64,000 nt of DNA from Asparagopsis taxiformis (lineage: Eukaryota; Rhodophyta; Florideophyceae; Bonnemaisoniales; Bonnemaisoniaceae): NCBI GenBank assembly GCA_030407315.1, contig JALQPE010002860.1, forward strand, positions 1 to 64,000, in the 5' to 3' direction. The notes below the pieces were generated by a model. That model did no database searches. It was not told the origin of the DNA and worked only from the letters and a program-made list of their open reading frames with translations. Within the stretch, counting starts at the first letter, position 1. Each line of letters starts with the position of its first letter. The position numbers and the translations under genes are program-made. Shown in pieces: positions 1 to 64,000 of this stretch.

Positions 1-147
1 AGGAATTTCAGCCTCATTAGAGCCCATGGAAGAAAAACGAAAATTGGACTCTCCATGCAGGGTTGAAGAGGAAACAAATCTACGGTCGAGCCTCGCATAG
101 AACTCACTAGGAGGGGCCCACAGCAGCCGTTTTCAACTGGGCCAGAG

Positions 148-3087
148 ATGCACTGTACAAATGGTCACGGTCCACGGCGTATGGAGGCAATTGTGGAGCA
201 ACACGACGCATCTCCAGAACAAGACATCACTGACAGCCGCCCTTCTGTCAAAGTGAAACTTGCCAGTAAGCCCGGAGCCGCCGGTGCCTATGAAATGACT
301 CGAGTCAGTACTCAGATTAGGCCAAATGTACTTGCAGAAACAGTGGAAGTGGAGCTTCCGGGTAACAATGGAGACGTTCCAATGCCGAGGTCTATCGATA
401 TTTGTAGCCCGCCCGAACTGCTCGACAAAACATCAATTGCAGCATCTTCTTCTGTTGTCGCAAAAAGCCCTAAATCATTTCCATTACTGAACAGAGAGCC
501 CCTGGTGAAGGGAAGCTACATCACCATCAGCGGATCAATTCTTTCCTATTTGGATAAGTGCTTTTCTGAAGGAGTGCATTATGGTGCTTTGAAAACCACT
601 GTATTCAAGAGCAACGACAAAGCGGCAGGGAGGCTATTTCGATTTTCAGCAAGCATTCGGCTGGAGTGCATTGAAAATAGGCGCGCGTCAAAATGCCCCG
701 TCGAGCTTCATGCATTGAGGTCAAAATACGCGTGCGAATGGATTGTGAAACTACCAGTCGCATCCCACACTCACGGCAAGAGCAGAAATTCGAATCCCTC
801 GCAGCGTTATAAGGCAACTTTGCGCACCATCAAAGATCTGGAGCAACGCCTTTGCAAGATTGTAGCGTCCTGCAAAGAGTCTTGTTCCGTCGCAATGGAC
901 ACTAGAGCACCATGTTCGGATGCTATTGTGAACGAGAAACGGGGAAATAAAGGCAGAAAAAGGGAGCTAAACACTATTTCAGATGATTGTGGAGGATTGA
1001 ATTCTGAGGTGAGAAACAGAACCAGCCTTGTTGAAAGTATTGAGGTAGTGCAGAATGCACCTTCGGAATTCATGTCTCACGTAGAATCTGGAGAAGAGCA
1101 GGATCTGGACTCCACTACTGATGGACGCTTTCCTCCTGAAACTATCGATAAGGAAGGGGTACCATTTCAGTCCAATGACCAACGTGAAACTTCAAGGGAG
1201 GAAGCGATACAAACTTTGTCCTCCGACGAACAGAAGAAGACTGGTGAGATTCTTGGAAACGGAATCGACGTCATTTCAGTCCATGAACGCAACACAAACG
1301 ATGGTGAAGATGACAGTGCAGAAATGAAACGAACAGTCTCAATGGCGATGACAAGTGTTGCAAGACAGTTTGACGGTGCAGACAGCAACGGGCTGCTCCA
1401 AGCTTTACGTCACGTTTCTGAAAGTTATGGATATAAGCTTGTCATTCGAAGATCCTTGTACTATGATGAAAATCGCCAATATGTTAATAATGCCACCTTC
1501 ACTTGTAGGCATAACCAAAAGGGTTGTCAGTTCGAATGCCGAATCCGAGGATTTCTGTCTGAAGCCAACTCTGTGAAAGACGAAGTCAATTCGGACAATA
1601 GCACCAGTTCTTCTCCCGGTTATGAGATTCGTCATGTCCTCAATTTTGTACACAACTTCCACAACCACGATCCAGTGATGGCAGTTTCAAAAAATGCAAT
1701 CCCACCCGAAGCTCTACATACAGCTGAGATGATGCGAACTGTGTCATTTATGCGCTGCTGCGGCATCACTCGATACATAGAGGACAAGTACAAGATCTCA
1801 GTACATCGCACACACTTTCGAAATTATCTCTTTTACCGTTTTCGTAATACGCATCCAATCGATCAGGATAGTATGCGTCTCATTCGGAACTTGGTGACTC
1901 TGCAGCAGGAGAATTGCAGAACATATTACACCATTCGTCTCACTCCAGATAATAGACTTCATTCGATTGTTTGGTCTCTTCCTTCTTGGCGCGACATGTA
2001 CGAATTGAATGGCGTACACCCGGGAGTTTCGATTGATTGCAAGTCTGTGTCAAACATATACGGCCTACCGCTTATTGCATTCTCTGGGCGAACCAATGAA
2101 GGGAATGTGTGTTTCTATATGGTGGGCTACTTGCATGACCAAACGGAGGACAGCCTATCGTGGGCAATGAGAGAATTTGATATTATGGCACCTGCCGCCC
2201 CGAATATTGTTTCTCTAGATCAGGACGCGGCAGGTATCAATGCTGCTCAAGTAGTATGGCCTGGCTCATATCTCCTGCTGGATGATTGGCATATCAATCA
2301 GAACCAGCTAAAAAATGTAGCAACTTTCCTCAAGAAACACAGCAATCCCACGCTAGAGCAACGTATAACTGCGGGGTCAGAATGTTTTCCGAGGCATACC
2401 ACCAGCGGAGCAGACTTTGCAGCTGTAATTCCAAAGTGCTACAAGATTATGTGCTCTGATTTACACTTGTTGCGCAGAAGTGCAAGCGAGTCTGTATTTC
2501 TGCAAAGACGTGCCTCGTTTGAGAGAATTTATTTCGACGGAGTAGATCATCCCAGGTGGTACACGACGTTGTATAAAAAACTTTCAGAAATGGTCATACT
2601 CTGCTACAATCGGACCAGATGTGGGTTGCGTTTCTTGTTCCAGGGTACAACACATACCGAGTCTTTCAATTCTGTATACAAAGCAACCATTTTGGACAAA
2701 AATCTACCGCTTGGCGAAGTTCCTACGGAATTGAATCGCGTAACAGAAACCCGTGATGCAGAAAGGGTCAGGAACATCAATAAGGTATCTCAGATGGTGA
2801 GACAACAAATGAAGGGAACTGATCTGTTTAGCACAGCAGAGCAACTGGAACAATTCTTGCTTACTTTCACTAACTACGCCATTTCCATTTTTCTCAAGCT
2901 TAGTTACACCGGATCATCCGAATGGCATATCGCCAAGTATGTGCTTTTCTCACAGAGAATGAAAAATGAAGAAAGGGATCACCCAGAAGCGTGTCCAAAC
3001 CACCCCTCCTACCTCTGCAGCCATGTCAAATTGTTTCTAGAGCATGGAACAGGTACAAATCTAAAAACTGCGAGCGTCAGGATATAG
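148..3087 (+). CDS. MULE-type (Mutator-like) transposase, main part
   Basis: Transposase of a Mutator-like DNA transposon; it would act in the nucleus to cut and join element ends. The first ~400 residues are low-complexity and unrecognised. Around residues 430-510 there is a FAR1/FLYWCH-like zinc region (FTCRHNQKGCQFEC followed by a VHNFHNHD histidine pair). The MULE catalytic core follows: first Asp in GVSIDCKS (~residue 630), second in VSLDQDAAG (~690), and a late Glu in GTTHTESFNS (~835). These fit the DDE triad of the family. The ATG at 148 is the first in frame. The frame ends at TAG 3085-3087, but the same frame stays open afterwards and encodes the SWIM zinc finger expected at the C-terminus, so this is not the natural end. 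No terminal inverted repeats were identified; the left end may lie outside the window. Confidence 0.88.
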   Translation: MHCTNGHGPRRMEAIVEQHDASPEQDITDSRPSVKVKLASKPGAAGAYEMTRVSTQIRPNVLAETVEVELPGNNGDVPMPRSIDICSPPELLDKTSIAASSSVVAKSPKSFPLLNREPLVKGSYITISGSILSYLDKCFSEGVHYGALKTTVFKSNDKAAGRLFRFSASIRLECIENRRASKCPVELHALRSKYACEWIVKLPVASHTHGKSRNSNPSQRYKATLRTIKDLEQRLCKIVASCKESCSVAMDTRAPCSDAIVNEKRGNKGRKRELNTISDDCGGLNSEVRNRTSLVESIEVVQNAPSEFMSHVESGEEQDLDSTTDGRFPPETIDKEGVPFQSNDQRETSREEAIQTLSSDEQKKTGEILGNGIDVISVHERNTNDGEDDSAEMKRTVSMAMTSVARQFDGADSNGLLQALRHVSESYGYKLVIRRSLYYDENRQYVNNATFTCRHNQKGCQFECRIRGFLSEANSVKDEVNSDNSTSSSPGYEIRHVLNFVHNFHNHDPVMAVSKNAIPPEALHTAEMMRTVSFMRCCGITRYIEDKYKISVHRTHFRNYLFYRFRNTHPIDQDSMRLIRNLVTLQQENCRTYYTIRLTPDNRLHSIVWSLPSWRDMYELNGVHPGVSIDCKSVSNIYGLPLIAFSGRTNEGNVCFYMVGYLHDQTEDSLSWAMREFDIMAPAAPNIVSLDQDAAGINAAQVVWPGSYLLLDDWHINQNQLKNVATFLKKHSNPTLEQRITAGSECFPRHTTSGADFAAVIPKCYKIMCSDLHLLRRSASESVFLQRRASFERIYFDGVDHPRWYTTLYKKLSEMVILCYNRTRCGLRFLFQGTTHTESFNSVYKATILDKNLPLGEVPTELNRVTETRDAERVRNINKVSQMVRQQMKGTDLFSTAEQLEQFLLTFTNYAISIFLKLSYTGSSEWHIAKYVLFSQRMKNEERDHPEACPNHPSYLCSHVKLFLEHGTGTNLKTASVRI

Positions 3088-3828
3088 AAAGGTGAAATTT
3101 ATGGTGAAAAAGAGTGTCAAGTAGGAATAACTGCTTCCTGCTCCTGTTCATTTCATAAAACGTCAGGTATGCCTTGCCGCCACATCACAAAAGTTGTGTT
3201 CCAATACGCAGACTATACAAAAACAAACCCTATCATCAAAGAACATTTGGAGACAAATGAAACACTGTTGCTCAGTTCTTTGTTCCACCCGTATTGGAGA
3301 CGAAACAGAACATACTGGAGAGATGAGCTAATCCGATTGCGCTTCAGTAAACCAACAGATTACCTGGGGGCTACCGCCGACATTGCGGTTAATGAAGGGA
3401 ATGTATGTGACGAACTGAATGGAGTGTCTGATGACTCCTACAGGAAGAGAAAAATTGATGAAGACGTCAGATACAGCAATTACAAAGCTGTGTTTGACCA
3501 AATATTCCGCCGAGCTGCACTCCAGGGACCGCATGCCTCTGCTGTGTTTAAGTCGACATTGGATTTTCTGCTAGCACAGTCTTTTCGTGGTGATCCGCCA
3601 GGTTCAGCGTTGAACATAGATCGTCCTCTAAACGTTGAAAATCGTCCACGTATAGATATAGTTCGGAGCGAAGGGAACAACGTCACCATAAGTGGTGACA
3701 TTGGTAATCCTGCAGTAGGAGCGACTGGAAATCGAGGTTCAAAGAAGAGGAAGAGGTCTATTCTGGAGCGCACTGGTCGGAAGTCGTTTCGTGCCGCGCG
3801 TGGACGCTTGTCATCAGGTCTGAAGTGA
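3088..3828 (+). CDS. C-terminal part of the MULE transposase (SWIM zinc finger), after an in-frame TAG
   Basis: Continues in the same frame as the upstream transposase with no further stop for 246 codons. The first residues contain CSCSFHKTSGMPCRH, which matches the CxC...CxH SWIM zinc finger that closes FAR1/MULE transposases. The signature starts before the first ATG here (3169), so the segment is best read as the broken-off end of the upstream protein, not an independent gene. The tail is basic (GSKKRKRS, a nuclear-localisation type cluster). The TAG may be a nonsense mutation, a readthrough site, or lie in a small intron; a 60-nt GT-AG interval at 3053-3112 would keep the frame. Confidence 0.75.
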   Translation, partial: KGEIYGEKECQVGITASCSCSFHKTSGMPCRHITKVVFQYADYTKTNPIIKEHLETNETLLLSSLFHPYWRRNRTYWRDELIRLRFSKPTDYLGATADIAVNEGNVCDELNGVSDDSYRKRKIDEDVRYSNYKAVFDQIFRRAALQGPHASAVFKSTLDFLLAQSFRGDPPGSALNIDRPLNVENRPRIDIVRSEGNNVTISGDIGNPAVGATGNRGSKKRKRSILERTGRKSFRAARGRLSSGLK

Positions 3829-3847
3829 GAGATAAGGTTCAAGTTTC

Positions 3848-3853
3848 AATAAA
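3848..3853 (+). promoter_or_regulatory. AATAAA polyadenylation signal after the transposase
   Basis: AATAAA begins 20 nt after the stop codon of the SWIM segment, the usual position for a eukaryotic 3'-end signal. It supports the idea that the transposase transcript extends through the TAG to this point. Confidence 0.45.
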
Positions 3854-5012
3854 GAAAGCAGTCGCTTGATCCTTAACATTTACAACTCATAGTAAATCCC
3901 CAACTTATTCCATAACCTCCTGTGGAACTCAATTCCATTCAAAACTGTAGTCTTACCGAATGCACATATCCCATCATGCTGAAGCCAGAGTAAAAGCCGG
4001 ACGAAGTGTTTCCATCTAAACAGAACGTAAATAATGGTACGTTACCTCATATGTTTACCTTCGAGAACCCACTGATTGTACCATGATGGAATCTGGTTGG
4101 GAATTTGTTAATCCGGCATGGAAGAAGAGAATGACATTTCGGGAATTTTTTCTGCACATAGAGATCTTTGTTGATTTCTGGTGTGCATGTGACGTTCGTA
4201 AGGCAGAAAAAGATAGTCAGCAGTTTTAGCTGCAGCCGTTTTCATGCTGAAATCGTGTAATGCTAGAACAGAATTCCTAGCAAGAATACACACGTTGCTG
4301 ACATTATTCCTAAGAAAGAAGAGTCGGTACGGAGAGCAAAAGAGGAACTGCGCGGATTTTCGTCAAATTCATAGAACCAATTGTGAAGTAGAAGGTGTGA
4401 AGTTCTAACCAAATACACATTAAAGGGAGTGAACCAGAGGGGGATGAAATTTGAAATATTGACATCTGGCTTGGCTCGAAACTTCTGAACAAGAATTGTT
4501 CGATAGCCAGAATGGAAATTATGATGAACTGTTCATTCAAAATGTCAGTAGAAATGACGGAAAGTGAAGCGATGGTTGGTGGAATCGGAACACGTACGCG
4601 GTATGAGGGACAGTGAATTTCTGCAGAGCGGACTGTGTGAATGGAGCGATCGTAAACGTGCGAGATAGATAGCAGTGGTATCGTCGAAATGGTAGGTGGC
4701 AGTGGTGGAGAGACAGCCGGTGGTGTCTCAGGGTAATGATGACAGTGGTCTCGCGAGCTGTGGACCACCTGCGGGGCGGTCCTAGTTTTGCGACGCCCGT
4801 GCTCTGGTGATTTGGATTTGTCCGCCCTTCAGATTTGGCGGCGGTGAAAAGAAATTTTAGTTTAGAACTTTTATATTTGAAAAAGGAAATTTGGTTGGAA
4901 CATTACTTCTGAAACTTTTGGAAAGTGAAAAAGGTGAAAGCTACACGGTCACGCTTGCGCGATGGATTAGTCACACAAACTGGTCGGCGACCCGACCCCT
5001 CCCAGACGGGCT
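3854..5012. other. Gap between the MULE and copia-1, no gene recognised
   Basis: A reverse-strand open frame at 4310-4768 is low-complexity (Pro/Ser/Ile-rich), has no homologue I recognise and no context. I see no RNA gene and could not identify a right-hand terminal inverted repeat of the MULE. Confidence 0.5.
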
Positions 5013-5017
5013 GAAAT

Positions 5018-5149
5018 TGTCGGATGATCATACAACTATTACACCTTTTACGCATTACAGTACACACTTAGAACAGTATTTAAGCTCGGCGACGACGCCA
5101 TTCGCATGAACTAAAGATGTATCGATCTCATTCATCCTCATGATCAACA
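5018..5149 (+). repeat. copia-1 5' LTR (132 bp)
   Basis: Begins TGTCGGATGATC and ends GATCAACA, with TG...CA ends. Preceded by target duplication gaaat and followed directly by the primer-binding site. It contains a TATA-like TATTTAAG at about 5079-5086, a likely promoter for the genomic RNA. Confidence 0.93.
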
Positions 5150-5167
5150 GGTTATGAGCCCAGACGC
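5150..5167 (+). promoter_or_regulatory. copia-1 primer-binding site (initiator tRNA-Met anticodon region)
   Basis: GGTTATGAGCCCAGACGC follows the LTR with no spacer. It is complementary to an anticodon-arm sequence of the form GGGCTCATAACC, which contains the CAT anticodon of a methionine tRNA, not to a tRNA 3' CCA end. This is the half-tRNA priming arrangement known from Drosophila copia. copia-2 has the same site. Confidence 0.7.
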
Positions 5168-5388
5168 TGACTAGCCCCACAACTATTCCCCTCCCACCCA
5201 TCTCCAAAACGCGGCGACACCTTACCGACACCATACCGATCCCAACCAACCCCACCGCACGCGACATTCGTCGCCAACGATATTCTCAGCAAAGACAACG
5301 ACAGCTCGAACTCCAATCTCTTTCCTCTGAACAATCAGGCCAACACCTTATCGAATCCCCAATTTCCCTTCGCCCCAAACCATTCTCC

Positions 5389-8300
5389 ATGTCTCATCCT
5401 ACCAACTCATCAACAACAAAACAAATTCCCGATTTCCATGTCCCCGTCCTTACCCGAACCAACCTCATACAATGGTGCCACACCATAGACAACCACGCCA
5501 CACTACACGATCTAACCAATTATGTCACAGGTCCCATGCCCACTGCTCCCACAGACCCACAGGAACGACAAGATCACAAGCGAAAAATGGCACTAGCCAG
5601 CCTCTTGGTATTACCAAACATATCACAAGACATCATCTCCACTTTGAGTCCCACAATACTCAACAGTCCCACCCCCACCCTATACAACCACATCAAGGAC
5701 AAACTATCCACAGTACCACCACAACAATCAGAAGCCAGTCTTCGAAGGAGAGCGGAACAACTTAAACACAACGCAGCGGACAACATACAGACATACATAG
5801 ACCGACACTCAGAGCTCCGCAACATTATGCTACAATCGGCTTTCCCTAACATTGACGACGAGCAAACAACCGTCCAATTCGTTCTCAACGGGTTGTATCA
5901 CATCCCACAGTGGGCACCGCTACTACAGAATCTGGCAAACTTTCACAACTTCCATGAAGGCAGAAGACCCAGCCTAGACCTAGTCTTCAGTATGCTCCTT
6001 GAACATGAGCAAGCAAGCCCATCCCTCCCTATTCCAGAACGCCCATCTATCCCATCACCAACCCCAATCCACCTCCACAGTCCCTCTCAACCTCCTCTTA
6101 CACCAATGCCTCACCCATATCATCAAACCATGTACCGCCAACCAGTTCGCAACTACCCACCACCATACAAATTCCGAAATCCAGGCACACCTACTCCAAT
6201 CAATATCAACAACCCCATCCCACCTCCTCCAGGTCATCAAGGCACATGGTGCACTCTACATGGCTCTCCAACACACAGAACCGAGCATTGCATCACAAGA
6301 CAAAAATTACTGAGACAACAATATGCTCCATTAGGAATTCGTCACAGAGCTCAAGCAACACTCACCGCACCACACTACCCATACCCGCCATTCCCAATAG
6401 CCCCAGATACAAGTCAGAATCACCCCACTGAGCATCCACCATCCCCACCTGAGATCTACCAACTACCTCAGACACCTCAACCATCTATACCCCAGCACTC
6501 ACCATCAGAGACTCATTCCTCAAGCACAATAAATACTCCATCTTCCTCGTCCTATATCTTAGACTCTGGCGCGACTCCTACACACCTTCAACATGCTCAA
6601 GAAACAATGCACTCACTACACACACACACATTGACTGCTTCCGGACAGCTAGAACCCATCACCCACAGTGGACCGGCGACTATACCACTGACCAACAATA
6701 CATCACTCGATGTCAACTACGCAGTCACGATGCCCAATGCGGAATTCAACTTGGTATCAGTCAGCCAAGTCGCGGACACACACGATGTCCTCTTCCAACA
6801 AAACGCAGCCTACATTACTCAAAAACAGCCACCCCCTCCTGATAATATCACAATTGCCAAAGCTACCAAACAAAACAACCTTTATGTGTTGCCGACAAGA
6901 GGACACAAACGGAAACGTAATTCGCCCGTGAAACATACCCAAAAAGTACAACCGATGATGCGAACATGCTTTGGAGCACGCACACAGCCCCCAACTAACA
7001 CTGGAACCACGAACAAGACCACACACCAAAACATCCCCAAAGCGTCCACAACAAACACAACGATAGATTACATCAAGAAACCAACGCCCGCCTACCATCC
7101 AGGCACCACCACTCCAAAACCATTCCAGCTAGGCAAAAGAAAAATTCTGCGCACAGAACACACAAAAGCGCATCAACCACCATCAGAACAACGACCACCC
7201 ATCAAAAAACAGCAGCCCACCCGAGTTGCAATCCCAGGCTACAACACAACAATCAATCGATCCACACAAAAACCAATACATCAAGAAAATCCCCAACAAA
7301 TTATACGCACTCAACGCATCATCCAGCCAAAACAGAAATCACAATCACCATCGACGAACCACCAGAAAATACAAACACTGATCACGCCACATAACACCAT
7401 ATCAGACCAAATCCGAAATCTCCCTCCAAACACAAAACACATTGAACCATACATACGAAACTATCATAACTGGCACATTCGCCTCGGCCACTTACACCCG
7501 ACACGAATCCACCAGCTTGCCAAACAAGACCTTGTCGAAGGACTGCCACTCACCCTGAAACAACCCCCTCCCAAAATCACATGCACAGGATGTGCGCTCG
7601 GAAAACAAACTACAGCGCCATTCCACAGCAAGCAACGAAATGCCCCGCTGTGTGCACACCTTCACACAGATGTTTGCGGTCCCTTCCCCACACCATCTAT
7701 ACGCCAACACAGATATTTTGCAACGTTTCTCGATGAACACAGCAGATTTCTACATATCAAATTAGCACCTAAAAAGAACCAGGCAGCAGCACACATACAA
7801 CAACACATATCATGGTTACACACCACAACACCACATCGCGTAACAGACATCACGATGGACAACGCAAAAGAGTATACAACCAAGGAACTAACTCAGTTCT
7901 ATGAAGCCGAACACATACGAACACACCCAACCATCCCATACACACCACAAGAGAATTCATTGGCTGAAAGGGTGAACAGGACACTCACAGACACTGTCCA
8001 AGCCATGTTGTTCACCTCCCAACTCCCAGAATGCCTCTGGGATTATGCACTTCAGGCGGCAGTTGATCATCATAACCATGCACCTCATTCTGCACATGGC
8101 CTACCACCAATTACACTATGGACAGGACAGACACCTAATATCTCCACTTTCCTCCCATTTGGACAGTACGGCTACGTCACCAATAGGAAACCCGGCAATA
8201 AGATGCAACCGAAAGCTACCATCATGAGATATATAGGCCGTATCGACACTCGACACTATCAGGTATATGATCCTGCCACAAACGCAATATCGAGCTGCCG

Positions 8301-10059
8301 CACACCCGATTTCAGGATATATGAACCCCACAAAGATCCAATCGCGACAACACAACATTCGCAAATTGAACACCGAGCCCACCAAACCACCATGATCACA
8401 CCTCCAATACCAATCACCTCACCGAAAACACTAAGTGAAGCGCGGAATGCACCAGATGCAATCGAATGGGAACGCTCCTGGAACCATGAACTCGATACCC
8501 TGGAAGCACGGGGTACCATCACATACATACCTAAACAACAAGTACCTCCCGGCACCAAACTCATACCGGTCAAAATCATTCTCAAGACGAAAACAGATTC
8601 TAATGGAATACCAATATCACGCAAAACAAGATGCAACCTCCGCGGCGATTTACAGCGCCCACACGAACATTTTGACCCAGACTCCATATCGTCGCCAGTT
8701 GCAGACCGTGACGCGATAAGACGATCACTGGCATTGGCCGCAGCACATGGGTATGAGGCCTCCCATTGGGACCTCGAATCAGCATTCCTCCATGAATCCT
8801 TCGATGACGAAACTGACCCCAACAAATTCCTGTACATCCATCAACCGATACGATTTGACGGTACCCTCAAGTATCCTGGTATGATAGGCAAGCTAACGGG
8901 CAATATGTATGGCTCCCGGCAAGCATGCAAAATATTCACAACCGGACTAAGCGAACATCTTAAACTACAACAATTCACAAGACTCACAAGTGAGAGCTGC
9001 ACCTATCATCTCACTGACCCCAAAGATACAACCCAGTTTGTCTACTTTGTAGTCACTGTGGATGATTTTCTGGTTATTACAAACAACCCGCAACTACGAG
9101 ACAAAGCCAAGAACCACATTCAAACCAAATACAATTTAAAAGACTTGGGGCCGGTGACACACATCTTAGGATGGAAGGTGGACAGAGATGTCACAGGGAT
9201 ACTAATATCACAACCTTCCTACATTACAAGCCTGCTCAAGAAATACAAGCTAACAGATGCCAAAACGGCGACCTCTCCAATTGCATCGGAACTGCTCACA
9301 CCGGACTCAGAACATTCAAAACCCCTCGACACATCGAAGCACAACTACCACGCACTCATTGGCAGTATAAGATATCTGGCAGACTCCACCAGGCCAGATA
9401 TATCTTTCATCACAGGATATCTAGGCCGATTCTCCCAAGAACCCACGACACACCACTGGAAGTCTGCCCTCCAGGTACTGCGCTACCTTAAAGCAACTAT
9501 AAAAACGGGCATACATTACAAAGTTGGACTCACAGAAACCCTCCAATCGCATTCAGATAGCGACTATGCTGCATGCACAGAAACAAGAAGATCAACATCC
9601 GGAACCTACATCACATACAATACAGCACCGATTGCATGGCAATCTAAGAGGCAGAGATTCATAGCCACCAGTACTTGGGCGGCAGAGTATGTCGCAGCAT
9701 TCCACACTGCGCAACACACCTTTTGTCTCCGCAACCTCCTAAATGACCTCCGACACCCAGAATCCAAACCAACAAAACTATACATGGACAACACCGGAGC
9801 TATAACCACAGCTAACACGTCGCATCCCACACCCAAATCTAAACATATTGATATCAAATATCACTATCTGAAGGAACTCATCAACCGCCAAATGATACAA
9901 ATTGAGTACATTCCGACGAACAAAAACAACGCAGATATAATGACCAAAGCCTTCAAACCAGCACAGTTCCAACAAAAACTCCAATTACTACAGCTCTCGC
10001 AGTCTGCGGCGTGCGGCGACTGTCGGATGATCAAAACATCTCCACCCCGCAGCCTGTGA
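5389..10059 (+). CDS. Ty1/copia Gag-Pol polyprotein (copia-1)
   Basis: One unbroken 1556-residue polyprotein. Order: Gag (1-~280); a CHHC-type knuckle WCTLHGSPTHRTEHC (~285-300); aspartic protease YILDSGAT (~387); integrase with the HHCC zinc region (LGHLHP...CTGCALGK, ~695-740) and DDE core (HTDVCGP, MDNAKEY, PQENSLAERVNR); reverse transcriptase with WDLESAFLH and the catalytic VTVDDFL (~1220); RNase H with HSDSDYAA, MDNTGAI and HIDIKYH. Integrase before RT is the copia order. The final codons were altered by the nested insertion: the present stop TGA lies in the LTR of copia-2 (TGTGAAAC). Without it the frame would run eight more codons to a TGA inside the copia-1 LTR. All catalytic motifs look intact. 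Confidence 0.95.
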   Translation: MSHPTNSSTTKQIPDFHVPVLTRTNLIQWCHTIDNHATLHDLTNYVTGPMPTAPTDPQERQDHKRKMALASLLVLPNISQDIISTLSPTILNSPTPTLYNHIKDKLSTVPPQQSEASLRRRAEQLKHNAADNIQTYIDRHSELRNIMLQSAFPNIDDEQTTVQFVLNGLYHIPQWAPLLQNLANFHNFHEGRRPSLDLVFSMLLEHEQASPSLPIPERPSIPSPTPIHLHSPSQPPLTPMPHPYHQTMYRQPVRNYPPPYKFRNPGTPTPININNPIPPPPGHQGTWCTLHGSPTHRTEHCITRQKLLRQQYAPLGIRHRAQATLTAPHYPYPPFPIAPDTSQNHPTEHPPSPPEIYQLPQTPQPSIPQHSPSETHSSSTINTPSSSSYILDSGATPTHLQHAQETMHSLHTHTLTASGQLEPITHSGPATIPLTNNTSLDVNYAVTMPNAEFNLVSVSQVADTHDVLFQQNAAYITQKQPPPPDNITIAKATKQNNLYVLPTRGHKRKRNSPVKHTQKVQPMMRTCFGARTQPPTNTGTTNKTTHQNIPKASTTNTTIDYIKKPTPAYHPGTTTPKPFQLGKRKILRTEHTKAHQPPSEQRPPIKKQQPTRVAIPGYNTTINRSTQKPIHQENPQQIIRTQRIIQPKQKSQSPSTNHQKIQTLITPHNTISDQIRNLPPNTKHIEPYIRNYHNWHIRLGHLHPTRIHQLAKQDLVEGLPLTLKQPPPKITCTGCALGKQTTAPFHSKQRNAPLCAHLHTDVCGPFPTPSIRQHRYFATFLDEHSRFLHIKLAPKKNQAAAHIQQHISWLHTTTPHRVTDITMDNAKEYTTKELTQFYEAEHIRTHPTIPYTPQENSLAERVNRTLTDTVQAMLFTSQLPECLWDYALQAAVDHHNHAPHSAHGLPPITLWTGQTPNISTFLPFGQYGYVTNRKPGNKMQPKATIMRYIGRIDTRHYQVYDPATNAISSCRTPDFRIYEPHKDPIATTQHSQIEHRAHQTTMITPPIPITSPKTLSEARNAPDAIEWERSWNHELDTLEARGTITYIPKQQVPPGTKLIPVKIILKTKTDSNGIPISRKTRCNLRGDLQRPHEHFDPDSISSPVADRDAIRRSLALAAAHGYEASHWDLESAFLHESFDDETDPNKFLYIHQPIRFDGTLKYPGMIGKLTGNMYGSRQACKIFTTGLSEHLKLQQFTRLTSESCTYHLTDPKDTTQFVYFVVTVDDFLVITNNPQLRDKAKNHIQTKYNLKDLGPVTHILGWKVDRDVTGILISQPSYITSLLKKYKLTDAKTATSPIASELLTPDSEHSKPLDTSKHNYHALIGSIRYLADSTRPDISFITGYLGRFSQEPTTHHWKSALQVLRYLKATIKTGIHYKVGLTETLQSHSDSDYAACTETRRSTSGTYITYNTAPIAWQSKRQRFIATSTWAAEYVAAFHTAQHTFCLRNLLNDLRHPESKPTKLYMDNTGAITTANTSHPTPKSKHIDIKYHYLKELINRQMIQIEYIPTNKNNADIMTKAFKPAQFQQKLQLLQLSQSAACGDCRMIKTSPPRSL
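10021..10054 (+). repeat. Start of the extended copia-1 3' LTR, interrupted by copia-2
   Basis: Begins with the same 13 bases as the LTR (TGTCGGATGATCA), then 21 bases of other sequence, then the copia-2 insertion. On the far side, 14930-14945 completes the segment and the 132-bp LTR core follows. Without copia-2 the 3' LTR would be 182 bp, 50 bp longer than the 5' LTR, with the extra unit flanked by the 13-bp direct repeat. It also encodes the last residues of the polyprotein. Confidence 0.75.
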
Positions 10060-10211
10060 AACAAACGTGGTTGCTTGACCGTTTATTCCTCCCCGAGATC
10101 GTCGGCGGAGGTTTATCTATGTGTTGTGATGACTGTAAGTACTGTAAATGTGTAAGTTATTCGGAAAGGCTGGATGTAGTCACAGCGCGGAAAAAGAGAA
10201 GTTATTCGTCA
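10055..10211 (-). repeat. copia-2 3' LTR (157 bp)
   Basis: Reads TGACGAATAACTT... on the reverse strand and ends GTTTCACA at 10055. It is 45 bp longer than the 5' LTR: the extra unit lies between two copies of CGAATAACTT close to the LTR start. Removing one repeat plus the unit gives exactly the 5' LTR. Its first three bases (TGA) are the stop codon of the polyprotein. Confidence 0.85.
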
Positions 10212-13200
10212 GTCGCCGCGCGCTGTGAGTGGATTCAGACGAAGGAGTTGTACCTTGGCAGTGAATTGTGCAGGCTTGAGAGCCTTAGTTAATAGGTCTG
10301 CTGGGTTTTGCGCAGAAGGGATATGTGTAGGGAGTATAAACTTTTGTTTGACCTGTTCTCGTAGCCAATGGAATTTGACGTCAATGTGACGTGAGGTTGG
10401 TGTGGGGTATTTGGCTTTAGCAGTACTGATGGCAGCTGCGTTGTCCATATAGAGAGGAATTGGGTCTGTTTGCGCGTGTCCCAGTTCTGTGAGAAAGTTA
10501 GAAATCGATTTGAGTAGTAAGGTTGTTTGGAAAGCAGCGATATATTCAGCTGCGTGTGTAGAGGTGACAACGTTGCGTTGTCGGCGAGACTGCCATGATA
10601 TGGGTGCACTGTTGTAAAATATGATGGATCCAGAGGTAGAGCGGCGCGTATCAGGGCAAGCAGCAAAGTCGGAATCCGAATAAGCTTGTAAGCCGGTGGA
10701 GAATCCGCGAGGGTATAGAATTCCTTTGGATGAGGAGGTTTTGAGATGGCGTAAAATACGGATGGCGGCCTTCCAATGGTGTTGTGTCGGAGCATGTGAG
10801 TAACGGCCGAGGAAGCCTACAATGTAGGATAAGTCGGGGCGGGTGGAATCACATAGGTATCGAAGGGATCCTATAAGGCTTTTGTATTCATAAGTGGATG
10901 TGTCCAGTGGTTTGCTTTCACTGTTTAAGTCGGCAACGATTTCTGAAGCGATGGGAGACGGGAAGGGTTTGGCATCAGTTTGTCCAAAGCGATCGATGAG
11001 ATTTTGGATGTATCCAGGCTGTGAAATCTTGATGCCTTCTTTTGAGTGTTCTACTTTCCAGCCAAGTATGTTTGTTACTTGTCCGAGATCTTTGAGAGTA
11101 TATTTCTGTTGAAGTCTTGTTTTAACCTTATTGACAAGGGGAATATGGTTAGAGACCACGAGGAAGTCATCCACCGTGATGACGAGTAAGACGAAGTGGG
11201 ATGGGTTAATTTGGTGACGGAGAAGAAAAGAGCAGGTGTCAGATGTAAGGCGGGAGAAGTCGGAGACGTTGAGAAAGTCTGCCAGGCCTTCAGTGAATAT
11301 CTTACAAGCCTGGCGACTGCCATACATGTTTCCAGTCAGTTTGGCTACATGATTTGGATATTTTAAAGTGCCATCGAAACGGCGCGGTTGGTGGAGGAAG
11401 ATGTGTCGATCTTCTGTAAACAGCTCATGTAAGAATGCGGCTTCAAGGTCCCAGTGAAAGGTGTGCCAATTATGAGCAGCCGCAAGTGCTAGGGCCGTTC
11501 GTATCGCTTCGCGGCTGGCAACTGGACTAGATAAATCATCCGGATCGTAGTGTAGGCCGGAAATTTGGCGGTCACCTCGTATAGTACAGCGAACTTTGCG
11601 GGTAGTGGGTGAACCATCACTGTCAGTTTTGAGTTTTATGACAGTTTGAACCGGGAGGAGCTTCGTATTGGGTGGGACATCGGTCTTGGGTATGTACGTC
11701 AGTACACCACGCTCTTCCAAATTGTCGAGTTCTGCGTTCCATGCAATTTCCCATTCCCTGGCGTCTGGAGCGGATCGAGCTTGCTTTACGTTTTTGGGCT
11801 CCGTAAAGGTTAACGACGGTGTTTTGGCAGTTAGTGTCATCGATGAGGGAGATGTGGTACAAATGGGATCATGCAGGGGGTCGTAAATGGTGAAATCTCG
11901 TGTGCGGCATCGTGATATCTTGTGTGAGTTGCGATCGTAAACAAAGTAGTGGTTGTAGTCGCATCGTCCAATGTATGTGACGAGTTTGGAACGGGACTGC
12001 AGTTTGTTATGTGGGGATGGGTCATGGATGTAGCCGTCGGTACCGAATGGGAGGAGTGAGTCGACTTGTGGGTGAATATTGTGCCAAAGGGCAGCTGGGA
12101 GCTGGCCATGTGCTGCATGCGGGGTGTGGTTGTACGTGTCAGCTGCGGCAATGGCAGCGTAGTCCCACAGTTCTAATGGTAAATTGGCGGATAGGAGTGT
12201 GGTACGGGTTGTGTTCATGATTGTACGATTCACTCGCTCGGCAAGAGAATTTTCTTGCGGGGTGTGAGGTATGGTAGGGTGAAGGTGGATGTTGTGTTGT
12301 TTGTAAAAGGATGTGAGGGAATGTGTGTGGTATTCTTTGGCATTGTCTGAGGTGAGCTGTGTGATGCGGTGTGGGGTATGAGTGAGTGTGTCAGTGATGT
12401 GTTGAGATAGGGTGGAGCCTACGTCCGCTTTTGATTTGATGGGTATCAGAGTGAGGAATCTGCTGCCTTCGTCAAGGAAGGTAATGAAGAAACGATTGCG
12501 GGAAAAGGAATTATGAGGCATGGGACCGCAGACATCGGTGTGTAGGTGAGAACCGATAGGGGCAAGGCGTACTTTGCGGCGGAATGGAGCTGCGTGCATT
12601 TTTCCTTGTGCACAGCCAGAGCAGATGAAATCACGAGGGGGTGTGCGGAGCAGTGTTGAAGGCATGTTGGAAACAAGGCCATTCTTAGCCATGTAGTGAA
12701 TCTTGTTTGGATGAATGTGGTTCAGTTTAAGATGCCACTTGTGGTAGTCTCTGATAGTGGACGGTAGATCCGCCTTGAGTCTTGGGTGCGTTCGTGGAGG
12801 GATACGAGGTTTTTGAGATTGGGGCTTCTTGGAAATGACCTTTTTGAGAAATGTAATAGGTTGAGAACGTTTCTGTGAGCGCGATTTGCGAAGGCGCTTG
12901 GGAATTATATTTGGCGTTTGAGCTGGTGGCTTGTTTGTAGAGGATAGTTTGATTTGTTTTGATTTTCGTATGGTAGGGAGTGCTCGTGCGCCATTGGCAA
13001 GCGTTTTTTGCCTGTTGTTCCTTCTTAAGCGGCGTAATTGCGACTTGTGTGGGTTAGGATATCGTAGACGATAGAGTCCTTCGCGCGTCTTGGAAGCAGT
13101 GGCTACGATTTGGTCGCTGGGTGGGGGAGGAGATGGTGTTTTAATGAAAGCTGTTTTCCGTTGGAATATGACGTCGTGTGTTTTGGCTATTTGGCCCACG

Positions 13201-14426
13201 GATAGCAGATTATGCTGCAGTGAGGGAGCCACGACGACGTCGTGTGCCGGGAGGGGAGTGTGTTGTAGCGCAGGAATTGACGCTCGTCCACCATGTGTTA
13301 CTTGTGCACGTCTGCCATCTGCGCATATTGTGGAAGACAGTTTCACGGGGATGTCTGTGGAGGGAGAAGTGAGGTGAGTACGATTTGCTCCGGAATCGAG
13401 AATGTAAGTTGTATGTTGACTGGAACTTACGTCATCGGAGTCAGAGTGTGGAGCAGGAGAATCATATCCTTCGGAGGGGTCAATAGCTTGGTGACCAATG
13501 TTTTGCGGCGGCGTGCGGCGGAATTGTTTGTGGTCGGAAGTATGCGGAAGACGTTCAAGCCGCTTGCGCATTTTGCAGTGGGAAGTATCATGGGAGCTCG
13601 TACCATGCATGGTGCACCATCTGCCAGAGTGGCCATGTGGCCTTGGTATGTGGTTTTCGGGGTGAAAGGGATGAGGTTTGGGTGTGCGGCGAGTATAGCT
13701 GCGGCGTTGGTAGTATCGTTGAGGGTTTCGGATGAAGGGAGGAGGAGTAGAATGGTTGGTGGGTTGGTTGGAGATAGAAGAGCATGAGCGGAGGTCATCG
13801 TGTTTGAGCATCATGGCAGTGATGTGATGAAGAGAGGGTGGTCGGTCAGGATTCAAATCCATGTGTGCTGACACGGTTTGTAGGAATGTTGTCCATTCGG
13901 AATGACCTTCTAAGGCTTCCAGCATGAAACGAATGGTGGTTTGCTCGTTGGAAATTTCGGGGTAGTTGGATCTGATCATGACTGTCCGAAGTTCAAGGTG
14001 CTGATTGATGAAATTAGAAATGGGGGTAGAATGTGACCAATGTATGGAACGAGCTTTTCGGCGTAGGTTCTCAGGGGATTTTTCCGGACTCACGGTGGTC
14101 ATTCGGTGATGAATTTTGTTGTATAAAACACTAATAGGTCCGTGGAGTTCCGAGTCGGTGTAGTGTTTCATGATGTCTTGAGATAAAGTGGATAGTACAA
14201 GCAATTGGGCTTGTGTGTGTTTGGTGAAGTGCTCGGTCGCCATAATAGGGTCAGACGGAACAGGTATGTTGTTGGTCAAGTGGTCGTAGACACCTTGGGC
14301 TCGAGCAAAATGTTCCACCGTTATTTTCCATGGAATGTAATTCCCATTGTTGAGTTCTGGTATTTCCAATTGGTGCTGGATCTGTGGAGTAGGCGGAACG
14401 GGGGTGGAATGTTCATGGTCAGCCAT
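10209..14426 (-). CDS. Ty1/copia Gag-Pol polyprotein (copia-2)
   Basis: Unbroken 1405-residue polyprotein on the reverse strand, starting at ATG 14426. Order: Gag; knuckle WCTMHGTSSHDTSHC (CX2HX4HX4C); protease YILDSGANRTHL; integrase with HHCC region (LNHIHP...CSGCAQGK) and DDE core (HTDVCGP, SDNAKEY, PQENSLAERVNR); reverse transcriptase with WDLEAAFLH and VITVDDFL; RNase H with YSDSDFAA, MDNAAAI and HIDVKFH. All motifs expected for activity are present. The TGA stop coincides with the first bases of the 3' LTR, so the coding region runs right to the LTR. Confidence 0.95.
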   Translation of the reverse strand: MADHEHSTPVPPTPQIQHQLEIPELNNGNYIPWKITVEHFARAQGVYDHLTNNIPVPSDPIMATEHFTKHTQAQLLVLSTLSQDIMKHYTDSELHGPISVLYNKIHHRMTTVSPEKSPENLRRKARSIHWSHSTPISNFINQHLELRTVMIRSNYPEISNEQTTIRFMLEALEGHSEWTTFLQTVSAHMDLNPDRPPSLHHITAMMLKHDDLRSCSSISNQPTNHSTPPPFIRNPQRYYQRRSYTRRTPKPHPFHPENHIPRPHGHSGRWCTMHGTSSHDTSHCKMRKRLERLPHTSDHKQFRRTPPQNIGHQAIDPSEGYDSPAPHSDSDDVSSSQHTTYILDSGANRTHLTSPSTDIPVKLSSTICADGRRAQVTHGGRASIPALQHTPLPAHDVVVAPSLQHNLLSVGQIAKTHDVIFQRKTAFIKTPSPPPPSDQIVATASKTREGLYRLRYPNPHKSQLRRLRRNNRQKTLANGARALPTIRKSKQIKLSSTNKPPAQTPNIIPKRLRKSRSQKRSQPITFLKKVISKKPQSQKPRIPPRTHPRLKADLPSTIRDYHKWHLKLNHIHPNKIHYMAKNGLVSNMPSTLLRTPPRDFICSGCAQGKMHAAPFRRKVRLAPIGSHLHTDVCGPMPHNSFSRNRFFITFLDEGSRFLTLIPIKSKADVGSTLSQHITDTLTHTPHRITQLTSDNAKEYHTHSLTSFYKQHNIHLHPTIPHTPQENSLAERVNRTIMNTTRTTLLSANLPLELWDYAAIAAADTYNHTPHAAHGQLPAALWHNIHPQVDSLLPFGTDGYIHDPSPHNKLQSRSKLVTYIGRCDYNHYFVYDRNSHKISRCRTRDFTIYDPLHDPICTTSPSSMTLTAKTPSLTFTEPKNVKQARSAPDAREWEIAWNAELDNLEERGVLTYIPKTDVPPNTKLLPVQTVIKLKTDSDGSPTTRKVRCTIRGDRQISGLHYDPDDLSSPVASREAIRTALALAAAHNWHTFHWDLEAAFLHELFTEDRHIFLHQPRRFDGTLKYPNHVAKLTGNMYGSRQACKIFTEGLADFLNVSDFSRLTSDTCSFLLRHQINPSHFVLLVITVDDFLVVSNHIPLVNKVKTRLQQKYTLKDLGQVTNILGWKVEHSKEGIKISQPGYIQNLIDRFGQTDAKPFPSPIASEIVADLNSESKPLDTSTYEYKSLIGSLRYLCDSTRPDLSYIVGFLGRYSHAPTQHHWKAAIRILRHLKTSSSKGILYPRGFSTGLQAYSDSDFAACPDTRRSTSGSIIFYNSAPISWQSRRQRNVVTSTHAAEYIAAFQTTLLLKSISNFLTELGHAQTDPIPLYMDNAAAISTAKAKYPTPTSRHIDVKFHWLREQVKQKFILPTHIPSAQNPADLLTKALKPAQFTAKVQLLRLNPLTARGD

Positions 14427-14546
14427 GTTGTGAAGTTTGAGTGTTTCTGGAATAGAAGTAGAAAGTCAACAGAAATTGGGGAAAGGTCGCCGGAAAAATG
14501 AGGTAGTGGATGAGTAAGTGTGTGTGGGAAACACGTCGAAAATATA

Positions 14547-14730
14547 GCCGTAAAAGAGGCGTGATATTGAGAGGTGAGGGTCGCCGTGGACAGAGGCGAG
14601 ATTGTGAAATGTAGATATCGCCGTAAAAGAGGCGTGTGATCAGTTACTGCCGTAAAAGAGGCGTGATAACGGGCTGGGAGTGTCGCCGTAAGAGAGGCGT
14701 GGAGCTAGATGGTGCCGTAAGAGAGGCACG
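14547..14730 (-). repeat. Six short tandem repeats in the copia-2 leader
   Basis: Six imperfect copies of a 17-base unit (plus strand GCCGTAAAAGAGGCGTG) start at 14547, 14583, 14620, 14649, 14685 and 14713, spaced 28-37 bases apart. They lie in the untranslated leader between the primer-binding site and the gag start. A packaging, dimerisation or enhancer role is possible but not shown. Confidence 0.8.
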
Positions 14731-14794
14731 GGTAGTGTGCAGCCGTGAGATCGGTGATTAGGAAGAATGGGCGGGTGGAGGGAAGCAGATTGTA

Positions 14795-14812
14795 GCGTCT
14801 GGGCTCATAACC
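14795..14812 (-). promoter_or_regulatory. copia-2 primer-binding site
   Basis: On the reverse strand GGTTATGAGCCCAGACG follows the 5' LTR end (GTTTCACA) directly. It matches the primer-binding site of copia-1, complementary to the anticodon arm of an initiator-type tRNA-Met. Confidence 0.7.
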
Positions 14813-14924
14813 TGTGAAACAAACGTGGTTGCTTGACCGTTTATTCCTCCCCGAGATCGTCGGCGGAGGTTTATCTATGTGTTGTGATGACTGTAAGTAC
14901 TGTAAATGTGTAAGTTATTCGTCA
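14813..14924 (-). repeat. copia-2 5' LTR (112 bp)
   Basis: On the reverse strand it begins TGACGAATAACTTACAC and ends GTTTCACA. It matches the 3' LTR apart from lacking the 45-bp unit. Flanked outside by target duplication cagcc. Confidence 0.9.
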
Positions 14925-14945
14925 CAGCCAGCTCAAGCCTACATC

Positions 14946-15077
14946 TGTCGGATGATCATACAACTATTACACCTTTTACGCATTACAGTACACACTTAGA
15001 ACAGTATTTAAGCTCGGCGACGACGCCATTCGCATGAACTAAAGATGTATCGATCTCATTCATCCTCATGATCAACA
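14946..15077 (+). repeat. copia-1 3' LTR core (132 bp)
   Basis: Same sequence and length as the 5' LTR, followed by target duplication gaaat. Separated from its upstream extension at 10021-10054 by the nested copia-2. Confidence 0.93.
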
Positions 15078-15082
15078 GAAAT

Positions 15083-15388
15083 GAAGGCTACTGCCGGCGG
15101 TAATTTTTTCAGCTTTCCGATCACCAGATTGTTCCTGGCCAACCACAGGCCAGGAAATAGTCCAATTCATCATACTTTGTGAGGACGAGTTGATGTGATT
15201 GGTGCACACTGGGGCCACCGAGAATGCCGGGCCATGTGTTGGACGAGTTGATGCCATTGGTCCAATTCATCTCACGAGTTGGTCTGATTGGCTTAAATAC
15301 TACCCGCTGTACCGCTGGTAGATTCAGTACACCCCACAGACCGTGTGATCCCACGGCGCATTTATTGAGCTCAAAGGGATACGTTACA
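15083..15388. other. Possible stand-alone LTR or promoter-like fragment
   Basis: Ends ...CGTTACA and abuts the leader of a reverse-oriented copia-3-type element at 15389. It has a TTAAATAC TATA-like box near 15293 and short direct repeats of GACGAGTTGATG with ATTGGT. This looks like an LTR inserted into older LTR debris, but I found no partner copy or target duplication. Confidence 0.3.
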
Positions 15389-15566
15389 GTAGCGATGGGA
15401 CCATAACCTGTGAAGTCTTGAGAGTCTGATGCCCTCAGATGTTAATTGATCCGGCGTCGGAGCTATAAGTATCAATGGATTAGTTAATTGTAATTGAGAT
15501 CTCTATGTGTTAATTGTTAATGGGGGTATTGCAGTGAGGAGAAGAGATTTGTCCTCAAATCAAACA
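15389..15566 (-). repeat. Diverged copia-3-type LTR plus primer-binding site, reverse orientation
   Basis: The reverse complement of 15409-15566 aligns with the LTR at 21241-21428 at roughly 75-80% by eye, sharing GAGATCTCAATTACAA, GACGCCGGATCAAT and GACTCTCAAGACTTCACA. The adjoining bases read GGTTATGGTCCCATCGCTAC, the same primer-binding site and leader start as copia-3. The internal region is missing, cut at 15388. Confidence 0.7.
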
Positions 15567-16845
15567 TGCCGTGGTCGATTAGGGGATTTATTTGGGGCTG
15601 AACGTGCTCTCAACCTTTACAATTCTTGCTCTCTTCAAATGGAGTGTTCAAAACAAGGGGACGACCACAATCGAGACACTACTATTAGTCCAAGCATTTT
15701 TTGCCCGAAGGTACCTCATTGGCGGAGACTACAATTTCACGTCCTTTGATTTACCGTTCCCTATCTGGCAGCTGTTTACTGTTCATCGGTATCCAACATG
15801 CACGTTTCACCGGTGCATCGGCCCGGAATGCTTTCCATCACACGATCGGAAACCGGGAGGGAAAGCAATTTGAGAACTATATTTTTTTGGTTATTCTCAG
15901 TGTCTGATCATATGCGCCACGGTCCACTAAATTTTTTTAAGGAATGGCTCGCCCCCGCATTTGTCGAGCCGTCCTGCCCAGTTTTCCTCGAGTTGAAATC
16001 CTCTGCAGTGTACTTCGGCCTCTCCAAACATTCCCATATGTTGTGTTCGATGACTGGCTTCCTACCCCAATTACTCTGAGAGGAACACGGAATAGCCAAG
16101 CTGAAAGCCACCAGCAACTTCGGGAATAGATGAATTTCTAATCACTAATAATCTATCTCTCCTTTTCCCGTACGCCCTGACGGTATTTTCCCCTACAACG
16201 CTTTTCTCCACGCCCTGCGCAAACCACGAAAAGGGTTAATTTCATATCGTCAAGGTTCATTCTAGTTCTTTCCAGTTCACTCAGAAAAATGAAAGAATCC
16301 AGAACTGGTAGAATCTGTAGTTTCAACTTGATCACGAAACTCGATCACGGTACGAAGGGAGAGTATAATTGTATGAGCCATTGCGAACTTCATAGCATCG
16401 GAATACCCGTATGCAGAGAGATTTGTAGTGAGTGTTGTCGAATTTGGTAAATTAAAAGCGGCACGTGAAGGTTGCATCTTGCGAAACTGAATAGGAGTGG
16501 GAAAATAGAATGTGCACCGAATCTTGTTTTCCAATTTATCACGTCCAGAAATATACGGTGAGCTTGGCGATGATGGATGGGATTCACCAAAGTTCCCATC
16601 GATCTTCCTACGCGTTAACCCAGCTTTCGTAAGGAACTAGCTCTACAAAAAGCAAAAGTTGGAATTAGAGGAAAAGAGCAGAAGGATTTATTCATTGAAC
16701 TATCGCAACCTTGAAACACTTTCGATGCAATCTCAACACATAAAGACTTTGGTTGGGATTTACACGTTTGCCTCAAACTATTCAATGAACCATAACTGCT
16801 CCGAAAGATATTTGTTGGGCATTGACGTCTATGCCTCAAACGTTA
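15567..16845. other. Intergenic stretch, nothing recognised
   Basis: Only short open frames without recognisable domains. No convincing repeat, RNA gene or element end seen. Confidence 0.5.
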
Positions 16846-17643
16846 CTAGAGAGGAATAAGGGGAGGAAAATCGTCCACAAATTCATCTTCCATGTGATCT
16901 TCTTCCATGATTTGGAACATTGACATAGCCGCAATGTCTTCCATAGATGGGAGCTCCCATTTCTTTTCCTCTACGATAGTCATTTTAGAATCGCAAATCA
17001 TTTCCAGTTTGTACAATGGATCCTGCAAGGGGACTAGTCCATATCCAATCCAATCATAGTTCATGAAGTCAAACAATACTGGAGCAGGATTTTCTTCTAT
17101 AGCCATTTGTTTGCGCTGTTCCTGCTCCAAACTCAATTGCCTTTCCATCTCTCTGCGCCTAGCAGCTCTCCTGCGCTTCTTCTTATTGAGTTCCCTTTTT
17201 CCGTCCTGATTCAAGTAAATTTCACAACCAGGATGGGTCGCAAGGTATTGAATAAGGTTCTTTCTTTTTGGGGCAGCATTACCGGCAAGCTTCCTCTTGT
17301 CAACAGTGTTCCAAATAGCAATGTGTTCCTCAGGGCCTTTGTTTTTCCAAGAGTTTTCGTCAGATAGGACTTCATCATTAGGCGTTGCGGTAGTATTGTC
17401 CACACTAGGAAGAGAAGCATGGCCGGCCGACGACCCAGGGGCAGACCTCTTACGAATAACTTCTTCGTTGTTTGACGTGTATGAATCCAATGCAGTAACG
17501 CAGCGTCCAAGATTTATGTACGTGGATTTTCCAGAAGACTCCGGGTGCGCATCGGGTAGCTGCGTAGCGGGGTATGCTTCGGGGTTTTCATCAGTCTTTA
17601 GATCCATGCCGCAGTAAGCGAGAGCGGTCGCGTCGGGAATCAT
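16846..17643 (-). CDS. Unknown nuclear-type protein with a GNAAP...YLATHP motif
   Basis: 265-residue protein starting at ATG 17643. The N-terminal half is Ser/Asp/Glu-rich and probably disordered. The centre (~115-155) reads WNTVDKRKLAGNAAP then NLIQYLATHPGCEIY. This pattern (G[ND]xAPxxxxLxxYLxxHP) resembles the BRK-type motif found in some chromatin proteins; that assignment is tentative. It is followed by a strongly basic helix (NKKKRRRAARRREME, ~160-178) suited to nuclear import or nucleic-acid contact, and an acidic C-terminus ending FVDDFPPLIPL. No paralogue in the window. It could be a regulator or chromatin factor; the function is not established. Confidence 0.6.
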   Translation of the reverse strand: MIPDATALAYCGMDLKTDENPEAYPATQLPDAHPESSGKSTYINLGRCVTALDSYTSNNEEVIRKRSAPGSSAGHASLPSVDNTTATPNDEVLSDENSWKNKGPEEHIAIWNTVDKRKLAGNAAPKRKNLIQYLATHPGCEIYLNQDGKRELNKKKRRRAARRREMERQLSLEQEQRKQMAIEENPAPVLFDFMNYDWIGYGLVPLQDPLYKLEMICDSKMTIVEEKKWELPSMEDIAAMSMFQIMEEDHMEDEFVDDFPPLIPL

Positions 17644-20268
17644 GTCTTGAGATTGCAGATGTGTGTTGCCGAAGATTTGAAGGTTGAGAGGCGCTCAGTT
17701 GTTGTTGTGATGATGATGAGAGGCGGGGGTGAAGGAGGTGGCGGGGGAAGTTGGAGGCTTTTATTGACTTGAGTAGGTGGCTTTCGGCTCCCAGAAAGGG
17801 CGAATCATTGCGTGCAATTGCCGGGAAATGGGGAAATCTAAGTGGAAATAGCACTGTCGCACGGCGGTTGACAGTGTTTGGAGGTCGAAATGAGGTGTAC
17901 GGGTCCATATTAGGGCGGCAAAGCAATATTGTTTGTAAACAGGGGTTCTGAGGTGGTTTTTAGCGATGAATAACGCGGTACTAGGTGGAGCACTTACCGA
18001 CAGTGGATTAGTAACATGATGATGTGTCGAGTATAATAGCGAGGTCGTCACGCCCGAAAATGGGGCACTATTGCATGAATTTGGGAGTAGCAGAGGGCAT
18101 TTGAAGGGTATTGATGTCGTACTAACAGTCCGGCCAAATTGAGCGCTGGGAGCTACATTTTGTATTAGCGGCCGCGTTTTTACCTGGGCGGTTTGGTACC
18201 GTACCACCAATGTCAACGTCAAAAGAGCAGAGTAAAGCCCCTGTTTGAAATTACTAGACCTAGTGGTCCACGTTTTGCCGGGGCATCATGCCGCCAGCGC
18301 AGGGGCCTTTCTATTTACTATTGCTATCCTCTCTTTTGCGCACGTGCCTAAGGTAGAAAGCAGAATATGATTTTACCTCCAGTGCAGGGGCCTTTGTATT
18401 TGCAATCGCTATCATCTCTTCAGCGCACGTGCCTAAGGTAGAAAATGTTATTTGCAGCATCGAATCCAATTTTACCACGACATGTCCGAATACTGAAGAG
18501 TCTGCGCCGAAGTTTGGGAATCGGCCGAGAGGGGCGCTCGGGGACCGTTTGCCTACCGGACTCTCACCGACTAGACCATTGGCGAAGCGAAGCGCGCGCG
18601 GAATGACACGTCTAGAGCAAATGTGTCAAATTTCACTCGATATGACAAGGGTACTACCGCAGACGTGGCATATGGCATCGCTGGACTGCCACGACACTCG
18701 CCACTTTGTTTTACATATACTTTTTTTAAATTTATTTCCATAGATCCCAAGTCAACAGTGTTGTTGGAACCGAAATTAGAAAATTTTTGATTTTGCGCGT
18801 TCGGCGCGCGGAAACGTGCGGCATCGCGGTTTGCGCGCAGCTCCTCCCCCTCGTCGACGATGATGCGCGTGTTAACGACAAGGGTGAAGGGCAGCGTGCC
18901 GATCCGAGGCGAGAATATTACACGTTGCATTATTCAGTTACATACGCTATATGCGCCGCGCATCGCGAGATCCATACACGTCCGACCGCGCTCGCTAAAC
19001 AAAGTAGAGGTACTACTCAGGGGGGCGTGTGCACTCGAAGCAAAGCTGCGCGCCGCAATGAGCGCACAGCGGTCGTGGCGGTGTACAAATTTGAAAAAGC
19101 ACGCCGGAAATTCTGGCACGTCCGCAACCGACAGTACCGTGGCCCGGTCAAATCGCGCTGCAACGGGCTTACGGTCGTGGCGGCTCTACACCGGCTGAGC
19201 GAGCATCGCGCCGAATGAGCGCGCGTGCATTATACACGCGCCATACTGTATGCTGCGTTCCACTCTGGCCGCCGCTCTTCGCATTGCTGTTATCATAACT
19301 GTGTATGGTGAGGGTACCACATAGCACAAGTTGGTGCCGCATGATGCCGTATGCACACCAGTCGTACTAGTCACGCCGACACAAATGCTCTCTCGCCGCC
19401 AACAGTCTCTAGTTGCAATACATCGCCGATTGATAGCACTCCGCGAGGATTCCGGCCGAAAATCGGCAGCTTTGGCCTCGCTGTACACTTTCGGCGTTTT
19501 CGAGACGACTAACACCAATCATCCCATGCTCGATCCGAGGGGTGCTTTCAGGCTGAGGTCGAGTGCTTGACTCCAACACTTTCATTTTCCCTAGACCCAG
19601 AATATAGCACGTAAGTAAATCATTTGACGCGACGAAGCCAAATTTCATTTCAATTGTGTCGAACGGACCCAGTCGCATGTAATGCACTCGACAGTTTGGC
19701 GTAAACTACGCTCAAAACACCGTAAACTACTTTATCTCAAATACGTCCAGCTTCGATATTGTCATTCTAATATGTCCAGCGCGCTCTCATGCTCGGTTTG
19801 GTTGTTCATCCTTCGCTCCACCAATTCTTTTGCACATTTCCCGGCTTCCAGAACGACTTTGGCAAGAGTTTATGCGATTTCGCAACCGCAACTTGAATCA
19901 AAACCCACTTATGACTCTACCACCGATCCTATTCGCTCCGGAGGCATACCGCGGCCAGAATATTTTAGCAGATGAAGACGGGGAGGCCTTTCACTGACCT
20001 GTCGGCTCTACTAACCGCCCTCTTTTGTCGCTTTACACCTACTTTTCCGTTTTGAGAAGGTTATGTTGCGCTCTTTTCTAAGTAATCTATAATTGGCCTC
20101 TCAATGGACGCCGAGCATTCCATACACGTTTTTGTGCCTTCTGAAGACCCGTTGAATACCTTCGCCCCGCAAATTAACCAGATCAAAGTACTGCTATTGC
20201 GCCAGAACATCAGAAACGCCGCATGCCCAACCTTCGCGTATCTTTCGCTTCTTTTTACTCTCGAAACC
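17644..20268. other. Long gap between two small genes
   Basis: Contains an ~83-bp direct duplication (18297-18445) and a CpG-rich stretch (about 18540-19250) with open frames on both strands. None has a recognisable domain, and the forward frame at 18787-19218 has no ATG. The duplicated block carries GCGCACGTGCCTAAGGTAGAAA. No gene supported. Confidence 0.45.
18297..18445 (+). repeat. Tandem direct duplication, ~83-bp period
   Basis: Two diverged copies of a block from GCAGGGGCCTTT to GCGCACGTGCCTAAGGTAGAAA lie head to tail. The second half of each copy is almost identical, including an E-box-like CACGTG. This could be duplicated promoter sequence or the remains of an element. Confidence 0.65.
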
Positions 20269-20718
20269 ATGCCTCTCTCAAACAATGAAACCACGGACAG
20301 TACTACTGCCTCCGAATCGAAGGAGCTCAAAACAGAGGACACGAGCGAAGAGATTTCGCAACTCGCAGAAAAACTTCACTGCCCTGAAAAAATGGGTGAT
20401 ATTATTGGGAGTGAATTTCATGACGTAATGGACTATGTTATGGAAACCATGGACCAAGACAGCGACAAGGAGGAATGTGCGTGCGAACCTCCTGGACAAG
20501 GAATGTCCGATCTGGCGATGACCATCGTATCCCAGAAGTACGGACAGAATATTTGTCCCTTTTGCCGCGGCCCGCTTCTCCCAAACGAGCATGGAGTGGA
20601 TGACATAAGATACTCGTGGATGCCTATTCACAGGATTTGTTTCGATCTGTGGAACTTGTCAAGGAGGCGTGCATGCGAAGCTTGCAAGGCTCTCGAAAAG
20701 AAACCCATCAAGGATTAA
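20269..20718 (+). CDS. Small unknown protein with a C-terminal zinc-binding cluster
   Basis: The frame opens at 20104, but the ATG at 20269 has a better context (ACCATGC) and gives a 149-residue protein starting MPLSNNETT. The N-terminal half is acidic and Ser/Thr-rich. The C-terminal ~60 residues contain paired cysteines: CPFCRGPLL, then IHRICFDLW, then CEACKALEKK. Two CxxC pairs and an HxxC make a zinc-ribbon or RING-like fold likely. Spacing is not that of a standard RING finger, so no ligase activity is claimed. Looks like a free-standing host gene. Confidence 0.55.
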   Translation: MPLSNNETTDSTTASESKELKTEDTSEEISQLAEKLHCPEKMGDIIGSEFHDVMDYVMETMDQDSDKEECACEPPGQGMSDLAMTIVSQKYGQNICPFCRGPLLPNEHGVDDIRYSWMPIHRICFDLWNLSRRRACEACKALEKKPIKD

Positions 20719-21240
20719 ACGACACGAGGCAGGCCCTGAGATGAATCATTTCATTTGTACCCAGAATGTATGATACAAGTAGTTTGAAAGGTAGGTAGAG
20801 TTTTGTTCTTTTGTCGTATCGTCTGCAACCACAACACATGTAAATATTCGTTGAGAAGTGAAGAACTACCCGTCTGAAATTCCACCTGGTATCGTTTATC
20901 ACAGTTAGAGCTCTTTCTGAAGATGACGGTCCCCATTTTCAACATGAAGGTTTTTGCAATGATTCATGCTCTTCCAGTGCTGCATTGACTTTGTGCAGCA
21001 GGTCAAGCGATCTCTTTTTCGATCCCCTAATCGATGGACCAAAAACCCGAAATGAAAGAATGTCGGTGCGAGTCACCTGCGGACAGAATTTCCGAACTGG
21101 TGTAGGTGGTCGTATTTATACACTGTGAAAAATATATTTGTGAAAAGTTTTGAAAATATCGGATCTGAATGAATTATTTTCCTGCATGGCCATGAAGAAT
21201 AAATTATTTGAATAATTTTCAATATTCCCCAACGAATGTT
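20719..21240. other. AT-rich intergenic stretch, nothing recognised
   Basis: Gap of about 520 bases between the zinc-cluster gene and the copia-3 LTR. Only short spurious frames. Confidence 0.5.
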
Positions 21241-21428
21241 TGTTGGACAATGGTAGCTCCTCGCATACCTTCTCTTTGTGAGGACCAATCTCGCCTCCTC
21301 ACAGCAATGCACCCATTATCAAATAACACCTAGAGATCTCAATTACAAATGAACTATTCCATCAATACTTATAGCACCGGACGCCGGATCAATAAACAAA
21401 AGGGTCATCGGACTCTCAAGACTTCACA
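21241..21428 (+). repeat. copia-3 5' LTR
   Basis: Begins TGTTGGACAATGG, ends GACTTCACA and is followed directly by the primer-binding site at 21429. The start is set by the TG end and by similarity to the reverse LTR copy; it may be off by a few bases. Confidence 0.7.
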
Positions 21429-21537
21429 GGTTATGGTCCCATCGCTACCTGACGACACACCTCGACATCTCCGCTATCTTCCCTTCATCACGAACCGATC
21501 TATCTCACTATCCGCATCTTCCGATCCATCTCACAAC

Positions 21538-22915
21538 ATGACTGACAACACCTCACCGTCCACCGACTCCCCCACCATCAGCTTTCCTGCACTGACCACG
21601 CTCATCCCCGAAAATCCCAATCCGTGGTTTTCTACTCTTCACGGTACCGCCACCGCCCACGGCGTATCCATACATTTAGCATCCGAAACGTCCCTACAGG
21701 ACAACAATTCTCATCACCGTACTCAGCACGCCCTCACAGCCCTCATTATATCATCACTCCCAGCCACCGTCGCCACGAGAGTGGTGAAGCGCAACATGTC
21801 TTCCAATACACCCTTCCAACTTCTCCAACGCATCGAAGAAGAAATTGCCACCAACACACCCGCCGATCACCAATCCCTCCGCAGAGAAGCTGAGTCTATC
21901 CGCTTCCTCGACCACACCACCATCAACGACTACATATCCACTCATGCATCCCTCCGCGACCGCATGATATCCGCGAACTACCCACTCATCAACGACTAAG
22001 CAACCACCGTCGACCTCATGCTCACAGGGCTGAAACATTCCCGCAAAGGCATCGAAATGGGAAAGCTCCTAGCCGGAAACACCCCAAGATCCATCAAAGA
22101 ATTCTCCCTACGCATGCACAACCTTCAAGACTTCATACACCTTGAAGAAGAACCCCACCCACAGATCATCCCGCAGAAACACACACACACCTTCTACAAC
22201 CATCTCCCTCCACCCCGAGACCGACGCCGAGTCACACCAGCACCCCGCCATCCGTGCTCCTACCACACCTCTCTCGGATTCAAACCGCTGCACTCTGACT
22301 CCCAATGCCGCCACCCCCACCACCCAAATAACACATCATCAAGCCCCCACAACCGCCCTAAAAGCCTCCCCAGGCGCGACAACCACGCAAAAAGCGCCCT
22401 TTTCATGCATACTATGAACCCAGAAATGGAACCACTGCCAACTACGCACCAATCCACCGACGGTACGTTTATACTAGACTCCGGCGCACATCCCTCCCAC
22501 GTCACCCGCCCAACCATGGCAATGCACCCCATCCGAAAGCCGTCTGCCTCCGTCACAGCAGCTAACCAAGCCGTACCTTGCACACACAGAGGAGTCCTCC
22601 ACTTAAAATCCCCACTGGCACGCATTTCCATCCCAGCGGTTGCCAACCCATCCATCTCCCCAACCTCCTCTCCGTTCACGACCTAGCCCAAGAATATGGA
22701 GAAGTCACCTTCACACCCTCACGTGCTTTCGTCATCAACACCATACATCCCACACGACCCCGCATCGTGCTTACAGCGGAATGGCGCAACATGTACTGTG
22801 TCCGTGACACACACATAGATACAGAGCCAGGAACCACACATAAAGAAATCTCCACCCCACTCCCTGCAAAAGGCGCGCGCTGTATCCCCACCCCACGACA
22901 GAAGCCCGCAAAAGC
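21538..22915 (+). pseudogene. copia-3 Gag-protease remnant
   Basis: Starts MTDNTSPSTD at ATG 21538. The Gag region (LRREAESIRF, LRDRMISANYP) aligns with the copia-1 Gag (LRRRAEQLKH, LRNIMLQSAFP). TAA 21997-21999 interrupts at the position where copia-1 has DEQTTVQF; the frame then stays open to the protease active site FILDSGAHPSHV. A second lesion, a frame change near 22650, precedes NLLSVHDLAQEYGEVTF, the conserved post-protease segment. Cut off at 22915. Two lesions plus truncation make it non-functional. Confidence 0.85.
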
Positions 22916-23721
22916 TGTGACGCAATTTATTTCGTCGACGCGCGCGCGTACGCTGCGATTGCGTCGGGATGAATTCGCGTGCATCTATCTTAGTTAGTTA
23001 GTAAGCGAACGTACGCGTGGCGTTCTGATTACGTGTCACGGAGCGTGGATGCAAGCGCGTGCGCGCGTACGTTGCCACGAAACCGCGAGCCCGGCGCCAC
23101 GTGTAGCGCTTTTTACGAATTTCCCTTTTATTTCCCTTTTTGGGTTTTTTATGACGAAAGTCTTTTTCCCAAAATATTTCCCTTTTTGCGTGCGAGCGAG
23201 CGGCCGCCGGGCGGCCACGTAAGGACAACCTGTCCTGAGTAGTTAGCTACTAATGGTCGTTCTACTTCGCACCTTACCAATAAACAACCAGCATCTTCGC
23301 AGCTTCGAGTTAAGCGTTTAGCGAATCGCGAGGACCGATTGCGTTACAACGTTGCGTGCGGGTTGCTCACGATCGCCGACGTTCGCGTGCGCGCTGCGCA
23401 TAAACCGATCGTCGAACCGCGTCGCACCGCGATAGCGCGCGTTGCGTCGCACGCTACTAGGCCAGGGATTTACGACCCCTGTGTGGATCGCGTTGTGCTC
23501 GAGTTTACTCTGTGATCTCACCCTGAGATCACGGCTTGCGCCGGACCGCGAATCCCGTGTTGCGATCGTTCCCTACGCGTTCCACCGTTGTACCACCCGT
23601 TCGCCAGCGCGACCGAGCGACGCGCGAACGCAAGTTCAACCAGCGCGTTACGGTTCACCACGCCCTGACACGGCTGCAATTCTAGAACTCCCTTAGCGAT
23701 CGCCACCCCGCTGGTCCTACA
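22916..23721 (+). repeat. Stand-alone gypsy-type LTR (806 bp)
   Basis: Begins TGTGACGCAATTTA and ends GGTCCTACA. Over its length it is the reverse complement of the LTR at 29304-30092, with scattered differences, so it belongs to the same or a sister family. No gypsy coding sequence adjoins it. The flanking 5-mers (aaagc and caaac) do not match, so it is either an old solo LTR or a recombination product that removed the right part of copia-3. Confidence 0.88.
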
Positions 23722-23954
23722 CAAACCCCTACTCTAATCCCTGCAATACAACTCTGGCTTCTGTCGCCATCCTCACGTCCCCTCGCGAGATATCGGCGGC
23801 GTGTCGGTTCCAGAATTTCCGATTTCGAATTTATTGGCGCCGCGTGGACTTTGGAGGGCGTGGACTTCCAGTCCGCCCTTTGATCGTCGAAAACTTTCCC
23901 CACTCATCTTTTTCCATTCTCCCTGCTCTCCCTTTTCTCTTCACCTCACAAGTA

Positions 23955-26900
23955 ATGGCAGAAGTACGACGGCGACATGGGCTCGCCGTAACACGCAGCG
24001 AAAATGGACCAACAGAACCGCATGATTTGTACGGAGACGGAACAATTCTCTGGGTGGATCCGGCGCGCGTTGTTTCAATTCCAGCGACTGAAGGGGCTGC
24101 CACCCCTGCCTCTGATATTCCCCGTGGAACGCACCTAAACTTCGATGCTCTCTATCTGTACGGTACCATAGCGGAAAACGGGGACGTTACCCTGGTTGGA
24201 GGTATGGACGTGTGCGAAGAGATATTGTCACGCCCCCGAACCAAAACTTCAAGGAATTTACTCCGCATGTGCTATGAGTCTATTTCCACCAAACCGCATA
24301 CGCTTGCCTTGATTCTGTATCACATTCTGGAGAGCGAAAGGACAATTCCGTTCTACGAAAGTGTGTCAATTGTAGCTTACATGCGGGACTGCTGGCATAA
24401 TAGAGAGAAGGACGAGGATAACGTTCCACTCGAAGAACGTTCACTCTCAGCGTTCCGAAGGGCTGTGGGCAGTCTGTACAGATTCAATCTACCATCTCTA
24501 GAAGCCATCGTAACCGTTGATAGGTGGTTTTCATATGCGTACCACCACCACACGTTTAATATTGTGCAATCATTGCGGAACTTCACGAGTACTGGTGGTG
24601 ATGGCAATACAGAGCTTGATACAAGAGTATGGGATCTGTTTCTTACCAGCTGTGGGATGCAGGATTTGTCGGTATCGTTCTTTATTCCGGTGTACATCAA
24701 TGAGCGTGATGAGCCAAGGGGTGTAGAAATTTCAACGAAAACCTCCCAGAGTCCTCGTCCCTCAGGTCCAGTGTTCTATGAATACCACAACCATAACACA
24801 CAGGAAAGGACAGCTATTGGACGAGATGCGTACTCCAGACAAACTCTGGCTTGTCAATTCTTTGTTTCACACGTTCAGGAAAGGGCTACAGATCATGGTA
24901 ACTGGGCAACTCCAAGATATTCCCCGTCTTTCCGGAAAGTTGTATTTCTCATGGGATTGATTCAGATGGATCGAGACTGGAAGTTGCGAGTAGAAACGCG
25001 CCCACGACAACGGACAAGAACCAGGTCTGCGGCTAGATTGACAGCGCTAATCAAGAAGGACAGTCCTTTTACGGCACAGCGTCTGGGATATGGGGTTCAT
25101 CAGGTTCTGGCAGCATGGGATGAGTTGGCAAAATCCTTGGGGTCAGGCGGTGCAGAAGAGCTCCTACAACCTTACCTTCTTTACGACCAGAGACTGTTTA
25201 CGTACCACGTCCTGGACTCGGAAAATAGGGGCTTTTCACCGCTTCGAGAGCTGAAGACCTTGTTGCATGGCAGAGGAGCTGTTCGAAGAGTGCAACACTC
25301 GGCAAGCATTTCAAGTGCTGCTGTCCATCGTACGCTGCTGCAAGACGCTCAGATGCGCCTCTGTGCAAAGTCATTCTGGGAACACTTAATGGCAATATGT
25401 CGCAATGACAAATTGTTCGACCTATCTGTCTTGGCTCCGCAAGATATACCGTTCATACAGAGCTTCCAGCCGTCCCCCGGTTCCCCGGTTTCCGGGAGGT
25501 TCACGACTATTCCGGCACTGGCGATGGTGGAAAGGCAGCTCACAGCGTTCAGCCTCACAGAAGAGCCGCAATCAACGCCCGACCCTAATGAGAGCTGTTC
25601 AGAGAAATAGAGACGACAGCTTCTCCAGTGCGGGAATCTTCGGTAACCCGACAGGTGTCGGAAGCCGTGGCCGCGAACCCGACTAAGCGTAGGCGTCTAG
25701 AGGTCAGTACGATCGGTGCAGCAAGCTCAGGGGCTAACCCGGCTAGCAGCAGCACCGGTCCAAACGAAGCTGATGTGAACTCCATGCGGGTCGAAGAGGA
25801 AGTGTTAATTCCTGCGGAACTGGAGAACATGAAAGGATGTTTCCTACATACATTCAACTGTAGTTTCCGAGACCTTCTGAAAAACTACGACGCCGTTGAC
25901 AATCCTGGTAAGTCGCAAATCCGGGAAGGTGCTCAGTTGGTCCTCACTGACCCGCCGTACAATACTAGGCGTATGTCCGGCTGAGGAAACTCTGGTTACG
26001 ATGTCCTCCGTCAGGAAGAAATCGAAGGCACGGTAGCTGAAATTTCCAAGGTGACGCGCAAGGGTGGTCATGTTCTCATATTCACATCTGCTGCTCTGTT
26101 CTACAATTGGGTTTACGAGCTCCGCAAAGTGAAGTACTCTGCCGGCTATCCTATGTTTGCCGTTGATTCGCAGCCTATTTTGTGTACTCGGAGTCCGACA
26201 CATTTCACATCCCCCCGTATCGTATCACGACAAGTTTGTTGAATATGGTGGAGTTGGTCGTACATGCCACCAAGCTCGGCAAGGGGAGAGAAGGCTGGGG
26301 GATGGTTAATTACCGAAATGCCGGATACATACCTTCTAGATTCAAGGCTTGGACAAATGTCATCAATATCCCGCGGATCACTGCGTCGGAGACGCTGAAA
26401 TATATGGACAAGGACAAGAAGAAGGTTACGTTGCGCCCCGAGCAGAAGACCGTCGCTCTCATGCAAGAGCTCATTGGGCGTTTCTCAAACCAGGGCGACT
26501 TGGTTGTTGACATGTTTGCTGGAACTTTCTCCACTGCTGTTGCATGCCTGACGATGCACCATGGTCAGTACAGGAGGTTTGTCGGGTGTGAGAAGTTCAA
26601 GGATTGCTACGAACTGTCTCTTCCTAGAGTCAACGTCGCATTTCTCCACCAGGTCTCTATTGGGAACTTTGCCCAGCAGTCCACGACTGCCCTACAGCAG
26701 CTGGCTTCTGCTCGTCTGGGAACTTCGGAAGAGAGTTCATCATTGAAGACAACCTCAAAAGTGCCCATTTCAACCAAACTTCCGCCCCACCTCATCAGCT
26801 TTTTTACTGGCATCTGGTGCATTCCGGACCAGCACAAGGAGTTGACAGAACAACCCATTGATAAGTGGCCACAATCGCTGCTGGGTTTGTTATCTACCGT

Positions 26901-27435
26901 GGATATTAAAACCCTGCTGTCAATAGACGCGATGGCACACAATGTATACGTTGCAGCGTCAACGATTCCTTCGGCTGGTGACGGCCTGTTTGCAAGAGTG
27001 GATATTGATCCTGGAGATATCGTAGGGTACTATTTCGGGTCTGTGGTTTACAAGGATTTGTACAAGGCGAAGTTGAAGACTTTCGGTACTGGACCTACTT
27101 CCTTCTCGATTGAGCGTTTCCAGAAGTACGCTGTTCAAATTAAGGATGCGAATGTGAAATGTCTGATGCCATCCACGTCTGCAAGTCCAATCTTCATTGT
27201 TCCATTCGAGTATTGTGTGGCATCGAAAATCAACGACCCAACGTTTGTGGACTCAGCGGAGGGAACTGAGCGTCCGTCGCGTTCTGCTAATGTTAGTTTC
27301 TCTTCCCCCATACAAGAAGTTCTTGATGAGACCTCTGTATCAACCTATCAAGTTGTATGCATCACTGCCAATGTGCCCATTTCAGCTGGCTCAGAGTTAT
27401 TCATCGAGTACGGACACGAATACTTTTCCGTATAA
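23955..27435 (+). pseudogene. ParB-like / amino-DNA methyltransferase / SET fusion protein, copy 1 (broken)
   Basis: First of two homologous genes. Start chosen at ATG 23955 (MAEVRRRHGLAV). The N-terminal ~200 residues correspond to the ParB-like part of copy 2, but its DGxHR signature is replaced by GGMDVC. A central segment (GYGVHQVLAAWDELAK) is shared with copy 2. The methyltransferase follows: motif IV LVLTDPPYNTRR (25949-25960 encode DPPY), TLRPEQKTVALMQEL, then motif I DMFAGTFSTAVACL (~26510). DPPY plus the order IV-X-I suggests a beta-class N6-adenine (or N4-cytosine) DNA methyltransferase of bacterial type. A SET domain ends it: AGDGLFARVDI, GYYFGS, INDP, ELFIEYGHEYF. Lesions: frame change near 25600, TGA 25982-25984 where copy 2 has Arg, frame change near 26200. 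Confidence 0.82.
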
Positions 27436-27582
27436 CCAGTACACTGTCAGGAGAAATGTTGAGAAGTAAATGTTTTCCCATCTTCCTTTAAACTCTGTTC
27501 ATAGAATTGTAGTTCAAGTACGTGTATGTGAGCCAGGAGGGAAAGCCTTGCACAGGTCCCCTAAACGACGTAAAATCCTAGC

Positions 27583-27704
27583 GTAAAATTTGGTAATTTT
27601 TTTGGCTGTGAAATCACTGCAGTAAAAAGCGATCTAGCTTGTGCACTTAGGTAGATCGCTTTTTACTGCAGTAATTTCAGAGCCAAAAAAATTACCAAAT
27701 TTTA
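27583..27704. repeat. Foldback (hairpin) element, ~55-bp arms
   Basis: Left arm starts GTAAAATTTGGTAATTTTTT and runs to GCGATCTA. A short loop follows (GCTTGTGCACTTAGG), then the near-perfect inverted right arm ending AAATTTTAC. It contains two ACTGCAGTAAAAAGCG units facing each other. Structure like a small foldback MITE. Located just after the SET-coding 3' end. Confidence 0.85.
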
Positions 27705-28168
27705 CAGTCTAGCTCGTGGCGCCTGTGGCACTTGCCTTGCACATCTCCCCTCATACCGCGGACCAATACCCTCTGTTCCCGGCACCTCAACCATCGGAAC
27801 ACAAGCTAGCGAGCAATGCAATGTAGTTGTTCCTCTACTTTTCCATCGCTATATTCACCCAGATGTACATGAACTAATCTAAATGCACCGTATGGTAATG
27901 CACGAAGCATGACCACGAAGACATGTTCTGGTCTGTCCCTTAGTGGAGCTACTTGCGCCTACGAGCAAACAATCGTGACACCCACAAGGTGTGGTACAGA
28001 ACCATCATACACAGTCGAGCTGCGTCAAAGACCGTTTATTGTAGAAAGTAAACGTAAGCCATACCGTTTTGCTTAATAACATCATTGAAGCAACGGTCGT
28101 GTTGAGTGCAGACTAGAGCTCAGACTAGAGCAGTCGCCGAAAAGGCGCCACAGCTGCCACAAGCTAGA

Positions 28169-28256
28169 CTGTAAAATTTGGTAATTTTTTTGGCTCTGAA
28201 ATTACTGCAGTAAAAAGCGATCTACCTAAGTGCACAAGCTAGATCGCTTTTTACTG
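28169..28256. repeat. Second, truncated foldback copy in inverse orientation
   Basis: Same arms and loop as 27583-27704, but the loop reads as its reverse complement (CCTAAGTGCACAAGC) and the right arm stops at TTTTTACTG. The flanks (GGCGCCACAG...AGCTAGACTG) match the inverted right flank of the first copy, so the two form a larger inverted repeat. Confidence 0.82.
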
Positions 28257-28282
28257 CCACTACGGTGTTGAGAATGAAAAAA

Positions 28283-28627
28283 GACAGTAAATTTACTGTC
28301 TGAGACAGTAAAAATTACTGTCTGGCCAAGACAGTGCGCGGAGACAGTAAAATTTACTGTCTGGAAATTTCAGAATACTGCTGCAGCAGTAAACTGGCAC
28401 GAAATCTGGAAAGTACCAAAAACAGTAAGATTTACTGTCCAGAACAGTAAATTTTACTGTCCGGAAGTGTTTCCGCCAGACAGTATGTGCAGACAGTACA
28501 TTTTACTGTCTGAGGCAATGCATTGTATTGTATTACTGCACTGTCTGGGTAAATCTGTAGGCAGTAGTGTAGATAGCAAATTGTATTGTCTGCGGGTAGT
28601 ACCGTGCATTGGTTCACAACACTGTCT
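28283..28627. repeat. Array of CAGTAAA...TTTACTG palindromes (array 1)
   Basis: About ten imperfect inverted units such as GACAGTAAATTTACTGTC and AACAGTAAATTTTACTGTCC, each a small hairpin, separated by variable spacers. It lies ~540 bp upstream of gene B copy 1. Related arrays occur at 53134-53475, upstream of gene B copy 2, and at the right window edge. Confidence 0.85.
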
Positions 28628-29165
28628 GGTGGAGTGGACTTGAGAGGAAATATGGAGCATAGTGTTGGTGTGAAGGTAAATATTGGAATGGTGTGTGGTA
28701 TACGACTGTAGTAATTGTGATAGAGTTTAACAGATAGTTGGGTGCGGGGAAGCTAGATGCTGAATAGGACGTTGTAGAAAGAAATATTGAGAGAACAAAA
28801 CATATCTGGTTTGTCTCACCGTAAGGAGAGAAAGTACAGAGTAGACTATATTATGTTGAGTTTAGCATTTCAAATTATACCTATCTCTCTTTGTAGTGGA
28901 AGTGTCGAGTAGGAGACGTCAGTCTTGTAGCGAGGTGAGGTATGCACAGGACGTGGGTGGTGGGAAAGGAAGGAATGAGCACCATCCACCTCAAAATTAT
29001 GAAAAATAACCGTTACGGAGCACTGAGAAGCATTATTATTATGTAGAGTAGAACAGGATGGATGCATCCACTGAGATGATATTTGCTACAACATTGCTGT
29101 ACTAAGCGTCACATCCTTACTTCAAAGTACTTCTCCTTTTAGCAAACTCCAATTGCAAGTTCGAG
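28628..29165. other. Leader between array 1 and gene B copy 1
   Basis: AT-rich; no gene recognised. Position suggests promoter of gene B copy 1. Confidence 0.4.
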
Positions 29166-29303
29166 ATGAATCCCGAAACTTCCGTAAGCATCGCTGCGTT
29201 TTCTGAAACAACGCGTGAAGGCTTTGCAAACATCACTGCAGAGCTTAAATTCCTGAGTGATAAAATGGATGCCGTCGAGAAGGGCACCATTGAATAGCGC
29301 GAG
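29166..29303 (+). pseudogene. Gene family B copy 1, N-terminal fragment cut by the gypsy element
   Basis: Starts MNPETSVSIAAFSE and contains REGFANITAELKFLSDKMDAVE, which aligns with REGFRTVTGEVRRIRERMDEID near the N-terminus of gene B copy 2 (53805). A short heptad-like coiled coil is likely. The sequence is cut at 29303 by the LTR of the gypsy element and the gene resumes at 42024. A TAG just before the junction and a one-base phase difference mean the gene was probably already damaged, or has lost ~50 residues relative to copy 2. Confidence 0.65.
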
Positions 29304-30092
29304 TGTAGGACCAGCCGGGACGGAGGTCACTAGGAGAGTTCTAGAATCGCTTGCCGTGTCAGGGCGTAGTGAACCGGATCGCGCTGGTGAACTTGCGTTT
29401 CGCACGTCGCGCGGTCGCGGTGGTGAACGGGTGGTACAACGGCGGAACGCGTAGGGAACGATCGCAACACGGGATTCGCGGGCCGGCGCAAGCCGTGATC
29501 TCAGGGTGAGATCACCGAGTAAACTCGAGCACAACGCGATCCACACAGGGGTCGTAAATCCCTGGCCTAGTGGCGTGCGACGCAACGCGCGCTATTGCGG
29601 TGCGACGCGGTTCGACGATCGGTCTATGCGCAGCGCGCACGCGAACGTCGGCGATCGTGAGCAACCCGCACGCAACGTTTCAACGCAATCGGTCCTCGCG
29701 ATTCGCTAAACGCTTAACTCGTAGCTGCGAAGATGCTGACTGTTTATTGGTAAAGTGCGAAGCAGAACGACCATTAATAGCTAACTACTCAGGACAGGTT
29801 GTCCTTGCGCGGCCGGCCGGCGGCCGCTCGCTCGCACGCAAAAGGGAAATATTTGGGAAAAAGACTTTCGTCATAAAAAACCCAAAAAGGGAAAATAAAG
29901 GGAAATTCGCAAAAGGCGCTACACGTGGCGCCAAGCTCGCAATCGTACGCGTTCGCGCAAGCGAGCCGTGACACGTAATTGTATCGCCACGCGTACGCTC
30001 GCTTACTAACTAACTAAACGCGGATGCACGCGGACTCAACGCGACGCATCGCTCCGACCCGCGCGCGCACTTGCAACATAAATTGCATCACA
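29304..30092 (-). repeat. Gypsy 3' LTR (789 bp)
   Basis: On the reverse strand it begins TGTGATGCAATTTATG and ends TCCTACA. The orientation is fixed by the adjacent polypurine tract. Homologous over its length to the stand-alone LTR at 22916-23721, and over its last 116 bp to 41907-42022. Confidence 0.9.
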
Positions 30093-30102
30093 CTCCCCCC
30101 GA
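30093..30102 (-). promoter_or_regulatory. Gypsy polypurine tract
   Basis: Reverse strand CGGGGGGAG stands directly before the TGTG start of the 3' LTR, the expected place for the plus-strand primer. Confidence 0.75.
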
Positions 30103-30266
30103 CTAACATCACAGCGCGTCCTCGCGCGTCATCTTCTTTCCTCACGTGCTCTTCCGTTTCCTTCGTTCTACTCTTTTCGTCTGCAGCCTCTCCTCTTTTG
30201 TTCCATCTCCTTCTTCCTTCTCTCTTGCCACCCGCGTTCGCCATCATCCTTACCGATTCGCACGCC

Positions 30267-33104
30267 ATGGCGCACGATGGCGATACCCTTCCGAGCTGGC
30301 TGCGGGCCAGCATTCCTTCCGGCGAAGACGCTGCGACGCCGCTACGCACTCCGTCTGCTGCTTCGCGCTTCGCTTCGCCTGCGCCTGCGAGCCCCGAGAG
30401 CCCGTTCTATCTTTCCATGGCTCAAGCGTCATCCGCGAGCGCTCCGGTTGCCGCGACGGCGAGTGCGCATAATACGGACGGCGCTGACGCATCGCCCGGT
30501 ATCGACGCGACAGTGGACGTGACTGCTGCTCCCGCATCCGCGTCTGGGAGTCGCACGAACGTCGGCGTGCATTTGCGGTCCATTCCCGCTCCTTCCTCTG
30601 TTTCTCTTCCTTCTGCTGCGCAACACGTACCCGCCGTCGTCCCGCGTGCGCGCTACGAAGACCCTTCTGCCTTCCGTTTCCTTCCGCGCGCGATGCCGAC
30701 TTGGACTGAGCTAGGCCGTGTTCAATACTTCCCGCGGCGTCTTCAGTGGGTGCGTATCGCCGACGTCAACCGCTACGCGGTGTTGCCCGGTCATAAAAAC
30801 GCGCAGGCCGTGTGGGACGCGCGGCGTGAAGCGGCCCTGCGCGATTTAGCCGTACCCACTAATCTTCCATGCGATGCCTATTTCCTCGAGGACGCAGCGG
30901 ACGAGCGGCTTGTGCGTCATCTGGCGCGGCTCCGAACGATGCGTCGCGACGAATTTGCGCATCTTGACCCTTGGGCGGCGGCGCCTAGCGCCGGCTTCTT
31001 GTTGGACGGTGGTGTCCCCTGGAACGACATCGAACAAGAAGGAGAAGTCAGTGTACCGTGGTTCTTTGACGCGGGGATGCGTGCCGAAGCGCGCCGCGAG
31101 TTACGCATGCGCCGCTCCGCCGGTTACTTCGTCACGTATCGCGACGCGGAGTTTCGCGAGTTCCCCGAGGATCGCGCTGGCGCTTTCTTTCCGCGCTACG
31201 ATCCGCGCGACTGGCCGGAAGCGCCAGAATCTCTTTCCGTTCCTTTGCCTTGCGTCTTCCACTATGCGCCGTCCGTTCTTCTTGGCCTGGACGTCCCCGT
31301 GGAGACGCGTTTTTATTTCTGGGCCGTTGCCCTTAGCGAGTGGGTCGTCATGGTGGCTTGCGCGTGGCTCCATGTCGCGTTCGTTGAGCGCCGCATCGTT
31401 CGCTTGAGCGACAGACTCGTCGCTGGCATCGAGAGCGTCGGCGCTGCGGCGGTCGTTCGTGGCGGCACGTATTCGGTTGCGCATTTGGAGAGTCTTTTGA
31501 CGGAGCATCGCGCATGTCCTTGGGACGAGACGCCTGTCTTCGACGTCGCCCCGGGTGTGGATTTTAACGAGGGTGACCAGTGGTTGCCTTGGAGCGCGGA
31601 ACGCGGCGTGATAGACTGGGCGCACGGCGCGCTCGGGGTTCATCGTCATACCGAAATTCCGCACTTGTTGTTGAATTCCCCACGTATCCCGTCGCGCAGC
31701 GCGTTCACGCACTTGGAAGCGGGTGACGTTGTGACCGTGGATGCCGTCTTGTCGGCCTTATCTTCCAACGAGTTGCATGTGATGCGCGCAACTAATTCGC
31801 GCGAGTACGCGCAATACCTCGGCATGGCTGCGTTATTGGCCGTCGAGCCCCGGCGTTTCCGCGACGGGCGCTATTCGTTATTCTCTGAGTCGCCTCGGCC
31901 TCCTGTTGACATTACTCAGTTGGACGCAGCGCTACGGGCGGAGTACGTCAAGGTTTATAACGAACTGCAGGAGTTGAAGAAGTCCATTCCGAGCCAAGAC
32001 AACGCTAACGCTCCGGGTGGTGCGAGCGCGAGCGCGGCGGTTGGTAGCGTCCCGGCGTCGAGCTCGGTCGTGGTTATTGACCAGGCGGAGGCGCCGGCGG
32101 TGGTGGATGGCGAAGACGTCGTCGCGTTAGCGGATTCAACGGGTGCGGCCAACTTGCAGGCACAGATCTCGTCTGCTGAACAAAACCGCGACGAGGCGCT
32201 TTCGCGTGTAACGTCGGTCGCCCAAGCTCGAGACGAAGCCCTGGGACGCCTTGACGTGGCTATCAAGGCCCGCGACGAGGCGATTAAGGCTCGCGACGAT
32301 GCGAACGAGGCGCGCGACGAGGCCGTGTCATTCTTACGCGAGACTCGCGCAGCGCTGGCCGAGTCCGAGGCGCGTGAGGCCGCGTTGAAGCGTAAGGTCG
32401 ACGAAGACGCCGTGCGAATCGAGCGCATGCATAAGGATATCGGCGTAATGCAAGGTCGTGCGGCGAAACAGGAGAAGGAGGTTGAAGGTGGTCGCGAAGC
32501 GTTGGCGGCCCTTCAGTCTCGTTACGATTCCGCCGGTTCAGCGCAGGAGGCCGCGCAGCGTGCGTTGGCCGAAGTCGAATCTAATTTGGGGGCGGAGAGG
32601 GGTCGGTTGGCTGCTCGAATCGCCGCTGTACGTGACGGGTATCGCGCTCGGGAGAGGGAGACTGTCCGTCGGGTTCAGGAAACTATCGAACGCGCTCACC
32701 GTATGGGCTCGGCGTTAAATGACGTCGTCAATTTCATGCAGCGTTCTCCTGCGGGTTCTGTTGATGAAACGGAGTCGACTGGCGCGACGCAGTCGGAGAG
32801 CGGGTTGCGCGCAGATGCGACGCGTGGCGCGACGGGAAGCGTTGGTTCGGGTCGTGGCGGGGCGCGTCCCATGACGCGTTCGCGTGCAGCGGCGAGTTCC
32901 GCGGATCGCGCGAGGCGTACGGGTATCCCTCCACTCCGGATTGGCGTACACGACGGGCGCGTCGTTCGGGTGTTAAATTCCGAGCGGCGACGCGGTCACC
33001 AGGCAGATACGGCTTCAAGCCGTGCTCGTTCGCGCGGTGCAGCAGCCAGTTCGTCGAGCCGCGCTTCGCGTCGAGACGACGACACGCGCGCGCCTCCGTC
33101 TTAG
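30267..33104 (+). CDS. Antisense accessory protein of the gypsy element, unknown function
   Basis: 945-residue protein encoded opposite to gag-pol, between the polypurine tract and the integrase end. Start chosen at ATG 30267 in a strong GCCATGG context; the frame is open further upstream into the LTR. The N-terminus is Ala/Ser/Pro-rich. A conserved-looking globular part (~120-560) is rich in Trp and Arg (FRFLPRAMPTWTELGRVQYF, FYFWAVALSEWVVMVACAWL). A long coiled coil follows (~630-870), with Ala/Arg/Glu heptads and repeated ARDEA motifs, then a basic Ser/Arg-rich tail. The overall build (globular head, rod, basic tail) recalls plant retroelement-gene-fragment-like proteins, but I cannot assign a family. 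Unbroken while pol is broken. The 3' LTR or adjacent DNA presumably drives it. Confidence 0.75.
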   Translation: MAHDGDTLPSWLRASIPSGEDAATPLRTPSAASRFASPAPASPESPFYLSMAQASSASAPVAATASAHNTDGADASPGIDATVDVTAAPASASGSRTNVGVHLRSIPAPSSVSLPSAAQHVPAVVPRARYEDPSAFRFLPRAMPTWTELGRVQYFPRRLQWVRIADVNRYAVLPGHKNAQAVWDARREAALRDLAVPTNLPCDAYFLEDAADERLVRHLARLRTMRRDEFAHLDPWAAAPSAGFLLDGGVPWNDIEQEGEVSVPWFFDAGMRAEARRELRMRRSAGYFVTYRDAEFREFPEDRAGAFFPRYDPRDWPEAPESLSVPLPCVFHYAPSVLLGLDVPVETRFYFWAVALSEWVVMVACAWLHVAFVERRIVRLSDRLVAGIESVGAAAVVRGGTYSVAHLESLLTEHRACPWDETPVFDVAPGVDFNEGDQWLPWSAERGVIDWAHGALGVHRHTEIPHLLLNSPRIPSRSAFTHLEAGDVVTVDAVLSALSSNELHVMRATNSREYAQYLGMAALLAVEPRRFRDGRYSLFSESPRPPVDITQLDAALRAEYVKVYNELQELKKSIPSQDNANAPGGASASAAVGSVPASSSVVVIDQAEAPAVVDGEDVVALADSTGAANLQAQISSAEQNRDEALSRVTSVAQARDEALGRLDVAIKARDEAIKARDDANEARDEAVSFLRETRAALAESEAREAALKRKVDEDAVRIERMHKDIGVMQGRAAKQEKEVEGGREALAALQSRYDSAGSAQEAAQRALAEVESNLGAERGRLAARIAAVRDGYRARERETVRRVQETIERAHRMGSALNDVVNFMQRSPAGSVDETESTGATQSESGLRADATRGATGSVGSGRGGARPMTRSRAAASSADRARRTGIPPLRIGVHDGRVVRVLNSERRRGHQADTASSRARSRGAAASSSSRASRRDDDTRAPPS

Positions 33105-35083
33105 CTATCACTTCGTTCCTCCTCCTCGCATTGCATCCTCTTTTGAAATAAACTCTCCTTGTTTGTATCTCCACCTAGCGCTTCGTAATGCGGGGTTCCT
33201 CCCGTCCGACACGCTTGCGGCCGTGAAACGCCAGGGTTCCTGCAGCTTTTGAGTGAGCGACAGCGCAACGCGGGTTCCGTCAAATGCATGCACGAGCCGG
33301 TGTTTCCGCGAAGGGGCGCGCGTGTCGTTGCTTGAAACCGTATTTGCCCGCTGCCCACGTCGGCGTTCGGAGGGCACGCGGCCGGCGGCGTCCAGTCGTG
33401 CGCGCGGGGGGAAGGGAGGGGTAGAATGCATACGCATACGTTGCGAAGCGAGAAAGGTTTGAGTGGGGGGGGGGTAGAAGAAGGGAGTCTGGACGGGTAG
33501 CGCGTCGGTACGAGTTCGTCGTAGCGGTTTCGTTTCGTCGGTTCGTCACGCGCAGTTCTCGACGTCGCTGGTTAATTTTCGCACGCGTATTCGTTGTTCG
33601 CTTCCGCTTCGCGTCGTCGATTCGCGTCGTCTTACGCATTCGTCGTTCGCGTCGCCTACTACCGGCGTTCGCCGTTTGCTACCGTGTCTATTATCCCGTG
33701 ACTATAGCGGACGGCCGAATGGTACCTAGGGGGCTCGGGTGGGGTCACATTCTTCCCTTCTTGGAGCGAGCCTCATTCTCCACGCTTGGGTTGAGGGGGA
33801 ACCATGCACGTGGGAACCACTATATTCTCGGTAGGGGGCTGCGTGCGTCCAGGGGTCTGCGTCCTTCCACCAGCTTCGAGCGCCTCGCTGGAGTTCGCGT
33901 ATGTTGTCGTCCAATCAGGTGACCGTAGTAGGGGACAGTTCGTCACGGTGCGGGGGACAGCTTGACGGCGGCGCGATTCGGGTGCCCCTTTCGTCGCATT
34001 TTTCCAATGGGACAATTCGAGTGGGACGGTAGAATTGCTAAATAGCCGGGCCAGTCCGCACGCCAGCGCCAGTGTCGCTCCCCTTTTTTCGCGCGAAAAC
34101 GCATCGCGTGGTCCCGCACATGTCGCGGCCTCTGGAGTAGGTCGGGTGTTAGTTGAGGTGAAACTCGCAACGAATCCAGAGATACGCGGCCGTTCGTACT
34201 CGCGGCGGTTCCAACGAGCGTAGTGGCGCAGTGGCCGTGTGGCGGTAGACGGTCGTTAGGCGTTACGTGGCGTAAACGGCGGATAGTCGCGTGGCGAACG
34301 AAGGCGACCGAAACGCAAGCGGCGAATATTGCGTGGCGCCTGTTTAGCGAGATTGACGCAACGTCCGTCATGGGCTTTTCGCGCTTATCGCACTTCTTAA
34401 CAGGCAACGTCTCGAGCGTTAGCGAGGGGGCTCAATATTTTCGCGGTGGTGGCGTCCCGCGCGACGCGTGTCGATGCCGGACCGACCAGCGTGTGTGAGG
34501 GCCCCTTCGTGTGTTGCCAAGCGTCGAGATTCAGGCAGTTTAGTCCGGGGCGGCGCGCCTTCGCGCGGGTAGTCGGCGCGGGTAGTAGCGCGGCGGGCAA
34601 ACGTCGAATCGAGTCCAACCTGTCAGGCGCACACGTACGCGGCTCGCGAGCGGCGTCGCTTCATTGCGCGCGGCAGTAGTTCCAGGTCATTCAGCGGTAG
34701 AATGTCGAGTGCGCGGGGAGTGGCGAACGACGATGCGACGCGTGTTGCATGGCGTACGACGAACCGGGCGTTGCGTGCCGAACGACAGAGCGTTGGCGCG
34801 AACGGCGATTGCGTGGCGTACGACGAAGCGGTTACAAGGCGTTCGAGGAAGCGTTTGCGTGTTGCGCGACGAAGCGGTTGCGTGGCGCGGCGACGCTTGG
34901 CGGCAATAAGCCGTACCCCCTTCCCGGTCCCTGCTGCCGATAGTAGTTTGGCGTGATGCAAGGCGGGTAGCTGTGTTTGCGTTTGGATGCTTACCACTGC
35001 CAGGTAATCAGCTGGCACTTGCACCGCTTCTTCGTCGACGTAAACGCGCGTGGATGGCAAACCCCCCCGCAACGCTTCGTGCA
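33105..35083. other. Non-coding spacer inside the gypsy element
   Basis: CpG-rich, about 2 kb between the convergent ends of the antisense gene and pol. Contains a run of ten or more G near 33463 and no convincing gene. It probably holds the 3' ends of both transcripts. Confidence 0.55.
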
Positions 35084-37912
35084 TTAATTGCGTTGCGCAC
35101 GAGGCGTCATTTGTCGGCTTGCAATACGCGCGCTGATGCGGGTGGGTGTCGTTTTTCGCGGCGCGTCATCGGGTGCCTCCCTCGGGGCTGAGCGCTTCGT
35201 TGAGCGACTTCGGCGGTTACGCAGCGCCGCATGGCCGTCGGCAGTAGCGCGCGCAGCGGTTTTAGAGGCGGGCCGTCCTTGATCACGGCGAAAACGGGCG
35301 ACGATAGGCGCGGGCAGGGACGCTTCGGGCTCCCACGTATCATCGCGCGGGGAGTAGCCCTTCCAGCGCACCCGGAATACGGGCGTGCCGGTATCGTCGA
35401 TGCCCTCGGCTGTCAACCTGTCAATCATGAACTCGCGCGTCCCATACCCGGCTTCCGGGTCGACCTTGCGCGCCTCGTTAATTTCGCGTCCACCCCGTCG
35501 CTCTGCGTCGTTCGCGTTCTCCGTGTTAATGTCTTCTTCTACGTCGTCCAACGTCGTTGGCGCATGCGTCGCGTAGCGCGGTGCTATGCGAACGCGGTCG
35601 GAGCTGACGAGTTCGGGGACACCGTCAATTATGATTTCGTACGTGTGTCCGCGGCAGCCTATAACCGGGAAAGGGCCCGACACAGGATAGTCTAACTTCG
35701 ACGTGTGCGCTGCGTCGCTGCGTTGCGTTCGTGTCGTCGCTCCCGCGCGAGTGTCCAGGTACACTTGATCGCCAACCTTGATATCCTTATTCACCGTGCG
35801 CACGCCGCGGTCAAAGTCGCGCTTGTATCTCGCTTGCGCTTTCTTCAACGCGTTCGCCGAGCGTGCGTACGCGTCCGATAATCGTGCGAGAAATTCCATG
35901 CGAAGGAATGGCGTGCTGCGAATCGTGTCCACTTGCTCCGTTCCCAGCGATACGGGATAGCGCGTGAGCGTAAGTTCGAACGGCGACGTATTCGTCGAGC
36001 GGTGTATCGCGCGGTTGTAAGCGTATGCTAGCGCGTCCAAATGCTCGTCCCAATCTCTGCGCTCTTCATCCACATAATGGCGCAGCGTCGCGACGATAGT
36101 GCGATTCATGCGCTCGACTTGTCCGTTCGATTGCGGATGGTACGTCGTTGTGAATATGTTCCGCGTACCCATCAGCGCGCAAGTCTCCTGAAACAGCTTC
36201 GAGCGGAATTGCGGCCCATTGTCCGAAAGTAGCGTGCGCGGCGGTCCATAGACGAAAACCCAGTCTCGGCAAAATGCCTTCGCAACGGCGAGTGCGGATA
36301 CGCGTCCGAGCGCGATGAGTCGGCAGAGTTTGCTATAGCGGTCTGCGATTACGAGTACGAAGCGGCGTTGGCGCGGAGTCTCGGGCAGCGGACCAAGGAT
36401 ATCGATAGCGACGTCTTCGAGCGGGCGCGTCGCGGGGAATAGCTTCAGGGCGTTCGTATGGCGATATTGCGTAACGCGGTTACGTGCGCACGCATCGCAC
36501 TGTCTCACTGTAGTGTAGACGTCCACGCTCATCATCGGCCAGTAGTACGCGCGTCGGATGGCGTCGTACATGCGTCGCGCGCCCGGATGTCCTGCAGTTA
36601 CCGCATAATGGTTAGCTCGCAAAATGCGCCCCTTAATCGCTTCGGGTACGACTATCTGCGTGGCGCCGTCGAGCGGCGCGGTCCTCATAAGTATCCCATC
36701 GGGAGACAGGTGAAAGCGCGACTGCGGCGCGGTTTCGACGTCGCGTTTCGCGTTTTGGCAGAATTCGTCCGTCGCCTGCTCGCGTATCCACTCGTCAGTG
36801 GACACGGGCGGTTCGATGCACGACCGAGTTGCCAGTAGGCAGTCCAAACTCGGGTAGTATTCTGCGTAGTCGCATAGTAGCGCGGTATCGGTTCGCGCAT
36901 AAGCGTCCGCGTGCGGTTCAACGATGTTCGCGGCGTCGAAGCAGGGTATCTCGTCCGGTATTTCCGTCTCTTCGCCGCTTCGCGTGGCCATTCGCGAGAG
37001 CGCGTCGGCGATAACGTGGCGTTTACCCTTTTTATATTCGACGTCGAACTCGAACTCGGCGAGTCGCAATCGCCAGCGCGCGAGTCGCCCTTCTGCAGAA
37101 GTCATGTTTAGAATCCAGCGCAGCGAGTTGTGGTCCGTGCGAACCGTGAACTTCCGTCCTTCTAGATATGCACGTAGTAGTAGCACTGCCCACACCACCG
37201 CGAGGCATTCGCGTTCCGTCGTCGAATAATTTCGCTCCGCGTCGTTAAGCGTGCGCGACCAGTATCCGACTGGATGCAATGTGTCTCCGTCGGCGTCTAA
37301 CTGTAGTAACGCGCATCCGATTTGTCCCTGTGACGCGTCGGTATCGAGCACGTATGGGTGTCCCTCGCGCGGTAGGCGAAGAATAGGCGGAGATAGCATC
37401 GCTCGTCGCAGTGATTCGAACGCGCGCGTTTGCTCCGGCGTCGGGGCGGGTAAGCTGTCTCCTTGGTCCTTCTTTAGCAACTGCGTAAGCGGCGCCGCGA
37501 AGAACGCGAATTTTTCGACGAATCGGCGGTATACGTTGCAAGTTCCCAGAAAGCTGCGCAGCTGCGTTTTCGTCGTCGGATACGTCGCATCGCGCAGCGC
37601 GTCGCATTTCGTCGTCGGTACGGATAGCTTCCCCGGCGAAATAGTATGTCCCAAATAGTCCACCGTGCGCTTGAAGAACTCAGTCTTCGCGAATTTAAGC
37701 GAAACGCCAGCGCGTCCGAGGATTCCCAGTATCTCGTCGACGTGATGCACGTGCGCGTTTACGTCGGCGGAGAAGATAATTAAGTCATCCAGGTAGACAA
37801 GGCAGTGCTGCCATTTCACGTTCGCGAGACAGGATATCGAGCGCGCGCTGAAATGTCGCGGGCGCGTTCGATAGTCCGAAGGGCATACGGCGGAAGCGAT
37901 ACGTACCAACAT
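35084..37912 (-). CDS. Gypsy Pol, second part: RT palm, RNase H, integrase, chromodomain
   Basis: Meaningful homology starts at about 37829 (KWQHC then VYLDDLIIFS, the RT catalytic motif); residues before that are the wrong frame. It continues with RNase H (LDTDASQGQIGCALL, RTDHNSLRWIL), integrase zinc region (CDACARNR), the DDE core (VAIDILGPLP, LLSDNGPQFRS, YHPQSNGQVERMNRT) and a C-terminal chromodomain (FRVRWKGYSPRDDTWEPE), which marks a chromovirus and could direct integration to marked chromatin. The frame differs from the upstream pol part: RALDIL and the following Leu-Ala-Asn-Val-Lys-Trp are separated by one extra base near 37829, inside the RT domain. Confidence 0.92.
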   Translation of the reverse strand: MLVRIASAVCPSDYRTRPRHFSARSISCLANVKWQHCLVYLDDLIIFSADVNAHVHHVDEILGILGRAGVSLKFAKTEFFKRTVDYLGHTISPGKLSVPTTKCDALRDATYPTTKTQLRSFLGTCNVYRRFVEKFAFFAAPLTQLLKKDQGDSLPAPTPEQTRAFESLRRAMLSPPILRLPREGHPYVLDTDASQGQIGCALLQLDADGDTLHPVGYWSRTLNDAERNYSTTERECLAVVWAVLLLRAYLEGRKFTVRTDHNSLRWILNMTSAEGRLARWRLRLAEFEFDVEYKKGKRHVIADALSRMATRSGEETEIPDEIPCFDAANIVEPHADAYARTDTALLCDYAEYYPSLDCLLATRSCIEPPVSTDEWIREQATDEFCQNAKRDVETAPQSRFHLSPDGILMRTAPLDGATQIVVPEAIKGRILRANHYAVTAGHPGARRMYDAIRRAYYWPMMSVDVYTTVRQCDACARNRVTQYRHTNALKLFPATRPLEDVAIDILGPLPETPRQRRFVLVIADRYSKLCRLIALGRVSALAVAKAFCRDWVFVYGPPRTLLSDNGPQFRSKLFQETCALMGTRNIFTTTYHPQSNGQVERMNRTIVATLRHYVDEERRDWDEHLDALAYAYNRAIHRSTNTSPFELTLTRYPVSLGTEQVDTIRSTPFLRMEFLARLSDAYARSANALKKAQARYKRDFDRGVRTVNKDIKVGDQVYLDTRAGATTRTQRSDAAHTSKLDYPVSGPFPVIGCRGHTYEIIIDGVPELVSSDRVRIAPRYATHAPTTLDDVEEDINTENANDAERRGGREINEARKVDPEAGYGTREFMIDRLTAEGIDDTGTPVFRVRWKGYSPRDDTWEPEASLPAPIVARFRRDQGRPASKTAARATADGHAALRNRRSRSTKRSAPREAPDDAPRKTTPTRISARIASRQMTPRAQRN

Positions 37913-39314
37913 GCGACGTAAACGTAGTCTTGTCGCGGTTGGCGTGCGCTACTGGGATCTGCCAGTATCCCGAGTTGCAGTCCAGCGTAGTGAAAACCGT
38001 CGCGTTACCAAGCGAATCGACGCAATCGTCCATGCGCGGAATCGGATACGCGTCCTTGACGGTGGCGGCGTTTAAGCGGCGGTAGTCGATGCAGAAGCGG
38101 GAAGTCCCGTCCTTCTTAGGCACGACTACGACCGGGCTCGCCCATTCCGATGTAGCAGGTTCGATCACTCCAGCGCGGAGCATCTTATCCACTTGCGTAC
38201 GAATAATTTCGCGCGACGCGTGTCCGGCGCGGTACGGCGGTTGGTTGACGGGGGTCGCCCCCGGAACCAGTTCGATGCGGTGTTCTGTCGCGTGGATGGC
38301 TCCGAGCGTGCCATTCCACATGCGCTCGTGCTTTCGCAGCATTTCGATAATTCGCGCGTGTAGGTCGTCGTCTACTCGCTCATCGCGTAGCGTCGCGCGT
38401 AAGAGATCTTCCCAATGCGGCGTCGCGTTCGCAGTTCCGTCGGCTTCGCGCAGGTCCGGCGGGTTCGTCGCGTTGCGTGGCGTCGCATCGTCGGGCGGTC
38501 GGTCTTGCGGGGTCGGTGCCTCTTGTGCAACTTGTAGGCAACCTACGGGGTTGGGCACCGCGGCGCCCACCTTCATGCCTTTGGGCAATACCTGTAGGCG
38601 TGTGCCGGCGTTGTGCACATGCACACTGAAGGGCACGTTCCTTTTAACCTGCGTTTCACCATTGGCTAGACGCAACAACTTCTGTCCGTAGAGGTCGGTC
38701 GCGGGTATCGTGATGCAGCGTCCGTCGGCGCCCGCGGTGACTTCGATAGCTTGCGTCGCGTGCGGCGGAATTGACGTGCGGCGCGCAACGCGGATTGGTG
38801 CGAAATCTGTTGGTCGGGTAGTCTTGGGGGTCGGTGCGCGGCGCGGTTTCGTCGGCGTGCGTGGGAGCATCGGAACGTGGTCTCCATAGCGGGTTCGCAA
38901 CGCGCGCTGCGGCCCAGTATAGATCATCCGAACCACGCGGTCGATGAAGTCTGCTCCCAGAATGCAAGGGACGGATAAGCGCGGCATCACCAGGAAAGTT
39001 TGAAGGTACGCGCGGGCACCTAGAAGAACGCTAAGTCGCAATGACGCGTTCGGCGCGAGGCGTTGTCCATTCGCGTCGATAATCGCGCAGCGCAGCGTCG
39101 GCGGCGTAGCGAGGCGCTTCCAATCAGCGCCTAATACGTTCTCGCGAATGAGGCTCGGGCCCGCGCCGGTATCAAGCACAGCGGTCACCGCGGTGGCCGT
39201 GCGTAGATTATATCCGACGCGTATCTCGAGTTTGTAGTTCGCGGTAGGGTTCTGAAACAGGACCACTGTTTCGGGTGGTAACGGAGGCGGTTTTTCGCGC
39301 GGCGGTTGCGTCAT
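37785..39314 (-). CDS. Gypsy Pol, first part: protease and N-terminal RT
   Basis: Starts MTQPPREKPPPLPPE at ATG 39314, 44 nt after the gag stop and in a different frame, so pol is reached by reinitiation or another recoding step. Aspartic protease active site VLDTGAGPSLI (~residue 47). RT motifs follow: KDGTSRFCIDYRRLNAATVK, FTTLDCNSGYWQIP and FRRMPFGLSNAPATFQRALD. After RALDIL the frame is lost by an apparent one-base insertion and runs into a stop at 37785. The catalytic YLDD lies in the downstream frame, so RT made from this copy would be dead unless recoded. Confidence 0.9.
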   Translation of the reverse strand: MTQPPREKPPPLPPETVVLFQNPTANYKLEIRVGYNLRTATAVTAVLDTGAGPSLIRENVLGADWKRLATPPTLRCAIIDANGQRLAPNASLRLSVLLGARAYLQTFLVMPRLSVPCILGADFIDRVVRMIYTGPQRALRTRYGDHVPMLPRTPTKPRRAPTPKTTRPTDFAPIRVARRTSIPPHATQAIEVTAGADGRCITIPATDLYGQKLLRLANGETQVKRNVPFSVHVHNAGTRLQVLPKGMKVGAAVPNPVGCLQVAQEAPTPQDRPPDDATPRNATNPPDLREADGTANATPHWEDLLRATLRDERVDDDLHARIIEMLRKHERMWNGTLGAIHATEHRIELVPGATPVNQPPYRAGHASREIIRTQVDKMLRAGVIEPATSEWASPVVVVPKKDGTSRFCIDYRRLNAATVKDAYPIPRMDDCVDSLGNATVFTTLDCNSGYWQIPVAHANRDKTTFTSHVGTYRFRRMPFGLSNAPATFQRALDILSREREMAALPCLPG

Positions 39315-39358
39315 CGCGCGTCGCGTATCCGTTGGATGGAGAGGAGTCGGCCCACCCG

Positions 39359-41329
39359 CTACGACTCCTCGTAGGCGTTTCCCGGGTCTTCTGCGAAGCG
39401 AACCGAGTGGGGCGTGAGCTGCTCGCCGTCGTGCGCGTCGTCTTCGCGCGTGCGTTCGCTTTCGCGCTCGCGTGCGTCATCGTCCGCGGAAACTTCGAAA
39501 ACCTGAACGTTACGCTGCAGGTTCAGTTCTTCGGGTGTTAGGCGCGCGTGGCTATGCATCTCGCGAATCGCAGCCTGTTGCTCGGATGAGAGCAGCGGGC
39601 AGCTTACCATGGGATGCCCAAACTTCCGGCATATCAGACAGCGGAACGCCGCTGTGCGAGACGTGTCGGCCGGGGCCGTCTGTCTCACGATAGGCGGTGG
39701 GTAAGTTGCGCGCGGTATGTGCGCCGTGTACGGTCCCGCGCGTTCGCGTTCTCGGTCGTCGTTATGCGCAAAGCGTCGCGAGCGGTCGGCGGGCGATGCG
39801 TCGCGAGAGCGTGGCGTGCGATAATTCGACGAAGGGGTGCCAAGCGAGGTTGGACTTCGCATGGGGCTCGGGGTCGAGAACTTCCGTTCGCGCGGAGCGT
39901 GCGGCGTCGCGGCGGAGGTTGAGACATTTGGCGATGAGAAGCCTGATGGCGGGGTATGCCCCACGGTCAGCGCTTGCACCGTTGGTGTCTCCCCCTCTTC
40001 CACGTAGAGTGCCGGCGTTCGTCGCAGTAGCGGTCGCGCGCTCGTCGTCGGCGTCATCGCTCGGTGCTTGTCCCCGTGGCTCTGCGCCATAGAGACTAGC
40101 TCTCGAAAGGTGTATCGACGCGGGTCGCGAGACAGCGCGTCCCGCACGAGGTGTTGCGCATAGGGTCGTAGACCATCGACGAAAATAGAAACAAGCGTTC
40201 GCTCGCTAAACGCATCGCCGCAGCGCAGCGCGCGGCGTCGTAGTCTCGTAGCGAATTGCGTTTCGGTTTCCTTCGGGTCTTGCGTTTGTTGCGCCACGTC
40301 ACGATACGCTTGCGCGACGTCGCCTTCGCGCGCATAGGTTAGCAGGAGCCACTGAACGGCTTCCGCGTAGCACGTAATCGAGTCGACGCCCGCGCGCGCT
40401 CCTCGGAACGTTCGTCCCACGTACGTTTGGAACGTGTCGCGCGCCTCGTCGGCCAGGAAATACTTGAGAATTGGCAACGCTGCGCCTTCGGATACGCCGG
40501 CGTGGTCGCATGCGCTCTTGAAATACTTCAGGAACGATAGCACGGCGATTCCGTCAGCGCCCGTGAAATTCTCTCCTTGCATCGAATGGCGCACCATTTT
40601 CGCGGTGTTAGCCAGTTCGCTCGCAATTGCTCGGTTAAACGCGCGGTCCGTATTACGCAGGCGGTACGTGCGATACGAAAGCGCGCGCGTGAACAGCTCG
40701 TTCAACGGCTGGATCTCTACCAGCCCAGGATGCGTGGGTCCATCGTCGCTATCCGAACGCGGGTGGTCGTCGAATGACAGGTCCCGGCGCGCCAGTTCCA
40801 GCCATCCTTCGGGGTCCGCGTTGCGCGTGTAGTTCGTAGGGGTCGCGCGCGCTGCGGTTCGCGTTCGGTTTTCGCGCGCAGCGACGTTCGCCCGTTCAAT
40901 ATTGTGCTCCTCGCGGGAGTCCATCGTAGTGACGATTAGGTTGTGGACTTGCGCCCTCATCTGAGCCGTCAATCCACGTGATTGGCCCTTGATGGCGCGG
41001 TCCACAGCCGCTCGTACTTCAGACTGGAGCATGCATTGGAACGTAGGGTCGTCCACTACTTGTCGAACCAAGCTCGGGAGCGTTGCGGACGGCGTAGCGT
41101 GCACGTCGGAAACGCGGAACTCGGCCTCGCGCTTCGTTGCGGCGCCATCGTCGGACGTTTGCGCGTCGTCGTCGATGCTCGCGAGCGCTTGCGTCGGTAA
41201 CGGCGGCCACGGAGAAGCGGTAGGGTCAGGGATATGTGAAGCGACCAGTGCGTCGACTGCGTGCGTTAGCGACGCGACTGGCGGCGGTTCGGTCGGCGCG
41301 TTCGATCGCTCGGGCGCGGATGGATCCAT
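39359..41329 (-). CDS. Gypsy Gag with CCHC zinc knuckle
   Basis: 656-residue intact frame from ATG 41329. The middle has the usual retrotransposon Gag helical region (FTGADGIAVLSFLKYFK, ~250-400). A zinc knuckle near the C-terminus, CLICRKFGHPMVSC, fits CX2CX4HX4C exactly and would bind the genomic RNA. The tail is acidic and Glu/Asp/Arg-rich. Lies next to the 5' LTR remnant with a leader of ~575 bp. Confidence 0.9.
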   Translation of the reverse strand: MDPSAPERSNAPTEPPPVASLTHAVDALVASHIPDPTASPWPPLPTQALASIDDDAQTSDDGAATKREAEFRVSDVHATPSATLPSLVRQVVDDPTFQCMLQSEVRAAVDRAIKGQSRGLTAQMRAQVHNLIVTTMDSREEHNIERANVAARENRTRTAARATPTNYTRNADPEGWLELARRDLSFDDHPRSDSDDGPTHPGLVEIQPLNELFTRALSYRTYRLRNTDRAFNRAIASELANTAKMVRHSMQGENFTGADGIAVLSFLKYFKSACDHAGVSEGAALPILKYFLADEARDTFQTYVGRTFRGARAGVDSITCYAEAVQWLLLTYAREGDVAQAYRDVAQQTQDPKETETQFATRLRRRALRCGDAFSERTLVSIFVDGLRPYAQHLVRDALSRDPRRYTFRELVSMAQSHGDKHRAMTPTTSARPLLRRTPALYVEEGETPTVQALTVGHTPPSGFSSPNVSTSAATPHAPRERKFSTPSPMRSPTSLGTPSSNYRTPRSRDASPADRSRRFAHNDDRERERAGPYTAHIPRATYPPPIVRQTAPADTSRTAAFRCLICRKFGHPMVSCPLLSSEQQAAIREMHSHARLTPEELNLQRNVQVFEVSADDDARERESERTREDDAHDGEQLTPHSVRFAEDPGNAYEES

Positions 41330-41906
41330 CGGCGCGGTTGCGTTCGATCGTCGCCTCGGGAAAATGGAAAAAGGGATGATGGGGAAGGGAAAAGGGGAGT
41401 TCGGCGCGCATCAAAATCTCGCGTCGGCGCGTCGAAAAATTGGCAAGTAAAAAGGGAAGCGCTTCCCGAAAATTGTCTGCGTATCGGGCGCGCGTAGTAA
41501 GGGTGAGGGGGACGAGTTCGCTCGCAGGAGGGCTTCTTACTCGCTCGAAACGCGTGAAGACGGGTCTCGATCGCTCGCGAACCCAATATTTTCGGCACCG
41601 CCGAACCCGAGTTAGGGTTGCGAACTAGCGCGCGCACGCGCTGCGTCTTCGATCGCGTCGTTCCGCGCTGCGAACCGTCGTAGTAGAGATAGGGTAGTTA
41701 TACAAACCAGAGAGGCTATAGCACCGCTTCAGGGATAGCGATACGCGCGCACGCGTCAATCGCCCTCGCTGTCGCGCACGACGAACGGATAAAAGAAGAA
41801 TTAGAGTAAGCGATAGGTTTGGCGTCCCGTGTTTTCCCCAAGCGGAGTTTCTGTGCTTCGCTGAGTTCGCACGTCGGTTCGCGCAATTCTAGGTCGAGAG
41901 ACCAGT
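41330..41906 (-). other. Gypsy leader and likely primer-binding site
   Basis: Untranslated leader between the 5' LTR remnant and gag. On the reverse strand the LTR end TCCTACA is followed two bases later by TGGTCTCTCGACC, starting TGG as expected for pairing with a tRNA CCA end. The tRNA is not identified. Confidence 0.5.
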
Positions 41907-42022
41907 TGTAGGACCAGCCGGGACGGCGGTCACTAGGAGAGTTCTAGAATCGCTTGCCGTGTCAGGGCGTAGTGAACCGGATCGCGCTGGTGAACTTGCG
42001 TTTCGCACGTCGCGCGGTCGCG
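41907..42022 (-). repeat. Remnant of the gypsy 5' LTR (116 of ~789 bp)
   Basis: Matches 29304-29419 nearly base for base and keeps the U5-side end next to the primer-binding site. The U3/R side is missing; at 42023 the sequence passes directly into gene B. Confidence 0.88.
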
Positions 42023-42023
42023 A

Positions 42024-43283
42024 GAGCGTCTCCGCATTGCGCAGGATGCGGAGAAATCGTTAACGTTCGAAATGGTGTATTCTGTGCTGTGTGCTGTTGT
42101 TACAACGTACACGAAGGCAATGGTGGATAAGAGGGATAGGCATTTCAACGGATGCGAGCTAATCAATATGCTGATGTTTGCCAGGCAGAGCAATGAGCGA
42201 AAGGATGTGTTCAATAGGACGCTTGACGGCCGGAACCACATTGAATTGCGCTGCCAAGTTGTGACATCTTTAATCAAGAATACATGTCAGAACAGTTCGT
42301 TCAGAGAAGGCGGAGACCGTTCCAGCTCGAATGGAACGTCGGAATGCATCGAACGATGGAGGGCGCGGGGGTATGTGACTACCGGGACCATTGAAGAGAC
42401 AATTCGCGGAACGGACTCTGGTCGCATGGATGGAATGCAAGGGGCATCCGAGGGAAGTGATGGGCCCGCTCGAAAGCAGAAGCGAAGAAAGGTTGGTGAC
42501 AATGGGCCGTTGCACAGAAAGGAGGTAGGCGTCACTGTGACGAAATCGGCACTCACGGCAGTGACCGGGTTTATGAACAAGTCCAGAGACCATGTGCGGA
42601 ACCGGTTCATCCGAGATCTTGGATTCGTTCTATACAGTGGGTTTCAAGGTTCAGTCCGAATGGAGCATCATTTGCACGACGGTGGGCTGGACATTGAGTC
42701 AGTTCCAAGTCTGTACTCGGCGCAGAGGAAAATGAATGCAGCGGAGCGCGCAGCAATGGATGACAAGAATGTGAAGATTCTTCGCGACTTCATTGCTGTG
42801 CGGAAAGAAATGGTATTCAGAGTGGAGTACGAAGTTCAAATTATTGGAGAACCGGACAAAAGGTTTGTGAATAGGAGGATCAATTTAGTAGAGGTTGCAC
42901 TGAACTTTGCGGTAGCGTACATGCAATGTTCGGATAGGAACATGGTACTGCGACGCTCGGAACACTCCTTGCAATTCATCTACATACTGGCATACGGGTT
43001 CCGAACGATTTTGAAATTTCAAAGTGGAGCAGAGGTGGGAGGAGCGCAAATCCGGGAAATCAATGAAGCAGTGAAACTGCTTCTTCCCGGGGAGCGGGTG
43101 AGTAGTCGGTTCATGAATGAGGAGGTTTTGACTATATCGCGTGATAGATATGAAGAACTGAATGTAGACGATGGAGGGGACTCAGTGCTGGAGGAGAGCT
43201 TCAGTTCTATGGAAGAGGACGGAGGAGATGAAGAATATGTGAAGGTATTTGTCGATGATGAAATCGAGAATGAAGGGGAGTAG
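42024..43283 (+). pseudogene. Gene family B copy 1, main body downstream of the gypsy insertion
   Basis: 420 codons open from the gypsy junction; the first ATG is at 42072. It begins ERLRIAQDAEKS, matching DRLRISQSAEIS of copy 2, and then aligns along the whole length: MLMFARQSNERKDVF / MMFAKQSNDKRDVF, HRKEVGVTVTKSALTAVTGFMNKS / SNREISLAVTKVALTKVLGFLNKS, RRINLVEVALNFAVAYMQC / RRINILEVALNTAIAFLQC. The C-terminus is acidic (DEEYVKVFVDDEIENEGE). No known domain recognised. The body is uninterrupted, so selection may have held until the gypsy insertion split off the N-terminus. An AATAAA follows at 43328. Confidence 0.75.
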
Positions 43284-43558
43284 TATCGGATGAAACCGGT
43301 TTCGGTGTAGTAGACGAAGAATGAAGAAATAAAATTTCTGTTGAGTTGAATTTTGTAATAGATGGAAGTAGATAGATACGAGACATCAGGAAACCAGTCA
43401 GACGATAGTGTCAAGTCGAAGGAATAGCGCAGAGATAGGCATTGGAATAGTCAAAGTAGGAAAGGGCGAGGGTATCCGTCTTTACTAGAAATTGATGGCC
43501 ACAGGAGCTCTAGAATGGAATACCCAGGAACATGATAACTACGGATAGATTTACTTTA

Positions 43559-44104
43559 TCATTTTTTCTCAGGACTGCAGGTGGCAGGTGGAGGAGAGGG
43601 TGGGTGGGTAGTGGCTGAATCCGCATTGAAGCCAAGACGAGAGATAGCGTCATACCCAATGTCTTCAAGCTCCTGGCATGTAGTAGTACCACTGAAAATA
43701 CAGCAAGGTAAGCGTAGATGTAGTGTACCAAACGTCTCTGCGGTTGATAGAGGCTGGAAAGTGCTGTAACAAGCTCGGCGCTGAATACGTCTCCACAGTA
43801 ACGAAAACGTTGCTCCATAGGTAACAGTAGCCTTATCACGTAGGTGGAAAGAGTCCACGATGCTAGACTGTGATAGTTGGCTAAGACATAGGGGATGTAA
43901 AAATGTATTGTTGACGTGGTCAAACTCGTAGGAGTCTCTGCAAAGAACTGTCATACGTTGGTCTGGGCTGGACAGGACGTAAGCAGATGAGCCGACGAGA
44001 AAGGCGGAAGAAGGAGCATCATGAGCGCAATCAACGTCGACCAGATATCCTAAAATTCGGACAATCGATGAGCTGCCTCCATCGCGTTCCGCCCTGCTCT
44101 TCAC
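43559..44104 (-). CDS. Gene family C copy 1, C-terminal part
   Basis: Continuation of the reverse-strand gene starting at 44591, in another frame. This frame is supported by a second copy at 55953-56450: SSSIVRILGYLVD / SSVIIILGTLPD, SFHLRDKATVTYGATFSL / NFELPDKTNFKYSDSFTL, CCIFSGTTTCQELEDIGYD / ACIFSGHIICSELDRIGHD. The similarity reaches up to DGGSSS, so the true join with the N-terminal part lies upstream of that. Unknown function; looks like a compact beta-rich domain. Convergent with gene B. Confidence 0.6.
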   Translation of the reverse strand: MKSRAERDGGSSSIVRILGYLVDVDCAHDAPSSAFLVGSSAYVLSSPDQRMTVLCRDSYEFDHVNNTFLHPLCLSQLSQSSIVDSFHLRDKATVTYGATFSLLWRRIQRRACYSTFQPLSTAETFGTLHLRLPCCIFSGTTTCQELEDIGYDAISRLGFNADSATTHPPSPPPATCSPEKK

Positions 44105-44591
44105 CAGCAGAGAAGTTCATGGAGCTGTTGGAATCGAATGGAGGGGGAAGAGGATGTTTGGCAGCTGACTCCAGCTTTTCCAATCTTGCTAGCATTTCTG
44201 CTATGGTCTTCTTAATTTGATCCGCAGTGCAATCTTGAAGGATGCCGCGGTGGCGGTGGCGAGTGTGGTCAATGCCGTAGTCCGGGTCTCTCTCTGCTGG
44301 GGATGCAGGTGAGTCCATACTGCGAAGCTCACCACTTCGCCACGGGAGAACCCTTCCGGAATCCTTGTCGACGAGCTCGTTACGATCTGAAATCTTGACT
44401 TGAGAAAGGGTAGAGTCGAAACCATATTCAGCTTTGTATTCGAGCAATGAATGGAGGAATGGGTCTGTTTCAGTCTTGACCTGAGTAATTTCCTTGACGA
44501 TTGCAGACCACCACACAATTTTTCGTTTCCTCCCAAACGGCCGAAGTTCCCATTGAACTTCTATAACGTCGTTTGGAGCGAGAGGAAGCAT
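44031..44591 (-). CDS. Gene family C copy 1, N-terminal part
   Basis: Starts MLPLAPNDVIEVQWELRPFG at ATG 44591, followed by RKRKIVWWSAIVKEI; a strand-rich Trp-containing segment of this kind is seen in SH3- or Tudor-like barrels, but this is only a resemblance. A predicted helix (DQIKKTIAEMLARLEKLESA) follows. The frame ends at 44031 while homology with copy 2 continues in the frame of 43559-44104, so one base change or a short intron separates the halves. Divergent from the methyltransferase/SET gene 500 bp away. Confidence 0.55.
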   Translation of the reverse strand: MLPLAPNDVIEVQWELRPFGRKRKIVWWSAIVKEITQVKTETDPFLHSLLEYKAEYGFDSTLSQVKISDRNELVDKDSGRVLPWRSGELRSMDSPASPAERDPDYGIDHTRHRHRGILQDCTADQIKKTIAEMLARLEKLESAAKHPLPPPFDSNSSMNFSAGEEQGGTRWRQLIDCPNFRISGRR

Positions 44592-45105
44592 GTTGGGATA
44601 GCTATGGAATAGAATTGTTGTATTAGTGAAAGCCTAACCGTTACCTTCTGCTAAAGAGTAGTATATACTAGGAGGATTGGAAAGGTCGAGAAGAGATGTT
44701 TAGGTGGTGTAGAAATAGAATGGACAATTGACAAAATTGACACGTCAGTGTGGATGATGACTGCCATGAACTGATTGCAGCATAAAATTTGATGTGAATA
44801 ATCGTTCTAGAAGTGAATGTCGGATGCATACGATTGGACTACAAAGATACGTTTAGAGATGTTACGGGGCCCAATAAATTGCATGGAAACAATATTTTGA
44901 GTATTACTTTAGTATTACATTGATTATTGAGCTAACAGTCGATATAGTTAACTTGTAAAGGTTCGGACAGGGGTGGAAAGGAAACAGCCACCGAAGTGCT
45001 ACCACTAGCTGACACTTTGTTTTAAACAACCAACTTCTGCTTTGCGCCACCCTGGTCAAGCAGCAACCAACTATCCCTTTCTTAAAAACTCTACCTTTGT
45101 TCGCC
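44592..45105. promoter_or_regulatory. Divergent intergenic region between gene C copy 1 and methyltransferase/SET copy 2
   Basis: About 510 bp between two outward-facing start codons, with no gene of its own. Probably holds both promoters. No specific site could be named. Confidence 0.4.
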
Positions 45106-48100
45106 ATGGAAGGAACGTTCCACAATCACGGTGAAAAGCACGACGGATGGGTGTTCATAGACCCGAATCAAGTCAGCAAATTCGTATCGATTCGCGATGT
45201 TGATGGAAGTCATGTGGAAGCGCTCATGGAGAGCATTCGCAACAGCGGTTATGACACAGCTCATCCCGTGACTGGCAGGTTTCGAGAAGGCGTTCTGGAG
45301 ATATTGGATGGAGCACACCGCTGCATGGCAATTGTACGTGGAATGGAGAAGGGCGTCTGTCCTCCTGGCGTTACGATTCCTATGCGAGAAGAGTCTATCG
45401 TGGCGGACACCAACAGCAGTACTGCTGTTGTGCTGGACCGTGTGAGAGCGACGACATCCAACGACATTGCAGGCCTGCAAAGGCGCATGATGTTTTTTGA
45501 GTATCTGATGATCGCCGTTGATCTCAGAGACGAGTACTGGGTCCAAAAAGGAAAGGAAAAGTACGCTCATATTTCGTCTGTGAGGATGGCTGATGTGTTG
45601 GGCTGGATCAAATCCTGCGATCCAAGCGGCCAAATTGCTTCAAGCCTGAGTGGTAAACCGCAGTACAGCTCATGCATGTCTATCCTGGCTGTGCTTTGGC
45701 CGTATCACCGAGCAGAAGACTCGAGTGCGATTGATTTGCGTCTGTGGCAAATGTTTTGTCATGCATGGGGACTCAATGCAGAGATGGGTGATTCTCCGAG
45801 GATGGTTGAGTTTCCGAAACAGGTGGGGGTGACTAGTTCTCGTGCGTCGAAATGTTTGGCAAGACACCCCGCGGAGAATTGTCCTCTCCACTGAACCGCG
45901 AACTGCTTTCGAGCAGGTACTTTCTGGACGGCGCTACATCCGACATGCAAGATTCTTTGCAGGCTAGCCAGAAGCGGTTCAGGAGGCTGATGGTTATGAT
46001 GTGCCAGTGCATCTTGGCTATTCGCAGTAAGGAGATTGGTAGTGTGCCATCTAGGCGGGCCAGAGCCACATCCGGGGCCATTGGTGGTGGTAGAATGGTT
46101 GGAATTGCAACATCCAGTGCGCAAGCCAACCAGCTTGGATTTGTTGTCGACCGTGTGTTAGCTGCGTGGGATACCGGGGCAAGAGTGTTGGGGTATGAGG
46201 ATGTTGAATCGATGTGCTGGCCGTTCATGGTATTCGATCCCGCGAGCCTTTGCTTCAGGTCACTCCCGAATCGGTCTGATGGCTGTGCGGTCGAGGAGCA
46301 TCGAAAAAACCTGACCATTGTCCCGAAAACTGTAGACAGTGAAAACGGGTTCTGTGCCGACCTTCCAGTGGCTGTGGACGCAAGGCTGCGATCATTGACA
46401 AGCGCCTTCCTGCTGTCGATACGCCAATGTGTCACTGAGGTGAATGTGTTCGCCGAGCGTGGTCAGCTGATGCAGAGACTTCGAGCCTTGCTTTTCGACA
46501 CTCCTGATAAGTTCGGCTTGAACTCGTTCATGCGAGCCAAGTTGAACACGTCTCGTGCCCTGGATGGTCAGAGGAGGCTGAAGGCTTGGTTATTGCGAAC
46601 CCGAGAGCAACGAAAGCTTCCTCTGACCATGGATGAGTTGCACAGTCTTGAGGATACGCCCGAGCCTGGCATCCTTGAAGGTGCACCTGCGCATATGGAA
46701 ATATCCGCAGCAGTGCCAAACAATGGCAGCGAGGATACAGAAGAGGATAGTCTGGAGCCACAGAGGAAGAAGGCTAGGCTGGAGCGCGGTGGTGGAGAGG
46801 ACGATAATGCGGCGGTTGCTAGCGAAACAGCAACAAGAGAAGGTGCGGCCGAGGATGACGCTATGGATGTTGACACTGTATCGCTTACAGAAGCACCGCT
46901 CGTTGACGTCGGAAAGGAAACCAAGCCAGAATATGTCACCAAGCTGGAAGCTGTGATGGGGCGTTACATTCACACTGTGAATTGTGACGCCACTGATGTA
47001 GCCAAAGAGATGGAGGACAAAATTAGTTTCCTGGAAGATGGCGTGTTGGAGGACAGTGTTCAGCTTGTGCTCACTGATCCTCCATTCAACACGAGGCGGG
47101 AAGGCGGCAGAGAAAACTCGGAGTACGATATTCTGGAGCCGGAAGAGTTGGCGAGTGTTGCGTGTGAAATAGTTCGAGTTCTTCGGCCTGGCGGTCATGC
47201 TCTAATCTATTCCAGCGTGCACCAACTCGTGGCATGGATGGATGCAATCAGAAATGCCGAGCCTGGCAAGATGATTGTGGACAGTGTTCCAGTCGTGCTA
47301 TCTCGCCGACCACACAGCTTTAAGTCCAATCCATCGACGAAAACGTGCACACTGCATAATATGCACGATTTCGTTATCCATGCGTATAAGCGGGGGAAGG
47401 GTATGGCTGCGTACGATATGGTGGATTACAGGTTGCACAATCCGGACATATCGAGGCACCCTGGGTTCACCAACGCGATTGACAACGTTCCGAGGTTGTC
47501 GGCTGGTGAAGCTCAATACGATGGGCAGAACAACCGACTGCGCCATGAGCAGAAGGCGTTGACCACTCTTCGTGAGCTTCTGGAACGATTTTCGAAGCAG
47601 AACGTATCGTGATGGATTTCTTCTCGGGAACGTACAGCACAGCCATAGCGTGTATGACGTTGAGGGATGGTACGTATCGTCGGTTCATTGGGTGTGAGAA
47701 GGAAAAAAGGTGCCACGATGCATCGCAGGAGTGGATACTGCATGCTTTCGTCAGTGAGGTGAAAGCCGGGCGATATGGGGGGATCTTGCAGCGTGAGGTG
47801 GAGAGTATTCTTGGGGACGAGTCGGTACCGGTCACAGGAAAAGCTCCAAGGCTTCGGCAGAAGCACATCTCAGATGCACCAGAAGGTTTACCTGCTGTGA
47901 CAGCATTGCCGAACCATCTGCTTGTGTTCGTTGCGTCAATGAAGAAGGACGGTTCTATGCTTCACAGATTGAGCGGGGTGCCTATGGACCAGTGGCCGGC
48001 CGAGGACATGCACTCGTTTTGGAGCATAGACCCGGACGCGATTCTGGCTGCTGATGCCGCATTCTACGGTGTCTATGTTTCGCAATCGGAGGTAAGAGGT

Positions 48101-48571
48101 GGTGGGTTTGGCGTATTCGCGGCGAAGAAACTGAAGAAGGGGACGGTCATTGGCTGGTACAACGGGACGATTTTCTATGCGAAGATTCGAGACTCGGAAC
48201 CGCAGAGATCAGTGATGTACGGCCCGGAAGGATTTGGGTGCACAGGACAGAGGTTCCAGGACTACAACATGGAATTGGAAACCACGTACATAGGGAGGGG
48301 TGCACCTGTTCGGAAGGTCTGGCTCGTTCCAGCGGTCTATAATTGTACCAGCTACCTCAATGATTGTCGGGTCATTGACGGAACGGAGAAAGCGACCGAG
48401 GTGAGTCGAACACAGTCAGCCGAGTTTCGACAAGGCGATGCCATAGACAAACCGGACTTTGCTTCAAATATCAAGAATCCCCATGCTGTCAAGGTCGTTC
48501 TGACCAGAGACGTTGAAGCTGATGAGGAGATATTTGCTGACTATGGTAGAAAATATTGGGCAGCTAACTGA
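45106..48571 (+). pseudogene. ParB-like / amino-DNA methyltransferase / SET fusion protein, copy 2 (two frame changes)
   Basis: Start ATG 45106 in GCCATGG. ParB/DGQHR-like domain at ~20-90: HVEALMESIRNSG, then VLEILDGAHRCMAIVRG. A middle region shares GFVVDRVLAAWDTGAR with copy 1, then an acidic linker with a basic patch (EPQRKKARLER). Methyltransferase: VQLVLTDPPFNTRRE (DPPF encoded at 47076-47087), LRPGGHALIYSS, RLRHEQKALTTLRELLERFS, motif I MDFFSGTYSTAIACM (~47612-47656). SET domain to the end: GGGFGVFAAKKL, IGWYNGT, SYLNDC, EIFADYGRKYW. The order matches beta-class DNA methyltransferases; DPPF favours adenine-N6 but does not exclude cytosine-N4. One frame change lies between 45823 and 45890 (a 41-nt GT-AG interval 45823-45863 would restore phase); the other is a one-base loss near 47602. 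All catalytic motifs remain. Confidence 0.85.
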
Positions 48572-48860
48572 GCTACTTTGATAGATTTCAGTAAACACGC
48601 ATTGGCAGAGACAATAGACTGTGCATCATCTTCCAAGAGCGCTAGATATTATAGATTAGACTACAAAAATCGTGACATGACTGCAGGAAGGCATCTGCGG
48701 CCTGGAGTGCAAACTATCCACTTTTCTACTGCTATACCTATGGACACGAAAAGGAGAGAAACTAGAAAGATGTGAGTGAGAAATTGTGTAGCAACGCAGC
48801 ATGTAGAACACCAGTAAGGGAGCGATGTAGGAGAAGCAGTCACCCCATTACAGTGCGGGC

Positions 48861-49152
48861 TGTTTACCGGGGATGCTGATAGCAAAGTCATCGTTACGAT
48901 GACTTTGCTGTAAGAAAAGAAAACATTACAGCAGCCACGATTCTTTACCGGGTAAAAAATTCTTCGGCCACTGCAAGGAAACGGTTCCTTACAGCAAAGT
49001 CATTGTTACGATGACTTTGCTGTAAGAAAACAAATCATTACAGCGGCCACAATTATTTACCCGGTAAAGAAATCGTGGCTGCTGTAATGTTTTCTTTTCT
49101 TACAGCAAAGTCATCGTAACGATGACTTTGCTGTAAGGAACCCTGGTAAACG
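48861..49152. repeat. Large foldback element with three CAGCAAAGTCATCG palindromes
   Basis: Outer ends GTTTACCGGGG...CCCTGGTAAAC are inverted. Inside, 48907-48955 (GTAAGAAAAGAAAACATTAC...) is the reverse complement of 49050-49104. Three near-identical 31-bp palindromes with 15-bp arms (CAGCAAAGTCATCGT / ACGATGACTTTGCTG) lie at 48880-48910, 48992-49022 and 49103-49133. Situated ~290 bp after the SET coding end, the same relative place as the other foldbacks after copy 1, but of unrelated sequence. Confidence 0.88.
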
Positions 49153-49641
49153 GCTTCGGCTGTAAGCAGCAGGGAGTTTCGTCCTTCTCCCATCTTGGTA
49201 AAGGTGAGAAGCGAAGTGTGAAGTCGAGAAAATTGCTCAGCAAAGGTCTGTACGGCTGTGAGCAGCTCTCAGGAGTATTTTACCTCACGTGGTCTCTGTT
49301 CAGAGTATACCCTGTATATATATAGGTAGCCTAGTGTAGGTGGGAAGGTAGACGAAAATTCTACCAAGAATTTATCACGGTGACGGCTCTCGTAGTCGAA
49401 ATCTGCGCGTTGTCAAGGGTTGAAACTAGTCTCCCCCTACGGCCAAGCTAGTAAAATCATACAACGTTGTAGACCAATATTAAAAAGTAGCAAGCAATCT
49501 GCTGAGTAGCACTAAACTATGAGATGAAGGACAGATGTATAGATGAGAATTGAAAAGTGGGCTAAGGTAACAATGTTGAGATGAGAAAGACAGAACTTTA
49601 TAGCAGGGAACAGTAGTATAGGTTTTAATACTTCTGATATG
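49153..49641. other. Spacer with no recognised gene
   Basis: AT-rich, about 490 bp between the foldback element and gene D; includes a short TATATATATA run near 49315. Confidence 0.5.
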
Positions 49642-50157
49642 CTATCTATTGCTCCTATCGTACTTGTAATATTCGACGGTGTGGATGTGGTCCGTGAGGA
49701 CGTCCTTCTCCGTCTTCAAGTAGATGTGGCCGCGCGTGGGCAGGCCATAGACTAGCTTTTCGCCCGCAGGAATATCTCCGCGCTTGAAGCCGACCCCGTA
49801 ATGGTAAAGGTCACCGCGACCAACCAATACGGAATAGGGTGGCACATAAAGCCTATGAATGGGAACCTTCCACATATCGGCGTCCGGATTGGCCAGGCAT
49901 ACATGACTATAAGGGGCAGCTACTATAGAGAATCCATCTGCTCCGCTCGACATCATGAAGTATGATGGAGACTCGGTAGGTCCTGCAACACGACTCGTTG
50001 ATACCTTGAAGTCCGTGTGCCCATCCTGGTCCGCAGCCCCATCTGCTGTAAGAAGCAGCCGCAATCCTGTCTTCGGGAAGAAGACAGGATCATCACCCTC
50101 CCAGTAAGCCTTAAAGATGTACCAAAGATGGCCGCATGATGAACCTATGACATGCAT
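49642..50157 (-). CDS. Gene D, unknown 171-residue protein
   Basis: Intact frame from ATG 50157 (MHVIGSSCGHLW). No firm family. The C-terminal half is strand-rich with a turn pattern VPPYSVLVGRGDLYHYGVGF; a Pro-Pro...GD.xHxG pattern like this occurs near the metal site in some cupin or 2-oxoglutarate dioxygenase folds, so a double-stranded beta-helix is conceivable. I do not see a full HxD...H triad and give this only as a hypothesis. It is downstream of, and same-strand as, ParB-like gene E, 190 bp apart, and converges on methyltransferase/SET copy 2. Confidence 0.55.
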   Translation of the reverse strand: MHVIGSSCGHLWYIFKAYWEGDDPVFFPKTGLRLLLTADGAADQDGHTDFKVSTSRVAGPTESPSYFMMSSGADGFSIVAAPYSHVCLANPDADMWKVPIHRLYVPPYSVLVGRGDLYHYGVGFKRGDIPAGEKLVYGLPTRGHIYLKTEKDVLTDHIHTVEYYKYDRSNR

Positions 50158-50350
50158 GGTGTTCCTCTGATGTACGGATAAGGAACATTTGCTCTTCAGC
50201 TGATGGCCGCATAGCGATACACCAATGATGGACGGGAGATGTCCATACGCTCATCTCCCGGACATCAGCGAAGTATCTCTTGCGTACACTAGCGATATCA
50301 CGTACATCATTGGTTCATCTAAAGCATATCAGGGGTACATATTCATTTTC

Positions 50351-53166
50351 TTATAGGGCCTCCATTCCCAGCTTGAGAAACTCCGCACAAACACCAAGAG
50401 CAAGCTCTGCCACCAACTTGTTCTTATACATATCCAAATTCCCCTCCTCCAACTTATCGCACAACTCACGCCGTGGCAGAGAGAGGCGCCCACGACCACC
50501 ATCTATGCGGTCCTTCGCATCACCCACGTTGTGGATGAACTGCCACGGCGAAGGATCGAAGCCGGGCTTTGCGAAAGCTGGCGGCTCGTCCTGTGGCTCC
50601 CTGTCGTCATCGTTAGAATCAGACTGCTGGGAGGGTTTTTCAACCTCCTCAACCAGCGGGAACTGCCTAGCGAAGTGACCGAACAGCTCATGCGTCGCAC
50701 TCCCAGCCGTGGACGATTCCAATAAGCGTTCCAAAACAATAACCCCCAAGTTCTCCAGCAACGCCAGCTTCACCGCAAAGTACTGTTCCACCACCGTTTC
50801 CTCAGCTCCCGGCGATGCAGCTACCTGGAATGCTGCCGCCCTCATTTCCGCCCGAACCGTCTCCACCGTCGTACTTTCCATATAGTACTTCATCCGGCTG
50901 CCAGACGCAATTGCGCTGGGGAGAACGGCGGCCACATTCTCATCGACGATGCTGTCGGGAATGGGATTCTCCTGGGCGTCGTCGAACTGGAGAACCGGCT
51001 CCCGAGAACGACCTCGGGAAGCCAACTTGGATTCTTTGACGACGACTTTGATGAAGTCTCACCGAGCCTTCTCTTTTTGGTAGAAGGCTCGGGCGTCGCA
51101 GAAGCTGCTTCCAAGTTACGCTTCCCGAGGATGGAGCTTTCACCCGCATCCTCGGGGGCGCTCTCCAGCTCAACGACCTCCACAGCACCACCCGCCGTTC
51201 CACCACGACCGGAACGACTCGCTTGCAGGCGGGCACTCCTTCTGGGCATCACTTTCCTCCCAGAAGTTTCCACTCCGGGCGGTGCAGAACCACTGACTTC
51301 AATGACATCTTCGTCAGGATCTGCACCTCCCTTCGCACTGCTGCCCTCGACCACATTCTCGGGAATAGGGCCCTCCGTCGAAATCCTCGCAACCGTCTTC
51401 TGTCCAACCCCACCGGATGGTGAAGGGACGAAACTGTCATCGCTGGAGCTTCCCGAACTGCTAGCAGATGCAGAACGGGAAGCTTCGACAGCGGGGGCCG
51501 GAGCAGCAGGGTGCTGCTCGGCAGCCGGAGTCGCAGGCTCAGGCTGCGAAGCCGGTGAGACCTGCTCCTGCGCGGCTTGGACAGGACGGTTGGGGGTACC
51601 AGTCCCGGCGTGGGATACTGGACCAGACTGTTCACTGCCAGCCTGGGGACCACGCGCAGTCGGCTTGACCGGGGTCACCGCAGGGGAGGATGCAGACACG
51701 GCAGGGGTAGTGAGAGGAAGAGGGGCAGCCTCAGAATCGCTGGAAGACTCCAGTTGAGGTGGTGGGGGCAAAGGAATGGAGGATGAAGGGATGGGCAAGG
51801 AATTGGAAGAGGAAGGGATGGGGGCATCATCACCACATGTGGCTGGGAGCGCAGCATGTGGGATGTCTGGGTACATCGCGTGAAAGCGTTTCTGGATAAT
51901 CATGTCGCGGTACCCAGTGACGCGCAGGAGCATTTTCCTGGCGTCCTTCCCGAAGACAGACTTCTTACGGGGAAAAATGTTCTCCGACTTGTAACCATCG
52001 GGGGGGGGGCCTTCCTTGGGACGGAAGTCTGCCCAACACCCCTTCTTGGGGACCATCTGAGCAAGAACTTCGACAACGCGCGAGCGAATGTCGAAGCTCT
52101 TGCTCGGGTCACCCACGCTGGGAAATGACCCATCCAGCATCCTCAACACATCCGACACGTTCCAATACTCGGCCACCTCCTTCACGTACCCGAAGATTTC
52201 CAACAAACCAGCAATCCATTCCTGCCCAATGGTACCAACCGAGTACGGTTTCAGCCCGGCCGACCGACGGCTACAAGTGTAGCGCGCCGTCATCTCAAGG
52301 ATGAAACACTTTTGGACGTCCGGTGCACTCCTGAACGACCCATTGAACAACAAGTTCACCGTACACCCAGCCAGATCTTCAGTTGAAGAAAACTGAACGA
52401 ACTCCGGCCTGTTCGGAATACTCGACCAGTATTTGAAAGCAGGGCTTTCAATGGTCTTGAAACCTTGGTCAATGGAGACGTAGCGCATGAGCTGTCTCGG
52501 ACGAATCCAGCTCAGCGCTTTCCGTTCTTTAATGTACTGAGCGGTCGGCTCGATCTTCTTCTTTCCCAGGCGGTGGATATTGATGAACTCCATCACAGAG
52601 CACACATTGTCAGCAACTGTTACCTCGCTGACATTGTGGGTGTGGAAGTTCATCAGCCGTGAAAGCGGGAGTACTTCTTCGGAGCAGAAGACATCCCGGC
52701 CAAGCCGAGTCGGTGGGAGGAGAAAGTCGACTGGAATGGTTCCAAATCGACCGTAAATGTCTGAACTGACAAACCCCTCCCACTCTGGACTGTCCTTCGC
52801 AGGAGCAGGTCCAGCCGACTCGAGAATGGCCTTCAACGCGGTCACTCGGTGAGATCCATCGACGTATTGCAGTCGGACTTTTGCATTGGAATCAATCACC
52901 TCGCAGACGGACACGCGTGAAGCAATCACGGAAAATCCCTGAGTGAGAAACGTTTTCTTCAACTCATCAACGCGATGCGGCCTGACCACCCTGGACACGA
53001 CTGCCGGAGGAGAAACATCCAGGGGGGAAATGAAGACTGGAATGTTTCGGCAGCTCTCCGGACTTATATCGTAGTCCACATCCACCGGGATGGGCACTGT
53101 GCCAGCACTACTGAGTTTGAGATCAAAAAATGTAGTAAATTTACTGCCTGAGGCAGTAAAAATCAC
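50351..53166 (-). CDS. Gene E: ParB/DGQHR-like protein with long disordered region, frame change near the end
   Basis: A second type of ParB-like protein. The readable frame begins at the edge of a palindrome array without a good ATG, so the true start or a first exon is uncertain. ParB-like part at ~55-130: RPHRVDELKKTFLTQGFSVI then LQYVDGSHRVTALKAIL. A folded ~250-residue region follows (SRLMNFHTHNVSEVTVADN), in the place the related proteins have their middle domain. Then comes a long Pro/Ser/Ala linker with acidic and basic patches (RNLEAA...STKKRRLGE). At about 51025 the frame shifts; the rest (50351-51025: QPVLQFDD-like start to KLGMEAL) is helical and acidic. GTGAGA in this stretch could start a short intron (29 or 50 nt keep phase). 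No methyltransferase or SET domain. Divergent from gene B copy 2. Confidence 0.7.
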
Positions 53167-53475
53167 TGCCTGAACAATGTAGTGCCTGAGGCAGTAAAAT
53201 TACTATTTTAATTTTTTTCAGTTCTAGTGCCGCAGGCAGTAAAATACAAAATTTCCTGGCAGTACGGTATGTAGCAGAATGCAGTACTGTACGATAGCAA
53301 ATTATAGTAATTTTTGCTGGTACCACAGGGCAGTAGTGCAATGCAGTGATTTTTGATGATTTCTGCAATGGAATGTACTGCCGTACAGTACTGCCCTGGC
53401 AAATGACCTGGCATTAGAATCAGGCAGTAAAATATACTGGCTCCGGCAGTGAATTGTACTGCCTGCAAGTACTGC
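53134..53475. repeat. Array of CAGTAAA/TTTACTG palindromes (array 2)
   Basis: Repeated inverted units: GTAAATTTACTGCCTGAGGCAGTAAAA, TGTACTGCCGTACAGTACTG, CAGGCAGTAAAATATACTG and others. Same core as array 1 with GCC in place of GTC. It lies between the 5' end of ParB-like gene E (reverse) and gene B copy 2 (forward), i.e. in a divergent promoter region. Confidence 0.83.
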
Positions 53476-53804
53476 CTTGATAGTAATTGGTGATTGGTAT
53501 TTTCTGAGACTCAATATTGCAATAGTTGTCCAGGATAGGGTTGTACAATGTGTTCGCATGTGAGTTCAAGTAGAGAAGAGAGGAAACTATTCTGAAGCTA
53601 CTAGTAGTGAGAAGTGTAGAGGATGCATGGTCACATGGAAATGACAGTTACAAAAAAGGTAGGAGAAAATCGGTCGTTTTCCGAGGATATGAGTAGAGTA
53701 GTTGGCATTATTTGTTACTATTGCTAGCATTCTCGTTGCAGGAAAAGCGTTTGGAGTGACACTCTGCGATTGGAACGAGAGGCGAAGGCGAAGTTTGACG
53801 GAAG
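53476..53804 (+). promoter_or_regulatory. Leader of gene B copy 2
   Basis: About 330 bp between array 2 and the ATG; no gene. Presumed promoter and leader. Confidence 0.35.
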
Positions 53805-55328
53805 ATGGAATCTCAGCGTCGTGAGGAAAATCCAAATGACTGCCTAGCAGGGATTATTCGAGAGGGATTCAGGACAGTGACTGGGGAAGTTCGTCGTATT
53901 AGGGAGAGGATGGATGAAATCGACGATGATCGAACGTCCCAACGCCAGCAAATCGAAAAGCTGATGAGTCGCGTCGAGTTTATAGTAACGGAATTACAGG
54001 GTGTGAAAGACATCTGTGATGGTTTATTACAGCAGAGTCAGGGCACTTCGAAGAAGGGGATGACTGACAAGGACAGGGACCGGTTGCGCATCTCGCAGTC
54101 AGCAGAAATATCGTTTTCTTACAATTTTCTGTGAGCAGTATTTGGAACTGTTGTACCTTTGCTGGTCGACAAGATTGATGCTGGGGCGACAATTTACACC
54201 AACCAAGGAATCTACGACCTCCGTGGGTGCAGGTTGCTCTCTGCAATGATGTTTGCGAAGCAGAGCAATGACAAGAGGGATGTGTTCCAATCCAACACCG
54301 GGAAGAACAACATCGAGCTTCGATTCCAAGTGGTGATGTCTCTCCTGCGGAATATTCAGAAGGAAAAGTCGGGTACAGGCCGTACAGTGGAAGGCTCGAG
54401 CTCTGGGCGCGATTCGAATGCGTTCAAAGTCTGGAAGGAGAACAAGTACATTCCGGACAAAATAATCGAAGAAGTTGTTTATGGTGCCACTGGCGATGGC
54501 CGAAACCAGCCTGCAGGAAGCATTGACGGAGGGGCTAGGAAGCGGAGGAAAACAGATGGAAATGGTGGACAGTTGAGCAATCGTGAAATATCTTTGGCTG
54601 TTACGAAAGTTGCGCTGACAAAGGTGCTCGGTTTCCTGAACAAGTCTGGAGAGCAGGTGCGCCATCGATTCCTTGTCGAACTGGGGTTCGCTCTAGTGTT
54701 GGAAACGGAGGCCTCTATCACTTTCGAGTTTCCAACTCACGATCTCATTCGAGATATGGACGTCATCCCCGATACCCGTGTGACCAACAGAAATCTAAGG
54801 CCTGAGGAACGGAAAGTTGTGGATGACAAGAATTCCGAGATCTTGATACAATTCATCGCTGAGCGGAAAGAGATGGTTGTCATCATTCAGTACGAAGTCG
54901 AGATATCGGGATGTGTGGCCAAAAGGATGATTCGAAGGAGAATCAATATCCTGGAGGTAGCCCTGAACACTGCAATTGCTTTCCTTCAATGCACGAGTAG
55001 AACGGTTTTCCTGCGACGTTCCTGCAATTCACTCAGATTTGTCTATGCAATCGCTTCCGGGATTCTAGGAATTTTCAAGGTACAATCAGGTCAGACCTTC
55101 GAAGAAAGTGTACAAGACAAGCTCAAACAATTAGGAAAGGCGATGTTGCCGAGTGACCGAATCTGTAAGAGGCATCTCTGCGAAGATGTACTGACAATTA
55201 CTAACGAAAAATTCGATGAACAACACTTGGAACAACGTAGTACCGCGTTTGAGGAGGATAGCGGACATGGAAATGAAGAAGATGGGAGTGAAAGCTACGT
55301 TGAAGTTTTCCTTGATGAGGAAGATTGA
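53805..55328 (+). CDS. Gene family B copy 2, one in-frame TGA
   Basis: The fullest copy. ATG 53805, MESQRREENPNDCLAG, then a coiled-coil-like N-terminus (IREGFRTVTGEVRRIRERMD, IEKLMSRVEFIVTELQGVKD). A TGA at 54132-54134 follows SFSYNFL; the same frame then stays open to 55328. A GTGAGC...TGCAG interval of 102 nt (54131-54232) would remove the stop and keep phase, so an intron is possible. The remaining protein aligns with copy 1 over ~370 residues: MMFAKQSNDKRDVF, SLAVTKVALTKVLGFLNKSGE, QVRHRFLVELGFAL, NILEVALNTAIAFLQC. A basic patch (RKRRKTDGNGG) lies mid-protein and the C-terminus is acidic. I recognise no family. Convergent with gene C copy 2. Confidence 0.72.
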
Positions 55329-55639
55329 TAATGGAAGCGGATAAGTAAAGTTTCATAACCTTTGAAGTAAAATAATTACGACGAGGCAGACTGAGGAGAA
55401 ATAGAAACCTTTAGATATGAAACTGTCTAGGATATGAGTGGAAAAGGTGCACCCTAGCATGCTACGTACTACATGGTGTACTGGAAACAATAGCTATCGT
55501 TCTTATTTTTCAGCTCACTCTGCGACTAGAAAGCGTCATGTCTACTACGGTTAAGAGTTTTAACCTGTCATTGAGCACGCCTCTAGTAGCTTCGGGGCCT
55601 GTACAGTCATATCCAATGCCGTAGCTCCACCTGGCAGAG

Positions 55640-55830
55640 TAGTGGGGAAAATAATACCGGGTATTATTTTGAGGGATATTTTGCCAAGTGGCGGGCAATC
55701 ATTGGTACCGACTACAGGCGATCCCTGGACGAAACCTAAGAATAATACCCGGTATTATTTTCAGGGATATTTTGCCAAGTGGAGGGCAATCATTGTTACA
55801 GAATGCCGACAGTCCCTGGACGAAGAAACA
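55640..55830 (+). repeat. Two 93-bp tandem units with AATACCCGGTATT core
   Basis: Two tandem copies of a unit containing AATAATACC(C/G)GGTATTATTTT, GGGATATTTTGCCAAGTGG and TCCCTGGACGAA. 93 is a multiple of three, so a small frame stays open across them, but nothing suggests it is a gene. Same palindromic core as the arrays at 57.1-57.3 and 59.6-60.5 kb. Confidence 0.75.
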
Positions 55831-55952
55831 GGCAAGAAAGATATGGAGCATGTATCGATCGATACCATCGAAGTAGTCGAAGTTGACTAATTCTGAACAG
55901 TCTTGTAGAATCATTTAGAAAAGATAGAACAACGTACGTTGAGTAAAAAGTT

Positions 55953-56450
55953 TTACTCAGAGGTGGCATCGTGTACGGTAGGATGGGGTACGTCTACAGG
56001 AGAACTACTCTGTCCAACAATAACATCATGCCCAATTCTGTCTAGCTCGCTGCAGATGATGTGTCCGCTGAAGATGCAGGCTGGGTGGTTCAAGTATGCG
56101 GTTCCCAAAAAATGTTCCTGGGAACTCGCTCGAAAGTTCTATATGAAAGAGGGCCCTGAACAGGTTTCCATGTCAATGTGAACGAGTCCGAATACTTGAA
56201 ATTGGTTTTGTCCGGCAGCTCAAAGTTCTCCATCATTGTTCTACTTTGAAGGACGTGAGCGTCCAGGAGTAAGAATATCTGTAATTGACATAGTCTTACT
56301 CTTCAGATTCTCGAATCAGAACGATTGTTGTTACTCATTTCTCCAGATTACCTGTATACAGAGGACCCCACGATAACAGCCTTTGTAGATGAAACAGACT
56401 CTTCGTGAGCACCGTCTGGTAGAGTCCCCAAAATTATTATGACAGAGGAC
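55953..56450 (-). pseudogene. Gene family C copy 2, decayed
   Basis: On the reverse strand the sequence encodes pieces matching gene C copy 1: SSVIIILGTLPDGAHEE (about 56400-56450), NFELPDKTNFKYSDSFTLTW (56200-56260), then, in a shifted frame, ACIFSGHIICSELDRIGHDV and a C-terminus ending at TAA 55953. At least one frame change. A GTAATC...TTACAG interval near 56285-56352 falls where similarity is lost and may be an intron. The N-terminal half of copy 1 has no recognisable match here. Confidence 0.6.
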
Positions 56451-57040
56451 CCAGAATCTTGTCGTGTTTTCTTCAACTTGGAAATAGTATATTTAGTGAA
56501 TATAGACATGGGAGGGGGTTAAGTACTGCATAGGTCGTAATATTTTCCAAAGTGGATTGATAGCTCTTTCCTCTCCTGATTGAAAGTAATTAAGAGGATT
56601 TTAAGATCATTAGAGGCACGCAATAGCCCATTACATATCGATCCATTCAGGATCAAAAGATATGTTGAGATTCGCGAAATCGACTACAGGCTCGTCGACG
56701 TCATTAACGGGAGTATTCTCGCCTACAGCTATTCCGAAATCAACCCTAATACGGGTTGGATCATTGAGGGCGAGATAGAGATAATGAATAGTGAACATAC
56801 TCCCAGAACTGTAATCATACTCATAGTAAATGATGGGCTTCCGGAGGACTATACAGTTCCTATGATTGAGTTGGAGTTCGACATGTCTCCAGCTACAAAT
56901 GCATCTTTCCTTCTGGATACTGTAAAAGTTTCAATCCCAAATGAAATAGTATCCAAGCGAGAAAACATGACTCTCTCTTCGAACCCGCATCTTACTTGAA
57001 GATGAACAGGATATTACAACCAATGACCGTCATGCAACCA
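56451..57040. other. Gap with one unassigned open frame (56580-56999)
   Basis: A 140-codon forward frame (VIKRILRSLEARNSPLHIDP...) opens without an ATG and shows balanced composition, so it may be a decayed gene or exon. I find no match to families B, C, D or E. Confidence 0.35.
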
Positions 57041-57059
57041 AGCTGGATAGTTTCAACAT

Positions 57060-57330
57060 TTCTCGAATACTAGACTGCACCTGGAACACGGCCATTGGCC
57101 AGGGACAACCAGCCGACCGGGAGCCAATGACAGTGCTGCACCTGGCTTTTCGTATGGCAAAATAATACCCGGTATTATTTTGGGTCTGGGAAGCCCAGGT
57201 GCAGTAATGTCATTGGCCAGAGGCGGCGAGCCGACCGGGAGCCAATGGCAGGGCTGCACCTGGCTTTTGGTATGGCAAAACTATACCCGGTATTATTTTG
57301 GGTGTACCAGGTCCAGGTGCAGCACTGCCA
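57060..57330. repeat. Dispersed copies of the AATACCCGGTATT repeat
   Basis: Two units, each with GCACCTGG ... TATGGCAAAA(T/C)TATACCCGGTATTATTTTGG ... CCAGGTGC, forming imperfect ~65-bp inverted repeats, separated by CATTGGCC...GAGCCAATG pairs. Related to the tandem array at 59641-60480. Confidence 0.75.
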
Positions 57331-57453
57331 TTGGCCGAACGAGGAATGCCAACACTTTGCGAGTGAGGGGCATAGGTCGTTAAGATGGAAGGGATGAGGT
57401 TTGATGTTTGTCAGGTGGCTTTAGGGTGGGTCTACCAATCTTAAGATTCTTAT

Positions 57454-58107
57454 ATGAGTCGCGTCGAGTTTATAGTAACGGAATTACAGGGTGTGAAAGG
57501 CATCTGTAATGGTTTATTACAGCAGAGTCAGGGCACTTCGAAGAAGGGGATGACTGACAAGGACAGGGACCGGTTGCGCATCTCGCAGTCAGCAGAAATA
57601 TCGTTTTCTTACAATTTTCTGTGAGCAGTATTTGGAACTGTTGTACCTTTGCTGGTCGACAAGATTGATGCTGGGGCGACAATTTACACCAACCAAGGAA
57701 TCTACGACCTCCGTGGGTGCAGGTTGCTCTCTGCAATGATGTTTGCGAAGCAGAGCAATGACAAGAGGGATGTGTTCCAATCCAACACCGGGAAGAACAA
57801 CATCGAGCTTCGATTCCAAGTGGTGATGTCTCTCCTGCGGAATATTCAGAAGGAAAAGTCGGGTACAGGCCGTACAGTGGAAGGCTCGAGCTCTGGGCGC
57901 GATTTGAATGCGTTCAAAGTCTGGAAGGAGAACAAGTACATTCCGGACAAAATAATCGAAGAAGTTGTTTCTGGTGCCACTGGCGATGGCTGAAACAAGC
58001 CTGCAGGAAGAATTGACGGAGGGGCTGGGAAGCGGAGGAAAACAAATAGAAATGGTGTACAATTGAGCCAGCGTGAAATATCTTTGACTGTTTCGAAAGT
58101 TGTGCTG
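57454..58107 (+). pseudogene. Gene family B copy 3, partial recent duplicate of copy 2
   Basis: Almost base-identical to 53964-54620, from ATGAGTCGCGTCGAG up to the mid-protein segment, including the same in-frame TGA after the NFL residues. It begins abruptly with no N-terminal part, gains an extra TGA near 57991, diverges after ~58000 and is cut at about 58107. A dead segmental copy. Confidence 0.85.
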
Positions 58108-59640
58108 AACTGAGTGGCCTGAAATCGGAATTGACGAAAGACGTAATCGTTTTCTCTATGACTTTCAAGATGCGAACGAGTTTGTGTTTGAGTGCTGCAT
58201 CATCATTGCGTAAAACAGTATTGTGTGCAGATGCAATAATAAATAGAAAGAGGCGGGTGGCAGCTTCGACACCAAACGTGGAAGTTAAGAATTGTGCTCA
58301 GTGAGAGCGCCTGTAAGCATGACTCTGGGAACATGGGTGAGGAAGGGGCGAAAGGGATTGTGCAAGTATATTCGAACGCACGGGAGAGTGTTCTATATCC
58401 CGTATTTTCGCTCGTGATGTGAGGAGCTGGAGAGTACAGGGAAATAGAAATAGTAGTTGAATGGAGAATGTGCATGATTTAATGAGGGGGAGTGATTTGA
58501 TTTGGGACGATTAGTGTGCGTGCGACATGGGCTTTGACAATACATGCGCGTATTGCAATCTAATCTTTCAATATATGAATGAGCCGACGAACGAGCTAAT
58601 AAACAAAGAAGAGAATGGATGGATGACCCGAAAAGGGCAAGGTCGAACACGTAGATCAGTGCTCGGAGCTGGGGTGGAGAGCGGTCTTCAGTTCATGCAA
58701 CATTGAATACAACAAAGGAGAGCGAACAAAATATGTACCATGGCTGTACAGAACAACGTGCTGGAGATTGCAAACCGCCTCGCCAGGTTCAGAACACTCC
58801 GGGAAGCATTAGTTTGGATCTCATTTTTTGCTACACACGCATGCGATAAAGTTCCAAAACATACCTCCTTTCATCTCTCCTAGCATTCATACTATACATG
58901 GATATATCTGTACTGAACCACAAGCGCGTTCTCTCTATAAGTCCTCACTACATCTTGTCACAATGCCTCCCCTTCTTTCGTCACGATACCATGAATGAAA
59001 TTTGTACAAAGAAGTAAAACTCCGCAATCATAAAGCTCTAGACTACTTGAGTGGTCTAGAGCTTTACGATGTTGAGATCTCAACACTACCGTTCACTGTC
59101 TTCATTCTATTCCCGGATCACTACAGCCATACTACCTCTCAAACCCTGACGCCTGGCACGTAACCTGACCACACGTATGGATAATACATGTACATGTACG
59201 CAGTATTTGAGGATATCACGTATGTGTAGGTCGAACCCGTTTTGCGTTGGTCAGCCCCGTCTGCAGACATGTTGGTCATGACCAACCCACTGACTGCCCA
59301 ATTACACTACAATTCATTTATGAGCTGGAATGAAATGAAAGGAGTTAAATCATTTTGCACTGAATTGAACTGGTTGCTTCTTCCTTGTACCAACTTTCCG
59401 CTGCACGTATACTACTCTGTACTATGTCATACTTCTGACAATATGTGAAATGACGTAAATTTTCGCAGACGCTCATATCTCATCCCCCACCGCCCACCGC
59501 ATTGCAGTGACTGTAACAACATTATTTGTGGCGTATGATCACATTTCTCCAATAGGACATGTGTTCATGGGCACGTAGTCCACTGTCCATCCCAATAATT
59601 CTCCTTCCAGCTCGTACACCGTCCTCGGCATAGTGCACGT
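58108..59640. other. AT-rich gap, no gene recognised
   Basis: Contains a 13-bp-arm hairpin (59031-59066, TAAAGCTCTAGAC / GTCTAGAGCTTTA, 10-base loop). Only short frames otherwise. Confidence 0.5.
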
Positions 59641-60480
59641 GACATTTGCCATGCCAAAATAATACCGGGTATAGTTTTTGGGCGTACTAGGCCAAGTGCA
59701 ACCTCGCCATTGGCTGGTAATTTCCAACGAAATTTCAGCCAATGAAAATCGTGCACCTGGCATTTGCAAGGCCAAAATAATACCGGGTATAGTTTTTGGG
59801 CGTACTAGGCCAAGTGCAACCACGCCATTGGCTGGTAATTTCCAACGAAATTTCAGCCAATGAAAATGGAGCAACTGGCATTTGCCATGCCAATATATTA
59901 CCCAGTAATCTTTTTGGTCGGACTAGGCTGACTAAAGCAGCACCATAGGATGAGGATGTCCAGCAAATTTGCAGCGAGTGAGAATAGTGCACCTAGCATT
60001 TGCTACGCCAAATTAATATCCGGTATTATGTTTAGTTAGACTAGGCCAGGCTCAGCCAAAAACCTTGTCTGGGGATATCCAGGCAACTTGGAGCCAGTGC
60101 CAATAGTGGAGCTAGCCTTTGCCATGCTAAATTAATACCCGGTATTAAGTTTAGTTAGACTAGGCCAGGCTTAGCTAAAAACTAGTCTGGGGAACTCCAG
60201 GCAACTTGGAGCCAGTGCCAATAGTGGAGCTAGCCTTTGCCATGCTAAATTAATACCCGGTATTATGTTTAGTTAAACTAGGCCAGGCTCAGCCACACGA
60301 TAGGCTGGGGATATCTAGCCAATTTTCAGCCAATGAAAATCGTGCACCTGGCATTTGCCATGCCAAAATAATACCGGGTATAGTTTTTGGGCGGACTAGG
60401 CCAAGTGCAACCTCGCCATTGGGTGGGAATTTCCAACGAAATTTCAGCCAATGAAAATGGAGCGACTGGCAGTTGCCACG
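59641..60480. repeat. Tandem array, seven ~118-bp units with AATACCGGGTATT core
   Basis: Units start near 59641, 59758, 59875, 59992, 60111, 60230 and 60347. Each has a palindromic AATA(A)TACC(G/C)GGTAT core between TTGCCATGCCAAAA and a TTAGACTAGGCCA-type segment. Most carry a facing pair of CCAAT boxes (CCATTGGCTGG ... CAGCCAATGAAAAT). Middle units are diverged; units one, two and seven are closest, so the array has been partly homogenised. Confidence 0.88.
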
Positions 60481-60837
60481 CAAGAATATTTACGGAGTAA
60501 TTTTTGTTGCGCTGAGATGGCTAAGTAGAGGAGCTCCAGTGGCCAAGACGGGGTTATTGAGCTGCAGCAGATCGATTGAAATGGTGTGTCAACTAAGTCT
60601 GCAGCTTAACGAAAGTAGAGAAGAGACGAAGGCGGGACGTGTATGTAGTGGAGTTCTGCAATAGTAGGCTAGCTTAGCCTTAATAGCTATTAATGGAGGA
60701 AAGAGAGAGAGAGAATCGTGAGTACTATGTAAGCGGTAGAAACTAAGTCGCAGAAATCGGTATAGGATATATTTCCTGCCATCGGAACGATTCCCCTCAC
60801 TACAGGCATCCATACGTTTATAGAGCCGGGCTGCCAT
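60481..60837. other. Gap, nothing recognised
   Basis: Short gap between the tandem array and the next reverse-strand frames. Confidence 0.45.
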
Positions 60838-61128
60838 CTAGACCTCTTGTCTGGAGCTATTAGCTGGACGTCTTTCACCCGAATTTGTTCGCGATATAGC
60901 TGCATGTTCAGAGCGTCCTTTCTTCAGATGTCTGTTCACGAGTAGTAACCCTTCGAATGTGCTCCCGTCAGACATAAATTTTGGCCGAAACAGAGTGATA
61001 GCGTCACCTGCCCGAATATCATTGTTGCAATGTTCTCCGTCGAGCGTTGTGGTGGAGACGACACGCCTCGCGTTTCTTTTCTCGGTTGCTTGCATTGCAT
61101 CGAGTTGCGGGCCTATCACACCTTCCAT
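60838..61128 (-). CDS. Unassigned reverse-strand frame, possibly a further exon of the gene at 61276-61842
   Basis: 96 codons from ATG 61128 (MEGVIGPQLDAMQATEKR...). Composition is protein-like (FRPKFMSDGSTFEGLLLVNR), but no family is recognised. The upstream gene ends just after a GTATGC that could be a 5' splice site near 61322, so this may be spliced to it. Confidence 0.3.
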   Translation of the reverse strand: MEGVIGPQLDAMQATEKRNARRVVSTTTLDGEHCNNDIRAGDAITLFRPKFMSDGSTFEGLLLVNRHLKKGRSEHAAISRTNSGERRPANSSRQEV

Positions 61129-61275
61129 ATTTAATTCTTGTTGTTCTTCTCCGATTGCAAGAAGCTATAGCTTCTATTCTCCAGTCACTCCTTGCTGGAA
61201 AACTTCTTCTGCTCCTAGATTTCTTTCCAGTTTCGATGTTCTTTCCCTGATTCGTTCTGGCTCCTCCCAGCTTAG

Positions 61276-61842
61276 CTACCAGCTGGTAAGAGGCCCTAGA
61301 GCCTCTTGATTTGTCGTCGGCATACATATGATCCTCAACTCGTCTCCATGTCGGGCGTATACCTTTCTGTGCATCTTTTGACCGTCATGATCTGATGCAC
61401 TTACCGAAATGCGATGGAATGGGTCATTCAGAACAGCTGAACGGCATTTGACAATGAAAGAGTTTTCAATACTTTCTGAAGCAATTTGATATGCTTCATC
61501 TTCCCTTTCATCACTATTATCCCTTTTACTAGACTTTATGCAGTCCAGAATGGGTCCGGTCTGTATATCCCTTTCCGCCCATGTGCTCGGTAGCACGACT
61601 CGTACCGATGTAGTACAATGAGCTCTACGGCTACTAGACAGTCCTGGAGACATCTTTCCAAGCCTAGAGCCGCTTCTTGTTACATCTATTTCACACGTTG
61701 TATCCATGATTTGTGGGAAACATGTTTTCTGAATGAACGGTAAAATGACTTTCCTCATGTACGAGTCGCTAGGTGCTTGATCCGAAATGTCCCGCTTGAA
61801 ATTAGACATCTCACGCATACCTTCATAGTCCTTGCGTTTCAT
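61276..61842 (-). CDS. Unknown 188-residue protein
   Basis: ATG 61842, MKRKDYEGMREMSNFKRDI. Mixed composition with central Ser/Arg-rich and acidic patches; the C-terminal segment SFIVKCRSAVLNDPFHRISV is strand-like. No recognised domain and no copy elsewhere in the window. It starts 13 nt after the stop of the tail-anchored gene, in another frame, so the two may be parts of one gene with an intron or frame change. Confidence 0.4.
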   Translation of the reverse strand: MKRKDYEGMREMSNFKRDISDQAPSDSYMRKVILPFIQKTCFPQIMDTTCEIDVTRSGSRLGKMSPGLSSSRRAHCTTSVRVVLPSTWAERDIQTGPILDCIKSSKRDNSDEREDEAYQIASESIENSFIVKCRSAVLNDPFHRISVSASDHDGQKMHRKVYARHGDELRIICMPTTNQEALGPLTSW

Positions 61843-61855
61843 CCGTAGCGTTCCA

Positions 61856-62266
61856 CTAACTTAGTATTGCATAAAGCAATATTATTGCAGAGAATACTGG
61901 CCAGGTCAGCAGTTTATCCACAAGTCCGCGGTCATCTTCCGCTGCCTCTTCTCCGTCGTGGTCATCACAGCTCTCGGCCGAGCTTTCCTCAGAGCCTATC
62001 GTTTCTTCTTCTCTGGTAACTTTTCCAGCCTCAAAAAATCCAATGTGCTCTTCTCCATTGGCACTAGAAATATTCTCGTCTTCAGCAGATGCTTTTCCGA
62101 CGTTTTCGTCCGGTATATCGGCGTGAACCTCGAATGTTTCGTTCGAAACTAACGGGGTTTCCCCATTTTCGTGCCTTGTCCCACTTTCGTATGGGATTGG
62201 CAATGATTCAAACCTTCTCCGGGTTCTTCGAGGTGTATCTTTCTTCCGAACAGCTGTTCGTTTCAT
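61856..62266 (-). CDS. Small acidic protein with a C-terminal membrane helix
   Basis: 136 residues from ATG 62266. Basic start (MKRTAVRKKDTPRRTRRRFE), long acidic middle, then LLTWPVFSAIILLYAIL at the very end, a single membrane segment. The build is that of a tail-anchored protein. Family unknown. It could also be the N-terminal half of a longer protein continuing at 61842. Confidence 0.45.
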   Translation of the reverse strand: MKRTAVRKKDTPRRTRRRFESLPIPYESGTRHENGETPLVSNETFEVHADIPDENVGKASAEDENISSANGEEHIGFFEAGKVTREEETIGSEESSAESCDDHDGEEAAEDDRGLVDKLLTWPVFSAIILLYAILS

Positions 62267-63104
62267 CTCTTCTCTTTGGATTCGAGAGAACCTTGCACAA
62301 ATTGTGGATTAATGTCAACTAGTAGGCAACTAATAAGATGGTATCCGTCTCTTTTTAACCAGGCCACTGTAATAGTTTATGGTACCTATATTTTCTTACC
62401 GTTACATCTTATCGAAAACTTCACACTGACTAGTGTCCTACCTAACTCAAGGAACAGGTGACTTGATTTCCCATGTTGGGTTCTTCAGCGATCTTTAATG
62501 CCTCCAACGATTCCTGCTTCCTTTTCTGAATGAAATACACGAATCATTTACAATTTAGCTTCAGTACATGGTATAATAGGCCTCAATAGTAATCTTGTTA
62601 TGGTAATAAACTATATATAGATGAGAACACGGTTGCAATTCTCTTTCGGATTGTCTACTACTCTAATTTACAGCATTTATTCGATGTTTCTCCTTCAGTA
62701 TGCAGCTAAACATCAATACCAAGACTTTTAGGTTGGTTTGACATTGCGTAGGGGCATGATTTCTATTTCTGCTAATTTATCACGTCCAGAAAATTTGACA
62801 GATCATCCGCTGCCAAATCATCTGCCACATCATCGTCTGCCAAATCATCTGCCTTCCAGTTACGACGAGGTCATTTTGAGTGGATGAGCTGTCTATTTAA
62901 GGCTGTTGATGCGCGACGTATAGGACCATTTCATCATCCGGGTATCATGAAGATGACAGGTAAGGCTGGTACGTTGTCGAGTAGGTATCTTTCCCCTCTC
63001 TCATTTCTTTCCACATGCTTTCCATGAAAGATAGTGCACTAACCATAAATATCGTTCTTCGCTGATCCTATTCTAGTCTATTGATTGCAAATGATTCTGG
63101 TATA
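62267..63104. other. AT-rich gap
   Basis: Contains a short CATCTGCCAAAT-type repeat cluster at about 62797-62852. No gene. Confidence 0.45.
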
Positions 63105-63172
63105 GGTATTGGTTGTGGGTTGGAATGGAGAAAGCTTGCAAGCTTTCTCCATTCCAACCCACAACCAATACC
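63105..63172. repeat. Perfect 68-bp palindrome, no loop
   Basis: The 34-bp left arm (GGTATTGGTTGTGGG...AAGCTTG) is followed at once by its exact reverse complement, centred on CTTGCAAG. Such loopless palindromes can extrude as cruciforms and are usually unstable. Confidence 0.93.
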
Positions 63173-63704
63173 TTTGCACGCAAAAATAGTTCAATGATGG
63201 TAAGTTTGTTCATTCCACACATACTCATGTTCTTCTCATCCTTTACAATACTTTTCTATATCCGATTGCTAACCTGTTGCAAATCATCTGTAATGGTGTT
63301 TATTTCCCTCCTGTCTGAACATCACATGGAGTGTTGAAACAGCAAGGAACTCGATTTGCTTGCACAATAGTCCTGGTTGTAGAGATAGTAAGATTTTAGA
63401 TACGATAGTTCGATTTTATGAGTAGTCTAGTCTAATAATAGAACTGAAACAATCCTTCAGGCATCTTTTACCTTGCTACATAAAAATTCTGACATCCTTT
63501 TAAACACACTTGGTTATCCCTATACATTTCTATGAAGATCACCGAGAGAGATACTCCATTCTGCCCGACATTTCGTAGCCAAATGCCTAAACATGCGGCT
63601 GGAATGGCATTTCCACCTGATTCTATCGCCCTGAACATCAATTGTAGGCACTAGAAAGTATTACCCTAGGCGTCATATTCTACTACTTTCCCGTTCTGTC
63701 CGAG
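63173..63704. other. AT-rich gap, nothing recognised
   Basis: Only short frames between the palindrome and the last array. Confidence 0.45.
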
Positions 63705-64000
63705 TCAGTACCGCCAGGCACTACAATTTACTGGTTCAGTATAGACTTCCCGGCAGTAAATTGTACTGTCTCAAGCACTAGTTCCAGGTAGTGAAACGTA
63801 CTGCCACAGGTAGCACTTCCAGGTAGTACACTGCACTGCCACAGGCAGTAACTGGTACTGTCCTATGCCCCTGCCGAGGACATCACTATCAGACAGTACT
63901 TTACACTGATTTGGACAGCTCTATAATACATCAAAATCTACTACATTTTGTAGTGCTGTGGGGCAGCAATTCACATATCCTGGAGCAGTACAGCGTGGCA
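63705..64000. repeat. Array of CAGTA/TACTG units (array 3), running off the window
   Basis: More diverged units of the kind seen in arrays 1 and 2: GGCAGTAAATTGTACTGTCTC, CAGGTAGTGAAACGTACTGCC, GGCAGTAACTGGTACTGTCC, TCAGACAGTACTTTACACTG. Confidence 0.72.

What the first reader, a model, noticed from the sequence alone, without database searches (positions are those of the whole stretch)
45106..48571. ParB-like + bacterial-type DNA methyltransferase + SET domain in one eukaryotic protein
Seen directly: one locus encodes, in order, a DGxHR ParB-like motif, DPPF with downstream HEQK and FxGT motif I of a beta-class amino-DNA methyltransferase, and a SET domain with GxG, YxG and DYGxxYW. A diverged second copy at 23955-27435 has the same methyltransferase-SET order. 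A DNA methylation writer joined to a histone-methylation-type writer would couple two chromatin marks. A bacterial-type DNA methyltransferase has been reported in bdelloid rotifers (a cytosine-N4 enzyme), but I know of no ParB-methyltransferase-SET fusion.
Basis: partly seen in the sequence, partly recalled or inferred. Interest (0 to 1): 0.93.

Follow-up and report, generated by a model that had tools for sequence, protein, structure and literature searches.

The report
Transposon-borne ParB–DNA-methylase–SET fusion protein
An alga, likely a red one, holds at 121 or more places a near-identical gene of a transposon-like element, and intact copies encode one protein joining a predicted ParB-like domain, a bacterial-type DNA methyltransferase domain and a SET domain, which would likely mark the element's own DNA and the histones packed on it.

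Summary
At 45106-48571 the window encodes a ParB-like domain, a beta-class amino-DNA-methyltransferase and a SET domain, in that order. This copy has two frameshifts. The same genome (141 Mb; nuclear phycobilisome-linker genes, so likely a red alga) has 121 scored places, the window included, matching the 331-aa C-terminal piece at 99% identity or more; 97 of them lie in an open frame of at least 1186 aa. The protein is 1155 aa from its ATG. Eleven of 17 examined copies, on 11 contigs, are identical over 3465 bp.

It is an accessory gene of a CACTA-ended element, not a host gene. The cassette is ORF1, ORF2, ParB-MTase-SET, palindromes, and a second ParB-like protein with an HxD...H tail. A related MTase-SET family lies at fixed spacing from Plavaka transposases (37 of 43 pairs). 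For the window's own element no transposase and no right end were found.

ParB-MTase proteins of algal transposons are already in print; the SET fusion was not found in nine literature searches, but two key works could not be read. Most likely mechanism (inferred): ParB-guided writing of a base mark (6mA favoured) and a histone-lysine mark on the element's own copies, against host silencing. New variant of a known kind.

The parts
28258..29303 (+). Left end of the element (CACTACGGTGTTG, then AGACAGTAAATTTACTGTCT-type palindromes) and start of ORF1 (aa 1-46 at 29166-29303)
   Evidence: Same terminus with different flanks in the window, C1577 and C1569; 201-bp end: 875 candidates, 40 scored, all 40 full length at 99% or more; ORF1 tblastn
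29304..42022 (.). LTR retroelement inserted into ORF1 (116-bp direct repeats, 99.1% identical); not part of the element
   Evidence: Repeat pair and ORF1 continuity; ORFs look gag/pol-like by eye (recalled, not searched)
42015..43280 (+). ORF1, aa 87-508 of a 508-aa protein of unknown function
   Evidence: 92.9% identical to the intact ORF1 in C1577
43562..44591 (-). ORF2 (453 aa in intact copies, unknown function), broken here: about 329 bp present in other copies are missing at 44106
45106..48571 (+). ParB-MTase-SET gene, window copy with two frameshifts (intact copies: 1155 aa)
45142..45420 (+). ParB/sulfiredoxin-like domain (residues 13-105; DGAHR)
47040..47728 (+). Beta-class amino-MTase domain (residues 646-875; TDPPF before FSGT), crosses the second frameshift
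48104..48547 (+). SET domain (residues 1001-1148)
   Evidence: PF00856 5e-7; 5 of 5 members
48876..49137 (.). Three palindromes TTACAGCAAAGTCATCGTWACGATGACTTTGCTGTAAG (up to 2 mismatches) between the two convergent genes
   Evidence: 6 strand-wise matches, none in 100 shuffles; exact core in 29 of 49 loci then held
49645..53105 (-). Second ParB-like gene (DGSHR) with a C-terminal HTD...YH...R domain; broken here
   Evidence: intact relative P0005, 1086 aa
53106..56999 (+). Second CACTA-ended element inserted in the first: left end CACTACTGAG at 53106, ORF1 paralogue 53853-55322 (39%), ORF2 paralogue 56019-56590 on the minus strand (29%), remnant of a ParB-MTase-SET N-terminus 56580-56999 (59% to P0002, 26% to P0001)
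23955..27435 (+). Diverged, broken MTase-SET copy, closest to P0003 (41% over 412 aa)

Best explanation
This is an accessory gene of a likely recently amplified, transposon-like element in a likely red alga, and its protein is predicted to bind the element's own DNA through a ParB-like domain and to write there both a DNA base mark (likely N6-methyladenine) and a histone-lysine mark, which would likely keep the element's copies active against host silencing. Shown: the MTase-SET architecture in intact copies, the number of matching places, the constant gene cassette, the shared CACTA left terminus, and a synonymous excess between copies. Predicted: the ParB-like fold. Inferred: ParB-directed targeting (perhaps to the element's palindromes), both catalytic activities, and the anti-silencing outcome. 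The second ParB-like protein of the same cassette, with an HxD...H tail, may be an opposing or complementary modifier (motif level only).
For: 121 scored places at 99% identity or more over the 331-aa C-terminal piece (120 of them over residues 9-331), 97 of 121 in an open frame of at least 1186 aa (recount). 11 of 17 examined loci (reference included) identical over 3465 bp, and 13 of 17 with the full 1155-aa ORF. Same terminus with three different flanks. Same cassette order in a sister element whose proteins are 26-39% identical to the first element's. Domains. TDPP invariant in 8 of 8 relatives; SET tyrosine in 5 of 5. Differences between copies favour synonymous sites: window copy 18 nonsynonymous to 20 synonymous against 75% nonsynonymous expected, p 3e-4. 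A related MTase-SET group lies at two fixed spacings from Plavaka transposases, 37 of 43 pairs. Precedent: transposon-encoded epigenetic enzymes and anti-silencing proteins (PMC12730594, passages), and the same proposal of binding and marking the own sequence for the ParB-MTase of brown algal Sola1 (PMC12477816, passage).
Against: No transcript, methylome or biochemical data. No transposase and no right end found for this element; its 11 pairs with Plavaka hits show no repeated spacing (only 123 of 1208 Plavaka candidates were scored). Different flanks were shown for three copies only; some contigs look like near-duplicates of each other (for example C2216/C2217), so not every place need be a separate insertion. 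The His of the SET NHS motif is Asp in 5 of 5, so lysine methyltransferase activity is uncertain. The structure model is weak overall (pLDDT 39.7), the Foldseek E-values for the ParB part are only 0.01-0.02, and Pfam finds no ParB. One of the five diverged copies tested does not reach p 0.05 for synonymous excess (L030). Anti-silencing was chosen over silencing by analogy only.
Confidence: 0.48

Rival explanations
1. Transposition regulator: the methyltransferase marks the terminal and internal palindromes so that a transposase supplied in trans (likely Plavaka-type) acts only on freshly replicated or unmarked copies, as Dam methylation does for some bacterial transposons (recalled). SET opens chromatin at donor or target.
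For: Palindrome-rich left end and internal repeats; Plavaka transposases at fixed spacing to related MTase-SET genes; beta-class MTase similar to CcrM.
Against: No transposase found in the window's element; no methylation target known.
Confidence: 0.22
2. Self-limitation or rival suppression: the dual writer installs repressive marks on its own or competing elements, restraining damage to the host.
For: Bdelloid N4CMT, a bacterial-type MTase, puts 4mC on transposons alongside silent chromatin marks (PMC8885841, abstract and passages).
Against: 121 near-identical places and 11 of 17 examined loci without a difference point to recent, poorly restrained spread.
Confidence: 0.15
3. Passenger cargo: captured coding sequence carried along with little function, kept intact only because copies are young.
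For: Identical copies leave little time for decay.
Against: Synonymous excess between more diverged copies; a 43%-identical full-length relative with the same domains; MTase and SET kept in order across diverged families.
Confidence: 0.1
4. Endogenised virus or other non-transposon element rather than a cut-and-paste transposon.
For: Right end not found; viral matches exist for the MTase part and, by fold, for the ParB part separately.
Against: The CACTA terminus is shared with two nested insertions in C1577; no viral family over its cut-off among Pfam matches for the cassette ORFs or parts tested; 0 of 46 viral relatives examined has a ParB motif in the MTase ORF.
Confidence: 0.05

Closest known systems
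[quoted passage not shown]
   Same: ParB-like plus N6/N4 amino-MTase, about 1100 aa, carried by a DNA transposon as accessory gene (PMC12477816, passage)
   Different: No SET domain is mentioned in the passage; Sola1, not a CACTA-ended element; the two works it cites (Iyer 2011; Petroll 2025, Bostrychia) are not held and were not read
SET genes in HarbingerS and MuDR transposons of oomycetes
   Same: Transposons carrying a SET histone-methyltransferase gene (PMC12730594, passage)
   Different: No fused DNA methyltransferase or ParB is mentioned in the passage
TET/JBP-encoding DNA transposons of fungi (Kyakuja, Zisupton, Plavaka and others)
   Same: DNA transposons, Plavaka among them, carrying a DNA-modification enzyme (PMC12730594, passages)
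   Different: An eraser-type dioxygenase rather than a two-mark writer; other domains
Bdelloid N4CMT
   Same: Bacterial beta-type amino-MTase fused to a eukaryotic chromatin domain (PMC8885841, passages)
   Different: Chromodomain reader, SPPY motif and 4mC, host gene acting at transposons; here a SET domain, DPPF/DPPY, gene carried by the element
CcrM / M.MboII / TTHA0409 beta-class MTases
   Same: Domain fold and motif order IV before I
   Different: Stand-alone bacterial enzymes, 16-25% identity over the aligned residues

Membership tests
Beta-class amino-DNA-methyltransferase (N6_N4_Mtase) | Profile match over the curated cut-off | tested here: met
   PF01555 60.9 bits, cut-off 26.7, on an intact copy; the two window pieces alone stay below it
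Beta-class amino-DNA-methyltransferase (N6_N4_Mtase) | Catalytic [DNS]PP[YFW] followed downstream by the FxGT SAM motif | tested here: met
   TDPP at 657-660 and GT at 842-843 of P0001, 8 of 8 aligned
Beta-class amino-DNA-methyltransferase (N6_N4_Mtase) | Methylation of adenine N6 or cytosine N4 | not testable with these tools
   No activity data
SET lysine methyltransferase | SET domain profile | tested here: met
   PF00856 over cut-off; 5 of 5 members
SET lysine methyltransferase | GxG, YxG and C-terminal tyrosine | tested here: met
   Invariant in 5 of 5
SET lysine methyltransferase | NHS motif | tested here: not met
   ND[CSP] in 5 of 5; PR-type SET domains also depart from NHS (recalled)
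ParB/sulfiredoxin-like domain | Fold | tested here: met
ParB/sulfiredoxin-like domain | Sequence profile match (Pfam) | tested here: inconclusive
   No Pfam hit; PHROG ParB-like E 0.003; PDB profile search without a ParB hit
ParB partition protein | parS binding, CTP switch, sliding clamp | not testable with these tools
   Palindromes exist; binding unknown
CACTA/Plavaka-type DNA transposon | CACTA terminus | tested here: met
   CACTACGGTGTTG at three insertion sites
CACTA/Plavaka-type DNA transposon | Terminal inverted repeat at the other end and target-site duplication | tested here: inconclusive
   Right end not reached or not recognised in the letters available
CACTA/Plavaka-type DNA transposon | Encodes a transposase | tested here: inconclusive
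   Window family: none found, no fixed spacing to Plavaka hits. Related MTase-SET group: fixed spacing, 37 of 43 pairs
Fe(II)/2-oxoglutarate dioxygenase (second ParB-like gene) | HxD...H with profile or fold support | tested here: inconclusive
   H65, D67, H137 and R160 invariant in 4 of 4 aligned, three of them close relatives; no dioxygenase hit in Pfam or in the PDB profile search, model unusable

The most novel reading that the evidence does not exclude
A selfish DNA element carries its own epigenetic operating system: a single-chain dual writer that marks both DNA bases and histones, addressed to the element's own palindromes by a bacterial-type ParB clamp, with a second ParB-guided dioxygenase as eraser in the same cassette. 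It would spread through the genome by giving every copy a private chromatin state.
Probability: 0.25. Interest if true: 0.93.

Novelty: new variant of a known kind. Interest (0 to 1): 0.74.

Why it matters
Known couplings of DNA and histone methylation use a reader of one mark joined to a writer of the other: N4CMT, plant CMT3 and KYP (PMC8885841, passages). Here two writer-type domains sit in one protein, on a mobile element, with many intact near-identical copies. If active, it would be a self-contained test of whether a transposon can dictate its own chromatin, it would give bacterial-type base methylation in an alga a defined writer, and it would be a candidate tool for placing two marks at one address. 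Long-read data of this alga would test it directly.

Tried and rejected
Introns as the reason for the three frames: rejected, since intact copies are single ORFs and the window copy has indels. A host chromatin gene: rejected by copy number. Direct descent from a phage ParB-MTase fusion: not supported. Phage tblastn matched the MTase part only (4 records, 5). The viral scan with P0001 found no relative.

Profile search of the protein database with eight diverged members returned only P0001. Both that search and searches scored only the 7988-7994 candidates sharing most words, so relatives may be missed. PDB profile of the ParB part gave one unrelated chain at E 1.1; that of the HxD...H tail gave two unrelated chains at E 1.5 and 1.7; the model of P0005 was unusable (pLDDT 32.8). 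SET does not appear in the fold listing, whose rows span mainly residues 15-98 and 646-867. No target-site duplication could be shown. Rows dropped: the 10 higher-scoring SET rows of the 150 were left out. Only scored candidates are in the counts: 150 of 2605, 121 of 2371, 150 of 1661, 123 of 1208, 40 of 875. One search examined 17 longer loci; the short loci L010-L020 were not in it.

Literature: nine searches, seen as listings with the starts of abstracts. Passages seen: PMC12730594, PMC12477816 (and two of five parts of its reference list), PMC11244446, PMC12695648, PMC8885841, PMC13076208. Petroll 2025 and Iyer 2011 are not held, so the SET fusion may already be described there.

Full report
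WHAT IS THERE. Pfam finds N6_N4_Mtase in two halves and SET. The genome holds the same gene unbroken elsewhere. A search with the 331-aa C-terminal piece (end of the MTase plus SET) scored 121 of 2371 candidates; all 121, the window included, are 99% identical or more over that piece, and 97 of the 121 lie in an open frame of 1186 aa or more (recount). The protein is 1155 aa from its ATG. Of 17 longer loci examined, 13 have the full ORF, and 11 on 11 contigs (the reference included) are identical over 3465 bp. On an intact copy both domains pass their curated cut-offs: N6_N4_Mtase 2.3e-16 at 652-875 and SET 4.2e-6 at 1001-1148. Against the intact gene the window copy has two indels, so it is a relic.

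THE ELEMENT. Copies in C1577 and C1569 are 99.94% identical over 12.8 kb. Their left edge is CACTACGGTGTTG, also at window 28258, with three different flanks. From there the cassette is ORF1 (508 aa, +), ORF2 (453 aa, -), ParB-MTase-SET (+), palindromic repeats, and a second ParB-like gene (-). In the window a 12.7-kb LTR retroelement splits ORF1 (29304-42022, 116-bp repeats at 99.1%), and another CACTA-ended element interrupts the second ParB-like gene at 53106. That second element has the same order: an ORF1 paralogue (39%), an ORF2 paralogue (29%) and a ParB-MTase-SET N-terminal remnant (26% to P0001, 59% to P0002). A cassette conserved at this divergence is a unit, not an accident. The right end was not found.

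RELATIVES. In a database of 5.8 billion proteins, with 7991 candidates scored, four relatives were reported: P0001; P0002 (43%, full length, SET and MTase listed); P0003 (called DNA modification methylase by its source; its C-terminal piece matches SET); and P0004, which lacks the ParB part. The same genome holds ParB-MTase families without a SET match (L024, L031, L032) and a second, multicopy SET group. Where both were scored (8 places), its SET match starts 402-403 bp after an MTase match on the same strand, and the intact example L026 carries both domains. For 140 SET rows of this group and 123 Plavaka transposase rows, 43 pairs lie within 40 kb: 28 in the +5.2 to +5.6 kb bins on the opposite strand and 9 in the -9.4 and -9.8 kb bins on the same strand. 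These MTase-SET genes therefore likely ride in Plavaka elements. The window family shows no such spacing (11 pairs), so it may be moved in trans or carry a transposase not recognised here.

HOST. Thirteen phycobilisome-linker matches, some on contigs (C340, C38) that also carry SET rows of the second group, point to a red alga; a glaucophyte is not excluded.

CONSTRAINT. Differences between copies are synonymous more often than chance (75% nonsynonymous expected at a transition weight of 2): window 18 N to 20 S (p 3e-4), L023 8:9 (0.014), L027 19:16 (0.007), L028 21:16 (0.014), L030 15:10 (0.08). L021 has one difference only. The comparisons share one reference and are not independent.

MECHANISM. 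Shown: MTase-SET architecture, number of places, cassette, terminus, synonymous excess. Predicted: ParB-like fold. Inferred: the ParB-like domain finds the element's own DNA, the MTase writes a base mark, SET writes a histone mark, and the pair keeps copies active. The Ectocarpus authors propose binding and epigenetic modification of the element's own sequence for the ParB-MTase of Sola1; SET adds a second layer. Rivals are control of transposition, self-limitation and passenger cargo.

PRIOR ART AND NOVELTY. ParB-MTase transposon proteins (PMC12477816) and SET genes in transposons (PMC12730594) are in print; their fusion was not found in the searches. The most relevant red-algal paper (Petroll 2025) could not be read. 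Hence: new variant of a known kind.

Noticed in passing
29304-42022: LTR retroelement with 116-bp LTRs at 99.1% identity and large open frames (three on the minus strand, one on the plus), inserted in ORF1 of the element.
   Followed up: partly
5158-10059 (+) and 10209-14465 (-): Two long open Copia-like polyprotein frames (1633 and 1418 aa) facing each other (named by eye, not searched).
   Followed up: no
67-3087: 1006-aa ORF with a MULE transposase domain (3.8e-7).
   Followed up: no
49645-53105 (-); P0005: Second ParB-like protein of the cassette with an HTD...YH...R tail, possibly a dioxygenase; the protein search with a relative returned only P0005.
   Followed up: partly
L024, L031, L032: Further ParB-MTase families of the same genome without a SET match, two of them (L024, L031) with Cys-rich C-termini.
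   Followed up: partly
L047:830-3733 (+): 968-aa ORF joining the HxD...H tail to an N-terminal part related to window 61279-61860 (42%); looks like a chimera with an unidentified, perhaps transposase-like, protein; no Pfam hit.
   Followed up: partly
L045:1-3712: Inverted, end-truncated second copy of the element abutting the left end in C1569 (head to head).
   Followed up: no
57111-57336 and 59630-60458: Arrays of a 118-bp tandem repeat containing AATAATACCCGGTATTATT-type palindromes.
   Followed up: no
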